From Ancylobacter radicis (GTDB lineage: Bacteria; Pseudomonadota; Alphaproteobacteria; Rhizobiales; Xanthobacteraceae): a stretch of 64,000 bases of DNA. The stretch is taken from NCBI RefSeq assembly GCF_018449475.1, contig NZ_JAHCQH010000015.1, forward strand, positions 930,001 to 994,000. Reading direction: 5' to 3'. A program made the position numbers and the translations under genes. Position 1 is the stretch's first letter. Each line of letters starts with the position of its first letter. Under the pieces are notes generated by a model that worked only from the letters and a program-made list of their open reading frames with translations, was not told the DNA's origin and made no database searches. This document shows positions 1-64,000 of the stretch, piece by piece.

Positions 1-1941
<1,941 letters not shown>

Positions 1942-2155
1942 GGCAGACTGATCCCCGCTAGTATGTGGCACGGATGCGAGAGGCCTTGGAAGGAAGAGGC
2001 CGGGCGGGCTATAGCTCGCGGCCCAAGCCAAGGGCGATGGCGCATCGTTCAGCTTTCTATATAGAGCCATTTCAAACACTGATCCTAGAGGGCGGACGCG
2101 ATGCATCGAAAAATTGTGCGTTGCATCAGCTCGCTTCCCGCGCGCCGAGGCCGCC

Positions 2156-2809
2156 ATGCGCCTCGTCGTTGAACGGCTCGGCTGCCGCCGCGGCGCCCGG
2201 CAACTGTTCCAGCAGCTTGATTTCACGGTTGAAACCGGGACCGCGCTGGTGGTCACCGGGCCGAACGGGACCGGCAAATCCTCGCTGCTTAGACTTTTGG
2301 CGGGCCTTGCCCGTCCCGACTCCGGTACCGTCCGTCTGGAAGGGGCGGCCGAGCCCGAGACTTTCGCCGAGGAGGTGCACTATCTCGGCCATCTCGACGC
2401 CCACAAGGCGGCGCTGACGGCGGCGGAGAACCTGCGTTTCTGGCGCGACATGCTCGGCCATCCCGGCCTGTCGGTGGGTGCGGCGATGGACGAAGTCGGG
2501 CTCGGCGGGCTGGAGGGCCTGCCGGTGGCGGTGCTCTCGGCCGGGCAGAAGCGGCGCCTGGCGCTGGCCCGCCTTCTGGTGGCGCAGCGCCCGCTCTGGC
2601 TGCTCGACGAGCCGACCACCGCGCTCGATGTGGCGGCGCAGGCGCGCTTTGCCGAGCTGGCGCGGGCCCATGTCGCGCAGGGCGGCCTGATCGTCGCCGC
2701 CACCCACGCCCCGCTCGACCTTCCCGCTGCGCGGCTCGATCTCGGCGCCTACCGGCCGGCGCGGCCCGCCGCCCCGCTCGCCGATCTCGAATCGGAGCCG
2801 GAACAATGA
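2156..2809 (+). CDS. ccmA: Heme exporter ATP-binding protein CcmA
   Basis: ATPase of the CcmABCD complex, which releases holo-CcmE during system I cytochrome c maturation. The 217 residues have Walker [10 protein letters not shown] at about 35-43, a signature-like [15 protein letters not shown], and Walker [10 protein letters not shown] followed by ALD. CcmA is a short ABC ATPase of about 200-220 residues, which fits. The ATG at 2156 starts the ABC fold directly ([10 protein letters not shown]). The stop overlaps ccmB by four bases (ATGA). No ccmC follows, which is unusual for this group. Confidence 0.93.
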
Positions 2810-3477
2810 CCCGCGCCTTTCTCGCCCTGCTGCGGCGCGACCTCGCGCTGGCCCTGCGGGCCGGCGGCGGGGCCGGTCTCGGCGTCGTGTTCTTCCTCGC
2901 GGTGGTCGTGGTGACGCCCTTCGCCATCGGCCCGGATCTGGCCCTGCTGGCGCGAATCGGTCCGGCCATCCTGTGGATCGGCGCGCTGCTGGCCTCGCTG
3001 ATCGGTCTCGACCGGCTGTTTTCCGCCGATGCGGAGGACGGCTCGCTCGACGTGATGGCGATGCTGGATCTGCCGCTCGAACTGATCGCCATCGCCAAGG
3101 GGCTGGCGCACTGGATCGCCACCGGCCTGCCGCTGGTGCTCGCCGCCCCGGTGCTGGCGCTGCTGCTGAACCTCTCGCCCGCCTCGATCGGGGCGCTGAC
3201 GCTCACCCTGCTGGTCGGCACGCCGGCGATCACCTTTCTCGGGCTGATCGGCGCCGCCTTCGCCAGCGCCTTCCGGCGCGGCGGGCTGCTGGTCGCGGTG
3301 CTGGTGATGCCGCTCACCATTCCCGTGCTGATCTTCGCGGTGGCGACCACCGGCACCGTGCTCGGCGGCACGGTGCCCTTCGGCACGCCGTTCCGCATCC
3401 TCGCCGGGCTGTCGCTGGCCGCCATCGTGCTCGGCCCGATCGCGGCGGCGGCGGTGCTGCGGGTGACGCGCGAGTGA
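2806..3477 (+). CDS. ccmB: Heme exporter membrane protein CcmB
   Basis: Membrane partner of CcmA in cytochrome c maturation. It has 223 residues with six hydrophobic segments and the conserved VMPLTIPVLIFAV and FGTPFRILAGLSLA regions of CcmB. It is translationally coupled to ccmA through an ATGA overlap. A GC-rich palindrome plus T-run overlaps the stop codon, so the transcript appears to end here instead of continuing into ccmC, ccmD and ccmG. Confidence 0.93.
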   Translation: MTRAFLALLRRDLALALRAGGGAGLGVVFFLAVVVVTPFAIGPDLALLARIGPAILWIGALLASLIGLDRLFSADAEDGSLDVMAMLDLPLELIAIAKGLAHWIATGLPLVLAAPVLALLLNLSPASIGALTLTLLVGTPAITFLGLIGAAFASAFRRGGLLVAVLVMPLTIPVLIFAVATTGTVLGGTVPFGTPFRILAGLSLAAIVLGPIAAAAVLRVTRE

Positions 3478-3494
3478 GCCGCGCGGCTCTTTTT
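3476..3494 (+). terminator. Rho-independent terminator after ccmAB
   Basis: The perfect palindrome GAGCCGCGCGGCTC at 3476-3489 is followed by TTTTT. The palindrome begins inside the ccmB stop codon. It separates ccmAB from the ATP synthase operon. Confidence 0.75.
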
Positions 3495-3843
3495 CGGTAT
3501 TTTGCATGCCAGATGAGCGCGACATCGGCGCGCAGGCCGGCGGCGGCGCGGCCGGGCGCCGTTGCCGGCCCGGTGCAGCAATGCGCCGCACTCGTCACAA
3601 AGCCTTGAAAGCGCGCGATCTGATCGCTTTGGCCGCATTCGCAGGCCGCTACGTCATTTGCCCCCCTCAAACACTCACGTCCTCGTGTTGCAGCACGCAA
3701 AGAGGCGTGTTAGGGAACCGCCGACTTCATGGGCGGGTGCGGGAAATTCCATATCCGGCCTTGAGTTGAACCCTTCAGTCCGGAGGCCGGAATCCCGCCG
3801 TCGCGGCGGGTGCACCGTTCCGGAAAGCCCCGAGAGAGGCACT
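3495..3843 (+). other. Leader and promoter region of the atpHAGDC operon
   Basis: No gene is seen in these 349 bases. A strong hairpin (CCCGCCG-TCG-CGGCGGG, 3794-3810) lies 33 bases before the atpH start and has no T-run, so it is more likely a leader structure than a terminator. The atp promoter should lie here, but I see no clear -35/-10 pair. Confidence 0.5.
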
Positions 3844-5930
<2,087 letters not shown>

Positions 5931-5956
5931 GCCGGTAGAGCGGAGCGACAGGGCAC

Positions 5957-6838
5957 ATGGCCAGCCTCAAGGAGCTGCGTAATCGCATCGCTTCGGTGAA
6001 GGCGACGCAGAAGATCACCAAAGCGATGCAGATGGTCGCCGCCGCGAAGTTGCGGCGCGCCCAGCTGGCCGCCGAGGCGGCGCGTCCCTATGCCGTCCGC
6101 ATGGAAAGCGTGCTGGGCAACATCGCCGGCTCGATCTCCAGCGGCCCCGACGTGCCGCTGCTGCTCACCGGCACCGGCAAGGACGAGACCCATCTTCTCG
6201 TCGTGCTGACCGCCGAGCGCGGCCTGTGCGGCGCGTTCAACTCCTCGATCACGCGCCTCGCCCGCGAGCGCGCGCTTTCCCTGATGAACCAGGGCAAGAC
6301 GGTCAAGATCTTCTGCGTCGGCCGCAAGGGCCACGAGGCGCTGCGCCGCCAGTTCGGCAAGCAGATCGTCGAGGTGGTCGAGCTGCGCGCCAACAAGGGC
6401 GTGAGCTTCGCCGACGCGCAGGTGATCGCCGACAAGATCACCAGCATGTTCGCGGCCGGCGAGTTCGACATCGCGACCCAGTTCTTCAGCCGCTTCCAGT
6501 CGGTCATCGCCCAGGTGCCGACCGGCCAGCAGCTGATCCCCGCGACCTTCCCGGAGGTCGCCCCGGCCGCCGCCGGAGCCGCGGCGACCTATGATTACGA
6601 GCCCGATGGGGCGGAAATCCTTGCCGACCTGCTGCCGCGCAATCTCGCGGTGCAGATCTTCAAGGCGCTGCTCGAAAACGGCGCGTCCGAACAGGGCGCC
6701 CGCATGAGCGCGATGGACAACGCCACCCGCAATGCGGGCGACATGATCAAGAAGCAGACTTTGACCTACAACCGCACCCGCCAGGCGATGATCACGAAGG
6801 AACTGATCGAGATCATCTCCGGTGCCGAGGCGCTGTGA
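5957..6838 (+). CDS. atpG: ATP synthase F1 gamma subunit
   Basis: Central rotor stalk of F1. It has 293 residues, an N-terminal coiled coil [24 protein letters not shown] and the C-terminal partner helix with [10 protein letters not shown] and [17 protein letters not shown]. Both ends and the length fit AtpG. It lies between atpA and atpD in the usual order. Confidence 0.97.
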
Positions 6839-8305
<1,467 letters not shown>

Positions 8306-8382
8306 GGCTCCTCGCCCGGCGCCCTCGATCCTGAGGGCGCCGGGCAGCGCCGACCGACGCTGACGCATCCGCTGGAGGATAC

Positions 8383-8799
8383 ATGGCCACCTTCCCGTTC
8401 GAACTCGTCTCCCCCGAGCGCCTCGTCTTTTCCGGCGCGGTGAGCGAAGTCATCGTGCCGGGCACCGAGGGCGAGTTCGGCATTCTCGCCGGCCATGCGC
8501 CCTTCGTCTCGACGCTCAAGCCCGGCATCCTGACCATCAAGGGCGAGGGCGCGGCCAAGAAGCTGTTCGTGCGCGGCGGCTTCGCCGAAGCCAACCCGCA
8601 GGGGCTGAGCGTGCTGGCCGAGACCGCGATCCCGCTTGAGGAGATCAAGGCCGACCGCCTCGCGCAGATGATCAAGGACGCGCAGGAAGACGTGGAGGAC
8701 GCCCGTGACGAGGCGACCCGCCAGCGTCGCCTGACCTTCCTCGAGGCGCTGAAATCGGCCGCCACCGCCATCGAGGCCGATGCGCGCCACGCGCACTGA
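8383..8799 (+). CDS. atpC: ATP synthase epsilon subunit
   Basis: Rotor and regulatory subunit of F1. Its 138 residues form the N-terminal beta-sandwich (FELVSPERLVFSGAVSEVIVPGTEGEFGIL) followed by the C-terminal helical hairpin. It is preceded by CTGGAGGATAC. It is the last gene of atpHAGDC and is followed by a terminator. F0 genes are not in the window, as expected for alphaproteobacteria, where they sit at a separate locus. Confidence 0.96.
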   Translation: MATFPFELVSPERLVFSGAVSEVIVPGTEGEFGILAGHAPFVSTLKPGILTIKGEGAAKKLFVRGGFAEANPQGLSVLAETAIPLEEIKADRLAQMIKDAQEDVEDARDEATRQRRLTFLEALKSAATAIEADARHAH

Positions 8800-8833
8800 G
8801 CCTGAGGCAGGCGCCGCAGAGAGACTATGATCC

Positions 8834-8857
8834 GGGCCGCCTCGCAGCGGCCCTTTT
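8834..8857 (+). terminator. Rho-independent terminator of the atp operon
   Basis: Stem GGGCCGC (8834-8840) pairs with GCGGCCC (8847-8853) around a six-base loop and is followed by TTTT. Confidence 0.85.
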
Positions 8858-8902
8858 CATTTTGGGGCCCCGTCAGGAGCCCACCCTTCCGGGAGCATCG
8901 TC

Positions 8903-9583
8903 ATGAGCGATTTCAGCGGTTCGACCTTCAGCGCCCATGCCTGGGGCCGCAATGAGCCGGTCTATGAGGCGATCCGCACCATGCCGTTCAACAACGCGCT
9001 GGCGGATGGCACGCTCTCGCTGGAGCGTTTCCGGCACTACATGATTCAGGACGCGCATTATCTGATCGCGTTCGGTCGCGGCCTCGCCATCGCCGCCGCC
9101 AAGGCGGATGATCCCGACGGCCTCGTCCAGTTCGCGGAAGCCGCCAAGGTCGCGGTCGTGGTCGAGCGTTCGCTGCATGCCGATTTCTTCGCCAGCTTCG
9201 GCATCAGCGCGGACGAGTTCGCCCGCACGCAGATGTCCCCAGTGTGCCACCATTACACCAGCTTCCTGATCGGCAGCGCCCATGCCGAGCCCTATCCGGT
9301 GGTGCTGGCGGCGCTGCTGCCCTGCTTCTGGATCTATGCCGAGATTGGCCGCGACATTCTCGGCCGCGCCGTGCGCCCGAACCCCTATGACGCCTGGATC
9401 GACACCTATGCCGGCGAGGAGTTCCATGAGGCGGTGCGCGCGGTGATCGCCACCACCGACCGCGCCGCCGCCAAGGCCTCGCCCGACGTGCTCCAGCGCA
9501 TGCACGAGGTGTATCAACGCGCCTGCCAACTGGAATGGATGTTCTGGGATTCGGCCTGGCGCGAGGCCGACTGGCCGGTCTGA
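8903..9583 (+). CDS. tenA: TenA-family thiaminase II / aminopyrimidine aminohydrolase
   Basis: Likely hydrolyses aminopyrimidine breakdown products of thiamine for salvage of HMP. The 226-residue all-helical protein shows the TenA landmarks: HYMIQDAHYL near 46-55, the nucleophile cysteine region MSPVCHHYTSFL, PCFWIYAEIG, WIDTYAGEEF and the C-terminal YQRACQLEWMFWDSAW. No other thiamine gene is nearby. A GntR regulator follows on the same strand after 114 bases and may be unrelated. Confidence 0.88.
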   Translation: MSDFSGSTFSAHAWGRNEPVYEAIRTMPFNNALADGTLSLERFRHYMIQDAHYLIAFGRGLAIAAAKADDPDGLVQFAEAAKVAVVVERSLHADFFASFGISADEFARTQMSPVCHHYTSFLIGSAHAEPYPVVLAALLPCFWIYAEIGRDILGRAVRPNPYDAWIDTYAGEEFHEAVRAVIATTDRAAAKASPDVLQRMHEVYQRACQLEWMFWDSAWREADWPV

Positions 9584-9697
9584 CCCGCAGCCGCTTCCCG
9601 CCACCCGTTACCGTGCCTCCCGCCGCGGTCCGGCCCTATCCTCGTGGCGCGGGGCGGCGCGACGTGCTTAAGTCGGCGTCACAGCCGCGGGAGCCCG

Positions 9698-10444
9698 ATG
9701 AGCGACGTGACCTCCGACCTCCCGGTGCGCAGCAGCCGGGGTTCTTCCGAAGCGCCGATCCGGGCCCGGATCCTTCAGGCGATCTTCGAGCGTCGCCTGC
9801 CGCCGGGCGAGAAACTCACCGAGGAGCGCCTCGCCGGCCTGTTCGGGGTGAGCCGCACCGTGGTGCGGCAGGCGTTGGCCCGCCTCGCGCAGGACGGTAT
9901 TGTCGAGCAGCGGCCCAATCGCGGCGCCTTCGTCGCGGCCCCCACGCGGGCCGATGCGCGCCATGTGCTGGCCGCGCGCGCCGTGGTCGAGCCGGAAGTG
10001 GCGCGCTCGCTGGCCTGCGGCTGTACGGCATCGGGGCTGGCCCGGCTGCGCCATCATGTGGCGACCGAGAACGCGGCGCGCGCCAACGGCGATCGCGGCA
10101 CGCTGGTGCGGCTGACCGGGGAATTTCATGTGGCGCTGGCGGAAGAGGCGGGCAACCCGGTCTTCGTGCGCCTGCTCACCGAGCTGCAGGCGCTCAGCTC
10201 GCTGTCGATCCTGCTCTATGAGCGGGGCGAGCACGCGGCCTGCCCGCCCTCCGAGCATGCCGCCATCCTCGCGGCGATCGAACAGGGCGATGCGGAACTG
10301 GCGGCGCGGCGGATGCGCGAGCACATCGCCCATGTCGCGGACGAGCTCGATCTGCGCGAACCGGTGGCGCGGCCGGCCGGGCTTGCCCAGGCGCTCGGCC
10401 TCGCACCCGACAGCGTAGCACCCGCCGGCGCCCGCCAACGATAG
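9698..10444 (+). CDS. GntR-family regulator with FCD ligand domain
   Basis: Transcription factor of the FadR/FCD subfamily. It has 248 residues: winged helix at about 18-85 (ARILQAIFERRLPPGEKLTEERLAGLFGVSRTVVRQAL) and an all-helical effector domain with EFHVALAEEAGN and a late HAAI...H pattern typical of metal-binding FCD domains. The ATG at 9698 has GGGAG just upstream. No divergent target gene is present and its ligand cannot be told from context. Some relatives regulate purine or pyrimidine catabolism. Confidence 0.85.
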   Translation: MSDVTSDLPVRSSRGSSEAPIRARILQAIFERRLPPGEKLTEERLAGLFGVSRTVVRQALARLAQDGIVEQRPNRGAFVAAPTRADARHVLAARAVVEPEVARSLACGCTASGLARLRHHVATENAARANGDRGTLVRLTGEFHVALAEEAGNPVFVRLLTELQALSSLSILLYERGEHAACPPSEHAAILAAIEQGDAELAARRMREHIAHVADELDLREPVARPAGLAQALGLAPDSVAPAGARQR

Positions 10445-10586
10445 AGCGACCGCTGAAGGCGGGTCGGGATCAGGTCAGGTGGCGGAGTGTGCCGAGGGCA
10501 GTGCCGTGCGGCGCGGGCGCCCGTCAAACGCGACGCGCAAGCCGGCCGCAGGCGGTGAGCGGCGCCGGTGATGAGCCGGCGCGGCC

Positions 10587-10868
10587 TCAGCGGCGGCGGC
10601 CCGGCGGCGGGCGGCGCTGGCCGGAACCGATCGGCGGGGTCGGTCCGCCGGTCTTGTGGCGGAAATTGATGCGCCCGCGTTCGAGATCGTAGGGCGACAT
10701 CTCCACCACCACGCGATCACCGACGATGGTGCGGATGCGGTTCTTCTTCATCTTGCCCGCCGCATAGGCGAGAATCTCGTGGTCATTATCGAGTTTGACA
10801 CGGAAATTTCCGTCCGGCAGCACCTCGGTGACGGTGCCGTCAAACTCGAGCAGTTCCTCTTTCGCCAT
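10587..10868 (-). CDS. infA: Translation initiation factor IF-1
   Basis: Small OB-fold protein that binds the 30S A site. The core [20 protein letters not shown] through [20 protein letters not shown] is canonical. The usual length is 72 residues. Here it is 93, extended by about 20 residues rich in Gly, Pro and Arg ending PPPGRRR. I chose the ATG at 10868, preceded by GAGGAGAGCCAGGA. It lies just downstream of the helicase gene on the same strand. Confidence 0.96.
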
Positions 10869-10943
10869 TCCTGGCTCTCCTCGTACAGGCTTTCGCAAAG
10901 CGTGCCGTCAGGCACATAACCCGACGGCAGCACTTTGTCTCGC

Positions 10944-12425
<1,482 letters not shown>

Positions 12426-12667
12426 GGGCGATCCCGCCCGTACGCCGAATGCGTGCGGAGCGCGAATCACGAGGGGTCTGGGGGACACCCCGCGCAGCCT
12501 GGGACGTCGGTGATCTGAGATGATGGGGGCTGAAGACTGCCGCGGAAAAACCCCGGCGGACGTCGAGCAACGCGGCCCCGATACGGACATGATCCGTACG
12601 CATCGCCTATGTGGCCTAAATGCGTGGTGATTTCAAGGCGTCATGCGCTGGGATATAAGCTGAACCG

Positions 12668-13411
12668 ATGTTTCCAGATGTCGTCGACCTTCGCAGCTTC
12701 TATGCCCAGCCGCTCGGCGTGGTGACGCGCCGGCTGATCGGGCGCGCCGTGCGCTCGCGCTTTGACAATGTGCGCGGCCTCGCCGTGCTGGGCATCGGCT
12801 ATGCCACTCCCTATCTCGGCGTGTTCCGCGAGGAATGCGAGCGCACCCTCGCCTTCATGCCCGGCGCGCAGGGCGTCACCCGCTGGCCGTCCGCCGCGCC
12901 GACGCTGGCCGCGCTGGTCGACGAGACCGAGCTGCCCTTGCGCGACGGCATGGTCGACCGGGTGATCGCCGTGCATCTGCTGGAGATGACCCCCGATGCC
13001 GGCGAGGTGCTGCGCGAGGTCTGGCGGGTGCTGGCGCCGGGCGGGCGGCTGCTGTGCATCGTGCCGAACCGGCGCGGTGTCTGGGCGCGGGTCGACAATA
13101 ACCCGTTCGGCCATGGCCGGCCCTTCTCGCGCACCCAGATCACCGATCTGCTGCGCGCCGCCCTGTTCACCCCGGTCGCCTGGGGCGAGGCGCTCTATAT
13201 CCCGCCGGTCCAGCGCAACTGGTTCCTGCGCGGCGCCGTGGCCTGGGAGCGGGCCGGCGCCTCGCTCTCGCTGCCCTTCGCCGGCGTGCATATCGTCGAG
13301 GCGACCAAGCAGGTCTACAAGCCGGTGCCGCTGCGGCGCAAGGCGAGCCGCCTCCAGGTCTTCCAGCCCGTGCTGGAGCCGGTCATGTCGCCGCGCCCGC
13401 TGGGCGGATGA
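12668..13411 (+). CDS. SAM-dependent methyltransferase (type 11)
   Basis: Class I methyltransferase of 247 residues with unknown substrate. Motif I is weak (LAVLGIGYATPYLGVF). The later MTPDAGEVLREVWRVLAPGGRLLCIVPNRRG and the C-terminal LQVFQPVLEP tail match a protein family found in many Rhizobiales, often next to a glyoxalase II gene. No such neighbour is present here. It is divergent from the helicase. Confidence 0.8.
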   Translation: MFPDVVDLRSFYAQPLGVVTRRLIGRAVRSRFDNVRGLAVLGIGYATPYLGVFREECERTLAFMPGAQGVTRWPSAAPTLAALVDETELPLRDGMVDRVIAVHLLEMTPDAGEVLREVWRVLAPGGRLLCIVPNRRGVWARVDNNPFGHGRPFSRTQITDLLRAALFTPVAWGEALYIPPVQRNWFLRGAVAWERAGASLSLPFAGVHIVEATKQVYKPVPLRRKASRLQVFQPVLEPVMSPRPLGG

Positions 13412-13530
13412 GCGGGGCGCGGGCGAGGCGGAGGGCCGGCGAGGCAAGATGCCGGTGAGGCCTGCGCTGGAAGGGAGACCGGAAAAGGACTATATTCGGT
13501 CCGATCTTCATCCCCTTCCGCGAGGCCGTC

Positions 13531-13803
13531 GTGAAACTCTCCGAGCGCATCAAGCCGATCAGCTATCTCAAGGCCAATGCCGCCGAGGTCATCGCCAAGC
13601 TCGCCGAGCACCAGCAGCCGATGATCATCACCGTCAATGGCGAGGCCAAGGCGGTGCTGCAGGACATCGATTCCTATGAGGAGATGCAGGAAGCGATCGC
13701 GATGCTGAGGATCGTCCAGATGGGTCAGAAGGACATCCGCGAGGGCAACACGATACCCCTTGAAGAAGCGATGCGGCGCGTGCGCGACGGCTCGCTGGAC
13801 TGA
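13531..13803 (+). CDS. Type II antitoxin, Phd/YefM family
   Basis: A 90-residue antitoxin. The N-terminal Phd/YefM fold (IKPISYLKANAAEVIAKLAE...PMIITVNGEAKAVLQDIDSYEEMQE) would bind DNA and autoregulate, and the tail would neutralise the toxin. It starts with GTG at 13531; a TATATT-like -10 lies at about 13491. The toxin gene begins 14 bases after its stop. Replicon-level role (stabilisation, stress) is not determinable. Confidence 0.88.
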   Translation: MKLSERIKPISYLKANAAEVIAKLAEHQQPMIITVNGEAKAVLQDIDSYEEMQEAIAMLRIVQMGQKDIREGNTIPLEEAMRRVRDGSLD

Positions 13804-13817
13804 ACCGGGGCGGCGCC

Positions 13818-14141
13818 ATGCGCTATGAGGTGGAGCTGACCCGCCCGGCGGCGCGCGATCTCAACGCGATCCGCAAATTCATCACGGAGAGTGAATCCGC
13901 CGCCCGTGCGGAAGAGGTGCTGAGGGTGCTTCAGCAGAAGCTCGCCACCCTCGCCGAGATGCCCTTACGCGGCAACGCGCCGAAGGAGCTGATGATTTTC
14001 GGTGCCACCGAGTTCCGTGAACTGCACCACCAGTCCTACCGCATGATCTATGCGGTCCACGGCCGGACGGTTTTTGTCGTTGCCATCACCGATGGCCGGC
14101 GCGACATGCAGGCCTTCCTGCAACGGCGCCTCACCCCCTGA
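13818..14141 (+). CDS. Type II toxin, RelE/ParE family
   Basis: A 107-residue toxin partner of the upstream antitoxin. It has the RelE/ParE pattern: YEVELTRPAARDLNAIRKFI, a central MPLRGNAPKEL, and the C-terminal YRMIYAVHGRTVFVVAITDGRRD. Whether it cleaves mRNA (RelE) or poisons gyrase (ParE) cannot be told by eye. The gene pair sits between core genes, suggesting insertion. Confidence 0.86.
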   Translation: MRYEVELTRPAARDLNAIRKFITESESAARAEEVLRVLQQKLATLAEMPLRGNAPKELMIFGATEFRELHHQSYRMIYAVHGRTVFVVAITDGRRDMQAFLQRRLTP

Positions 14142-14153
14142 GGGAGCGCCCGC

Positions 14154-14837
14154 TCATCCCTTGCGCGAGAGCAGGAACACGGCCTGCTCGCCGAGCAGGT
14201 TCCACACCGCCCAGGGCAGGTTGACCCGCACCGGATGACCGGAGGCGTCGAGCGCCGTGGCCTTCTCGATCTGCGCCCCGACCTCCTCCACCAGATCGAC
14301 GAAGTCGCGAATGGTGCAGAAATGGATGTTGGGCGTGTCGTGCCAGCGATAGGGCAGGTTCTCGGTGCTCGGCATCCGGCCATTGATCAGCAGGTCGAGC
14401 CGCATCCGCCAGAAGCCGAAATTGGGGAAGGAGACGATGGCCCGCGCGCCGATGCGCAGCATCTGCTCCAGCACCCATTTGGGCCGGCGCGTCGCCTGGA
14501 TGGTCTGCGACAGGATCACATAGTCGAAGGCATTGTCCGGGTAATCGGCGAGATCGACATCGGCGTCGCCCTGGATGATCGGCAGGCCGCGCGCCACCCC
14601 CGCATTCACCCCTTCGCGCGAGAGTTCGATGCCGCGCGCGTCGCAGCCGCGTGTGGTGGCGAGCAATTCGAGCAGTTCGCCGTCGCCCGAGCCGACATCG
14701 AGCACGCGCGAGCCGGGCTTCACCATCTGCGAGATCAGCAGCAGGTCGATGCGCTTGCCCTGCTCGCCGCGTGCCGCCTCGCGCATGGTGAGATCGTTGG
14801 CCTTCAGTTCCTCAAGAACGAGATCGCGCGGCGACAT
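14154..14837 (-). CDS. metW: Methionine biosynthesis protein MetW
   Basis: Partner of MetX in homoserine acetylation in many proteobacteria. It has 227 residues with a methyltransferase-like fold: VLDVGSGDGELLELLA (motif I), GDADVDLADYPDNAFDYVILSQTIQATRRP and the FPNFGFWRMRLDLL stretch characteristic of MetW. The start overlaps the metX stop by one base (TGATG), so the two are translationally coupled. Confidence 0.95.
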   Translation of the reverse strand: MSPRDLVLEELKANDLTMREAARGEQGKRIDLLLISQMVKPGSRVLDVGSGDGELLELLATTRGCDARGIELSREGVNAGVARGLPIIQGDADVDLADYPDNAFDYVILSQTIQATRRPKWVLEQMLRIGARAIVSFPNFGFWRMRLDLLINGRMPSTENLPYRWHDTPNIHFCTIRDFVDLVEEVGAQIEKATALDASGHPVRVNLPWAVWNLLGEQAVFLLSRKG

Positions 14838-16006
14838 CAGTTCACCCCCACGGCGCGGGCGGCGGCGTCGATGAAGCCGCGCGTGATGGCGAAGAATTCC
14901 GGCTCGTCGAGCAGGAAGGAGTCATGGCCCTTGTCGGTCTCGATCTCGGTGAAGGAAACCTGCGCGCCGGCCGCGTTGAGCGCGTGCACGATGGCGCGCG
15001 AATCCGCGGTGGTGAACAGCCAGTCCGAGGTGAAGGAGACCAGGCAGAAGCGCGTCTTCGCCCCCTTGAAGGCGTTGGCCAGCACGCCGCCATAGTCCCC
15101 GGCGAGGTCGAAATAATCCATCGCGCGGGTGACATAGAGATAGGAATTGGCGTCGAAGCGGTCGACGAAGGCCTCGCCCTGATGGCGCAGATAGGATTCC
15201 ACCTGAAAATCCGCGTCGAAGGAGAAGGTGTGCCCGTCGCGGTCCTGCAGCCGCCGGCCGAATTTCCGGTGCAGCGAGGAATCCGACATATAGGTGATGT
15301 GCGCGGCCATGCGCGCGACCGACAGGCCCCGGCGCGGGCTGGTGCCCTCGGCCAGGTAGCGCCCGCCGCGCCAGTCGGGGTCCGCCATCACCGCCTGCCG
15401 GCCGACCTCGTGGAAGGCGATGTTCTGCGCCGAGTGGCGCGCGGCGGTGGCGATCGGCATGACCGCGAACACCCGCTCGGGATAGCTCGCCGCCCATTGC
15501 AGCACCTGCATCCCGCCCATCGAGCCGCCGACCACGGCGAGCAGCCGGTCGATGCCGAGATGGTCGATCAGCATCGCCTGCGCCCGCACCATGTCGCGGA
15601 TCGTCACCACCGGCAGGTCGAGGCCATAGGGCTGGCCGGTCTCCGGGTTGGTGGAGGACGGCCCGGTGGTGCCGAGGCAGCCGCCCAGCACATTGGAGGC
15701 GATGACGAAATAGCGGTCGGTGTCGATCGGCTTGCCCGGCCCGATCAGCGTCTCCCACCAGCCCGGCTTGCCGGTGACCGGGTGGACATTGGCCGCGTGC
15801 TGGTCGCCGGAGAGGGCGTGGCAGATCAGAATGGCGTTGGAGCGCGCCGCGTTCAGCGTGCCATAGGTCTGGTAGGCGATCTGGAACGGGCTGAGCACGC
15901 CGCCGGCATCGAGCTTCAGCGGCTTGTCGGCGCCGAAGCGCACCACCGGGGAATGCGGCTGGTCCGCTTCGCCGCGCGCAGCTTCGACAATCGTCCTCTC
16001 CAGCAT
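14837..16006 (-). CDS. metX: Homoserine O-acetyltransferase MetX
   Basis: Acylates L-homoserine, the first committed step to methionine. The 389-residue alpha/beta hydrolase has the oxyanion region [13 protein letters not shown], nucleophile serine in [14 protein letters not shown], and the late Asp and His in [12 protein letters not shown] and [14 protein letters not shown]. Acetyl versus succinyl specificity is not resolved by eye. I took the ATG at 16006 with GCGAGG upstream; a longer open frame up to 16120 is leader. I see no SAM-II-like riboswitch, but a pair of direct repeats lies 27-57 bases upstream. Confidence 0.93.
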
Positions 16007-16032
16007 GCCAACCTCGCCTGCACCAACCGTCC

Positions 16033-16063
16033 TACCGGACGAAGAGTTCGTTATACCGGACGA
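16033..16063. promoter_or_regulatory. Direct repeats TACCGGACGA, 21-bp spacing
   Basis: Two identical copies of TACCGGACGA at 16033-16042 and 16054-16063, 21 bases apart (two helical turns), in the 174-bp space between metX and the divergent chorismate mutase gene. The spacing puts both on one DNA face, as expected for an operator. The regulator is unknown. Confidence 0.45.
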
Positions 16064-16180
16064 TGCGATGATGCCACATCGTCTTCTTGTCAATATCGTC
16101 GCGCGATGGCGCCGCGCCACAAAATCCGCCGCCAGAATTTGTTTTGCAGCGCGCCCGCGCGAGGGTTAGGACTGCCGCCG

Positions 16181-17110
16181 ATGAACGAGATGCCCAAAAA
16201 CCCTGCATCGAACCCCGCATCGGCGGGGTCTTCGGCCGCGTCCGCGCCGGTATCCGCGCCGGTCCCGGACCTGTCGACGCTGCGCACGGAGATCGACCGG
16301 ATCGACGCGCACATGCACGCGCTGTTGATCGAGCGCAGCGAGATCATCGACCGGCTGGTGGCGGTGAAGCGGTCGCGCGCGGCCGAGGGCGGCTCGGCCT
16401 TCCGCCCGGCGCGGGAGGCCTCGATGATGCGGATGATCGTCGACCGGCATCGCGGCATTCTTCCGCTCGATACGGTCGAGGGCATCTGGCGCGTCATCAT
16501 CTCCACCTTCACCTATGTCCAGGCGCCCTATGCCGTGCATGCCGACCTCGCCAGCGGCGACGCGGCGATGCGCGACAGCGCCCGCTTCCATTTCGGCTTC
16601 ACCGTGCCCTTCATCGCCCATATGGGCGCCTCCGGCGTGGTGGCGGCGGTCGCCGGCTCCAAGGGCGATCTCGGCCTCGTGCCGGCCTTTGCCGCGCCCG
16701 GCGCCGGGGCCTGGTGGACGGCGCTGGAAGGCGAGCACGCGCCGAAGATCATCGCGCGGCTACCTTTCGTGGAGCGTGCCGACCACCCCGCCGGCCTGCC
16801 GGTGTTCTGCATCGCCCATCCGGTGACGGATGGCGCGGTGACCGAGGTGGAGACCTGGAGCCTGCATGTCGCCGGCTGGACCGCCCATGCCGCCCGCGCG
16901 CTGGCTCCGCTCGCCGAAGTGATCGCGGTGCCCGATCGCGGGCTCGACGGGGCGGCGCTGCTGGCCTCGATCCCGGTGGGCGGGGCGGTCGGGCTCGACA
17001 CGGTGCTGGCCGCGCTGCGCGCCGCCGGCGCCTCGGTGCGCGCCGTCGCCCTCGTCGGCTCCCATGCCAGCCGCTATACCCATTGCCCGCAGGATGCCGC
17101 GCAAGGCTGA
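16181..17110 (+). CDS. Chorismate mutase domain protein
   Basis: Probable chorismate mutase making prephenate from chorismate. Of 309 residues, about 30-115 form an AroQ-type helical domain ([26 protein letters not shown], with the active-site-like VAVKRSRA and [11 protein letters not shown]). The remaining 190 residues are not a domain I can name with confidence; they resemble the C-terminal half seen in rhizobial chorismate mutases. It begins the chorismate mutase-hisC-tyrA series, which fits tyrosine and phenylalanine synthesis. Confidence 0.82.
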
Positions 17111-17153
17111 CCTGCCGCCCCCTTCTCCCGCCGCCGCCGTCCCGGAGCTTGCC

Positions 17154-18275
17154 ATGTCGTCCGCCACCGCCCCCAGCCGTCCCGTCCCGCGCCCCGGCGT
17201 GCAGGCGATCGAGGCCTATGTGCCCGGCAAGGCGCAGGCCGGGGCGGGCGTGAAGGTGCATAAGCTCTCGGCCAATGAGAACCCGCTCGGCGCCAGCCCG
17301 AAGGCGATCGAAGCCTTCCGCGACGCGGCCGCGCTGGAGTTTTATCCCGACGGCTCGTCGACCAAGCTGCGCGCCGCCATCGCCGCCGCCTATGGCCTCG
17401 ATCCCGCGCGCATCGTCTGCGGCACCGGCTCGGACGAGCTCTTGATGCTCACCGCGCTGGCCTTTGCCGGGCCGGGCGACGAGGTGCTCTATTCGCAATA
17501 CGGTTTTCTCGTCTACCGCATCGCCGCGCTGGCGGCCGGCGCCACGCCGGTGATCGCCCCGGAGACCGACCTCACCACCGATGTCGACGCGCTGCTGGCG
17601 GCGGTGACCGAGAAGACCCGCGTGGTCTTCCTCGCCAACCCGAACAACCCGACCGGCACCTATCTGCCGTTCGACGAGATCAAGCGCCTGCAGAAGGGCC
17701 TGCCGCCGCATGTGCTGCTGGCGCTCGACGCCGCCTATGCCGAATATGTCCGGCGCAACGATTACGAGGCCGGCATCGAGCTGGTCGCCACCTCGCCGAA
17801 TGTGGTGATGCTGCGCACCTTCTCGAAGATCCACGGCCTCGCCGCCCTGCGGGTCGGCTGGATGTACGGCCCGGCCGAGATCATCGACGCCATCAACCGC
17901 ATTCGCGGCGCCTTCAACGTCTCCGCGCCGGGCCTCGCCGCGGCGGTGGCGGCGATCGAGGACGCGTCCCATGTCGAGCGCGCCATCGCCCATAATGACC
18001 AGTGGCTGCCCTGGATGACGGCGGCGCTGACCGGCCTCGGCCTCACCGTCACGCCGAGCGTCACCAATTTCGTGCTGGTGCATTTCCCCGAGGCGCCCGG
18101 CAAGACCGCGCGCGACGCCGACGCCTTCCTGATGGAGCGCGGGCTGATCCTGCGGCGCATGGATTCCTACGGCCTGCCGGGCGCGCTGCGCCTGACCATC
18201 GGCACGCAGGAGGCCAATGAGCTGCTGGTCGCCACGCTGACGGAATTTATGGGGAGCGCCGGCCATGGTGCTTGA
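17154..18275 (+). CDS. hisC: Histidinol-phosphate / aromatic aminotransferase
   Basis: PLP-dependent class I/II aminotransferase of 373 residues. Motifs: [15 protein letters not shown], the NPNNPTGTY strand, [11 protein letters not shown], and the PLP lysine in [16 protein letters not shown]. Its place between chorismate mutase and tyrA suggests it also transaminates prephenate or arylpyruvates, as HisC paralogues do. The ATG at 17154 follows CCGGAGCTT. The 3' end overlaps tyrA by 11 bases. Confidence 0.9.
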
Positions 18276-19200
18276 TCCGCCGCTGCCGCGCCCGCTGGTC
18301 GGCCGGCTTACGGTCATCGGCCTCGGGCTGATCGGTTCGTCGATCCTGCGCGCGGTCGATGTGCGCCAGCTCGCCGGCACCAGTGTCGCCTATGACGCGG
18401 CCCCCGAGGTGCGCGCCCGCGTCGCCGAGCTCGGCATTGCCGACGAGGTCGCCGCCTCCCCCGCCGAGGCGGTGGCGGACGCCGACATCGTCATTCTCTG
18501 CGTGCCGGTCGGCGCCATGGGTGCGGTGGCGCAGGCCATCGCCCCGCATCTGAAGCCGGGCGCCATCGTCTCCGATGTCGGCTCGGTCAAGGGCGCGGTG
18601 CTCGCCGCGCTGCGCGCGCATCTGCCCGAGGGCGTGCACATCATCCCCGGCCATCCGGTGGCGGGCACCGAATATTCCGGCCCCGATGCCGGCTTTGCCA
18701 CGCTGTTCAAGAACCGCTGGTCGATCCTCACCCCGCCCGAGGGAGCGGATGAGCCGGCGGTGGCGCGGCTGTCGCAGCTCTGGGCGGAGATGGGTGCCAA
18801 TGTCGAGATCATGAGTGCCGAGCACCATGATCTGGTGCTCGCCATCACCTCGCATGTGCCCCATCTCATCGCCTACAACATCGTCGGCACGGCGGCGGAT
18901 CTGGAAAGCGTCACCCAGTCCGAGGTGATCAAATACTCGGCCGGCGGCTTCCGCGACTTCACCCGCATCGCTGCCTCCGACCCGACCATGTGGCGCGACG
19001 TGTTTCTCAACAACCGCGAGGCGGTGATCGAGGTGCTCGGCCGCTTCACCGAGGACCTGATCGCGCTTCAGCGGGCGATCAGGTGGGAGCAGGGCGAGAC
19101 GCTGTTCAACCTGTTCACCCGCACCCGCGCCATCCGCCGCTCGATCATCGAGATCGGCCAGGAAACCGCGGCCCCGAACTTCGGCCGCGAGCCGGAGTAG
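18265..19200 (+). CDS. tyrA: Prephenate/arogenate dehydrogenase
   Basis: Oxidative decarboxylation in tyrosine synthesis. The 311 residues begin with the nucleotide fold [16 protein letters not shown], followed by VSDVGSVKG, the [12 protein letters not shown] substrate motif (catalytic His) and [14 protein letters not shown]. No ACT domain is present. It overlaps hisC by 11 bases. A kilobase of repeats follows without an obvious terminator. Confidence 0.93.
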
Positions 19201-19232
19201 GGGGTCTCCCTCTCCGAGAGGGGACGCGCGCC

Positions 19233-19349
19233 TGCGTGCTTCGAGGCCGGCGTCTCGCCGGCACCTCAGCATGACGGGCGTGGTGCCAGCCGCGCGAAAA
19301 AGAGCATCGTCATCCTGAGGTGCGCGCGAAGCGCGCCTCGAAGGATGGT
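19233..19349. repeat. REP-like element, CATCCTGAGG type
   Basis: Palindromic intergenic element containing CTTCGAGGCCGGCGTCTCGC and CACCTCAGCATGACGG on one arm and CGTCATCCTGAGGTGCGC...CTCGAAGGATGG on the other, with an inner GCGCGAAGCGCGC hairpin. It is non-coding. Elements of this kind are common between genes in Rhizobiales. Confidence 0.65.
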
Positions 19350-19370
19350 TGTCGGGCAGGTTGAAACCCA

Positions 19371-19602
19371 GAACACCGTCATGGCCGGGCTTGGCCCGGC
19401 CATCCACGCCTTGATCGGAGCACGGGAAGTCGTGGATCCCCGGATCAAGTCCGGGGATGACGTCGTGTGGGGGCCAAGCTCCCTCTCCCCGTGGGGGAGA
19501 GGGTCGGGTGAGGGGGCTTCAAGGTCGAGATCAGCCTCCCAGCGTCGCAGCCCCTCACCCGCCGCTGCGCGGCGACCTCTCCCCGACGGGGAGAGGTGTA
19601 GG
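19371..19602. repeat. Compound repeat unit, copy A (232 bp)
   Basis: Composite of two palindromic elements: a CGTCATGGCCGGG...CCCGGCCATCCACG plus CCCCGGATCAAGTCCGGGGATGACG part, and a CTCTCCCCGTGGGGGAGAG plus CCTCTCCCCGACGGGGAGAG part. It repeats almost exactly 289 bases downstream. Confidence 0.8.
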
Positions 19603-19659
19603 CGGGCGCGGAGCCCTCTTAGCTGCGAGCGGTGCCGTCAGAGAACGCCGTCTTCGTCA

Positions 19660-19892
19660 GAACACCGTCATGGCCGGGCTTGACCCGGCCATCCACGCCT
19701 TGATCGGCGGGCGGGAAGTCGTGGATCCCCGGATCAAGTCCGGGGATGACGTCTTGTGGGGGACCAAGCTCCCTCTCCCCGTGGGGGAGAGGGTTGGGGT
19801 GAGGGGGCTTTAAGGTCGAGATCAGCCCCCAGCGTCGCCGCCCCTCACCCGCCGCTGCGCGGCGACCTCTCCCCGTCGGGGAGAGGTGTAGG
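19660..19892. repeat. Compound repeat unit, copy B (233 bp)
   Basis: Near-identical second copy of the unit at 19371-19602, starting with the same GAACACCGTCATGGCCGGGC and ending GGGGAGAGGTGTAGG. The tandem arrangement indicates a local duplication. Non-coding. Confidence 0.8.
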
Positions 19893-19964
19893 AGGCCGGC
19901 AGCCCGATTGGCGCGCGCGTTCCCGATGAAACATCGTCATGGCCGGGACGGCTCAATAAAGATC

Positions 19965-20095
19965 GTCATCCCGGCCCCTCGGGTCTTGCCTTCGGCAAGC
20001 CCAAGGGCAGGCTCCGCGAAGCGGAGAGCCGGGATCGCGGTCCGTTCTCTGATGACAAGACGATCCCGGATCGGCCTGCGGCCGTCCGGGATGAC
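19965..20095. repeat. REP-like element, GTCATCCCGG type
   Basis: Begins GTCATCCCGGCC and ends in the inverted GTCCGGGATGAC, with an inner CGATCCCGGATCGGC. A related copy lies inside the Nit1C cluster at 32744-32839. Confidence 0.7.
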
Positions 20096-20120
20096 GTCGT
20101 GCGGGGGAGCGAACTCGCTA

Positions 20121-20220
20121 GAACACCGTCATGGCCGGGCTTGACCCGGCCATCCACGCCTTGCCGCCACGCGCGCGGTCGAAGTCGTGGATCCCCGGAT
20201 CAAGTCCGGGGATGACGTCG
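20121..20220. repeat. Compound repeat unit, truncated copy C
   Basis: Third copy of the left half of the compound unit (GAACACCGTCATGGCCGGGC to CCGGGGATGACGTCG). It lacks the CTCTCCCC half and lies 20 bases from the end of mmsA. Confidence 0.75.
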
Positions 20221-20240
20221 CGTGGGTGGGAGAGCCCCCC

Positions 20241-21731
<1,491 letters not shown>

Positions 21732-21826
21732 GGCGATCTCCCTGTGCTGATGGTTGTCCGCGGAGTGCTGCGATGGTTGTGCTTGTGGAATGAGCGCACT
21801 TCAACGACCATGTTTCATCATCCGTT

Positions 21827-21840
21827 GTGCGAAAACGCAC
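21827..21840. promoter_or_regulatory. Dyad GTGCG-AAAA-CGCAC between mmsA and lysR
   Basis: Perfect inverted repeat of five bases around AAAA, 18 bases before the LysR start; an outer pair CAACG (21802-21806) and CGTTG (21823-21827) lies beside it. It is a candidate autoregulatory LysR site, although the classic T-N11-A box is not clear. Confidence 0.4.
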
Positions 21841-21857
21841 CAAACGAGCGACGGGCC

Positions 21858-22769
21858 ATGGACTGGGATCACCTGCGCATCTTTCTCGCCGTCGCGCGGG
21901 CCGGGCAGATGCTGGCGGCGGCGCGCCAGCTCGGGCTCGACCATGCCACCGTCGGGCGCCGGCTCGGCGCGCTGGAGGCGGGGCTCGGCTCGAAATTGAT
22001 CGAGCGGCGCACCACCGGCAGCGCGCTCACCCCCGCCGGGGAGCGGCTGCTCGCCCATGCCGAGCGGATCGAGACCGAGATGCTGCAGGCGCAGGCGGCG
22101 CTGGGCAATGTCGACCTCGCGCTGGCCGGCACGGTGCGCATCGGCGCGCCGGACGGGTTCGGCACCTATTTCCTCGCCCCCCGCCTCGGGCGGCTGGCCG
22201 ACGAGCATCCCGGCCTCAGCCTGCAGCTCGCCCCGCTGCCGCGCAGCTTCTCCCTGCCCAAGCGCGAGGTGGATATCGCCGTCACCCTGCAGCGCCCGAG
22301 CGAGGGACGTCTCGTCGCGCGCAAGCTCACCGATTACAGCCTCGGCGTGTACGCGACGCGCGACTATCTTGATCGCACCGGCCCGATCGTCCACCTCACT
22401 GCACTGACCGGCCGGCTGCTGGTGACCTATGTGCCGGATCTCGTCTACTCGCCGGCGCTCGATTATTTCGAGGCGTTTCGCGAGATCGAGGCGCGCCGGC
22501 TGGAATGCGCCAGCGTGGTCGGGCAGATGGAGGCGGTGCGCGCCGGGGCGGGGGTCGGCATCCTCCACGACTATGCCGCGCGCGCCCATCCCGAACTCGT
22601 CAGGTTATTGCCGGAATTGAGTTTTCGCCGTTCCTACTGGCTGGTCACCCATGCCGACATTCACGAACTGAGGCGCATTCGCGAGGTCGAGGACTTCATC
22701 GCCGGGGCGGTGCGGGAGGCGCGCGGCAGCTTCGTCCTGGCGCCGCCGGTGCCGGCGGAGGCGGGCTGA
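21858..22769 (+). CDS. LysR-family transcriptional regulator
   Basis: Likely regulator of the divergent mmsA. The 303 residues have an N-terminal winged helix (MDWDHLRIFLAVARAGQMLA, then GLDHATVGRRLGALEAGLGS) and a periplasmic-binding-like effector domain from about 90. The ATG at 21858 is the first start giving the standard LysR N-terminus. It is convergent with the next gene, three bases apart. Confidence 0.9.
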   Translation: MDWDHLRIFLAVARAGQMLAAARQLGLDHATVGRRLGALEAGLGSKLIERRTTGSALTPAGERLLAHAERIETEMLQAQAALGNVDLALAGTVRIGAPDGFGTYFLAPRLGRLADEHPGLSLQLAPLPRSFSLPKREVDIAVTLQRPSEGRLVARKLTDYSLGVYATRDYLDRTGPIVHLTALTGRLLVTYVPDLVYSPALDYFEAFREIEARRLECASVVGQMEAVRAGAGVGILHDYAARAHPELVRLLPELSFRRSYWLVTHADIHELRRIREVEDFIAGAVREARGSFVLAPPVPAEAG

Positions 22770-22771
22770 GG

Positions 22772-23731
22772 TCAGGTCAGCCCGAATTCGGCGAACTGCC
22801 GGCGGATGCGGGCGATTTCCGCCTGCACGAAGCTGCCGAAAGCGGGCATCGGCTGATAGGCGCTGGTCCAGTTGTGCTGGAAAATCATTGATTTCCAAGT
22901 GGTTGTCGTCGCCAGCCGGGCCGCCAGCGCCGCCAGCCGGGCCTGCTGCTCCGGGCCCGCGTCGGGGCTGGCAAAGAGCCCGCGCCAACGGTCCATCTGC
23001 AGATCGACGCCCATTTCCAGGAAGGTCGGTATGTTCACACCCGGCACGCGCTGCGTCGAGCTGATGGCCAGCGGGCGCAGGCGGCCGAGGCTGATATCCG
23101 CCTGCATCTCGCTGAGGCTGCCGATCGCGCAGCCCGCCCGGCCGCTATAGACCGCGAAGCCCACGCTCTCTTCCGCCGGCCGTTCGCTATAGCGCACCCG
23201 CCGGGGGTCGATCCCGGCAAAGCGCGCCAGCTTGGCCACGAGCAAATGATCGGTGCTGCCCAGTGGTCCGCCGACGAAGTCAATCGTGGTCGGCTCCAGC
23301 CGCAAGGCGATGGTCAATTCCTTTACGGACGCGACATCGGAATCGCCGTGTACTGCGATGAGCAGATTTTCGGTGATCAGCCGGGCGATCGGCGCCCGCA
23401 TGGCCAGTTCGATCGGCCCCCCGCCGAGGATCCCGGCCCCGATCAGGCCGGGGCCGCCGACCATCAGCATGTCGCCATCCAGAGGGCTCGGCGAGACGAA
23501 CTCCTGCAATCCCGCCATGGGGTCACCGGCCGCGTGGATCCGTGACACCTCTGCCACGAGTTTCTCGGCCATCAGCGCCTGTTCAAGCGCGCGCACCGCG
23601 CCGGCCGGATTGTCGCCGAAAGTGGAGGGAATAAAGAGGGTGAGCCGCTCCAAGGCGGGCGTCTCGGCCGCGGCGCCGGTGAGGCTTGCCAAGCTGCCTG
23701 TTAGACCCGCGAGAAAGCCACGTCGATTCAT
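22772..23731 (-). CDS. Tripartite tricarboxylate transporter substrate-binding protein (Bug family)
   Basis: Periplasmic binding protein of the TctC/Bug family, 319 residues. A signal sequence with a twin-arginine start (MNRRGFLAGLTGSLASLTG) ends near AAAETPA. Later motifs such as GGPLGSTDHLLVAKLARFAGID and LRPLAISSTQRVPGVNIPTFLEMGVDL are family-like. There is no TctA/TctB membrane gene nearby, so it is an orphan receptor whose ligand is unknown. Start at 23731 is preceded by GGAAGCTCC. Confidence 0.8.
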   Translation of the reverse strand: MNRRGFLAGLTGSLASLTGAAAETPALERLTLFIPSTFGDNPAGAVRALEQALMAEKLVAEVSRIHAAGDPMAGLQEFVSPSPLDGDMLMVGGPGLIGAGILGGGPIELAMRAPIARLITENLLIAVHGDSDVASVKELTIALRLEPTTIDFVGGPLGSTDHLLVAKLARFAGIDPRRVRYSERPAEESVGFAVYSGRAGCAIGSLSEMQADISLGRLRPLAISSTQRVPGVNIPTFLEMGVDLQMDRWRGLFASPDAGPEQQARLAALAARLATTTTWKSMIFQHNWTSAYQPMPAFGSFVQAEIARIRRQFAEFGLT

Positions 23732-23853
23732 GGAGCTTCCAATGCCCGGATTCGGGTGCAAGGCTGCATCGTCACTCGCTAGACTTGCATAACGTTTCGT
23801 CACGCGCGCAGGAAGCGCCGGGTCTCAACGGTTTGTCGATGCGCACGCAAGTG

Positions 23854-24888
23854 TTACCCGCCGAGCACGGCATGCCCGTAAAATCGGTATCGTGTCACCT
23901 GCCGATAGGTGTCGCCCTGATGAATCCAGGGTGAAGGGAAGCCCGGCTGGTTCACCGCATCGGGAAAATTTTGCGCCTCGAAGCAGATTCCCGCATGGGG
24001 TCCATGCCGATTCGCGCCGAGCCCGCCGCGCGTTGGCTTGAGATGCTGCCCGTCATAGAGCTGGAGGCCCGGCGCATCGGTGAGGATGTCGAGCGCCAGC
24101 CCCGTGCGCCGGCAACTCGCGCGGGCGGCAAAACGCGGCTCGCCGCCGGCCGTGCCATCCAGCACGTAGTTGATGTCGTAGAGCGTCCCGCGCGCATCGA
24201 GCCGCGCGGGACGGGTGAAGTCGAAGGGCGTGCCGGCGACCGCCGCCAGTTCGCCCGTCGGAATGAGGTTCTCATCCACCGGCGTGTAGCGCCGGGCGGC
24301 CACCTCAAGCTCCAGCTCGCGCACCGTGCCCGCCGGGTCGAGGGTAAAATAGGAGTGGTGCGCCAGATTGATCGGGGTGGGCGCGTCGCTGGTCGCCGAC
24401 ATCTCGACAATGAGCGTCGCCGGCGCCTCCAGCCGGTAGGTGCAGCGCGCCTCAACCGTGCCGGGATAGCCCTCCTCGCCATCGGGTGAGTGCCGCGTCA
24501 GGGTCACGGAATCAGCGGTGGTGCCGGTAACCGTCCAGTTTCGGTGGGAGAAGCCGCGCGCACCGCCATGCAGATGGGTGCGTCCCGCCTCGTTGCGGCC
24601 GACATCGTAATCCCGCCCGTCGTGGCTGAAACGCCCGTCGCGGATCCGGTTGGCGACGCGGCCGCAGGTGGCGCCGAGATAGGAGGGATTGGCAATATAG
24701 CTTTGCGGGTCCTCATAGCCGAGGACGACGCGGCGCAGCCGGCCATCGGCCAGCGGGATTTCGAGGTCGCGCAGCGTCGCGCCCCAGCTCAGCACCCGCG
24801 CCCGCGTGCCGTCCGCCGCAACGAGCGTGATTTCCTCGATAGGCTCGCCCTCCGGCCCGTGGCCGACCGTCATCACCTGAGCGTTCAT
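23854..24888 (-). CDS. galM: Aldose 1-epimerase (galactose mutarotase)
   Basis: Interconverts alpha and beta anomers of aldoses. The 344 residues show the mutarotase signatures: NPSYLGATCGRVANRI, THLHGGARGFSHRNW with the catalytic-type histidine, NLAHHSYFTLDP, and the glutamate base in ICFEAQNFPDAVNQP. The ATG at 24888 begins MNAQVMTVGHGPEGEP; another ATG six codons on is possible. No sugar operon surrounds it. Confidence 0.93.
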   Translation of the reverse strand: MNAQVMTVGHGPEGEPIEEITLVAADGTRARVLSWGATLRDLEIPLADGRLRRVVLGYEDPQSYIANPSYLGATCGRVANRIRDGRFSHDGRDYDVGRNEAGRTHLHGGARGFSHRNWTVTGTTADSVTLTRHSPDGEEGYPGTVEARCTYRLEAPATLIVEMSATSDAPTPINLAHHSYFTLDPAGTVRELELEVAARRYTPVDENLIPTGELAAVAGTPFDFTRPARLDARGTLYDINYVLDGTAGGEPRFAARASCRRTGLALDILTDAPGLQLYDGQHLKPTRGGLGANRHGPHAGICFEAQNFPDAVNQPGFPSPWIHQGDTYRQVTRYRFYGHAVLGG

Positions 24889-24949
24889 CCTGGTCTTCCG
24901 TACCGGCCCGGCTGTCGGGCGAATCGCGCCGGCAATTATGCCCGGCCTC

Positions 24950-25405
24950 TCAGTTTCGAGGCACTGCACTTTCGTTTCCGCCATGATCGTGCCCGCAGCG
25001 GGAGTGGTCGGCCAGCGTCTCGATCACCCGGCAGCGGTCGACCCGTCCATGCGAACAGCCTTCGACCATGCGCTCCAGCTCCACCTTCAAGGCGGTGAGG
25101 CTGGCAATGCGCCGCTCCACTTCCTCCAGCCGGTGGCGGGCGATGGCGTCGGCGGCGGCGCAGGATTGGGCCGGCTCGTCCTGCAACTGCAGCAGCGCAC
25201 GGATCGCCTCGATCTCGAAGCCGAGTTCGCGGGCATGGCGGATGAAGGCGAGGCGGCTCAGATCCGCGTCACCATAGGCGCGGCGCCCGCCCTCGGTGCG
25301 GGGCGGGCTGGGCAGCAGGCCGATGGACTCGTAATAGCGGATGGTCGGCACCTTCACGCCACTGACCCGTGCCGCCTCGCCGATGGTGAACGCACCGATC
25401 GTCAT
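24950..25405 (-). CDS. MerR-family heavy-metal regulator (ZntR/CadR/PbrR-like)
   Basis: Metal-sensing activator of the divergent P-type ATPase. It has 151 residues: winged helix (FTIGEAARVSGVKVPTIRYYESIGLLPSPPRTEGGRRAY), dimerisation coiled coil, and cysteines at about 82 (QSCAAADAI) and in CSHGRVDRC, the positions of the Zn/Cd/Pb binding loop. The tail RCGHDHGG adds His and Cys ligands. Zn, Cd and Pb cannot be separated by eye. Start is at 25405 and the target promoter lies in the 68-base gap. Confidence 0.92.
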   Translation of the reverse strand: MTIGAFTIGEAARVSGVKVPTIRYYESIGLLPSPPRTEGGRRAYGDADLSRLAFIRHARELGFEIEAIRALLQLQDEPAQSCAAADAIARHRLEEVERRIASLTALKVELERMVEGCSHGRVDRCRVIETLADHSRCGHDHGGNESAVPRN

Positions 25406-25412
25406 TTCCCGC

Positions 25413-25443
25413 TTGCTCCTCTAGTCGCTAGAGGAATTAGGCT
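25413..25443 (+). promoter_or_regulatory. MerR-type promoter and operator of the P-type ATPase
   Basis: A -35 TTGCTC (25413-25418) and -10 TAGGCT (25438-25443) are separated by 19 bases, the overlong spacing typical of MerR-activated promoters. The spacer holds a perfect dyad CCTCTAG-TCG-CTAGAGG (25418-25434). Confidence 0.85.
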
Positions 25444-25473
25444 TGCAGCCATCGTCCGGCAAGAGGTGATGTC

Positions 25474-27729
25474 ATGGCCGCCCTGAAGACCCGCTACCGT
25501 ATCGACGGCATGGACTGCGCCTCCTGCGCGACCAAGATCGAGACCGCCCTGCGCCGCTTGCCGAAGGTGGACGAGGTGGCCGTCTCGGTCGCGGCCGGCA
25601 CGCTGACGGTGGCCCATGCGGGCGCGAACCTCGCCGTGCTGGAGAAGCGCGTGACGGGCCTCGGCTATGGCATCGTGCCGCTTGGCGCCGCGGCGGGCCA
25701 GCCGGCGGGCGATGACGGGCACGGTCCCTGCCAGTCCCACGACCACGACCATCACCACGACCACGATCATCACCACGATCATGCTCACGGCGCGTCGGCG
25801 GTAACGCAGGTGGCCGCCACACCGACCGAGAGCGCGGCGGCTGGCCACTCGCATCTGCCGGCCGACCGGCCGTGGTGGCAGAGCGGCAAGGCGCGGCTGA
25901 CGCTGCTGTGCGGGCTGGCTCTGGTGCTGGCCTATGGGATTGGTCACCTGCTGCCGGCCTATCAGTCCATCTTCTTCATCGCCGCGCTGGCCATCGGGCT
26001 GGTGCCGATCGCCCGCCGCGCCCTCATGGCGGCGCTCGCCGGCACGCCCTTTTCCATCGAAATGCTGATGACCATCGCTGCCGTGGGCGCGATCCTGATC
26101 GGCGCGACCGAGGAGGCGGCGGCGGTCGTCTTCCTGTTTCTGGTCGGCGAACTGCTGGAAGGCGTGGCCGCCGGCCGGGCCCGCGCCAGCATTCGCGCGC
26201 TCACCGCGCTGGTGCCGAAGACGGCGCGGCTCATCGAGAATGGCGCGACGCGCGAGGTGCCGGCGGAGAGTCTGGCCATCGGCTCGCTCATTCTCGTGCG
26301 TCCGGGCGAGCGTATTCCCGCCGATGGCACGGTGATCGAGGGGGCGGGCTCGGTGAACGAGGCGCCGGTAACCGGAGAGAGCGTGCCCGTCGCCAAGGCG
26401 GCGGCGGACACGGTGTTTGCCGGCACGGTGAATGGGGAGGCGGCGCTCACCATCCGCGCCACCACCTCACCCTCCGACAACACCATCGCCCGCGTGGTGC
26501 GGCTGGTCGAGGAAGCGCAGGAGAGCAAGGCCCCGACCGAGCGTTTCATCGACGGCTTCGCCCGCTGGTACACGCCCTTCATCGTCGTGCTGGCCGCACT
26601 GGTCGCCACCGTGCCCCCCCTGCTCGCCGGGGCGTCGTGGGACGAGTGGATCTATAAGGGCCTCGCCATCCTGCTGATTGGCTGCCCCTGCGCGCTGGTC
26701 ATCTCCACCCCCGCGGCCATCGCCGCCGGGCTCGCGGCCGGTGCGCGGCGTGGCCTGCTGATCAAGGGCGGAGCGGTGCTGGAGCGGCTGCGGCTGGTCA
26801 ATGCGGTGGCGCTGGACAAGACCGGCACGCTGACCGAAGGCAAGCCTAAGGTGACGGACGTGATCGCCTTCATCGGTGACGAGGCCGGCCTGATCGCCCG
26901 CGCGGCGGCGCTGGAGTCGGGCTCCACCCATCCGCTGGCGAATGCCATTCTGGGGGAGGCGGCCGCGCGGGGCCTCGCCATTCCGGCGGTAGTTGGTGCC
27001 GGCGCCAATAGCGGCGAAGGGGTGAGCGGTGTTGTCGAGGGCGTGCCGCTGTTCCTCGGCTCGCCCAAGGCGGCGGGAGCGCGGGTTCCGCTCGCCCCTG
27101 ACCAGCAGGCGGCGATTGCCGCGCTCAACGAAGCCGGCAAGACCGTTGCGGTATTGGTGGCGGGCGAGGCGGTGGAGGGCCTCATCGCCCTGCGCGACGA
27201 GCCGCGCGAGGATGCGGCGGCGGGCCTTGCCGCGCTCAAGGCGGTGGGCATCCGCACGGTCATGCTCACCGGCGACAATGAGCGCACGGCGAGGGCGGTG
27301 GGCGCGGCGCTCGGCATCGAGGTGCGCGCAGGGCTGATGCCGGCCGACAAGCAGCGCATCATCGGCGAGCTGAAGCGCGAGGGCTTCACCGTTGCCAAGG
27401 TGGGCGACGGGATCAATGACGCGCCGGCCCTCGCGGCGGCCGATGTCGGTATCGCCATGGGCGGGGGCACCGATGTCGCTTTGGAGACCGCCGAAGCCGC
27501 CGTGCTTCACGGGCGCGTTGCCGATGTGGCGGCGATGATCGCCCTGTCGCGCCAGACCATGCGCAACATCCACGAGAACATCACCATCGCGCTGGGGCTG
27601 AAGGCGGTGTTCCTCGTCACCACGATTATCGGCATTACCGGGCTCTGGCCGGCCATCCTCGCCGATACCGGCGCAACGGTGCTGGTCACCGCCAATGCCC
27701 TGCGGTTGCTGGGATGGGGAAGAAAATAG
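25474..27729 (+). CDS. zntA: Zn/Cd/Pb-translocating P-type ATPase
   Basis: Exports divalent soft metals across the inner membrane. The 751 residues include an N-terminal metal-binding domain with MDCASCATK at about 13-21, a histidine/aspartate-rich linker at about 88-110, the P1B motif CPCALVIS in TM6, phosphorylation DKTGTLTEGK, HP motif STHPLANAIL and hinge GDGINDAPALAAADVG. The last helices carry K (LGLKAVFLV) and D (ADTGATVLVTANALRLL), the P1B-2 pattern for Zn, Cd and Pb. MerR regulation is evident from the upstream promoter. Confidence 0.95.
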   Translation: MAALKTRYRIDGMDCASCATKIETALRRLPKVDEVAVSVAAGTLTVAHAGANLAVLEKRVTGLGYGIVPLGAAAGQPAGDDGHGPCQSHDHDHHHDHDHHHDHAHGASAVTQVAATPTESAAAGHSHLPADRPWWQSGKARLTLLCGLALVLAYGIGHLLPAYQSIFFIAALAIGLVPIARRALMAALAGTPFSIEMLMTIAAVGAILIGATEEAAAVVFLFLVGELLEGVAAGRARASIRALTALVPKTARLIENGATREVPAESLAIGSLILVRPGERIPADGTVIEGAGSVNEAPVTGESVPVAKAAADTVFAGTVNGEAALTIRATTSPSDNTIARVVRLVEEAQESKAPTERFIDGFARWYTPFIVVLAALVATVPPLLAGASWDEWIYKGLAILLIGCPCALVISTPAAIAAGLAAGARRGLLIKGGAVLERLRLVNAVALDKTGTLTEGKPKVTDVIAFIGDEAGLIARAAALESGSTHPLANAILGEAAARGLAIPAVVGAGANSGEGVSGVVEGVPLFLGSPKAAGARVPLAPDQQAAIAALNEAGKTVAVLVAGEAVEGLIALRDEPREDAAAGLAALKAVGIRTVMLTGDNERTARAVGAALGIEVRAGLMPADKQRIIGELKREGFTVAKVGDGINDAPALAAADVGIAMGGGTDVALETAEAAVLHGRVADVAAMIALSRQTMRNIHENITIALGLKAVFLVTTIIGITGLWPAILADTGATVLVTANALRLLGWGRK

Positions 27730-27733
27730 CCGG

Positions 27734-29308
27734 CTAAATTTCAATGATCTGTCGGGCCCGTGCGACGACCTCATCGGGTCCGACGGCGGTAGAAAGGCGG
27801 GCCCAGCCGATCGGGCCGCAATCGCGCGCCGCCTGCTGCGCCACCACGGCGGCGGTGGCGTCCGAGGCATCACCCTGCCGTGCCTCGACACGGGTTGTTA
27901 GTGCCTCAAGAGGCGCGTCGAGCCACAGGCCCGTGAAGGGGACCCCCGCGGCGCGGGCGACCTGCTCGACCGCCGCGCGCTCGTCCTCGCGCTGGTGGAC
28001 GGCATCGACCACCACGCCATGGCCGGCCGCCAGCACCGCCGCCGCCCGCTCGCGCAGCGCGGCATAGACCGCCTCCGTCGCCTCTCGCGTATAGGCGGCG
28101 CCCGGCAGGCGCTCCAGTTCGCCAACGCCCGCCAGGCGCTTGCGCTCGACATCGCTGCGCAGATGCACCGCGCCGGGCAGCGGACCGACAAAGGGGGCAA
28201 GGTTTGCAGCGAGCGTGCTCTTGCCGGTGCCGGACAGTCCGCCGATGGCGATGAGCCGGGGCGAGTGTGCGGCGAGCGCCCCCTCGGCATAGGCGAGATA
28301 GGCCTGTGCGTCGGCGCAGGCGGTTTGCCGCTCCGTGCCCGTGCGGTGCGCCAAGGCGGCGGCCGTTACCTGTGCGCGGATGCCGGCCCGTAGCGCGAGA
28401 AAAAGCGGGAGGGCCGCCAGCCCGTCATAGGGCGGGGCGTCACTGCAGGCGGCGAGATAGCGGTTGAGAAGCTGGTTGGCCGGCGCCACCAAGCCGCGCT
28501 GGCCGAGATCCATCACGAGGAAGGCGAGGTCATAGAGTCGGTCGATGGTGGCCAGCCCCTCGTCGAATTCCAGGGCGTCGAACAGCACCGGTGCGCCATT
28601 GATCAGCGCGATATTGCGCAGATGCAGGTCGCCATGGCAGCGCCGCACCTCGCCCGCGCGGGCGCGCCGGGCCAGCAGGGGCGCGAGGCGGTCGAGAGCG
28701 AGGGCCAGCGCCGCCTTGAGGGCGGCAACACGCGGTGGCGCGAAGAGGTCGGGCGCCTCCTCGAGACCCGCCATGATGTTGCGCACCACCTGCGCCAGCG
28801 CGCCCGGCGAATCGGCCTCGGGGTGGCGCGCCGCGCGCTCATGGGCGGCGAACACAGCCCGTGCAAGCGCGTCCATCAAGGCCGGGGTCAGCGCCTCGGG
28901 CGACAGCCGGTCGAAGGTTGCCCGCTCGTCGAAGCGGCGCATATGCACCGCCCATTCGATGATGATGTCTCCCTTGGCGCCCCCGTCGGCGCCGCCAAGC
29001 CGCAGCCCGTCACCCTCCCGACGGATCGGCACCAGGCCGAGATATAGGCCCGGCGCATTGTCCCGGTTGACCTCCAGCTCGCGCATACAGGCGGCATGGC
29101 GCTTGTCCAGCGTCGAGAGGTCCATGAAGGGGAAACGCACGGCGCGCTTGACCTTGTACACGTCGCCGCCGGCGAGGAAGACGGCGGCGCCATGCGTGTC
29201 GATGCGCGCCACCGGCTCGCCTAGTCCATGCGTCGCGGGATCGGCCAGCAGCCGGAACACCGGCTCCTGATCGGCGACGATGTGTGTCGAAGGGGCGGGC
29301 GCGCTCAT
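27734..29308 (-). CDS. Phosphotransferase-P-loop kinase fusion (APH / AAA family)
   Basis: Two-domain protein of 524 residues and unknown substrate. Residues about 30-330 form an aminoglycoside-phosphotransferase-like domain with the catalytic loop RRCHGDLHLRNIAL and the later VLFDALEFDE (metal-binding aspartates). From about 350 a P-loop kinase domain begins with IAIGGLSGTGKSTLAANL and HLRSDVERKRL. This fusion is widespread in proteobacteria without an assigned role. It is convergent with zntA, four bases apart. Confidence 0.82.
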   Translation of the reverse strand: MSAPAPSTHIVADQEPVFRLLADPATHGLGEPVARIDTHGAAVFLAGGDVYKVKRAVRFPFMDLSTLDKRHAACMRELEVNRDNAPGLYLGLVPIRREGDGLRLGGADGGAKGDIIIEWAVHMRRFDERATFDRLSPEALTPALMDALARAVFAAHERAARHPEADSPGALAQVVRNIMAGLEEAPDLFAPPRVAALKAALALALDRLAPLLARRARAGEVRRCHGDLHLRNIALINGAPVLFDALEFDEGLATIDRLYDLAFLVMDLGQRGLVAPANQLLNRYLAACSDAPPYDGLAALPLFLALRAGIRAQVTAAALAHRTGTERQTACADAQAYLAYAEGALAAHSPRLIAIGGLSGTGKSTLAANLAPFVGPLPGAVHLRSDVERKRLAGVGELERLPGAAYTREATEAVYAALRERAAAVLAAGHGVVVDAVHQREDERAAVEQVARAAGVPFTGLWLDAPLEALTTRVEARQGDASDATAAVVAQQAARDCGPIGWARLSTAVGPDEVVARARQIIEI

Positions 29309-29430
29309 GGCGCCAGTCTAGACCGCCGCTGGCCTGCCGCCATCGGTAAGGTTGCGGCCAAATGTGAATGGGCGTGGCGCAGCTATGGGATTAAGCAGGC
29401 GCCAGCGCATCCACATTCAGGTCTTTCCCC

Positions 29431-30489
29431 GTGTCCGATTCGTCCTCCGCCTCCGTCCGCCCTTATCTCGCCAGCGACAATGGCGTCGGCGTTTCCCCGC
29501 AAATCCTCGCCGCGCTGTCCGCTGCCAATCACGGCGCGATGTATTCCTACGGCGCGGATGAGATTTCAGCCCGCGTCGAGCGGCGCCTTGCCGCGCTGTT
29601 CGAGCGCGAGGTGGCGGTGTTCCTCGTCTCCACCGGCACGGCGGCGAACGCGCTGTCTCTTGCCGCCTTCACCCCGCCCTGGGGCGCGGTGCTGTGCCAT
29701 GCCGACAGCCATATTGAAAAGGACGAGTGCGGCGCGGTGGAATTCTTCGCCGCCGGCGCAAGGCTGGTCCATGTGGCGGGCGATGCGGGCGGGCGGCTCG
29801 ATCCCGAGGCCCTGGCGGTCGCGGCGCAGATGAACAAGGGCGATGTGCATGGCGTGCAGCCGGCGTGCGTCTCCGTCACGCAGATCAGCGAATTCGGCGC
29901 GCTCTATTCGCCCGATCACCTGAACGCGATTGGCGCGGTCTGCCGCGCGGCGGGGTTGAAGCTGCATATGGACGGCGCGCGCTTCGCCAATGCGGTGGCG
30001 GCGAGCGGTGCGCGCCCGGCGGACATCACCTGGAAGGCCGGGGTCGACGTGCTCTCCTTCGGCGCTACCAAGAACGGGGCGATGGGGGTCGAGGCGGTGG
30101 TGCTGTTCGATCTCGACAAGGCGCAGGAACTGGCTTTCCGCCGCAAGCGGGCGGGGCATCTGTCCTCCAAGATGCGCTTCCTCGCCGCGCAGATGGACGC
30201 CTATCTGGAGGGCGATCTCTGGCTCGCCAATGCCCGCCACGCCAACGCCATGGCGGCGCGACTGGAGGCGGGGCTGCGCGCTGTTGCGGGCGTTGAGGTG
30301 GTGCAGCCGGCGGAGGCCAACATGCTGTTCGTGCGGCTCCCGCAGACCGCGATCGACACCCTGCTGGCGCAGGGTTTCCGCTTCTACGCGGACCGCTGGG
30401 GCGCGGGTGTGATCCGCCTCGTCACCGCTTTCGCCACGACGGGCGAGGATGTGGACGCCTTCGTGGCGGGGGTGCGCGCGGCGATGTGA
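29431..30489 (+). CDS. ltaE: Low-specificity L-threonine aldolase
   Basis: PLP enzyme cleaving L-threonine or allo-threonine to glycine and acetaldehyde. It has 352 residues; motifs are YLASDNGVGVSPQIL, VCRAAGLKLHMDGARFANA and the PLP lysine in VLSFGATKNGAMGVEAV. GTG at 29431 is the start giving the expected N-terminus, though its ribosome-binding site is weak. It is convergent with a MocR regulator 16 bases away. Confidence 0.88.
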   Translation: MSDSSSASVRPYLASDNGVGVSPQILAALSAANHGAMYSYGADEISARVERRLAALFEREVAVFLVSTGTAANALSLAAFTPPWGAVLCHADSHIEKDECGAVEFFAAGARLVHVAGDAGGRLDPEALAVAAQMNKGDVHGVQPACVSVTQISEFGALYSPDHLNAIGAVCRAAGLKLHMDGARFANAVAASGARPADITWKAGVDVLSFGATKNGAMGVEAVVLFDLDKAQELAFRRKRAGHLSSKMRFLAAQMDAYLEGDLWLANARHANAMAARLEAGLRAVAGVEVVQPAEANMLFVRLPQTAIDTLLAQGFRFYADRWGAGVIRLVTAFATTGEDVDAFVAGVRAAM

Positions 30490-30505
30490 GGGGCCCCCTG
30501 CCGCC

Positions 30506-31891
30506 TTACATCACGGCCGAAACCACCTCGGGCGATTCCTCCAGCGCGTGGGCGATGAAATCGAGCGCGGAACGGATCTGCGCGCGGCTGGCCGGTCCGC
30601 CGAGGCACACGCGCACAGCCTCGCTCACCGTGCCGCCGACCGTGAAGGCGTCGCTCGCCACCACGCCGATGCCGGTCGCGCGCATGTGGCCGACAAAGGC
30701 GGAGCGGGTCCAGGGCGCGGGCAATTCGATCCAGAGATTGAAGCTGAGCGGATCGGCGCGGAACGAGCCGGCGGGCAGGATGTCGCCGGCCAGTGTCTGG
30801 CGGGCCTGCGTCTCCGCGCGGATAAAGCGCAGCAGCGTGTCGGCTGTGCCATCCTCGATCCAGCGCGTCGCCAGCGCCGCGGTGAGCGGGGAGCTCATCA
30901 CATTGGCGGTCCGAAGGGCGGCGGCGAAGGGGTAGCCGGCGCGCGTATCCGGCACCACCACATAGGCGGTGCGCAGCCCGGCACCGATGCATTTGGCCAG
31001 TCCGGCAATATGCCAGGTCAGGTCCGGCGCAATGGCGGCCAGCGGTGGCGGGCCATGGGCGGGGATGAAGCCATAGGCGTCGTCCTCGACGATGGGCACG
31101 CCGAAGCGCCGCGCCACCTGGGCGATGGCGGTGCGTCGTCCCTCGGGAATGGTCAGCGTCGTGGGATTCTGCAGCGTCGGGTTGAGGTAGAGCGCCTTGG
31201 GGGCGAGTTCCCGGCAGGCATCGGCGAAGGCGTCGGGGTCGATGCCATCCCTGTCCATGGCGAGGCCGACAAGGCGCAGGCCGAGCTGGGCCGCGATGGC
31301 CCGCACGCCGGGATAGGTCACGGCCTCGCACAGCACGGTATCGCCGGGCTTGGCCAGAAGGCCGAGAATGCCGAGCAGTGCGGGATGCGCCCCGGGGGTG
31401 ACGAAGATGCGCTCCTGCGAGGGGACGAGCGCCCGTCGGCCGAGCCAGGCGGAGGCGGCGTCCTTGTCGGCGCGGGTGCCGCCAAAGCCCTGATAGCGCA
31501 GCAGCGCCACCAGATCGCGACCGACTTCGGCGAGCCCCTCCTGCATCCGGGCGATCAGCGCCGGATCGTCCGGCTCGGGTGGCAGGTTCATGGAAAGATC
31601 GACGCTTGACGGCCGGGACGGCGAGGCGGGGCGGGCCTTGGGGCGCGGCAGGCCGGTGACAAAGGTGCCCTGGCCCACGCGCGATTCGACGAGCCCGCGC
31701 TTCTGCGCCTCGACATAGCCGCGCGCCACCGTGGTGAAGTCGATGTCGAGCCGGGCCGCCAGCTTGCGCTGCGGCGGCAGCCGGTCGCCGATGGCGAGGC
31801 GGCCGGCGCGTATGTCCTCGGCGATCAGGTCGGCGATGGCGAGATAGCGCGGCTTGTCGGAGCGGGAAAGGTCGGGAGTCCAGTCGGCCAT
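30506..31891 (-). CDS. MocR-type PLP-dependent regulator
   Basis: GntR winged helix fused to an aminotransferase-like domain, 461 residues. The N-terminus (ADLIAEDIRAGRLAIGDRLPPQRKLAARLDIDFTTVARGY) binds DNA. The C-terminal fold has NPTLQNPTT, VEDDAYGFIP and a lysine in AGLAKCIGAGLRTAYV. It uses PLP or its adducts as effector by family analogy. It is divergent from the Nit1C cluster across about 350 bases and might regulate itself, ltaE or part of that cluster; the target is not shown. Confidence 0.88.
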   Translation of the reverse strand: MADWTPDLSRSDKPRYLAIADLIAEDIRAGRLAIGDRLPPQRKLAARLDIDFTTVARGYVEAQKRGLVESRVGQGTFVTGLPRPKARPASPSRPSSVDLSMNLPPEPDDPALIARMQEGLAEVGRDLVALLRYQGFGGTRADKDAASAWLGRRALVPSQERIFVTPGAHPALLGILGLLAKPGDTVLCEAVTYPGVRAIAAQLGLRLVGLAMDRDGIDPDAFADACRELAPKALYLNPTLQNPTTLTIPEGRRTAIAQVARRFGVPIVEDDAYGFIPAHGPPPLAAIAPDLTWHIAGLAKCIGAGLRTAYVVVPDTRAGYPFAAALRTANVMSSPLTAALATRWIEDGTADTLLRFIRAETQARQTLAGDILPAGSFRADPLSFNLWIELPAPWTRSAFVGHMRATGIGVVASDAFTVGGTVSEAVRVCLGGPASRAQIRSALDFIAHALEESPEVVSAVM

Positions 31892-31945
31892 CGGTCAATC
31901 CGTGCGGCGCGGGCAGGCGCCGAATCCATGCGTCTATGGATTGAC

Positions 31946-31974
31946 TGTATAATGTTGCATCGGTGATCTGTCAC
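31946..31974 (-). promoter_or_regulatory. Sigma-70-type promoter of the MocR gene
   Basis: Read on the minus strand: GTGACA (-35, 31974-31969), 17 bases, TATACA (-10, 31951-31946). Transcription would start about 45 bases before the MocR start codon. Confidence 0.6.
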
Positions 31975-32172
31975 CTCTGGTCCACAACTTGCTGCATAGG
32001 TAGTTGTGCGTAACGCGCCGTGCCGAATGAGCGGGAATCGTGCAAAAGCTAGCCTTTGGCTTAGGCGTCCGCCGATTTTTTCAACAGCGCCGATCGGCAC
32101 TGGCAAGTCGTATTGAATGTATTTTTGTATGTATATTGACTGATATGCTGATTCTTTCAGCAATCCGTCAAT

Positions 32173-32188
32173 TGGCACATTGATTGCA
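32173..32188 (+). promoter_or_regulatory. Sigma-54 promoter of the Nit1C cluster
   Basis: TGGCAC (32173-32178), five bases, TTGCA (32184-32188): an essentially perfect -24/-12 element, with GG and GC at the required spacing. The predicted start is near 32200, about 45 bases before the first Nit1C gene. The rest of the 354-base gap to the MocR gene is locally AT-rich (32090-32170) and could hold enhancer-binding-protein sites; I see no clean NtrC site. Confidence 0.8.
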
Positions 32189-32245
32189 GTTCCTCTGCCG
32201 TGAGCCGGCAAGCGCCGGTCCCCTGCTTCATCTGAGGAGAGCGAC

Positions 32246-32728
32246 ATGGCCACGATTACCGTTCCGGCCCACCAGAAGGGCGATGTTCTGGTCGATTACG
32301 AGGACAAGAAGTTCGAGGACGTCAAAGCCGCTCCCGGCGAGAAGGCGCTTGTCACCTTCCACACCGTGGCCTTCGAAGGCTCGATCGGCCTCGTCAACCT
32401 GCTTCAGGCCTCGCGCCTGATCCAGAAGGGCTTCGAGACGTCCGTGCTGCTCTATGGGCCCGGCGTCACGCTCGGCGTGCAGCGCGGCTTTCCCAAGCTC
32501 GGCGACGAGGCGTTCCCCGGCCATCTCAACTTCAATGGCCGCATCGAGAAGATCATCAATGATGGCGGCAAGGTCTATGCCTGCCGCTTCGCGCTGCAGG
32601 CGCTCTACGGCCATGGCGAGGGCGCGCTGATCCCCGGCGTCATCCCGATCAGCCCGCTCGACGTGCTCGATATCGTGCTGCTCCACCGCCGCGACAACGC
32701 CTTCATCCTCGACACCTGGACGCTCTGA
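32246..32728 (+). CDS. MSMEG_0572/Sll0783-family nitrogen starvation response protein
   Basis: First gene of the Nit1C cluster. The 160-residue protein matches the Sll0783-like family: [67 protein letters not shown], and [21 protein letters not shown]. The Synechocystis homologue is strongly induced by nitrogen starvation. Biochemical function is unknown. Good ribosome-binding site (GAGGAGAG), just after the sigma-54 promoter. Confidence 0.93.
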
Positions 32729-32743
32729 GCCGGGTCTGAACCC

Positions 32744-32839
32744 GTCATCCCGGCCGGAATCCGCAGGGTGCAGGGTCGGGATCGGGTGCTGATGACAGTG
32801 CGATCCCGGATCGGCGGCGGTGCCTCCGTCCGGGATGAC
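32744..32839. repeat. REP-like element inside the Nit1C operon
   Basis: GTCATCCCGGCC at the left and its inverted GTCCGGGATGAC at the right, with CGATCCCGGATCGGC inside. It is related to the element at 19965-20095. It fills the 133-base gap between the first gene and the nitrilase and ends 22 bases before the nitrilase start. Confidence 0.7.
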
Positions 32840-32861
32840 GGCCAAGGCCAAGGAGGCCGCA

Positions 32862-33935
32862 ATGGCAGACATGACGATCTCGGAAAAGCGCATTGTCCGC
32901 GCGGCCGCGGTGCAGATCGCGCCGGACCTCGACAGCCTGGAGGGCACGCTCACCCGCGTGCTCGCCGCGCTGGAGGAAGCGGCGGGCAAGGGGGCGCGGC
33001 TCGTCGTGTTCCCCGAGACCTTCCTGCCCTGGTATCCCTATTTCTCCTTCGTGCTGCCTCCGGTGCTGACCGGTGCGGAACATCTGCGGCTCTATGAGCA
33101 CGCGGTGGTCGTGCCCGGCCCTGTGACCGAGGCGGTGGCGGCCTCCGCCCGCCGCCTCGGCGTCGTGGTCGTGCTCGGGGTGAACGAGCGCGACCACGGC
33201 TCGCTCTACAACACGCAGCTTGTCTTCGACGCGGATGGCAGTCTCAAGCTGAAGCGTCGCAAGATCACCCCGACCTTCCATGAGCGAATGATCTGGGGGC
33301 AGGGCGACGGGGCGGGCCTCAAGGTGGTCGACACGGCGGTGGGCCGGGTCGGTGCGCTGGCCTGCTGGGAGCATTACAACCCGCTCGCCCGCTACGCGCT
33401 GATGGCGCAGCACGAGGAAATCCACGTCGCGCAGTTCCCCGGCTCGCTGGTCGGCCCGATCTTTGCCGATCAGATCGAGGTGACGATCCGCCACCACGCG
33501 CTGGAATCGGGCTGCTTCGTGGTCAATTCCACCGGCTGGCTGACCGAGGCGCAGATCGCCCGGATTTCGCCGGACGAGCGGCTGCGCAAGGCGCTCACCG
33601 GCGGCTGCATGAGCGCGATCATCTCGCCCGAGGGCAGCCATGTCGTGCCCCCGCTGACCTCCGGCGAGGGCATCCTCCTCGCCGATCTCGACATGAGCCT
33701 CATCACCAAGCGCAAGCGGATGATGGATTCGGTCGGCCATTACGCCCGGCCGGAACTGCTCAGCCTCAATCTCGACGACCGGCCCGCCATGCCCATGCAT
33801 CGGCAGGCCGCTCCCTTCCTCGCGAACTCCGGGAGTGTGTCCGATGAAACCGATGGATCCGGCGACCGATCTCCAGCCGATGCGGACGGAGCATCTGATC
33901 AACGAGTTGCAGTCCTACGGGGTGCGGCTGGTTGA
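32862..33935 (+). CDS. Nit6803-family nitrilase (Nit1C)
   Basis: Carbon-nitrogen hydrolase converting nitriles to acids and ammonia; Nit1C nitrilases are tied to cyanide assimilation. The 357 residues carry the catalytic triad: Glu in [13 protein letters not shown], Lys in [19 protein letters not shown], Cys in [14 protein letters not shown]. The ATG at 32862 has an ideal AAGGAGG upstream. The last 30 residues (after about SGSVSDET) are coded in the region that overlaps the next gene by 92 bases, and look like read-through, not conserved fold. Confidence 0.93.
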
Positions 33936-34992
33936 TCCCCGCGCCGGCGCGGATAGTCGCCGGGGCGGGGCGGGGCCCTCCGACCATAAGGCGATGACCA
34001 TTGACGGCATGACCGTCATGGTCCCCGTCCACACCGCCCCGGCTTTCGAAAGCCCCTATCTCGTCGAGAAGCCCGACGCCTATGGCCGCTCGCGCATCAG
34101 CCGCGACGGGCTGGTGCTGGGCGAGGTGTCGTTCCCGCTGCAGCCGAAATTCTACGGTCTCTCCACCGCCGACGGCATTCCCTATTCGAAGATCGCCGTG
34201 CTGCACGGGCGCGATGTGCTGGCGACAACGGTGCTCCAGAGCTGCATCCGCTATCAGAGCCGCACCAAGACCTGCCAGTTTTGCGCCATCGGCCAGTCGC
34301 TGGCGGCGGGCCGCACCATTGAGCGCAAAACCCCGGCGCAACTGGCGGAAGTCGCCAAGGCCGCCGTGGAGCTGGACGGCGTGAAGCACATGGTGATGAC
34401 CACCGGCACCCCACCGGGCAAGGATCGCGGCGCGGCGATCCTCACCGAGAGCGCGGCGGCGGTGAAGGCGGCGGTGGACCTGCCGATCCAGGTGCAGTGC
34501 GAGCCGCCCGATGACGATGCCTGGTTCGGACGGATGTTCGCCGCCGGGGCGGATGCGCTCGGCATGCATCTGGAAGCGGTCACCGAAGAGGTGCGCCAGC
34601 GCATCATGCCCGGAAAGGCGCAGGTGTCGGTTGCCCGCTATTTTGAGGCGTTCGAGGCGGCCGTGCCGGTGTTCGGGCGCGGGCAGGTCTCGACCTATAT
34701 CCTCGCCGGGCTCGGTGACAGCAGAGAGGAGATCCTCGCCATCTGTGACCGCCTGACGAAAATCGGCGTCTATCCCTTCGTGGTGCCCTTCGTGCCGATT
34801 TCCGGCACGCCGCTGGAAAGCCACCCGACGCCCACACCGGCCTTCATGAATTCCATCCTCGGCCCGCTCTCGGGCATGCTGCTGGCGACCGGGCTGAAAT
34901 CCATCGACGCCAAGGCCGGCTGCGCCAAATGCGGCGCGTGCTCGGCGCTCTCCACCTATGAGCGCCGTGGTGCGATGGGGGGCTGCGCATGA
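33844..34992 (+). CDS. MSMEG_0568-family radical SAM protein (Nit1C)
   Basis: Third Nit1C gene; a radical SAM enzyme of unknown reaction, 382 residues from the ATG at 33844 (GGGAG eight bases before). The cluster cysteines read C-x9-C-x2-C ([15 protein letters not shown]) rather than the canonical C-x3-C-x2-C, and the C-terminus has a second cluster-like CAKCGAC. The start lies 92 bases inside the nitrilase frame; an ATG at 33880 is an alternative. Resembles biotin-synthase-like radical SAM folds. Confidence 0.88.
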
Positions 34993-35546
34993 TGTACGGG
35001 CCCTTCGACGCTTTCCGTGCCGCCGACTTTCAGGTGAAATTCGCCACCGCCACCTGGGAGAAGCGCGGCGCCGCGCGTCTGCGCCATGAAGTGTTCTGCG
35101 CCGAGCAGGGCCTGTTCGGCGGCGACGACCGCGACGCGATCGACGCCGTCGCCATTCCCATCGTCGCCGTCTCCATGCTCGGGCTGGTGGCCGACGATGT
35201 GGTCGGCACGGTGCGCATCCATGAAGCCGAGCCCGGCGTGTGGTGGGGCTCGCGCCTCGCGGTGGCGCAGGATTACCGCAAGGTCGGGCCGCTCGGCGCG
35301 GCGCTGATCCGCCTTGCCGTTTCGTCCGCCCATGCGCGCGGCTGCACCCGCTTCCTCGCCCATGTGCAGAGCCAGAACGGTCTGTTGTTCCGCCGCCTGC
35401 ACTGGAACATCGTCGAGGAGAAGGAACTGCATGGCCGCCCGCATCTGCTCATGCAGGCGGACCTCGCTCATTACCCGCCGATCCTCGATGCCGAGACCGG
35501 CTTCCATGCGCTGGCGCGGGCGGGCAGCGTGCGGAGGGCGGCATGA
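34989..35546 (+). CDS. MSMEG_0567/Sll0786-family N-acetyltransferase (Nit1C)
   Basis: GNAT-fold acyltransferase, 185 residues. RHEVFCAEQGLFGGDDRDAIDAVAIPIVA and the acyl-CoA-binding-like segment LAVAQDYRKVGPLGAALIRLAVSSAHARGCTRFLAHVQ support the call. Substrate unknown. Overlaps the radical SAM gene by four bases and the next gene by four, so the operon is translationally coupled. Confidence 0.88.
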   Translation: MMYGPFDAFRAADFQVKFATATWEKRGAARLRHEVFCAEQGLFGGDDRDAIDAVAIPIVAVSMLGLVADDVVGTVRIHEAEPGVWWGSRLAVAQDYRKVGPLGAALIRLAVSSAHARGCTRFLAHVQSQNGLLFRRLHWNIVEEKELHGRPHLLMQADLAHYPPILDAETGFHALARAGSVRRAA

Positions 35547-36556
35547 GCGCGCGCGCGGGCCTGCCGCTCGGCGCGGATGCCTTTGCCGGCATCGTCGCGA
35601 AGCTGCGCGCGTCCGCCGGCATGGCGGCGAAGGCGGATATCGCGGTCGCCGCGGCGCGGCTTGGCATTGGCGGGGCGAGCGCGGTGCCGGTGGGCGATGA
35701 TTGCGCGGCAATTCCCGATGGCGACGGCTATCTGCTCCTCGCCATTGAAGGCTTCATGAACGAGTTCGTCGCGGGGGACCCCTGGTTCGCCGGCTGGTGC
35801 GGGGTGATGGTCAACCTTTCCGACATCGCCGCCATGGGCGGGCGCCCGCTTGCGGTGGTCGATGCGGTGTGGGCGAAGGGCGAGGAGGAGGCGGCGCCGG
35901 TTCTGGCGGGGCTGCGCGCGGCGTCCGAGCGCTTCGGCGTGCCGGTCGTCGGTGGCCACACCAATCTCAAGACCGATCGCGGCCAGCTTTCCGTCGCCAT
36001 TCTCGGGCGGGCCAAGCGCCTGCTCACCTCCTTCGACGCGCAGCCGGGCGAGACGCTGATCGCCGCCATCGATTTGCGCGGACGCTACCGCGAACCTTTC
36101 GCCAATTGGGAAGCGGCGACCGACGCCCCGGCGGCACGGCTGCGCGGCGACCTCGACCTCCTGCCGCTGATCGCGGAGGCCGGTCTCTCCTGCGCCGCCA
36201 AGGACATCAGCCAGGGCGGGATCGTCGGCACCAGTGCCATGCTGGCGGAATGCTCGCGCGTCGGTGTCGAGATCGACCTTGCCCGCGTCCCCGCGCCCGC
36301 GGGCGTCGATCCCGCGCGTTGGCTCATGAGCTTCCCCAGCTACGGCTACCTGCTCACCGCCACGCCAGATAATGTGCCGGCTATTCTTTCGCGTTTTCAT
36401 GAACGCGGCATCGCCGCCGCCCCCATCGGACGGGTCACAGCGGATCGCCGCGTGACGGTGGTGAATGGCCCGGCGCGCGAGACCATCTGGGACTTCGCGG
36501 CGCGTCCCCTCATCGGCTGCGGCCCGGTGCCGCCCCGCGCGGAGGATGCGGCATGA
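35543..36556 (+). CDS. Sll0787-family AIR synthase-like protein (Nit1C)
   Basis: PurM/SelD-like ATP-binding protein, 337 residues. Conserved parts: AVPVGDDCAAIPDGDGYLLLAIEGF, WCGVMVNLSDIAAMGGRPLAVVDAV, and GGHTNLKTDRGQLSVAILG. Such folds usually make phosphate adducts with ATP; its Nit1C substrate is unknown. It is coupled by ATGA overlaps on both sides. Confidence 0.9.
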   Translation: MSARAGLPLGADAFAGIVAKLRASAGMAAKADIAVAAARLGIGGASAVPVGDDCAAIPDGDGYLLLAIEGFMNEFVAGDPWFAGWCGVMVNLSDIAAMGGRPLAVVDAVWAKGEEEAAPVLAGLRAASERFGVPVVGGHTNLKTDRGQLSVAILGRAKRLLTSFDAQPGETLIAAIDLRGRYREPFANWEAATDAPAARLRGDLDLLPLIAEAGLSCAAKDISQGGIVGTSAMLAECSRVGVEIDLARVPAPAGVDPARWLMSFPSYGYLLTATPDNVPAILSRFHERGIAAAPIGRVTADRRVTVVNGPARETIWDFAARPLIGCGPVPPRAEDAA

Positions 36557-37731
36557 GTGCCTCCCGCCCGTTGCGGATTGCCATCCTCGCCCATTCCACC
36601 AATCCGCGCGGCGGTGTCGTCCACGCTTTGGAACTCGGCGATGCGCTGACCCGGCTCGGCCATGAGGCGGTGGTCCACGCGCCGGATGCCAAGAGCGCCG
36701 GCTTCTTCCGCCCGACGCTGTGCGGAACGGTCAGCGTGCCGGCTTCCCCGGTGGGGGCGGATGTGACCGAGATGGTGCGCATCCGCGCCGCCGATTATAT
36801 CCGTCATTTCGAGATGCCCGCCCGTCGCCGCTTCGACGTGTTCCACGCGCAGGACGGCATTTCCGGCAACGCGCTGGCGACGCTCAGAGAGCGCGGCCTC
36901 ATCTCCGGTTTCGCCCGCACGGTGCATCACGTCGACGCCTTCCGCGATCCCGCGTTGCTGGAGCTTCAGCGCCGCGCCATCATTGCCGCCGACCGGCATT
37001 TCGTCGTCAGCCAGCTCTGGAAAACCCAGCTCGCGCAGATGTTCGGCCTTGCCGCCGAGATGGTCGGCAATGGCGTGGATACGCGCCGTTTCACCCCCGT
37101 GCTAGATGGGCGCGAAGTGGATCTGGCCCGCCGTCTTGGTCTCGGTGCGGGTCCCGTCGTGCTCAGCGTCGGCGGGGTGGAGCCGCGCAAGAACACGCAG
37201 GCCATGCTGGAGGCTTTCCTTCAGCTTCGGGCACTCCACCCGCACGCGCAGTTCGTCATCGCCGGCGGGGCGAGCGTGCTGGATCATCAGGCCTATCAGG
37301 AACAGTTCGACGCCACGCTCGCCGCCTCCGGCCTGCCCGCCGACGCGGTGATCCGCACCGGCGCGCTGGCGCAGGCCGACATGCCGGCGCTCTACCGCCT
37401 CGCCGATGTGCTGGCCTTTGCTTCCCTCAATGAGGGCTTCGGCCTGGTGGCGCTGGAAGCCATGGCCTGCGGCATACCCACGGTGGTCTCGCGCATCGCG
37501 CCGTTCACCGAACATATCGGTGAGGCGGAGGCGGTCTGGTGCGATCCACTCAACCCCTCCTCCATCGCCAATGCGCTCGCCGCCGCCCTCACGCCCGGGC
37601 TTGCCGGCCGGCTTGCCGCGCAGGGCTCCGCCGTTGCCGCGCGGCACGACTGGATGGCGACCGCGCGCGCCCATCTTCCCGCTTATCGGGCGCTTGCCGC
37701 GGCGGCGCTGACGGAGACCACCCATGCGTGA
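36553..37731 (+). CDS. MSMEG_0565-family glycosyltransferase (Nit1C)
   Basis: GT4-type (GT-B fold) glycosyltransferase, 392 residues. LRIAILAHSTNPRGGVVHALELGDALTRLGH at the N-terminus; VLSVGGVEPRKNTQAMLEAF; and the nucleotide-sugar site SLNEGFGLVALEAMACGIPTVVS with the EX7E pattern. It suggests the cluster makes a glycosylated small molecule, which is inference. ATGA overlap with the AIR-like gene. Confidence 0.9.
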   Translation: MSASRPLRIAILAHSTNPRGGVVHALELGDALTRLGHEAVVHAPDAKSAGFFRPTLCGTVSVPASPVGADVTEMVRIRAADYIRHFEMPARRRFDVFHAQDGISGNALATLRERGLISGFARTVHHVDAFRDPALLELQRRAIIAADRHFVVSQLWKTQLAQMFGLAAEMVGNGVDTRRFTPVLDGREVDLARRLGLGAGPVVLSVGGVEPRKNTQAMLEAFLQLRALHPHAQFVIAGGASVLDHQAYQEQFDATLAASGLPADAVIRTGALAQADMPALYRLADVLAFASLNEGFGLVALEAMACGIPTVVSRIAPFTEHIGEAEAVWCDPLNPSSIANALAAALTPGLAGRLAAQGSAVAARHDWMATARAHLPAYRALAAAALTETTHA

Positions 37732-37739
37732 GGCCGACC

Positions 37740-38027
37740 ATGCCTGAGATGCACTTTTCCATTCGCTGGCCCGACGGCACGCGCGAGATCTGCTACTCGC
37801 CCTCTCTGGTCATCAAGGACTATTTCGTCCCCGGCGAGAGCTACACGCTCGACGACTTCCTCGCCCGCTCGCGGGCGGCGCTGATGATCGCCAGCGAGCG
37901 TGTTCAGGCCCGCTACGGCATGCCGTGTTCGCGCGCGCTGGGCCAGTTGGCCCGCATCGAGAGCGGGGCTCGCGCCTATTCCACCCATCCCGAGGCCCGC
38001 GTCGCCGTCGAATCCTTCGACGCGTGA
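37740..38027 (+). CDS. MSMEG_0570-family nitrogen starvation response protein (Nit1C)
   Basis: Small protein of 95 residues, a fixed member of Nit1[27 protein letters not shown] and the central [32 protein letters not shown] match the family. Function is unknown. It starts nine bases after the glycosyltransferase stop. Confidence 0.88.
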
Positions 38028-38052
38028 GCGCGCTCGCCAGCGGAGAGCCGAC

Positions 38053-39318
38053 ATGAACGAAAACCACATCGAGCATTACCCCGTCGTCATCATCGGCGGC
38101 GGTCAGGCGGGGCTGTCCGCCTCCTATCACCTGCGCCAGCAGGGCATCGCCCATCTCGTGCTGGAGAAGAACCGGGCCATGCACGCCTGGGAAAGCCAGC
38201 GTTGGGACAATTTCTGTCTCGTCACGCCCAATTGGCAATGCGACCTGCCCGGTCACCCCTATTCCGGGGATGATCCCGACGGTTTCATGAAGAAGGACGA
38301 GATCCTCGCCTATCTCGCCGGCTTCCGCGCCAAGGTCGATCCCCCGATCCGCGAGGGGGTCACGGTGCGCCGTGTCGGTCCGCGCACTGACGGCGGCTTT
38401 CTAGTCGCCACCAGCGCCGGCGACGTGAGTGCCGACCAGGTGGTGGTCGCCTCGGGCGGCTATCACGAGCCGATCATTCCGCGTCTGGCCGAGCGCCTGC
38501 CCGCCTCCATCGCCCAGATCCATTCGGCCGAATACCGCAATGCCGACCAATTGCCGGCGGGCGAGGTGCTCGTTGTCGGCTCCGGCCAGTCCGGCGCGCA
38601 GATCGCGGAGGACCTCCATCTTGCCGGCCGCAAGGTGCATCTGGCGGTCGGCAATGCGCCGCGCTGCGCCCGCTTCTACCGAGGCCGCGACGTCGTCACC
38701 TGGCTGGCCGACATGGGCTATTACGACATGCCCGTGGAGCAGCACCCGCTGCGCGAGGGCGTGCGCGACAACACCAACCATTACGTCACCGGCCGGGATG
38801 GTGGACGCGACATCGACCTGCGTAAATTCGCGCTGGAGGGCATGCAGCTCTACGGCCTGCTGCGCGACTATGAGGAGGGGCGCCTCCTCTTCGCGCCCGA
38901 TCTGCGCAGCTCGCTCGACGAGGCCGACCGAACCTATAACGGCATCAACGCGGCCATCGACAAGCACATCGCCGAGGCCGGCATCGAGGCCCCGCCCCCT
39001 TCCGTCTACACGCCCGTCTGGGAGCCGGCGAGCGAGCGCGAGAGCCTCGATCTGGCCTCATCGGCCATCACCTCGATCGTCTGGTGCATCGGCTATCGCC
39101 CGGATTTCCGCTGGCTCGACGCACCGGTGTTCAACGGCGCCGGCCATCCGCAGCACCGGCGCGGGATCACGGCGCGGGAGGGGATCTATTTCCTCGGCCT
39201 GCCCTGGCTGCACACATGGGGTTCGGGCCGGTTCGGCAGTGTCGGCCGGGATGCCGCCTTCATCGTCGATCACATCGCCGCGCGGCTCACCCGCGCCGGT
39301 CAGGACAGCGCGGCATGA
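38053..39318 (+). CDS. MSMEG_0569-family flavin-dependent oxidoreductase (Nit1C)
   Basis: FAD/NADPH monooxygenase-like enzyme, 421 residues. FAD site [19 protein letters not shown] at about 8-26, NAD(P)H site [17 protein letters not shown] in the middle, and late [11 protein letters not shown]. It is the last canonical gene of Nit1C. An oxygenase in this set is consistent with oxidation of a nitrile-derived metabolite, but the reaction is unknown. Overlaps the next gene by four bases. Confidence 0.92.
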
Positions 39319-40187
39319 ATCTTCGTCTCGCGCCGCCGGCCTTTGACCCGCCCTCGCTCGCCGCCGGCGCCGTGGAGAGCGAGATCGCGTTTCGGCTCGG
39401 CATGCCGCAGCTCTCGCTTGCCGGCCTCTCGGAGACATGGCTGCTGAAGGAGCTGGGCCATCGGCACTGGATGCTTCTGGCGCAGATGGCCGGCCGCGAC
39501 AGGCCCGATTTCCGCGACACGGACGGCGCACCCGTCTATGCCGCCTTCTGCGCGCTCTCGGTCGCCCATGCCAGCTTCGCGGCGCTTGGCGAGAATGACG
39601 CCGTGGTCATCCGCTCACACCTGCGCCGCATCTCCCGCACGCAATGCGCGAGCCGCCATGTCGTGCTGCGCGACGGGCGGGCTATGGGCGAGGTGGAGCT
39701 CGTCTCCGCCTTCGTGCGGCGCGGGGCCGGCGGGGGAAATCACAGCGTGGCCCGTGTCGCGCTGGACGGTTTTCCGGCCCCGCCAGCCGGCGTTTCGCTC
39801 GGCCTTCCCCAACGCGCCGCGCAATTGCGCGCGGGCCGGCTTTCCCGCCATTTCGGTTTCGATCTGGATGGGCCCGGCGGGGAGGCGCGCTTCGAGATCG
39901 ACCCGTGCCCGGCGCAGGATTTCAACGGCGCGGGGTTTCTGTATTTCTCCAGCTTCATCGCCTTCATCGACCGTGCCGAATGGCATTTCGACGGCCGCAG
40001 CGCCTCGCGCGCGACGACGCGCGCCCGCGAGGTGTTCTTCCACGGCAATGTCGACCCTGGCGAGCGGCTTGCCGTGCGCTGGCGCGCCGCCCGGCGCGGG
40101 GAGGGCGTGCTCACCCATCATTGCCGGCTGGAACGGGTGAGCGACGGCGTCTGCCTTGCCGATGCCTTCACGGAGCGGAGCGTGTGA
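39315..40187 (+). CDS. LnmK-like (Pnap_2097-type) biosynthetic protein
   Basis: Protein of 290 residues coupled to the flavin oxidoreductase by an ATGA overlap. It looks like a duplicated hotdog-fold protein of the LnmK/Pnap_2097 type: [27 protein letters not shown] near the N-terminus and [24 protein letters not shown] later, the pattern of LnmK acyltransferase/decarboxylases. This identification is from remembered motifs and is moderate. If right, an acyl-transfer step is added to Nit1C. Confidence 0.6.
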
Positions 40188-40353
40188 GGGCGCATCGGGT
40201 CGGCGGCGCAGGGGAGGAAAGGAGTTTTCCACGCCCTGTCATCGGGCTGTGAGAAAAGCTGCGAAAGCCCGTTGCATTCCCGGCAAGTCTGGGGCATAGA
40301 GACGGCCCGTTCGGGGGCGCGGCCAACACCGCAGCCTGCTGGACACGGAGCGC

Positions 40354-40428
40354 GCGGGCGTAGCTCAGTGGTAGAGCACAACCTTGCCAAGGTTGGGGTC
40401 GTGGGTTCGAATCCCATCGCCCGCTCCA
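40354..40428 (+). tRNA. tRNA-Gly (anticodon GCC)
   Basis: Acceptor arms GCGGGCG and CGCCCGC pair perfectly, the anticodon stem CAACC/GGTTG encloses TTGCCAA, the T-arm is GTGGG-TTCGAATC-CCATC-like, and CCA is encoded (40426-40428). Its 3' end marks the boundary of an accessory stretch. Confidence 0.97.
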
Positions 40429-40458
40429 AATTTTCCCAGAAATGTCTGATGCCTAGCG

Positions 40459-40478
40459 AACGCCCTTCGGGGCGTTTT
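40459..40478 (+). terminator. Terminator after tRNA-Gly
   Basis: AACGCCC-TTCG-GGGCGTT hairpin followed by TT; the loop TTCG is especially stable. Confidence 0.8.
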
Positions 40479-40641
40479 CTGCTTGTTGGTCGCAGTTTTG
40501 CCGTCCGGTAAGCTCGTCAGGCACAGGCTTGGCTAACACCGGCGTAGCCGATGGACGGCTCAAGGTCGGGCTGAGAGTCCGCGCGGGGCGGACGCGGTGG
40601 CTGGGCCAATGAACATCACTTGCGATGAGGCGCCTGGGTGT

Positions 40642-40905
40642 TCAGTCCGGCATTTGATGGAGTGGATCGAGAATGAATCTCTCCGGCCCTAAGTCCAGTA
40701 TTTGCAGATGAATGCGTAGGGCGTGAGCCCCCCGGAGGGCGCTTCATAGCGCAGCGGGAAGGCGAACTGGGATGCCGTTATCCATTAGAACAGTGTGGAT
40801 CCGGTACGGCACCGCGTGATCACGGTCGCAGCCATCCAGCGGCAGCAGCGGTTGCCGGCGGAAGGCGACGATAGCCACCTCTTCCTCGATCGACCGATCG
40901 CTGTC
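40642..40905 (-). pseudogene. Decayed IS481-family transposase
   Basis: No single frame is open, but fragments in order on the minus strand match IS481 transposases: VAIVAFRRQPLLPLDGC (N-terminal part), then directly VPYRIHTVLMDNG (DDE-domain aspartate) with a large internal deletion between them, then after a +1 shift QFAFPLRYEAPSGGLTPYAF and ICKYWT, then after another shift GPERFILDPLHQMP. About 85 of roughly 300-350 residues remain. Terminal inverted repeats were not found. 40479-40641 holds nothing else that I recognise. Confidence 0.72.
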
Positions 40906-40918
40906 GGTGCAAGACAGC

Positions 40919-41884
40919 TCAGTTCTGGAATGCCCAATCCGCCGGCTGCCAGCGCAGATTCCCCCGGTCCGATACGATGCGGCCCAGTCCGGGGAAGGCC
41001 ATATGCGTGGCCGCGATCAAGGCGCCTTCCTCTGCCGCGCGCGGGAAGAACCGCTTGCGCATGTCTTCCGCTGCCGCCCGGTCCTGCTCGAAAAGGAAGA
41101 ACACATCGGTCGCCTGAGGGTGGACCACCGGGAAGATCATGTCGGAAACCATGATGAGGCTCTGCCCGCCATCTTCGATCCGCACGCCTATATGGCCCGG
41201 CGTGTGACCGGTCAGGTCAACGATCGAGACGCCACCGACGATCTCGCGCTCGCCGTCGATCGCCTGCAGGCGCGGATAGAGTCGCACCACCTCGTCCGCC
41301 ATCCGGAAGCTGGTCTGCAAGTAGTCCGCGGCCCCGTTTCGCTTGGCCGGATCGGTCCAGAAAGCCACATCCCGGCGGTCGATAAAGAGTTCGGCGTTGG
41401 GAAAATTGTTCCTGCCTCCCGCGACCAGCCCACCCATGTGGTCCTGATGCATGTGGGTGACGATGACAGCATCGATCTGGTCGCGCTGTAGGCCAAGCCG
41501 GGCAAGGGCCTGCGGCAGTAGGCCCGTCTTGCCGAGGGTTCCGGCCGGCCCCGTATCGATCAGAATGCGTCGCTGTCCATCCTCGATGAGATACTGGTTG
41601 AACAAGAAACGGACGCCGCTGGGACGAGCGACGAACTGGGTCTTCGCCTCTTGCTCGACCTGATCGGGGGTGCGGCCGGGGAAATATCCATAGGGCATGT
41701 CCGCGTAGCCATCGGCCAGCGCCGTCACCGTGAAGCGGCCGACTTTGATCTGGGCCGATGGCAGGACGGATGCGTCAGGAGGGGTTGCCTGGGCGCGAGC
41801 CGGGGTCACCTGCGCAAGGGCACCGCCGCCGAGAGCGAGGAGGGGCAAACCAAACGCGAACGCACGGCGGGACCGGTCCGTCAT
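40919..41884 (-). CDS. Exported metallo-beta-lactamase-fold hydrolase
   Basis: Metal-dependent hydrolase of 321 residues. The N-terminus has a twin-arginine-like signal (TDRSRRAFAFGLPLLALGGGALAQ) ending at about ARAQA. Metal ligands are in VTHMHQDHMGG (HxHxDH), LTGHTPGHIG, VSDMIF and ATHMAFPG. This type includes lactonases and related esterases; no substrate is evident. It runs toward the transposase remnant. Confidence 0.85.
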   Translation of the reverse strand: MTDRSRRAFAFGLPLLALGGGALAQVTPARAQATPPDASVLPSAQIKVGRFTVTALADGYADMPYGYFPGRTPDQVEQEAKTQFVARPSGVRFLFNQYLIEDGQRRILIDTGPAGTLGKTGLLPQALARLGLQRDQIDAVIVTHMHQDHMGGLVAGGRNNFPNAELFIDRRDVAFWTDPAKRNGAADYLQTSFRMADEVVRLYPRLQAIDGEREIVGGVSIVDLTGHTPGHIGVRIEDGGQSLIMVSDMIFPVVHPQATDVFFLFEQDRAAAEDMRKRFFPRAAEEGALIAATHMAFPGLGRIVSDRGNLRWQPADWAFQN

Positions 41885-42435
41885 GGCAATTGTCCTTCAG
41901 AACATGGCAGTGCGCATCGCGGGCCGTTGGAGACGGCGTGCTCGCCTGATCGACAGGCTATGGTGTTCCAGCAGCACGGACTACCCGATGAATCCGGTAG
42001 TTTGCCTCTCATTATTGGCAAGTAACGCCAGACCGTCGGCTCCCGCCTTGATGCCATGACGTCAACGGATGCACTCCGATGTTCTCAAGTCGCGGCAGTG
42101 AATGCCGTGACAGTCGCGCATCCGACAGATCCATGATCGAAACAAAGGCGGCTGATCATTTGCGCCACGTGCAACATTGCAACGAGCCCCAGATGACCGT
42201 TTGCGCGGCGTGTGGATGCCCGCCGCTGGCGCTCCCGGTTGGATCAGCCGGATCATCCGCGCCACCCAAGTCGCTGGAAGCGATGTAAAGAACGCGGCAC
42301 GATCCCTGCCGGCTCGGCCATACGTTGGTTTGGCGTGAGGGTATCAATGTAGAATGTCGACACCCGGCCGGCCGTGCAAGTCTTCGCTCAGGCCGCTTCA
42401 TTGCTCTGACGCGGAGCTGGAGAAAGGGTTTCATT
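41885..42435. other. Intergenic region between MBL-fold gene and crcB
   Basis: No gene is supported in these 551 bases. An inverted repeat ACTACC-N10-GGTAGT (41980-42001) lies 96 bases upstream of the MBL-fold gene and is a possible operator. A short CGGCA-GTGAA-TGCCG hairpin lies near 42099. I looked for a crcB-type fluoride riboswitch upstream of crcB and did not find its conserved elements. Confidence 0.45.
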
Positions 42436-42843
42436 ATGCTCTCTTATGGATTTGTTGCGCTCGGGGGCGCCGCTGGGAGCGTGTTACGCTTCGGATTGAA
42501 CCGTTGGCTGAGCTTGTTGCTTGGCGAAACCCTGCCCTGGGGGACGATCCTCATCAACGTGGTCGGCTCCTTCGCGATCGGGCTGTTCGCCGCTTATTTC
42601 GAGAGCAACACCCGGTCCGCCATTCCGCTGGAGGTTCGCCAGTTTGTGCTGGTTGGTCTTTGCGGGGGCTTCACGACGTTTTCGTCGTTCAGTCTGCAGA
42701 CCCTCGTCCTGCTCAATGCCGGGGAAGCCGGCCGGGCCCTGCTCAATGTCGCGCTATCGGTCGCGTTATGTCTGGTGGCCGTCGCTCTGGGCTATATGGT
42801 TCCCAACGCCTTAGCGGGGATCACAAGGAGTGTCGGCGCATGA
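42436..42843 (+). CDS. crcB: Fluoride channel CrcB/Fluc
   Basis: Dual-topology dimeric channel that lets fluoride leave the cell. It has 135 residues, four hydrophobic helices, with the family motifs GGAAGSVLRF, GTILINVVGSFAIGLF (pore Asn) and GLCGGFTTFSSFSLQ (Phe box and Na+ site). Start at 42436 with GAAAGGG upstream. It overlaps the downstream stress-protein gene by four bases (ATGA), so the two are coupled. Confidence 0.93.
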   Translation: MLSYGFVALGGAAGSVLRFGLNRWLSLLLGETLPWGTILINVVGSFAIGLFAAYFESNTRSAIPLEVRQFVLVGLCGGFTTFSSFSLQTLVLLNAGEAGRALLNVALSVALCLVAVALGYMVPNALAGITRSVGA

Positions 42844-43655
42844 GAATCCTGTGCGTTCTTACGAGTAGCGCGAGCGTGGCCGCCGCACTCGATGCCGCGC
42901 GGCTTGCTGCGGCCGCACGGCCCGGATCGACGATCGAAGCGCTCGAGGTCATGGTCGATCCCGCTCACATGGTCGCCGCTGACGAGGAGGTCGACATCCA
43001 GTATCTGCGCGAGGCGACAGAGGGGACCGCGCAGCAGCGCGCCCAGTCGACGCGTGCGGCCTTCGATACGTGGAAGGAGCAACCCGGCTCAAAGGCTGCA
43101 ACGGTGAACTGGCGCTCCATTACCGGGGCCGAGACGGCCGGGGTGGTGAAGGAAGCAACGGCAGATGTCGCGCTCATCGTCATGGCTCACGATGCCAATA
43201 TGGATGGCGCCGATGCCCTTCATGCCGCCATCTTTTCGACGGGCAAGCCGGTTCTGCTGGTGCCGCCAAGCTGGCAAGCGGGGACGCGCACGAAATTCAA
43301 CCATATCGCGGTCGGCCTGATCGACGATGATACGATGCGTCGCGCGATCATGGCGGCGAAGCCCTGGCTGCAGGACGCCGAGCGGATTTCAGCGATCAGC
43401 ATTCAGGGGACCGGCAATGTCAGTCCGGATTCTGGATCAATGTGGCCTCTCGCGTCGATCGCCCCGGAGTTCGTGACCGTCCTGCCCTCGAGCGAGAAGA
43501 CGGCTGCCCGGCTCGTCCATGAGGCCGATCGCCTCAAGGCCGATCTGCTGGTCGCCGGTGCCTATGGGCACATGGAATTCATGGAGTGGCTGTTCGGCGG
43601 GGTGACGCGCGAATTGCTGCAGGTGGCGGACCTGCCGCTGTTGCTCGCGCATTGA
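42840..43655 (+). CDS. Universal stress protein, tandem UspA domains
   Basis: Cytoplasmic stress protein of 271 residues containing two Usp-like halves: about 1-140 (MRILCVLTSSASVAAALDAARLAA ... ADVALIVMAHD ... TGKPVLLVP) and about 145-271 ending ADRLKADLLVAGAYGHMEFMEWLFGGVTRELLQ. The ATP-binding G-x2-G-x9-G is complete only in the second half. Coupled to crcB by overlap, suggesting joint expression under the same stress. Confidence 0.82.
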   Translation: MRILCVLTSSASVAAALDAARLAAAARPGSTIEALEVMVDPAHMVAADEEVDIQYLREATEGTAQQRAQSTRAAFDTWKEQPGSKAATVNWRSITGAETAGVVKEATADVALIVMAHDANMDGADALHAAIFSTGKPVLLVPPSWQAGTRTKFNHIAVGLIDDDTMRRAIMAAKPWLQDAERISAISIQGTGNVSPDSGSMWPLASIAPEFVTVLPSSEKTAARLVHEADRLKADLLVAGAYGHMEFMEWLFGGVTRELLQVADLPLLLAH

Positions 43656-43681
43656 GCCATGAAGGGCGTTCGCTGTTGCGA

Positions 43682-44533
43682 TCAGGCGAAGCGTTTCGCC
43701 CCTGCGACACACAGCACAACGAGGCTGGTCACGCCGATCATGGTCCATGAGACCGGCTCGCCCACCAGATAACCGGAAAGCGCCAGGCCGAAGAAGGGCT
43801 GGAGCAACTGGAGCTGGCCGACCGCCGCGATCCCGCCGAGGGCAAGCCCGCGATACCAGAAGACGAAGCCAATCAGCATGCTGAACACCGAGACATAGCC
43901 GAGCCCGGCCCATGCGGTGACGCTGATCGGCGCCAGAGTTTCGGGTGACGTGGCGAGCGCGAGGATCAGCATCGGCGGCAACGCAAGCAGCAGCGCCCAC
44001 GAGATCACCTGCCAGCCGCCAAGGTGGCGCGACAGGCGGGCACCCTCGGCATAGCCAAGTCCGCACAGAATGATCGCGGCGACCATGAGAAGGTCGCCGG
44101 ACAGCGATGTCGGGGCCCCGTTGCCGATGGCAAATCCGCCGACGCTGGTCGCGCCGATCACGGAGAACAGCCAGAAGGCCGGCTTCGGTCGCTCACCGCC
44201 GCGCAGCACGCCAAACAGCGCCGTCGCCAATGGCAGCAAGCCGATGAAGACGACGGAGCGCGCGGCGGTGATGCGTTCAAGTGCCAGCGCCGTCAGCAGT
44301 GGGAAGCCGATCACCACACCAGCGGCCACGATGACCAGGGGCATGACATCGACGGCGGCCGGGCGCTTCTGCCGGAGCCCGAGCAAAAGGGCCGAGGCCA
44401 GCACCGCGGCGATGACCGCACGGGCCGAGGTCAGGAACAACGGGGTGAAGCCCGCGACGGCAACCCGCGTCGCCGGCAGCGAGCCGCTGAAGATGATCAC
44501 GCCGAGCAGGCCGCTCCACCACCCTCGCGCCAC
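43682..44533 (-). CDS. EamA/DMT-family transporter
   Basis: Ten-helix drug/metabolite exporter with two EamA repeats, 283 residues. The start was chosen as GTG 44533 (VARGWWSGLLGVIIFSGSLPATR) because GGGAG lies eight bases upstream and no ATG exists further up. It is divergent from a MocR regulator, a common pairing in which the regulator controls the transporter. Substrate unknown. Confidence 0.85.
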   Translation of the reverse strand: MARGWWSGLLGVIIFSGSLPATRVAVAGFTPLFLTSARAVIAAVLASALLLGLRQKRPAAVDVMPLVIVAAGVVIGFPLLTALALERITAARSVVFIGLLPLATALFGVLRGGERPKPAFWLFSVIGATSVGGFAIGNGAPTSLSGDLLMVAAIILCGLGYAEGARLSRHLGGWQVISWALLLALPPMLILALATSPETLAPISVTAWAGLGYVSVFSMLIGFVFWYRGLALGGIAAVGQLQLLQPFFGLALSGYLVGEPVSWTMIGVTSLVVLCVAGAKRFA

Positions 44534-44608
44534 CCTGTGCTCCCGCCTTCGTGGATCCGAGATCTCTGCTACCGGCGGCGCGCTGGTCGTGACAGGAACG
44601 CTTTCGTA

Positions 44609-44644
44609 TGGTGCGACGGAACAGTATGGCCGTACGGAGCAGTA
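44609..44644. promoter_or_regulatory. Tandem 18-bp repeats, candidate MocR operator
   Basis: Two adjacent 18-bp units TGGTGCGACGGAACAGTA and TGGCCGTACGGAGCAGTA (13 of 18 identical) in the 168-base gap between the EamA and MocR genes; a weaker third unit may precede them. MocR-type regulators often bind direct repeats in such divergent regions. Confidence 0.55.
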
Positions 44645-44701
44645 CAGTTGGTTGAGCGTGAAGGCCGGGCAACGCGCGGGTTGGGCCGCACCGAGGCGGT
44701 G

Positions 44702-46072
44702 ATGCAGGCGATCCGCCGCCTCGTCGCACACCACGCGCTGACACCCGGCGACAAATTGCCGTCGATCCGCAAATTCGCCCGCGATATGGCGGTCTCGCCC
44801 TCTACCGTGGTCGAGGCTTATGACCGCCTGGCCGCCGAAGGGCTGATCCGCTCTCGCCTCGGTTCGGGGTTCTATGTCCTGGCCAATGCCGTGGCGCCAC
44901 GAACGGCCGATGTCGCCCCGCCGATCGACCGCGCGGTCGATCCCTTCTGGGTGTCGCGTCAGTCGCTCGATGCCGGCCGGGAGATGCTTCGCCCCGGCTG
45001 CGGCTGGTTGCCTCCCGACTGGATGCCTCTTGCCGCCATCCGCCGCGCGATGCGCGCCGTGGCGAAGACCGACGATGCGGTTCTGGTGGAATATGGCTCG
45101 ACCCGCGGGTCGCTCGCGCTGCGCCGCCTGCTGGCGCGCCAGTGCCTGTCCGAAGGCATCGAGATCGGGGCCGAGCAGGTCCTCCTCACCATGTCCGGCA
45201 CGCACGCCATCGATCTGATCTGTCGTCACCTGCTGCGGCCGGGCGACACGGTGCTGGTCGACGATCCCTGCTATTTCAACTTCAGGGCTCTGCTGCAGGT
45301 CCATTCGGTTCGGATTGTCGGCGTTCCCTATACGCCCGCCGGGCCCGATATTGCCCTGTTCGAGGAGGCCCTCGCGGCACACCGTCCGCGCCTCTATCTG
45401 ACCAATTCGGCGCTGCACAATCCCACCGGTGCCAGCCTGTCGCCCCAGACCGCCCATCGGCTGCTCACGGCGGCAGCGGCCAACGACGTCACCATCGTTG
45501 AAGACGAGATCTTCGCCGATTTCGAACCGGAGCCTTCCGCGCGCCTGGCCGCTCTGGACGGCCTGAACCGGGTGATACGGATCGGCAGTTTCTCGAAAAC
45601 CCTGTCAGCGTCGATACGGTGTGGCTACATCGCCGCGCGAGAGGACCTGATCGACAGTCTCATCGACCTTCAACTGGCGATAGGATTCGGTGGCCCCAGC
45701 CCGGTGGCGGCTGAACTGGTCCTCCGAACCCTCGGCGACGGCAGTTACACCAAGCACCTTAACGGCCTGCGCGTCCGGCTTGCCCGGCGGCGGCGGGAGA
45801 TGATTGCCGAACTCGCCAAGCTCGACGTGCGGCCCTGGACGCTGCCGCGCGGTGGCTTCTACCTCTGGTGCCAGTTGCCTCGTGCAACCGATGCATCGGA
45901 CGTGGCGACACGCGCATTGCGGGAAGGTGTGGTGCTTGCCCCGGGAAACGTGTTCAGCGTGACCCAGACCGCCACCGAATTCATGCGTTTCAATGTGGCC
46001 CAGATGGACAGCGATGTTCTGAAACGGCTGCAACGAGCCCTGGAACAGCCAGCCATCCCCAGCCTGCCGTGA
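44702..46072 (+). CDS. MocR-type PLP-dependent regulator (GntR-aminotransferase)
   Basis: About 456 residues. Winged helix at about 1-65 (IRRLVAHHALTPGDKLPSIRKFARDMAVSPSTVVEAYDRLAAEGLI), then an aminotransferase fold with VLLTMSGTHAIDLICRHLL, NSALHNPTGASL, VEDEIFADFEP and PLP lysine in RIGSFSKTLSASIRCGYI. I took ATG 44702; the frame is open further upstream, so up to about 20 more residues are possible (TTG or GTG). Likely regulates itself and the divergent EamA gene. Confidence 0.87.
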   Translation: MQAIRRLVAHHALTPGDKLPSIRKFARDMAVSPSTVVEAYDRLAAEGLIRSRLGSGFYVLANAVAPRTADVAPPIDRAVDPFWVSRQSLDAGREMLRPGCGWLPPDWMPLAAIRRAMRAVAKTDDAVLVEYGSTRGSLALRRLLARQCLSEGIEIGAEQVLLTMSGTHAIDLICRHLLRPGDTVLVDDPCYFNFRALLQVHSVRIVGVPYTPAGPDIALFEEALAAHRPRLYLTNSALHNPTGASLSPQTAHRLLTAAAANDVTIVEDEIFADFEPEPSARLAALDGLNRVIRIGSFSKTLSASIRCGYIAAREDLIDSLIDLQLAIGFGGPSPVAAELVLRTLGDGSYTKHLNGLRVRLARRRREMIAELAKLDVRPWTLPRGGFYLWCQLPRATDASDVATRALREGVVLAPGNVFSVTQTATEFMRFNVAQMDSDVLKRLQRALEQPAIPSLP

Positions 46073-46078
46073 TGAACG

Positions 46079-46113
46079 CCACGTCGCCCTCGCCAAGGTG
46101 CGGGGCGACGTGG
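46079..46113 (+). terminator. Strong hairpin after the MocR gene
   Basis: CCACGTCGCC (46079-46088) pairs perfectly with GGCGACGTGG (46104-46113) across 15 bases, a few bases after the MocR stop. No T-run follows, so it is terminator-like but may act otherwise. Confidence 0.45.
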
Positions 46114-46180
46114 GGCCTGCCGCTGGCGGGCACCGGAATGGTCGCCGGCGTCATTTTCGCCTTCGTTGCCGGCTCGGCGC

Positions 46181-46384
46181 CACGGCATCGCCCATGCGCC
46201 GACCTGCATGATGGCCGACGCATGGGCAACAGCCCTGATGGTGCGAGGAAGCCGGGAAGGCGTAGACTTGGTCCGCCGGCATAATCTTGATGCCCTCTTC
46301 ATCGACCGGGATGGCGACAATCTGCGCGAAACGCGGGTTGGGCGGCTGTTCGAGACCCGCTCGGCCCCCGAACATGCGGCTTGA
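46181..46384 (+). pseudogene. C-terminal fragment of ApbE (FAD:protein FMN transferase)
   Basis: About 65 codons resemble the end of ApbE: HAPTCMMADAWATALMV, then EGVDLVRRHNLDALFIDRDGD and LRETRVGRLFE. The normal protein is about 300-350 residues; the flavin-transfer active site upstream is missing, and 46114-46180 is not ApbE-like. A gene remnant from truncation or insertion of the neighbours. Its stop overlaps a TTG that could start the next gene. Confidence 0.65.
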
Positions 46385-46401
46385 CCACGGATGCACACCC
46401 G

Positions 46402-48267
46402 ATGAACACGCTTCTTCACGGTCGCCTCGACATTTCGCGCCTCAATGTCGTGTTGCTGGCCATTGCCCTCTTGGGTCTGGTGGCGGGCCTCGGCCTCTGG
46501 CTGGGCGGGCAACCCCATCTTGCCACGCTGGCATGGACGGCAGGCGTCGTCCCCGTGCTGGCGGGTCTGGTCATCGAGATCATCAGCAGCCTCACAAAGG
46601 GCGAGGTCGGGCTCGACATCGTCGCCGCCCTGTCCATGTCGGCCGCGCTGCTGTTCGGCGAAACCCTCGCGGCGGCCGTGGTCGCGCTGATGTATTCCGG
46701 TGGCAGCTTCCTGGAGAGCTTTGCCGAGGGCCGCGCCCGACGCGAGATGAGCGATCTCCTGTCCCGCGTACCGCGTACGGCGACACGCAAGCGGGGTGGC
46801 ACGCTCGACGAGGTGCCGCTCGATGAGATCGAGCCGGGTGACTTGCTGCTGATCCGGCAGGGTGACATCGCGCCGGTGGACGGCACCATTGAGAGCGACC
46901 GCGCCATGCTGGACCAGTCGGCCCTGACAGGCGAGTCCATGCCCCTGCGGCTGGACCGGGGCCACGAGGTGATGAGCGGCTCGACCAATGCGGGCGACGT
47001 CTTCGATCTGCGCGTCAGCCGCCGCGCGGCCAACAGCACCTATGCCGGAATCGTCCGGCTGGTCGAGGCGGCCCAGCAGTCCAAGGCCCCGATGGCCCGC
47101 CTCGCCGACCGCTACTCGCTGCTGTTTCTCGTCGTCACAGTGGCGCTCGCCACGGCGGCGTGGTGGTTCACCGGCGACCCGATCCGCGCCGTGGCGGTTC
47201 TGGTGGTCGCCACACCCTGTCCGCTGATCCTGGCGGTTCCCGTGGCGCTGGTGGCCGGCTTGTCGCGGGCTGCGCATTTCGGGGTGTTGATCAAAGGTGC
47301 CAAGCCGCTGGAAGCCCTGGCGCGAATCCGCACGCTGATCCTCGACAAGACCGGCACCTTGACCGATGGGCGCCCGCAACTGGTGTCGATCAACATTCTT
47401 GGAGACCTGTCCGAGGATGAGATCGTGTACTTCGCGGCGGCGCTGGATCAGGCCTCGAAACATCCGATCGCGCAGGCTATCGTCGCGGCGGCGCATGCGC
47501 GGGGCGCCGTCCTGCCGCTCCCGGAGCACGTGGTCGAGACTCCGGGCGAGGGCGTTGCCGGGATGATCGACGGCCGACCGGTCGTTGTCGGCGGCGCCGC
47601 TTTCGTCGCCTCCCAGATCGCGGCGGCCGAACCTCAACGTAATATCCGCGATGCCGGTTCCGTTGTCGTGGCGCTAGCGGTCGACGGCAAACTCATGGGC
47701 CATCTCGTGATGGCGGATGCGCTGCGCGCGGGCACCGCCGACCTCCTCGCGGGGCTGCGCCGGCTGGGGATCGGCCGTATCCTGCTCGCGACGGGTGACC
47801 GCCGGGCGGTGGCGGAGAGGGTGACGGCCGGTCTTCGGCTTGACGCGATCCGGGCCGATCTGACGCCGGACCAGAAGGTGCTGGTGGTCCTTACCGAGCG
47901 CAAGAATGGCCCGGTGATGATGGTCGGCGACGGCGTCAACGATGCGCCCGCCCTCGCCGCTGCCGATGTCGGGGTCGCCATGGGCGCGCGCGGGGCGGCG
48001 GCCTCGGCTGAAGCTGCCGATGTGGTTCTGCTGGTCGACCATGTGGACCGACTTCTGCCGGGGATCGAGATCGCCCAACGCGCGCGCCGCATCGCCCTGG
48101 AAAGCGTGGTCGCCGGGATCGGGCTGTCCATTCTGGGCATGGTGGCCGCCGCCTTCGGCTATCTGACTCCGGTGCAAGGCGCGTTGCTGCAGGAGGCGAT
48201 CGACGTCGCGGTCATCCTGAATGCGCTGCGGGCGTTGCGCATCGTCCCCGGTCAAATCCTTGATTGA
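46402..48267 (+). CDS. P1B-type metal ATPase with TPCP motif
   Basis: Metal-transporting P-type ATPase of 621 residues without an N-terminal metal-binding domain. The TM motif is VVATPCPLILAVPVALVAG, so TPC replaces CPC; also DKTGTLTDGRP, SKHPIAQAIV (HP motif) and GDGVNDAPALAAADVGVAMG. TPC-containing members form the poorly known P1B-5-like group (Ni/Fe in some). No C-terminal hemerythrin domain is present. ATG 46402 was chosen; TTG 46381 is an alternative. Metal unknown. Confidence 0.85.
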   Translation: MNTLLHGRLDISRLNVVLLAIALLGLVAGLGLWLGGQPHLATLAWTAGVVPVLAGLVIEIISSLTKGEVGLDIVAALSMSAALLFGETLAAAVVALMYSGGSFLESFAEGRARREMSDLLSRVPRTATRKRGGTLDEVPLDEIEPGDLLLIRQGDIAPVDGTIESDRAMLDQSALTGESMPLRLDRGHEVMSGSTNAGDVFDLRVSRRAANSTYAGIVRLVEAAQQSKAPMARLADRYSLLFLVVTVALATAAWWFTGDPIRAVAVLVVATPCPLILAVPVALVAGLSRAAHFGVLIKGAKPLEALARIRTLILDKTGTLTDGRPQLVSINILGDLSEDEIVYFAAALDQASKHPIAQAIVAAAHARGAVLPLPEHVVETPGEGVAGMIDGRPVVVGGAAFVASQIAAAEPQRNIRDAGSVVVALAVDGKLMGHLVMADALRAGTADLLAGLRRLGIGRILLATGDRRAVAERVTAGLRLDAIRADLTPDQKVLVVLTERKNGPVMMVGDGVNDAPALAAADVGVAMGARGAAASAEAADVVLLVDHVDRLLPGIEIAQRARRIALESVVAGIGLSILGMVAAAFGYLTPVQGALLQEAIDVAVILNALRALRIVPGQILD

Positions 48268-48273
48268 GAAGAC

Positions 48274-48453
48274 CTAACGGAGCCTGGCAATCCCGATGCC
48301 ATCGAGCTTGGCGCGGTCCTTTATGGATTCCTCACTGCGCGTCATAGCTTTCGATATGGCCTTCAACGCCATGCCCTTCTTGGCGAGAAGTTTGAGCTTT
48401 TCGAGTTCCTCATAGGTCCAGGGTTGGCGGTGCCGTTCAAATCGCTCAGCCAT
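48274..48453 (-). CDS. Small SANT/Myb-like helix-turn-helix protein
   Basis: A 59-residue protein: after a basic start (MAERFERHRQPWT) come a helix YEELEKLKLLAKKG, a second AISKAMTR and a third SEESIKDRAKLDGIGIARL, the layout of short Myb/SANT- or GcrA-like DNA-binding proteins that are frequent in Rhizobiales. ATG 48453 has GGAGCAG upstream. It is convergent with the P-type ATPase, six bases apart. Function unknown. 48454-48664 holds only the promoter region of the next operon. Confidence 0.72.
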   Translation of the reverse strand: MAERFERHRQPWTYEELEKLKLLAKKGMALKAISKAMTRSEESIKDRAKLDGIGIARLR

Positions 48454-48664
48454 GATCTGCTCCTCTTCGGCCTGACATATCCGGCATTCGCGCCATCTGT
48501 ATCACTAACGGTGAAGACGCGATGTGTGGAGGCGTGTCGCCACCATCCGGTCGCTCGGTGCCCCGGCGCGTAACCCGTCATTGCACGCTCGCGCGGCCTC
48601 ACGCGGCTCTCTTGACTTGTATGGTAGTATGCCAGATGGTTGAGGGCAGGGAGAAAACAACAAG

Positions 48665-49354
48665 ATGCAACTCGCCGGGTTGGATGCCGCATCGCTGCAG
48701 ACCGTGCGCGTGAGCGTGGTGGATCAGCTCTACGCGACCCTGCGCGGGGCCATCATCGATAATGACCTCAGCCCCGGCGCCCGGATTTCCGAAGCCGAGA
48801 TCGCCCAGCATTACGGGGTGAGCCGGCAGCCGGTGCGCGAGGCCTTCATCAAGCTCGCCAATGAGGGGCTGCTCGAAATCCGCCCTCAGCGCGGCACCTT
48901 CGTCGCCAAGATTTCCCTGTCGGCCGTGATGGATGCCCGCTTCGTGCGCGAGGCGGTCGAGGCGGACATCGTGAAGTTGCTGGCAACGGATCCGGCGCCG
49001 GCGCTCATCGCCGACCTCAACGATCAGCTTGCCCGCCAGCGCGGCATTATCGGGGGATCGGCGCGCGACTTCATGGAGGCGGATGAGGCCTTCCATCACA
49101 CGCTTGCAGCGGGTGCCGGCAAGGAAAACGCCTGGCGCGTGATCGTCGAGATGAAGGCGCAGATGGACCGGGTGCGCTTCCTGTCCAGCGTGCATTTCTC
49201 CGTGGCGCGTCTCGTCGACCAGCATACCACGCTGGTGGAGGCTATCGCCGCCGGCGATGGCGCCCGCGCCGAGCAGTCCATCCGCGCTCACTTGAAGGGA
49301 ATCCTGCACGATCTGCCGGTGATCGAGCAGGAGCACCCCGAATATTTTCGTTAG
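48665..49354 (+). CDS. GntR-family (FCD) regulator of the hexonate operon
   Basis: FadR/FCD-type repressor of 229 residues: winged helix (YATLRGAIIDNDLSPGARISEAEIAQHYGVSRQPVREAFIKLANEGLLE) and a helical effector domain with ADEAFHHTLAAGAG and the late VDQHTTLVEAIAAGD histidine. It leads the TRAP/sugar-acid operon and is the likely repressor responding to a pathway intermediate such as fructuronate or mannonate (inference). An imperfect dyad TATGGTAGTATGCCA lies about 40 bases upstream. Confidence 0.88.
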   Translation: MQLAGLDAASLQTVRVSVVDQLYATLRGAIIDNDLSPGARISEAEIAQHYGVSRQPVREAFIKLANEGLLEIRPQRGTFVAKISLSAVMDARFVREAVEADIVKLLATDPAPALIADLNDQLARQRGIIGGSARDFMEADEAFHHTLAAGAGKENAWRVIVEMKAQMDRVRFLSSVHFSVARLVDQHTTLVEAIAAGDGARAEQSIRAHLKGILHDLPVIEQEHPEYFR

Positions 49355-49402
49355 CCATCCGGCACCTGCCGGAAACTGAAAAACAACAAGGAGGAGACAA
49401 GA

Positions 49403-50374
49403 ATGATCAAGACGTTGACCCGACTGGCCGCCACCTGCGCAACCCTTGCCCTGCTCGGCGGCGCCGCCATGGCCGATGTGACCCTGAAGCTCGGTCACCT
49501 CGCCAATGAAGAAAACATCTGGCACAAGGCCGCGCTCAAGTTCGGCGAGGAGGTGCAGAAGCTCTCCGACGGCCGCGTGAAGGTGCAGGTCTATCCCAAC
49601 GAGTCGCTCGGCAAGGAGATGGACCTCATCAACGGCATGCAGCTTGGCACTGCCGACATGACCATCACCGGTGAGAGCCTGCAGAACTGGGCGCCCAAGG
49701 CGTCGCTGCTGGCGCTGCCCTATGGCTATCGCTCTCTGGAGCACATGGACAAGGTCGCGTCCGGCGATATCGGCAAGCAGATCGAGGCCGAGATCATCGA
49801 GAAGGCCGGCGTGCGTCCGCTCACCTATTTCGCGCGCGGCCCACGCAATCTTTCCGCCAACAAGGAAATCAAGACGCCGGATGAGCTGAAGGGCTTCAAG
49901 CTGCGCGTCCCGAATGTGCCGATCTTTGTGGCGGCCTGGCAGGCCATGGGCGCCAACCCGACTCCGATGGCCTTCTCCGAGGTGTTCACCTCGCTGCAGA
50001 ACGGCACCATCAACGGCCAGGAGAACCCGCTGGCCCTGTTCAAGTCGGGTGGCTTCTACGAGGTGCAGAAGGTCATCAACAAGACCGAGCATGTGCGCTC
50101 GTGGATCTACCTCGTCATTTCCGAGCGGACCTGGAACAAGCTGTCGGACGCGGACAAGGCGGCCGTGACAGAAGCGGCCAAGCGCACCCAGGCCTATGAA
50201 CGGGAGCTGTTCCTCGCCGACGAGGCGGCGCTGGTGAAGGACCTGGAAGGTCGCGGCGTGAAATTCGTCGAGGTGGACAAGGCCGCCTTCGCCGCCAAGG
50301 CGCGCGATGCCGTGCTCAATGCGGTGCCCGCCTCCATCCGCCCGCTTGCCGAGCAGATCTTCAGCAGCAACTGA
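49403..50374 (+). CDS. dctP: TRAP transporter substrate-binding protein DctP
   Basis: Periplasmic receptor for a sugar acid, 323 residues. Signal peptide about 1-24 (TLTRLAATCATLALLGGAAMA). DctP motifs: LKLGHLANEENIWHKAALKFGEEVQ, the carboxylate-binding arginine region ELKGFKLRVPNVPI, and TSLQNGTINGQENPLALF. Preceded by AAGGAGGAG. A strong intercistronic hairpin follows before dctQ. Confidence 0.94.
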   Translation: MIKTLTRLAATCATLALLGGAAMADVTLKLGHLANEENIWHKAALKFGEEVQKLSDGRVKVQVYPNESLGKEMDLINGMQLGTADMTITGESLQNWAPKASLLALPYGYRSLEHMDKVASGDIGKQIEAEIIEKAGVRPLTYFARGPRNLSANKEIKTPDELKGFKLRVPNVPIFVAAWQAMGANPTPMAFSEVFTSLQNGTINGQENPLALFKSGGFYEVQKVINKTEHVRSWIYLVISERTWNKLSDADKAAVTEAAKRTQAYERELFLADEAALVKDLEGRGVKFVEVDKAAFAAKARDAVLNAVPASIRPLAEQIFSSN

Positions 50375-50384
50375 CACGCCCGTG

Positions 50385-50413
50385 CCGGCCGGCTCCACGA
50401 GTGAGCCGGCCGG
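50385..50413 (+). promoter_or_regulatory. Intercistronic hairpin between dctP and dctQ
   Basis: CCGGCCGGCTC (50385-50395) pairs with GAGCCGGCCGG (50403-50413), an 11-bp stem with a seven-base loop and no T-run. Likely stabilises the upstream mRNA or attenuates, giving more binding protein than membrane subunits. Confidence 0.65.
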
Positions 50414-50432
50414 TCCGCGCGCGGAGGCATTC

Positions 50433-50933
50433 ATGACACGCTTGTTCAAAGGGCTGGAGGGGCTGTGCCGCCTCCTGATACTGGCGGCATTCCTCGTGCT
50501 GTCGGGCTCGGTGCTGCTGCAGGTGTTCGCCCGCACGTTTCTCGACACGGCCCCTGTGTGGACCGAGGAACTGACCCGGTTCTGCCTGATCTATATCGGC
50601 GCCCTTGGCGCTGGGCTGGCACTTCGCAGCGGCGACATGGTGAATGTCGACCTGCTCTGCGAGAGCATGCCTGGTCGCCAGCCCTGGATATTGCGGTTCC
50701 TCTGCGCGTTGCTCACGGCGGGTTTCGCCTTGATTTTGATCCCTGCGGCCTGGGACTACACCTCCATCGGTGTGCGCCAGACCGCTCCCTCGCTCGGCTG
50801 GCGCATGGATTTCATCCACGCCGCCATGCTGGTGCTGTTCGTCACCCTCGCGCTGTGGGCGCTGATGCGCGTCTACGAGATGCTGACCCGGCGCCATGAC
50901 GGTCGCCCCATTCCGCTGTCGGGGGACGAGTGA
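50433..50933 (+). CDS. dctQ: TRAP transporter small membrane subunit DctQ
   Basis: Four-helix subunit of 166 residues: LILAAFLVLSGSVLLQVFART, VWTEELTRFCLIYIGALGAGLAL (conserved WxEE/ARF-like region), ILRFLCALLTAGFALIL and the last helix AAMLVLFVTLALWALMRVYEM. Stop overlaps the next start as TGATG. GCGGAGG precedes the ATG. Confidence 0.93.
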   Translation: MTRLFKGLEGLCRLLILAAFLVLSGSVLLQVFARTFLDTAPVWTEELTRFCLIYIGALGAGLALRSGDMVNVDLLCESMPGRQPWILRFLCALLTAGFALILIPAAWDYTSIGVRQTAPSLGWRMDFIHAAMLVLFVTLALWALMRVYEMLTRRHDGRPIPLSGDE

Positions 50934-51160
50934 TGGGCCGCACACTCCTGCTTTGTACCTTCGTCGCCGGTCTTGGCGTCGCCCTGCTCGTGGCGTTCAC
51001 CTTCGGCCGGCCCTCCGCAATCTATCTCCTCTTCGCGGATATCCCGCTCGTGGTCATTGCCGCCATGCTGGTGCTGCTCGTCACTCTGGCGCTTTGGGCG
51101 CTCATACGGATGTTCGAGATGTTGACCGGCCGCCCCATCATGACTTTCGGAGACGAGTGA
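50933..51160 (+). CDS. Hybrid small membrane protein: dctM-like start plus dctQ-like end
   Basis: A 75-residue gene between dctQ and dctM. Residues 1-41 (MGRTLLLCTFVAGLGVALLV...FADIPLVVI) resemble the start of DctM, and 42-75 (AAMLVLLVTLALWALIRMFEM...GDE) resemble the last helix and tail of DctQ. It is therefore a duplication product across the dctQ-dctM junction. It keeps start and stop and overlaps both neighbours as TGATG, and amino-acid changes are mostly conservative. Two hydrophobic helices are expected. It may be expressed or be a fossil. Confidence 0.75.
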   Translation: MGRTLLLCTFVAGLGVALLVAFTFGRPSAIYLLFADIPLVVIAAMLVLLVTLALWALIRMFEMLTGRPIMTFGDE

Positions 51161-52437
51161 TGGGCCTGACCCTGCTTCTCTGCACTTTCGTCGCCGGCCT
51201 TGCCATCGGCCTGCCGGTCGCCGTCACGCTCGGCCTGTCTTCCATGGCCTACCTCGTCTTCGCGGATATCCCGCTCGTGGTCATTCCGCAGAAGATGTAT
51301 GCCGGCATGGACAGCTTTGTGCTGCTCTGCATCCCCGGCTTCATCCTGGCCGGCAATCTGATGAATTCCGGCGGTATCACTGAACGCATCATCCGTTTCG
51401 CCAACGCGCTGGTCGGCTGGATGCGCGGCGGCCTTGCGCAGGCCAACATCGCCGCCTCGATGCTGTTTGGCGGAATCTCCGGTACCGCGGTGGCAGACGT
51501 CGCCTCGGTTGGTGGCATGATGATCCCCGGCATGAAGAAAGCCGGCTATCCCGCCGCCTTCTCCGCCGCCGTCACCGCCGCCTCCTCGACGGTCGGCCCG
51601 ATGATCCCGCCGAGCGTGCCGATGATCATCGTCGGCTCACTCTCCGGCATTTCTGTCGGCAAACTGTTCCTCGCCGGCGCCGTGCCGGGTGTCCTCATGG
51701 GTTTTGCCATGATGGTCACGACCTATTTTCTGGCGAAGAAGCATGCCTTCCCGCGCGAGCCGTTTAAGGGCCTGCGCGAGCTGTTCACCTCGTTTGCCGG
51801 TGCGATCTGGGCCATCGCCATGACGGCTCTGATCGTCGGCGGCCTGCTGCTCGGCATCACCACGCCGACCGAGACGGCCATCGTCGCCTGCCTCTATGCG
51901 GTCGTGGTGGGCCTCTTCGTCTATCGCGAGCTGCCCGTCAGCCGCATCCCGAAGATCATCATCGACAGCGCCATCAGTTCGGCCGGTATTCTTGTGCTGG
52001 TCGGCACCGCCAATGTGTTCGGCTGGATTCTGGTGGCCGAACGCATCCCGCAGATGCTGGCGGAAACCGTGCTGTCGATCACTGACAACAAGTTCCTGGT
52101 CATCCTGCTGATCAATATCCTGCTGCTGTTCGTCGGCATGTTCATGGAGACGATCGCCGCGCTGATCATCCTGTTCGTGCCGCTTCTGACGCTTGCCACA
52201 GCGGTCGGCATCGAGCCGCTGCACTTCGCCTGCTTCGCGGTGCTGAACCTGATGATCGGCCTCACGACGCCGCCCGTCGGCGTGTGCCTCTTCGTGGCGT
52301 CCAACATCGCCCGGCTGCCGCTGTCCCCGGTGATCAAGGCGATCGTTCCGTACATCATCACCAACATCATCGTCCTGCTGATGGTCAGCTATTTCGCCCC
52401 GCTGGCGACCTGGCTGCCCAATCTTCTGATGCCCTGA
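51160..52437 (+). CDS. dctM: TRAP transporter large membrane subunit DctM
   Basis: Ion-coupled permease subunit, 425 residues, about 12 helices. Motifs: IPGFILAGNLMNSGGITERI, GGISGTAVADVASVGGMMIPGM, TAASSTVGPMIPPSVPMII and the late LTTPPVGVCLFVASNI. The ATG at 51160 gives the standard short N-terminus. Partner of DctQ and DctP. Confidence 0.95.
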   Translation: MGLTLLLCTFVAGLAIGLPVAVTLGLSSMAYLVFADIPLVVIPQKMYAGMDSFVLLCIPGFILAGNLMNSGGITERIIRFANALVGWMRGGLAQANIAASMLFGGISGTAVADVASVGGMMIPGMKKAGYPAAFSAAVTAASSTVGPMIPPSVPMIIVGSLSGISVGKLFLAGAVPGVLMGFAMMVTTYFLAKKHAFPREPFKGLRELFTSFAGAIWAIAMTALIVGGLLLGITTPTETAIVACLYAVVVGLFVYRELPVSRIPKIIIDSAISSAGILVLVGTANVFGWILVAERIPQMLAETVLSITDNKFLVILLINILLLFVGMFMETIAALIILFVPLLTLATAVGIEPLHFACFAVLNLMIGLTTPPVGVCLFVASNIARLPLSPVIKAIVPYIITNIIVLLMVSYFAPLATWLPNLLMP

Positions 52438-52446
52438 GGTCTGTCC

Positions 52447-53517
52447 ATGAGCGATGCACTTCTCACCCGCGTGGTCCGCCTCCACGCGCAGGATGATCTG
52501 CGGATCGAAACGCAGCCGGTCGGCGATTTACGCGCCGGCGAGGTCCGCGTCGCCATACTGGCCGGGGGCATTTGCGGTTCCGACCTGCATTACTGGCACG
52601 AGGGCGGCATCGGCACGATCCGCGTGCGCGAGCCGATCATCCTCGGCCATGAGGTGGCCGGCCGGATCGAGGCGCTGGGGGCGGGGGTCGAGGGGGTCGA
52701 CATCGGCCAGCTGGTGGCGGTGAACCCGTCCCACCCGTGCGGCGACTGCGAATTCTGCCGCAACGGCCTGCCGCGCCACTGCATGAACATGCGGTTCAAG
52801 GGATCGGCCATGTACCTGCCCCACGAACAGGGCATGTTCCGCGATCACCTCGTCATCGGTGCCGCCCAGTGCTTCCCGATGCCGGAGGGCGTCTCGCCCG
52901 GCGCGGCCGCGTGCAGCGAGCCGCTCGCCGTTTGCCTTCACGCCGCCAATCGCGGTGAGGCGGTCTCGGGGAGCCTTGAGGGCAAGACCGTGCTGGTGAC
53001 CGGGGCGGGGCCGATCGGTGCCTTGTGCGTCGCGGTCGCGCGCCAGCGCGGCGCGGCCGAGATCATCGTGACGGACATTCAGGATGCCACGCTCGCCGTC
53101 GCCCGGAAGATGGGCGCCGACCACGCGATCAACACGGCGCGCGATCCGGAAGGGCTGGCTCCCTGGCAGGCCGGCAAGGGCCGGGTGGACCTGGTGTTCG
53201 AGTGCTCGGCCGCCGCCGCCGCGATCCGCGACGCGGTGAGCGTGCTGCGCCCGCTCGGCACGCTGGTGCAGGTCGGCGTCGCCGGGCCGACGCCCTTGCC
53301 GCTCAACGTGATGGTGGGCAAGGAGATCCTGTTCGTCGGCTCGCAGCGTTTCGATGTCGAGTTTGCCGAGGCGGCCGCGCTGATCGGCTCGGGCGCCATC
53401 GACCCGCGTCCGATGATCACCGGCACCTATCCCATCACCGAGGCCCTTGCCGCCTTTCATGCCGCGTCTGACCGCTCCGCATCGGTCAAGGTGCAACTCG
53501 CCTTCGCCGCCAGCTGA
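52447..53517 (+). CDS. Zinc-dependent hexonate dehydrogenase (L-idonate / L-gulonate 5-dehydrogenase type)
   Basis: Medium-chain dehydrogenase of 356 residues. Catalytic zinc ligands in AGGICGSDLHYWHEGG and LGHEVAGRIE; structural zinc cysteines in HPCGDCEFCRNGLPRHC; NAD site VLVTGAGPIGALCVAVAR. It is closest to L-idonate 5-dehydrogenase. The neighbouring uxuB/uxuA suggest the product enters as D-fructuronate, which would make it an L-gulonate 5-dehydrogenase (inference). Confidence 0.85.
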   Translation: MSDALLTRVVRLHAQDDLRIETQPVGDLRAGEVRVAILAGGICGSDLHYWHEGGIGTIRVREPIILGHEVAGRIEALGAGVEGVDIGQLVAVNPSHPCGDCEFCRNGLPRHCMNMRFKGSAMYLPHEQGMFRDHLVIGAAQCFPMPEGVSPGAAACSEPLAVCLHAANRGEAVSGSLEGKTVLVTGAGPIGALCVAVARQRGAAEIIVTDIQDATLAVARKMGADHAINTARDPEGLAPWQAGKGRVDLVFECSAAAAAIRDAVSVLRPLGTLVQVGVAGPTPLPLNVMVGKEILFVGSQRFDVEFAEAAALIGSGAIDPRPMITGTYPITEALAAFHAASDRSASVKVQLAFAAS

Positions 53518-53551
53518 CGGCGCGAGAAACAAAAAAACGAGAGACGACTTC

Positions 53552-54769
53552 ATGAGACAAACCTGGCGCTGGTTCGGCCCCAAGGACCTCTGCTCGATCG
53601 ACGACATGCGGCAGGCGGATGTGGAAGGCGTGGTTTCCGCGCTCCACCATATGCCGACCGGCACGGTCTGGACGCCGGAGGAGATCGCCCGCCGCCAGAG
53701 CGAGATCGGCACCATGCGGGACGGCTCGCCCTCCGGCCTCGCCTGGGAGGTGGTCGAGAGCCTGCCGGTCTCCGAGGACATCAAGCGGCAGAGCGGGGCG
53801 TGGCGCGAGCATATCGCCAACTGGAAGACCTCGATGCGCCATCTGCGCGCGGCGGGGATTGAGGTCATCTGCTACAATTTCATGCCGATCCTCGACTGGA
53901 CGCGGACCGACCTCGCCTATCGCCTGCCGAGCGGCGCCACCTGCATGCGCTTCGATGCCATCGACTTCGCCGCCTTCGACCTGTTCATCCTTGAGCGGGC
54001 CGGCGCGCAGGAGGGCTATGCGCCGGAGATCGTCGAGCAGGCGCGCGAGCGTTTCGCCAGCATGACGCAGGCGCGCCGCAGCGAACTCGGCGGCAATGTG
54101 GTGTTCGGCCTGCCCGGCTCGGCCGAGGCGATGTCGATGGACGATGTGAAGTCGCACCTCGCCCGCTACGACAACATTCCGCCCGCCCGTCTGCGCCAGC
54201 ATCTGGTCGATTTTCTCGCCCAGGTAAGCCCGCTCGCCGAAGAGATCGGCGTGAGGCTGTGCTGCCATCCCGACGACCCACCGTTCCCGCTGCTCGGCCT
54301 GCCGCGCATCATGTCGACGGAGGCTGACTATCGCGCGGTGATGGAGGCGGTGGACATCCCCGCCAACGGCATCACGCTATGCACCGGCTCGCTGGGCGCG
54401 CGCGCCGACAATGACTTGCCGGGCATGATGGACCGGCTCGGCAGCCGGGTGCATTTCCTCCACCTTCGCAACGTTGCCCTTGAGGAGCGCCAGCTTGGCG
54501 GCTCGTTCCACGAGGCGGCGCATCTGGAGGGCAATACCGACATGGTGGCGATGATCGCCGCCATTCTGGCGGAGGAGAACCGCCGCAAGGCTGCCGGTCG
54601 GGCGGACTGGAACATCCCGTTCCGGCCGGATCACGGGCAGAACATCCTCGACGACCTCAATCGCGGCGGCCAGCCCGGCTATCCCTCGATCGGTCGCCTG
54701 AAGGGGCTGGCCGAACTGCGCGGCATCATGACGGCTCTGGCCCATCCGCTGGCGCGGGCGGCGCGATGA
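53552..54769 (+). CDS. uxuA: D-mannonate dehydratase
   Basis: Dehydrates D-mannonate to 2-keto-3-deoxy-D-gluconate. The 405 residues match UxuA: RQTWRWFGPKDLCSIDDMRQADVEGVVSALHHMPTGTVW, GIEVICYNFMPILDWTRTDL, RLCCHPDDPPFPLLGLPRIMST, and the C-terminal PFRPDHGQNILDDL. Start at 53552 (ATGAGACAAAC). Overlaps the next gene by four bases. Confidence 0.96.
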   Translation: MRQTWRWFGPKDLCSIDDMRQADVEGVVSALHHMPTGTVWTPEEIARRQSEIGTMRDGSPSGLAWEVVESLPVSEDIKRQSGAWREHIANWKTSMRHLRAAGIEVICYNFMPILDWTRTDLAYRLPSGATCMRFDAIDFAAFDLFILERAGAQEGYAPEIVEQARERFASMTQARRSELGGNVVFGLPGSAEAMSMDDVKSHLARYDNIPPARLRQHLVDFLAQVSPLAEEIGVRLCCHPDDPPFPLLGLPRIMSTEADYRAVMEAVDIPANGITLCTGSLGARADNDLPGMMDRLGSRVHFLHLRNVALEERQLGGSFHEAAHLEGNTDMVAMIAAILAEENRRKAAGRADWNIPFRPDHGQNILDDLNRGGQPGYPSIGRLKGLAELRGIMTALAHPLARAAR

Positions 54770-56235
54770 ACCGGCTCTCCGCCAGCGCCCTATCCGTCGG
54801 CACGGCCGCATGGCCGCGCTATCGGCCGGAGGAGCATCGGGCCGGGATCGTTCATCTCGGGCTCGGCAATTTCGCCCGCGCCCATCTGCTCGCCTATACC
54901 GATGAGGTGCTGGCGCGGCGTGGCGGTGACTGGCGGATAATCGGCGTCTCGCTGCGCGGCACCTCCGTCGCCGAGGCGCTGAATCCGCAGGATGGACGCT
55001 ACACGCTCATCACGCGCGGGCAGGAGACGCATGCACAGGTCATCGGCACCCTGAAGCATGTGATCGCCGGCACGCGCATGGCGAGTTGCGCGCTGGCGGC
55101 GATGACGCGTCCGGCGTGCCGGATCGTCAGCATCACCGTGACCGAGAAGGGCTACGGTATTACCAGCGAGGGCGCGCTCGACCGCACCCATCCGGCGGTC
55201 GCGGCCGATCTGGAGAGCCCGGCGGTACCCGGCGGCGTCATCGGGCTGATCGTGGCGGCACTCGCCGCACGGCGGGCGGCGGGCCTGCCGGCGTTCACCG
55301 TGCTGAGCTGCGACAATCTCTCCCATAATGGGCAGAAGCTGCGCCGGGCGGTGCTGGAATTCGCCGCTGCCACGCAGCAGGACGCGCTGGCTGGGTGGAT
55401 CGCGGCGAACGCCACCTTTCCTTCCACCATGGTGGACCGCATCACTCCCGCCTCCACGCGCGAGACGCTCGGCGCGGCGCAGGCACTGACCGGGCATGAA
55501 GACCTTGCGGCGGTCGAGACCGAGCCGTTCCATCAGTGGGTGATCGAGGACACGTTCGCCGCCGGGCGCCCGGAATGGGAACTGGCCGGCGCGCTGTTCG
55601 TGGCGGATGTCGCGCCCTATGAGCAGATGAAGCTGCGTATGCTCAATGGCGCGCATTCCATGCTCGCCTATAGCGGCCAACTCTCCGGCAAGGCCTATGT
55701 GCGCGACGTGATGGCGGACCCCGCCCATGCGGCTCTGGTGCGCCGCCATCTCAAGGCCGCCGCCGCCACGGTGCGCGGGCTGGCGCTCGACCTCGACGTC
55801 TATGCCGCGGCACTGGCGGAACGCTTCGTCAACCCGTCCATCGCCCATGCCACCGCGCAGATCGCCATGGACGGGACGCAGAAGCTGCCTCAGCGCATCG
55901 CCGCCCCCGCATGTGAGGCGCTGGAAGCGGGAACGCCGGTTCGCCCCTTCGCCTTCGCGCTGGCGAGCTGGGTTGCCTATCTCGCCCGCCGCGATGCCTG
56001 CGGCGCGCCGATCCGCGTCGACGATCCGCGCGCGGATGCGCTGCGGAACGCCGTGGCGGGTGCAAAGGATATCGCAGCCTTGCTTCCGGCTCTGTCCGCC
56101 CTCTGCCCGGACGTTCTTCCGCCGGTATTATTGAACGGGGAGTTCGGCGCCAGCCTTGCGCAGCTTGTCGAGGCCATCGATAGCGAGGGCATGGCGGCGG
56201 TCATTGCCCGCGAAGCCATGCGGGACTGGGAGTAA
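54766..56235 (+). CDS. uxuB: D-mannonate oxidoreductase / fructuronate reductase
   Basis: Polyol-specific long-chain dehydrogenase, 489 residues. GIVHLGLGNFARAHLLAYTDEVL is the nucleotide site; FTVLSCDNLSHNGQKLRRAV and the catalytic-lysine region KLRMLNGAHSMLAYSG follow. It interconverts D-fructuronate and D-mannonate. Mannitol dehydrogenase is a close alternative, but the uxuA and kdgK neighbours favour UxuB. Coupled to uxuA. Confidence 0.9.
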   Translation: MNRLSASALSVGTAAWPRYRPEEHRAGIVHLGLGNFARAHLLAYTDEVLARRGGDWRIIGVSLRGTSVAEALNPQDGRYTLITRGQETHAQVIGTLKHVIAGTRMASCALAAMTRPACRIVSITVTEKGYGITSEGALDRTHPAVAADLESPAVPGGVIGLIVAALAARRAAGLPAFTVLSCDNLSHNGQKLRRAVLEFAAATQQDALAGWIAANATFPSTMVDRITPASTRETLGAAQALTGHEDLAAVETEPFHQWVIEDTFAAGRPEWELAGALFVADVAPYEQMKLRMLNGAHSMLAYSGQLSGKAYVRDVMADPAHAALVRRHLKAAAATVRGLALDLDVYAAALAERFVNPSIAHATAQIAMDGTQKLPQRIAAPACEALEAGTPVRPFAFALASWVAYLARRDACGAPIRVDDPRADALRNAVAGAKDIAALLPALSALCPDVLPPVLLNGEFGASLAQLVEAIDSEGMAAVIAREAMRDWE

Positions 56236-56239
56236 GGCT

Positions 56240-57121
56240 GTGCGCTTTCTTTCCATCGGCGAGGCGATGCTGGAATTGTCCGAGCAGCAGGCGCCGCTCT
56301 GGGCGATGAACGTGGCCGGCGACACGCTGAACACCGCCTGGCACTTCAAGCGGCTGTGCGGCGAGCGGGCGGAGGTCGCCTATTTCACCGGTCTGGGTAC
56401 CGATCCGTTCTCGGCGCGGATCGAGAGCTTCATCGCCGGCGCGGGGATCGAGACCCGCTTCATCCGCCACGAGCCCTCGCGCGGGCCGGGGCTCTACGCC
56501 ATTTCGCTGCGAAATGGCGAGCGCAGCTTCACCTATTGGCGCGACCGCTCGGCGGCGAAGCTGCTGGCCGATGACGAGGCGGCGCTCGGCGCCGCGCTTG
56601 GCTGGGCCGACATGATCTATCTGAGCGGCATCACCCTCGCCATTCTGTCGGTCGGGGCGCGGGAGCGGCTGATGGCGGCGCTGGCGGCGGCGCGCCGGCG
56701 TGGTGCCACGGTGGCGTTCGACCCCAATATCCGCCCTCGCCTCTGGGAAGACGCCGACACGATGCGTCGGACGATCATGCAGGCGGCGGGTGGGGCCGAC
56801 ATTGTCCTGCCGAGCTTCGAGGACGAGGCGCAGCATTTCGGCGATGCGAGCCTGGAAGCCTGCGCGCGGCGTTATGATACCGATGGCGACCGCGAGATCG
56901 TCGTCAAGAATGGCGGACGGGACGTGGCGGTTCGCGCCGGAGGCAGGTGCACCCACCATGCGATGGCACCGATCACGCCTGTGGACACCACAGGCGCCGG
57001 GGACGCCTTCAACGCCGGCTGGCTTGCCGCGCGCCATGAGGGGTTGTCCCCGGAAGACGCCGTGATGCGCGCCCACGCCTTGGCCACGCATGTCATTTCG
57101 CACAAGGGCGCGCTGGTCTGA
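56240..57121 (+). CDS. kdgK: 2-keto-3-deoxygluconate kinase
   Basis: PfkB-family sugar kinase of 293 residues phosphorylating KDG to KDPG. FLSIGEAMLELSEQQAPLWAMNVAGDTLNTAWHFKRL at the N-terminus, VAFDPNIRPRLWED, and the PfkB signature TPVDTTGAGDAFNAGWLA with the catalytic Asp. The GTG at 56240 follows GGGAG. Last gene of the operon; the KDPG aldolase gene (eda) is not in the window. Confidence 0.92.
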   Translation: MRFLSIGEAMLELSEQQAPLWAMNVAGDTLNTAWHFKRLCGERAEVAYFTGLGTDPFSARIESFIAGAGIETRFIRHEPSRGPGLYAISLRNGERSFTYWRDRSAAKLLADDEAALGAALGWADMIYLSGITLAILSVGARERLMAALAAARRRGATVAFDPNIRPRLWEDADTMRRTIMQAAGGADIVLPSFEDEAQHFGDASLEACARRYDTDGDREIVVKNGGRDVAVRAGGRCTHHAMAPITPVDTTGAGDAFNAGWLAARHEGLSPEDAVMRAHALATHVISHKGALV

Positions 57122-57156
57122 TCTGCGACGAGGCTCTTGTCGGGGCCTTCGTCCGC

Positions 57157-58059
57157 TCAGTCGAGCGGCACCAGGAAATCGGACACCGCCTTCAGGCAGG
57201 CGTCCTTTTCCTCCACATGCGGCATGTGGCTGGACTCTGGGAACAGCACCCAGCGGCAATGGGCGATGTTTTCGCGGTAGGGTCGCACCACTTCCGGCGT
57301 CGCCTCGTCATGCGCGCCGGAAATCAGCAGCGTCGGCGCCACGATGCGGTGCAGCCGGTCCTCGATGGTCCAGTCCTTCATCGTCCCGATGACATGGAAT
57401 TCGGTCGGGCCGTTCATGTTGCGATAGACCGTGTTGTCCTCGTCCATCGCCGCGAAGGTGCGCGCGACATCCTCCGGCCACGGCGTGATGCGGCAGACAT
57501 GACGGTCATAAAATACCCGCGAGGCGGCGATGTAGTCCGGGTCGGTCAGCGTGCCGGCCGCCTCGTGCTTCAGCAGCGTCGCCTGCACCTCCTCGGGCAA
57601 TTCGCGGCGCAGACGGTTCGCCTCCGCGACCCAGGTATGCATGTTGGCCGGCGAATTGGCGATGATGAGCGCCTTCAGCCCCGCCGGCTGGCGCACCGCG
57701 TGTTCGGCGCCCAGCATTCCGCCCCAGGACTGGCCGAGAAAGGCATAGCGGCCGGCAATGCCGAGATGGGCCAGCAGGGCGTCGAGTTCGGCGAGGAACA
57801 GGTCGACGGTCCAGAAATCCGGTCCCTTGTCCGGCAGATGGGTCGATTTGCCATTGCCAAGCTGGTCGTAATGAATGACGGCGCGGCCATCGAGCGCAGC
57901 GATGCCCTTGAGGGAATCGACATAGTCATGGGTGCAGCCCGGCCCGCCATGAGCCACCACGAGTGGTAATTCTGCACCGCCGAGATCGCCGGTCACGCGG
58001 TACCAGGTTTCGTACCCACGGAAAGGCATCCGCCCTTCCACGCTCACCACGGCGTTCAT
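57157..58059 (-). CDS. Proline iminopeptidase-family hydrolase, pip1
   Basis: S33-family alpha/beta hydrolase, 300 residues. HGGPG oxyanion motif in [17 protein letters not shown], nucleophile serine in [15 protein letters not shown], Asp in [13 protein letters not shown] and His in [11 protein letters not shown]. In plant-associated bacteria such PipA-type enzymes lie beside LuxR solos and help process the plant-derived signal or its peptide-like precursor. AGGAG precedes the start. A lux-box-like dyad is 65 bases upstream. Confidence 0.9.
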
Positions 58060-58123
58060 GCCGATTCTCCTGCGGCTGTCGTTCGATAGCGCAGGAAAAT
58101 AGAAAGTCGCGCCGGGAAGCGGC

Positions 58124-58142
58124 AGCTATCAGAAGTGATAGG
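58124..58142 (-). promoter_or_regulatory. Lux-box-like operator 1, upstream of pip1
   Basis: On the minus strand CCTATCACTTCTGATAGCT, containing the dyad CTATCA-N4-TGATAG. A -10-like TCTATT begins 20 bases beyond the site on the pip1 side, placing the dyad near -42.5 as in LuxR-activated promoters. Exactly identical to operator 2. Confidence 0.85.
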
Positions 58143-58160
58143 CGGTGGACGATGCGCGGC

Positions 58161-58922
58161 TCAGTCCAGCAGGCGCAGCCTCGCCGCGCGCACCGCCGCC
58201 TGCGTGCGGTTCTTGGCTTCGAGCTTCCGCATGGCGGCGTTGAGATGCATCACCACGGTCGGCACGGAGCGGCCGAGGGCGCGGGAAATCTCTTTGGCGG
58301 AAAGGCCTTCCGCGGCGTGGCGCAGGCATTCGCGCTCGCGCGCGGTGAGGCGCGGCAGGCCCTCCAGCCGGCGGTCGTCGCGCAGGGCGGTGGAGGCGGC
58401 GTTCTGGAAGATGTGGGCGAGCAGGCTGAAATCGCCGAGGCAGGCGGGGGCGTCGCGCTCGGCGAAGCGCCCGTCGCCGCAGCGTATGCCGGTGATGGTG
58501 GCGTAGTCGCCGCCGGGCATGTGCACGGGTACGGTAACACCGGCGCTGAGGCCGCGCTCGGCGAGGAAGGCGGCGACGGGGGCGCTGTCCTCGTTCATGA
58601 AGGCGCGGATCAGCGTCGAGGCGCGCTTGTCGTAGTTCCACACGAAGGGGCGGGTGGTGCCGAGGGCCACCTTCTGCACCGGGTCCAGCCGGATATAGCC
58701 CCGCTCGACCCAGTAGTCGCGCATCGCCGCGTCCACATTGCGCAGCTCCAGCACGGTGGGCAGCATCTGCGTGCCGGTAAGATCGTAGCGCGCGGGCGTG
58801 TAATCATAGATCAGCGCGTCGAAGCCGAAATCGCCCATCGCCTCGAACAGCAGGTCCACCTGCGCACCGAAGGTGGAGGCCGCTCCGATACGCTGCTCGA
58901 TCGCGCCGATATCCGCAGGCAT
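58161..58922 (-). CDS. LuxR-family solo regulator (PipR/OryR-like)
   Basis: Signal-responsive activator of 253 residues: an autoinducer-binding-type domain (about 15-165, with YWVERGYIRLDPVQKVALGTTRPFVW) and a C-terminal LuxR helix-turn-helix (LTARERECLRHAAEGLSAKEISRALGRSVPTVVMHLNAAMRKL). By eye, the Trp-to-Asp spacing in the ligand site is four residues shorter than TraR, so the Tyr that contacts acyl-homoserine lactones is absent. There is no luxI nearby. ATG 58922 has AAAGGA upstream; ATG 58943 is an alternative. It sits between two pip genes and two operators. Confidence 0.87.
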   Translation of the reverse strand: MPADIGAIEQRIGAASTFGAQVDLLFEAMGDFGFDALIYDYTPARYDLTGTQMLPTVLELRNVDAAMRDYWVERGYIRLDPVQKVALGTTRPFVWNYDKRASTLIRAFMNEDSAPVAAFLAERGLSAGVTVPVHMPGGDYATITGIRCGDGRFAERDAPACLGDFSLLAHIFQNAASTALRDDRRLEGLPRLTARERECLRHAAEGLSAKEISRALGRSVPTVVMHLNAAMRKLEAKNRTQAAVRAARLRLLD

Positions 58923-58956
58923 GATGGCCCGTCCTTTTGCCATTCCAGCGTGCGAA

Positions 58957-58975
58957 CCTATCACTTCTGATAGCT
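58957..58975 (+). promoter_or_regulatory. Lux-box-like operator 2, upstream of pip2 and luxR
   Basis: CCTATCACTTCTGATAGCT in the plus orientation, 65 bases before the pip2 start and 34 bases before the LuxR start, so it could serve both. Identical over 19 bases to operator 1 and in the same orientation relative to its pip gene. Confidence 0.85.
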
Positions 58976-59040
58976 GTTTTGGACTCACGATTTCTCTAGG
59001 AATTGAGCATGCCTTTTTGTTGAGCAGGGATGCGCCGGAC

Positions 59041-59928
59041 ATGTGGCGGGAGATTGAGCCGCAGGAGCGGCGTGAGGTGGCTGTCGGCGAACACCGCGTG
59101 GTCACCTATAGCTTCGGCTCCGGCGCCGACACTATCCTGTTACTCAATGGCGGTCCGGGCCTGCCCTGCGATTATCTGCGCGAGGCCCATTCCTGCCTTA
59201 TCGATCAGGGCTTTAGGGTCGTCACCTTCGACCAGCTGGGCACCGGCGCCTCGGACCGGCCGACCGACGAGGGGCTGTGGACCATTGCGCGCTATGTCGA
59301 GGAGGTCGAGACGGTGCGCACCGCGCTCGGCCTCGGCAAGGTGCATCTGCTCGGCCATAGCTGGGGCGGCTGGCTGGCGATTGATTACGCGCTGACCTAT
59401 CCCGACGCCCTCAAGAGCCTGATCCTTGCCGACACGGTGGCGGACATGCCGCATCTGGTGAGCGAACTGGAGAAGCTGCGCGCTGCGCTCGGGCCGGAGA
59501 CGGTCGCGATGATGCAGAAGCACGAGGCGGCCGGCAGCTTCGACCACCCGGAATATCAGGCGGCGATAACCCTACTGAATTACCGCCATATCTGCCGCCT
59601 TCCGGAATGGCCGGCCCCGGTGCAGCGTTCGCTGGCGGATTGGAACATGGGGCCGTACATGGCCATGCAGGGCCCGAACGAGTTCCTCTACACCGGCAAC
59701 CTCAAGGACTGGAACCGGATCCCGGATCTTCACCGTATCACCGTACCGACGCTGATCGTGGTCGGCGAGCGCGACGAGCTGACGCCGGCCTGCGCCATGA
59801 AGATGAAGCACGCCCTGCCTCAGGCGCGGCTCAACCTCGTGCTCAATGCCAGCCACATGCCGTTCTACGAGAACCCGGCCGGCTATTACCCGCCCCTCCT
59901 CGATTTCCTCGCCAGCGTGCCGCGGTAA
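59041..59928 (+). CDS. Proline iminopeptidase-family hydrolase, pip2
   Basis: S33-family hydrolase, 295 residues from ATG 59041. LLLNGGPGLPCDYLREA, nucleophile in LLGHSWGGWLAIDYAL, Asp in VVGERDELTPAC and His in NASHMPFYENP. It is clearly diverged from pip1 across the regulator. The frame is open upstream to TTG codons near 59017, so eight more residues are possible. It leads directly into dppB two bases after the stop. Confidence 0.9.
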   Translation: MWREIEPQERREVAVGEHRVVTYSFGSGADTILLLNGGPGLPCDYLREAHSCLIDQGFRVVTFDQLGTGASDRPTDEGLWTIARYVEEVETVRTALGLGKVHLLGHSWGGWLAIDYALTYPDALKSLILADTVADMPHLVSELEKLRAALGPETVAMMQKHEAAGSFDHPEYQAAITLLNYRHICRLPEWPAPVQRSLADWNMGPYMAMQGPNEFLYTGNLKDWNRIPDLHRITVPTLIVVGERDELTPACAMKMKHALPQARLNLVLNASHMPFYENPAGYYPPLLDFLASVPR

Positions 59929-59930
59929 AC

Positions 59931-60869
59931 ATGCACCGCTATTCCTTCATCCTGACGCGGCCGCTGCAGTTCCTGCCGGTGGTGTTCGGCGTCAGCCTGA
60001 TCACCTTCATCCTGGTGCGGCTGATCCCCGGCGATCCCGCGCGGGTGCTGCTGGGGGCGCGGGCGACGCCGACCGCCATCGCCAATATCCGCGCGCAATA
60101 CGGGCTCGATGAGCCGCTCTGGCTTCAGTATTTCTATTTCCTGCGCAACCTCTTGCATGGCGAGATGGGCACCTCGATCGTCTACAAGATCGACGTGCTC
60201 CGCCTCATCGCGACCCGTATCGAGCCGACGCTGGCGCTGGTGGTGGCGAGCGTGGTGCTCTCCATCCTGATCGCCGTGCCGCTCGCCGCGCTTGCCGCGC
60301 GCCATCAGGGCCGGCCGATCGATCATGTGATCCGCATCGTCTCGACCTTCGGCATCGGCTTCCCGCCCTTCTGGCTCGGGCTGATGCTGATCATCCTGCT
60401 CGCCGTCACCGTGCCGATCTTTCCGGTGTCTGGATACGGCGACACGCTGTTCCAGAAGCTCGCCCATCTCTTCCTGCCGGCGCTGACCATCGCCCTGTCG
60501 CTCTCCACCGTGCTGCTGCGCTCGCTGCGCGCGGCCATGGTGGACTGGCTGAAATCGGACGTCGCGACCGCCGCCCGCGCGCGCGGCGTGCCGGAATCGG
60601 TGGTGTTCTGGCGCCATGTGCTGCCCAATTCGATCGCCCCCTCGATCAACCTTCTGGCCGTGAATATTGGCTGGCTGATCGGCGGCACGGTGGTGATCGA
60701 GAGCATCTTCGCCCTGCCGGGCATGGGCCAGCTTCTGGTGCGGGCGATTTTCTCCAGGGATTACATGGTGGTACAAGGCGTCGCCATGGTGTTCGCCTGC
60801 GCCACGGTGATGGTGAACTTCCTCGCCGACATCGCCACCGTGGCCGCCGACCCGCGGGTGAAGCTGTGA
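59931..60869 (+). CDS. dppB: Dipeptide/oligopeptide ABC transporter permease 1
   Basis: Membrane subunit of a peptide-type importer, 312 residues. Typical N-terminus (LTRPLQFLPVVFGVSLITFILVRLIPGDPARVLLG), and the coupling motif in ARARGVPESVVFWRHVLPNSIAPSINL. Six helices. Starts two bases after pip2, so co-transcribed from operator 2. Substrate could be a plant-derived amide or dipeptide (inference from the LuxR/pip context). Confidence 0.93.
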   Translation: MHRYSFILTRPLQFLPVVFGVSLITFILVRLIPGDPARVLLGARATPTAIANIRAQYGLDEPLWLQYFYFLRNLLHGEMGTSIVYKIDVLRLIATRIEPTLALVVASVVLSILIAVPLAALAARHQGRPIDHVIRIVSTFGIGFPPFWLGLMLIILLAVTVPIFPVSGYGDTLFQKLAHLFLPALTIALSLSTVLLRSLRAAMVDWLKSDVATAARARGVPESVVFWRHVLPNSIAPSINLLAVNIGWLIGGTVVIESIFALPGMGQLLVRAIFSRDYMVVQGVAMVFACATVMVNFLADIATVAADPRVKL

Positions 60870-61690
60870 GCGGGGCAGCGGCCACGCGCCGGCTAAGCCC
60901 GACCCTGCTGGTGGGGCTGGGCATTCTCGGCCTGTTCGCGCTGGCCGCGCTGGCCGCGCCTGTCATCGCGCCGTATGACCCGATCTATCAGGAAGCCACG
61001 GCGCGGCTTCAGCCGCCGTCCTTCGCCCATCCCTTCGGTACCGACAATTTCGGCCGCGACATCCTCTCGCGCATCATCTTCGGTGCCCGCGTCGATTTGC
61101 AGATGGCGGCGATCGGGGTGTTCTTTCCCTTCGTCATCGGCACCTTCATCGGCGCGCTGGCGGGCTTCTTCGGCGGCCTCGTCGACGCCGTGCTGATGCG
61201 GCTGATCGACATCATCCTGGCCTTTCCCTTCCTCGTGCTGATGCTCTCCATCATCGCCATTCTCGGGCCGGGATTGTCGAGCTTTTACATAGCGATGGCG
61301 CTAGTCGGCTGGGTCTCCTATGCCCGCCTGATCCGGGCACAGATCCTCGTTCTGAAGACCGCCGACTATGCGGTGGCGGCGGTCAGTCTGGGCTTCTCGA
61401 AGCCCCGCGTGCTGTTCCGGCACCTGCTTCCCAACGCGGTGGCGGGGTCGGTGGTGTTCTGCATGTCGGACGCGGTTCTGGTGCTGCTCTCGGGCGCGGC
61501 GATCTCCTATCTGGGCCTTGGGGTCCAGCCGCCGACCGCCGAGTGGGGTATCATGGTAGCGGAAGGGCAGGCGTTCCTGTCGCAGGCCTGGTGGATCACG
61601 CTGTTTCCCGGCTTGTCCATCGTGGTCCTGGCCTTCGGCTTCTCGCTGATCGGCGACGCGCTGGGCGAGATGATGGGGGTGCATGAATGA
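60866..61690 (+). CDS. dppC: Dipeptide/oligopeptide ABC transporter permease 2
   Basis: Second membrane subunit, 274 residues. PYDPIYQEATARLQPPSFAHPFGTDNFGRDILSRIIFGARVDLQ is the DppC signature, and VSLGFSKPRVLFRHLLPNAVAGSVV the coupling helix. GTG start overlaps the dppB stop (GTGA). Overlaps the ATPase gene by four bases. Confidence 0.93.
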   Translation: MSGAAATRRLSPTLLVGLGILGLFALAALAAPVIAPYDPIYQEATARLQPPSFAHPFGTDNFGRDILSRIIFGARVDLQMAAIGVFFPFVIGTFIGALAGFFGGLVDAVLMRLIDIILAFPFLVLMLSIIAILGPGLSSFYIAMALVGWVSYARLIRAQILVLKTADYAVAAVSLGFSKPRVLFRHLLPNAVAGSVVFCMSDAVLVLLSGAAISYLGLGVQPPTAEWGIMVAEGQAFLSQAWWITLFPGLSIVVLAFGFSLIGDALGEMMGVHE

Positions 61691-63414
61691 GTGCCACCCC
61701 GGCCCCCGATCCGCTGCTCAGCGTCCGCGATCTTACCGTCACGGTGCGCGGCGAGGCGGGTGAGCGCACGCTGATCGACGGCGTCTCGCTCGACCTTGCC
61801 AAGGGCGAAATCCTTGGTCTTGTTGGTGAAAGCGGCTCGGGCAAGAGCCTGCTCTGCCGCGCGCTGGTGCGTCTGCTGCCCTCCCGCGCCCTCGCCATTG
61901 CCGGCGGCTCGGTGCGGCTTGCCGGGCGCGAACTCACCACCGCCAGCACCGCCGAGATGGAGGCGGTGCGCGGCGGCGCGATCGGCATGATCTTCCAGAA
62001 TCCGTCGAGCCATCTCGATCCGGTGATGCGGGTCGGTGACCAGATCTCGGAAGGGGTAATATTTCACCGCAAGCTCGACCGGGTGGCGGCGAGGGCGGAG
62101 GCCGTCGCCATCATGGAGCAGGTCGGATTCACCGATCCGGCCCGCCAGTATTCCAACTATCCCCATGAATTCTCAGGCGGAATGCGGCAGCGGGCGATGA
62201 TCGCGGTGGCGCTGGCCTGCGATCCCGACATTCTCATCGCCGATGAACCGACGACCGCCCTCGACGTCACCATCCAGGCGCAAATCCTGCGTCTTCTCAT
62301 GGAGTTGCGCGAGCGGCGCGGCCTGTCCATCATCCTCATCACCCATGATCTCGGCGTCGTCGCCCAGACCTGCGACCGGATCGCCGTGATGCGGCAGGGG
62401 GGCGTCGTCGAGACGGGTGCCAAGCGGCAAATTCTTACCTCTCCGCAGCATCCCTATACCCGCGCGCTGATCGCCAGCCACCCCTCCATGCCGGTGGATT
62501 ACGAGGCCAGTGAGGTGGACGATCAGGCCAGTCAGGCCGATCAGGCTCAGCCGTTCGCGCCCGCGCCGACCCCGCCGCTCGCCCCCCGCCCGCTGGTCGA
62601 GATCGACGACCTGCAGGTGCGCTACCCGGTCGGCGGAGGGGTGTTCACCCGCCGGCGCTTTTTCAGCGCGCTGGCCGGGGTGTCGCTGCAGATCATGCCC
62701 GGCGAGACGGTCGGCATTGTCGGGGAGAGCGGCTCGGGCAAGTCGACACTGGCGCGGGCCATGCTCGGGCTCTCGCCGATCTCCGATGGCCATGTCACCT
62801 TCGACGGCGACAGCCTGCGCCTGACGCCGGCCGCGACCCTCGCCCGGATGCGGCGCGAGGCGGCGATGGTGTTCCAGGACCCGTTCAACTCGCTCAACCC
62901 GCGCTTCACCATCGGCGAGACGCTGGCCGAGGTGCTGCGCGTGCACGGCAAGGTGGCTCCATCCGCCATTCCCGCCCGCGTCGAGGAACTGCTGCGCCTC
63001 GTCGAACTTGATCCGGCGCTCGCCGTGCGCCGGCCGCGCCAGCTGTCCGGCGGCCAGTGCCAGCGCGCCGGCATTGCGCGCGCGCTGGCGGTCGATCCCC
63101 GGCTGATCGTGGCGGATGAATGCGTGGCGGCGCTCGATGTCACCATCCAGGCGCAGATCGTCGACCTGTTCCGCCGGCTGGTGGCGACGATGGACCTGAC
63201 GCTGGTCTTCATCGCCCATGACCTCGCCATCGTCCGGCATCTGTGCCAGCGCGTCGTCGTCATGCATCACGGGCGGATCGTCGAGGAGGGGCCCTGCGCC
63301 GAGGTTTTCGCCCGGCCGCGCGAGGCCTACACCGCCGCCCTCATCGCCGCCATTCCCGACATCGACCCGGACCGGCGCCTGCTCATGCCGCCGGCGAGCG
63401 TGCTTTCCAGCTGA
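61687..63414 (+). CDS. Fused dipeptide ABC ATPase (DppD-DppF)
   Basis: Two ABC ATPases in one chain, 575 residues. First half: Walker [15 protein letters not shown], signature [12 protein letters not shown], Walker [13 protein letters not shown] linker rich in Asp, Gln, Ala and Pro (about 275-302) joins the second half: [41 protein letters not shown]. In the second half Glu-Cys-Val replaces Glu-Pro-Thr in the Walker B DEPT, a mild oddity. Energises the DppBC pair. Confidence 0.92.
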
Positions 63415-63458
63415 CGTCCTTGTCACCTGACGTATTTGCCACCTGACCTCCCGTTCTC
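63411..63458. repeat. Three 16-bp tandem repeats before the binding-protein gene
   Basis: CTGACGTCCTTGTCAC, CTGACGTATTTGCCAC and CTGACCTCCCGTTCTC begin at 63411, 63427 and 63443. The first overlaps the ATPase stop codon. Could be slippage or a small regulatory array. Confidence 0.45.
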
Positions 63459-63486
63459 ACCAACAAACCTCCAGAGGAAGAACGAC

Positions 63487-64000
63487 GTGAAAAGCGCATT
63501 CAGGACCTCCCGCCTCGCGGCTTTTGCCGCCCTTCTGTCGCTGTCGGCCAGCTTCGCCGCGACCAGCGTCGCCCATGCGGCCGGCGTGCTCTCCATCGCC
63601 CGCAACGAGGATTCGACCACCTTCGATCCCATCAAGTCGGCGCAGAATGTCGACAATTGGGTGTTCTCGAACGTGTTCGACGTGCTGGTGCGGGTCGACG
63701 CCACCGGCACCAAGCTGGTTCCCGGCCTTGCCGAGAGCTGGAGCGTCTCTGATGACGGGCTGACCTACACCTTCAAGCTGCGCGACGCGAAGTTCTCCGA
63801 CGGCGCCCCGGTCACCGCCGAGGACGCCGCCTATTCGCTGATCCGCATCCGCGACGACAAGGGCTCGCTCTGGTCGGACAGCTTCAAGATCATCGACACC
63901 GCGACCGCCGCTGACGCCAAGACGCTGGTGGTGAAGCTCAAGAGCAAGTCGGTGCCGTTCCTGTCGATGATGGCGCTGCCCAACGCCTCGGTGCTGCCGA
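63487..64000 (+). CDS. Peptide/amide ABC transporter substrate-binding protein (3' end outside window)
   Basis: SBP family 5 protein; 171 residues visible of about 500. Signal peptide about 1-32 (SAFRTSRLAAFAALLSLSAS ... AHAAG), then GVLSIARNEDSTTFDPIKSAQNVDNWVFSNVFDVLVRVD, LVPGLAESWSVSDDGLTYTFKLRDAKFSDGAPVTAEDAAYSL, all family-5 features. The GTG at 63487 has GAGGAAG upstream. Completes the importer downstream of the LuxR-pip module. Confidence 0.93.
   Translation, partial: MKSAFRTSRLAAFAALLSLSASFAATSVAHAAGVLSIARNEDSTTFDPIKSAQNVDNWVFSNVFDVLVRVDATGTKLVPGLAESWSVSDDGLTYTFKLRDAKFSDGAPVTAEDAAYSLIRIRDDKGSLWSDSFKIIDTATAADAKTLVVKLKSKSVPFLSMMALPNASVLP

Follow-up and report, generated by a model that had tools for sequence, protein, structure and literature searches.

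At the far end of the window, the 64,000-nucleotide stretch of Ancylobacter radicis DNA that was analysed as a whole, lie seven genes whose identity, order and strands agree with those given in an earlier note on this DNA: a gene for a proline iminopeptidase-family hydrolase (pip1) and one for a LuxR-type regulator on the minus strand, followed on the plus strand by a second hydrolase gene (pip2), two permease genes, a fused ATPase gene, and a gene for a family-5 binding protein. The permease, ABC and SBP_bac_5 domains score over their cut-offs in profile searches. The luxR frame opens at 59105, and its likely start, picked by reading, is ATG 58922; the first permease starts at GTG 59925, with ATG 59931 also possible, and the binding-protein gene starts near 63436 or at GTG 63487, leaves the window, and ends at the equivalent of 65016 (L001:8437-10017). 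Given starts at GTG 59925, GTG 60866 and ATG 61687, both permeases and the fused ATPase overlap the preceding gene by 4 bp each, and these overlaps suggest that pip2 is the first gene of a single transporter operon.

Table 1. Genes and candidate regulatory elements of the module (positions in the window).
Feature	Position	Strand	Remarks
pip1	57157..58059	-	proline iminopeptidase-family hydrolase, putative PipA counterpart; TIGR01250, 269 bits
-10-like hexamer TCTATT	58098..58103	-	putative, pip1 promoter; by reading only
Candidate operator (lux box), pip1 side	58126..58141		CT-N12-AG; centre 74.5 bp before pip1 start codon
LuxR-type regulator	58161..58922	-	PipR/OryR subfamily, 253 aa; PF03472 and PF00196
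Candidate second operator, luxR/pip2 side	58958..58973		same palindrome, inverted; centre 75.5 bp before pip2 and 43.5 bp before luxR start codon
-10-like hexamer TCTAGG	58995..59000	+	putative, pip2 promoter; by reading only
pip2	59041..59928	+	proline iminopeptidase-family hydrolase, putative AapA counterpart; TIGR01250, 277 bits; likely ATG 59041
AapB-like permease	59925..60869	+	PF00528/PF19300; 67% to L071 copy
AapC-like permease	60866..61690	+	PF00528/PF12911; 71% to L071 copy
Fused double ATPase	61687..63414	+	AapD and AapE in one chain; two ABC_tran stretches
AapF-like periplasmic binding protein	63436..64000 (window end)	+	PF00496; PDB 7kz8/7kz9

Both hydrolases exceed the TIGR01250 cut-off of 167.65 bits and are 36% identical across 275 aligned positions. 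Pip1 is 66% identical to the pip1 of L071, a Pseudomonas-type PipR locus that, together with L075 and L076, stands in for Pseudomonas GM79 in sequence comparisons, as against 36% to the pip2 of the same locus; pip2 is 69% identical to L071 pip2 and 35% to L071 pip1. A tree that took in 32 of the 58 Pip rows separates the two hydrolases by a 100/100 branch, with alphaproteobacterial and Pseudomonas-type rows on each side. Residues Ser111-Asp251-His278 of pip1 are kept in 32 of 32 rows, and Ser107-Asp245-His272 of pip2 in 26 of 26; a signal peptide was not seen in pip1 by reading. On these similarities, pip1 and pip2 would match the PipA and AapA positions of the GM79 PipR locus. The view of the earlier note that two hydrolases in place of one set this module apart is thus not borne out, since PMC4981722 already places PipR of GM79 between PipA and AapA, with the AapB-F transporter next in line. 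A match to pip2 is absent from 7 of the 33 LuxR loci compared, which counts against the explanation preferred below.

The regulator carries PF03472 (Autoind_bind, 89 bits) and PF00196 (GerE, 57.1 bits), both over cut-off. In the alignment, M67 and W71 stand at the positions of TraR W57 and Y61, the substitution that serves as a criterion for PAB LuxR solos; the part of PMC10134790 available describes M and W at these positions as marking the plant-responsive LuxR-solo subfamily. Among the 33 loci, the W57 position is M in 30 and W in three Pseudomonas-type rows, while the Y61 position is W in all. An adjacent pip gene, also a criterion for PAB LuxR solos, is found twice over, two TIGR01250 hydrolases lying beside luxR. 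The conservation of D80, P81, W95 and G128, at the positions of TraR D70, P71, W85 and G113, would in turn suit a regulator that eavesdrops on the AHLs of neighbours, with the pip genes serving something else. That luxI (PF00765) is carried by 11 of the 30 genus genomes, its own included in the 30, points the same way, as AHLs may therefore occur in the group. Such eavesdropping is nevertheless very unlikely, considering the M and W residues that the regulator shares with the plant-responsive subfamily, the published statement that PipR is uninfluenced by AHLs, and the statement in PMC4981722 that an importer is unnecessary for them. The earlier note had called for a check of the genome for luxI: a profile search of this genome gave no PF00765 match, its 14 named controls being silent and the same profile being positive in the 11 genus genomes mentioned above. 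The lack of a cognate luxI is a further criterion for PAB LuxR solos.

With respect to the importer, the binding protein matches the AapF structures PDB 7kz8/7kz9 with an E-value of 1e-236 over residues 47-526, has a signal-peptide-like start by reading, and on its sequence is an AapF ortholog; the binding protein of L071, a locus with the same gene order as the module, is nearly the same as AapF across a gap-free alignment of 480 residues. In three Pseudomonas-type and two Rahnella-type loci the fused ATPase aligns with two distinct stretches, annotated as two genes in Rahnella. An AapF-type protein, an AapBCDE importer and a counterpart of the second peptidase AapA, as judged by similarity, are thus found together, this being the gene set that distinguishes PipR-Aap loci. 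The proposal of the earlier note, a PipR/OryR-type LuxR solo accompanied by pip genes and a peptide-type importer, holds in light of the M and W residues, the AapF ortholog and the lack of a PF00765 match in the genome.

The two candidate operators are identical CTATCA-N4-TGATAG palindromes. CTATCAGAAGTGATAG is a predicted site of the CT-N12-AG type, and a lux box of this type before pip is a criterion for PAB LuxR solos in the part of PMC4338825 available. By reading only, TCTAGG lies near the -10 position expected for a promoter whose box is centred at -42.5, and TCTAGG or TCTACG occurs at the equal place in the Ancylobacter-group pip2 promoters compared. The possibility that the boxes form a terminator was dropped, again by reading only, because one of them sits between divergent start codons. 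A scan of the 4.2-Mb genome with the window's own box sequence, allowing at most one mismatch, returns these two boxes as the sole sites. In the 11 genus genomes that carry this LuxR (own included), 20 sites fit a wider consensus and all lie beside the module, G014 and G018 having one consensus-fitting site each; 18 of the 19 genus genomes lacking this LuxR have zero such sites. All of the 24 Hyphomicrobiales loci compared have a luxR-side site that fits the consensus, and 23 have a pip1-side site with at most one mismatch, counts that are partly circular because the wide consensus was written after the loci were seen; L077, the G014 locus, has a pip1 box with two mismatches, which, like the single sites of G014 and G018, is a point against the explanation preferred below. 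A literal literature search for five 16-base box sequences gave no match, although published boxes may stand in papers or supplements outside its reach, such as supplementary Table 5 of PMC4338825, which lists palindromes. The palindromes are an addition to the earlier description of the locus, and an operator common to both promoters is worth testing.

Genes for Dpp/Opp-type transporters and TIGR01250 hydrolases commonly serve in peptide use, and their presence in the module would also fit an ordinary peptide-scavenging operon, the chance neighbour of an unrelated LuxR with targets elsewhere. This reading is judged extremely unlikely because of the operators, which are identical, near-equidistant from both hydrolase genes, and without other sites at up to one mismatch; operator and LuxR, moreover, co-occur across the genus, and loci ranging from Rhizobium to the Pseudomonas type have their genes in one conserved order.

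As for the surroundings of the module, no empty site was found, the two module-flanking genes being never adjacent among the matches listed for other genomes (30 genomes searched, E <= 1e-60). Where flanks were compared (2.8-4.0 kb beyond the binding protein and about 8 kb beyond pip1), none of the own-flank genes exceeds 55% identity in the flanks of nine other Ancylobacter-group loci (11 queries, uxuA not counted). Six of these nine (L035-L038, L048 and L079) have a common flank beyond the binding protein, and their pip1-side flanks agree only partly.

The module is very probably a PipR/OryR-type LuxR-solo cassette, the gene-by-gene counterpart of Pseudomonas pipA-pipR-aapA-aapBCDEF, acting as a substrate-inducible uptake-and-cleavage circuit; its probable task is to detect a small molecule from outside, take it up and cleave it. 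The AapF-like protein would capture a small peptide-like or amide-like compound in the periplasm, and the AapBC-DE transporter would bring it in. Once inside, the compound would bind LuxR, a dimer of which would act on the two identical CT-N12-AG boxes, before pip1 and in the luxR/pip2 divergent promoter, thereby switching on both hydrolases and the importer. Cleavage of the inducer or related compounds by the hydrolases would then turn the circuit off again. Import dependence, activation and feedback are carried over from experiments on PipR, where, according to PMC4981722, an aapB mutant is unresponsive, mutants in the peptidases respond too strongly, and activation is lost when two bases of the box are changed. 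The circuit looks local and substrate-inducible because this genome yielded operator copies at the module alone, and its behaviour may differ from that of PipR because LuxR is only 42-43% identical to the Pseudomonas-type regulators and both recognition helix and box differ.

The nature of the ligand divides this uptake-and-cleavage reading further. A true interkingdom system, in which a plant compound that the strain meets on plants serves as ligand, in the manner of OryR and PipR, is a serious possibility that falls somewhat short of an even chance; it agrees with the orthology to PipR/AapF and with the plasmid records holding a relative of this LuxR, 121 of 149 of which are from Rhizobium, with a legume source in many among the 60 listed. 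A plant is not required, however, because HEHEAA arises spontaneously from ethanolamine (available part of PMC10134790); a Pannonibacter plasmid whose record source is human blood carries the same cassette in the same order, and the names A. aquaticus and A. dichloromethanicus, as names only, hint at other habitats. With PsrR of Kosakonia, neither root macerate nor ethanolamine nor HEHEAA induced pip, which counts against the preferred explanation as well. According to PMC10134790, another species has a close homolog of the transporter that is unable to bind HEHEAA. It is tentatively suggested, with some doubt, that the Hyphomicrobiales PipR-type cassette may be a self-contained catabolic switch, with a LuxR-fold local substrate sensor, a regulon of two sites confined to the cassette, its own operator code, and a ligand that is not necessarily plant-derived. 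Under the proposed code, CTATMA-N4-TKATAG would be read by the helix RSVPTVVMHL; the Pseudomonas-type branch has RSLAVVTLHL with CTAGC-type arms, a branch difference that provides the basis for a simple DNA-binding swap test.

These observations place a complete PipR-Aap cassette in an Ancylobacter-group genome. The PipR-type arrangement was already known in plant-associated bacteria; what is added is the operator, through which the question of the regulon can be tested. Should LuxR act at these two sites only, the "signal" is better viewed as a substrate, with LuxR controlling its uptake and cleavage.

The idea that the arrangement had not been described, advanced in the earlier note, fails, and a novel arrangement is rejected, in view of the GM79 locus, the table of a 2023 review (PMC10134790) and annotated plasmids of Rhizobium and Pannonibacter that show this order. 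That table gives NesR, OryR and others as pip/transporter-luxR-pip; Ancylobacter has no mention in the main text of the review. OryR, XccR, XagR and XocR of Xanthomonas, compared by description only, belong to the same PAB LuxR-solo subfamily with pip adjacent (PMC10134790, in part) and, unlike the module, have no genetically linked ABC transporter in the available text of PMC4981722; in the review table, OryR, XccR and XocR nonetheless have an entry for a peptide transporter. NesR of Sinorhizobium meliloti is likened via the literature, and the psoR-adjacent pip promoter of P. protegens is said in PMC7683790 to lack a lux-box palindrome, a further point against the preferred explanation. The likeness to GM79 PipR-PipA-AapABCDEF comprises a LuxR solo between two Pip-type peptidases, two permeases, two ATPase units and a binding protein, as well as inverted repeats before both peptidase genes, the pipA box being centred at -71.5 in GM79 and -74.5 here (PMC4981722, as far as available). 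The ATPases are, however, fused here, the arms are CTATCA in place of the CTAGC type of Pseudomonas-type loci, and, with luxR taken to start at 58922, the second box is clear of the gene, unlike the aapA box of GM79, which overlaps the pipR coding sequence. Close parallels are found in Rhizobium: LuxR of 10 Rhizobium-type loci (L039-L047 and L069) is 58-60% identical to that of the module, with arms CTATAA in place of CTATCA, and R. leguminosarum WSM2304 pRLG204, whose copy is plasmid-borne, agrees with the module in gene order and strands and likewise has one ATPase gene, the operator in Rhizobium loci being of the same type.

All the genes that an earlier note had named as a LuxR solo cassette with two pip genes and an importer were found in the window in the order given there; a family scan assigned both hydrolases to the Pip type (TIGR01250), the regulator to LuxR proteins with autoinducer-binding and GerE domains, and the importer genes to two permeases, a double ATPase and an SBP_bac_5 binding protein. 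The last gene continues beyond the window on contig C7 (1.07 Mb) of this genome and ends at what would be position 65016. From pip2 through the fused ATPase gene a 4-bp overlap with the preceding gene is possible at each junction, and the binding-protein gene, counted from its TTG start, follows 21 bp later, so that pip2 through the binding protein are likely to form one transcript. Convergent with the latter is an inositol monophosphatase-family gene (L001:10060-10863, in coordinates of the strain's own locus), beyond which a sugar ABC and isomerase-like block can be read. The check for luxI proposed at the outset came out as expected of a solo, the PF00765 profile having no match in this genome; although 14 named controls were equally silent, 11 of the 30 genomes of the genus (this one counted within the 30) were positive, and the search thus works in this group.

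The top PDB chain match of the binding protein is AapF (7kz8/7kz9; E 1e-236, query residues 47-526), the second-ranking match lying at E 5e-53. AapF is the product of the last aap operon gene in the PipR system, aapA-F being named in PMC4981722. A sample of 398 genomes from the phylum yielded 12, our strain among them, with a LuxR match at E <= 1e-30, and one of these 12, from outside the class, carries a Pseudomonas-type locus (L071) whose binding protein is near-identical to AapF and gap-free, as judged from the printed alignment; L071 can therefore stand in for the PipR locus. Its gene order is the same (pip1, LuxR, pip2, two permeases, ATPase, binding protein), except that two separate ATPase stretches replace the double ATPase of Ancylobacter. 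The Ancylobacter pip1 shares 66% identity with L071 pip1 versus 36% with L071 pip2, and pip2 shares 69% with its L071 namesake versus 35% with L071 pip1.

A hydrolase tree (32 of 58 Pip rows, from 19 of 33 loci; midpoint root, for drawing only) places pip1 and pip2 on opposite sides of a 100/100 branch, with alphaproteobacterial and Pseudomonas-type rows on each side and Rahnella also on the pip1 side. The two hydrolases, set in the earlier note against the single one of known modules, are thus a pair common to these lineages rather than a local novelty. On the pip2 side, the two Pseudomonas-type rows cluster with Rhizobiaceae and Pannonibacter rows and not outside all alphaproteobacterial ones, so that the tree gives no date for the separation of the two hydrolases, and the cassette may have been passed from one lineage to another. 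The Ser, Asp and His that we take to be catalytic are kept in 32/32 pip1 and 26/26 pip2 rows.

Features of the window and their positions
Feature	Position	Remark
pip1 (minus)	57157-58059	
luxR (minus)	58161-58922 (likely start)	
pip2 (plus)	59041-59928 (likely start)	
Box 1, CTATCAGAAGTGATAG	58126-58141	centre 74.5 bp before pip1
Box 2, inverse of CTATCAGAAGTGATAG	58958-58973	centre 75.5 bp before pip2
Nitrilase-type cluster	32246-40187	
Nitrilase-like ORF	32820-33935	by reading
Radical-SAM-like ORF	33835-34992	by reading
Hexuronate-use block	48665-57121	
Hexuronate block, part 1		GntR-like regulator, TRAP transporter, zinc dehydrogenase
Hexuronate block, part 2		mannonate dehydratase, fructuronate-reductase-like, sugar kinase

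Two candidate operators flank the regulator gene, and the centre of that before pip1 (-74.5) is near the -71.5 reported for GM79 pipA. At up to 2 mismatches CTATCAGAAGTGATAG has three matches in the window (100 shuffles averaged 0.57, and three were reached in 2 of them), the exact ones being these two boxes, which are also the only matches genome-wide at <=1 mismatch (backward control, one match). A wide consensus, CTATMANNNNTKATAG, broadened after the loci had been seen, was searched in 34 genomes. The 11 genus genomes with a close LuxR (this one and 10 at 65-89% identity) hold 20 sites, all adjoining the LuxR gene (two in nine genomes, one each in G014 and G018); 18 of the 19 lacking a close LuxR have none, and G015 has one. 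Of three genomes in a Rhizobium-type genus, G083 and G347 each carry a pair of sites, confined to the module, and G202 carries a pair and a third site elsewhere; the single site in G477 is at its module. The backward control matched in 5/34 genomes (one each in G007, G020, G022 and G202, two in G028). An operator restricted in this way to the cassette would fit a local circuit that responds to its substrate, with weaker sites elsewhere being possible. The extra G202 site (G202:C8:264057-264072) could be chance or an additional target.

Boxes were compared across 33 loci with a LuxR match (L001, L034-L050, L069-L083), short loci from the same searches and L084 being left out. The luxR-side box fits CTATMANNNNTKATAG in all 24 Hyphomicrobiales loci with the cassette (L001, L034-L049, L069, L070, L077-L079, L081, L083; L078 lacks pip2 and L049 is cut by its contig end), and the pip1-side box fits in 20, with one mismatch in three and two in L077. 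Of the nine further loci, L074 carries a single fitting box and L050 a single box with a mismatch, and none was found at <=1 mismatch in L071, L072, L073, L075, L076, L080 or L082. Before pip1, the three Pseudomonas-type loci instead carry CTAGCTGTTTTGCTAG, also of the CT-N12-AG form. All 24 Hyphomicrobiales loci, L050 and L074 share the recognition helix RSVPTVVMHL; the Pseudomonas-type loci have RSLAVVTLHL, and the other four loci have different sequences there. Because the loci are related by descent, the agreement of box type with helix may go back to few events and is no independent proof. In TraR numbering, placed on the LuxR motif with the aid of an alignment to a QscR-type chain, position 61 (Y) is W and D70, P71, W85 and G113 are kept in 33/33 loci, and position 57 (W) is M in 30. 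The three Pseudomonas-type regulators (L071, L075, L076) have W there and so depart from the W57M substitution cited as a rule for this subfamily.

LuxR relatives at E <= 1e-40 occur in 149 plasmid records, 121 of them from Rhizobium; the genome_contigs search provided 18 loci, L051 being unused (a 60-residue match to the DNA-binding part). Cassette location varies within the genus: in nine other Ancylobacter-group loci, compared over 2.8-4.0 kb past the binding protein and about 8 kb past pip1, none of ten gene queries from the flanks of our strain matched at over 55% identity. Six of these nine (L035-L038, L048, L079) have the flank past the binding protein in common and correspond only partly on the pip1 side. 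No pip2 match was found in L078 (G006) or the Rahnella-type L073 and L080, and the second hydrolase may thus be dispensable in some lineages; in these three loci the transporter directly follows LuxR. In L050 (Salipiger), L074 and L082 (Aureimonas), LuxR and pip1 lie beside a different, distantly related peptide-type transporter, which suggests transporter exchange within this regulator family. L072 has LuxR with neither Pip matched.

Elsewhere in the window, the nitrilase-type cluster, which resembles the Nit1C cluster, has over the cut-off an sll0787 AIR-synthase-like, an MSMEG_0565 glycosyltransferase, an MSMEG_0569 flavin oxidoreductase and an LnmK/Pnap_2097-family ORF. In the hexuronate block, the TRAP binding protein and the dehydratase were assigned by family, the reductase family fell below the cut-off, and the rest is by reading; its sugar kinase is closely matched (79-82%) in 3 of 29 other genomes searched.

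The best-supported model is one in which the transporter would import an inducer, which may or may not come from plants, LuxR would be activated by it and act at the two boxes, and the hydrolases would cleave it, providing feedback; every step beyond sequence is drawn from PipR. According to PMC4981722, GM79 pipR is flanked by pipA and aapA, followed by aapB-F; an aapB mutant gives no response, the response of peptidase mutants is stronger, and activation is lost when two bases of the box are changed. Neither ethanolamine, HEHEAA nor rice root macerate gave induction with Kosakonia PsrR (PMC7301841), and the P. protegens pip promoter adjoining psoR is said to have no lux-box palindrome (PMC7683790). 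A 2015 survey (PMC4338825) records pip/transporter-luxR-pip arrangements in Rhizobium, Pseudomonas and Rahnella, among others, together with W57M/Y61W; the form it describes as typical for a lux box is CT(N12)AG. The cassette type, with which the earlier note was not familiar, is already known, and the well-conserved operator is a useful addition to it.
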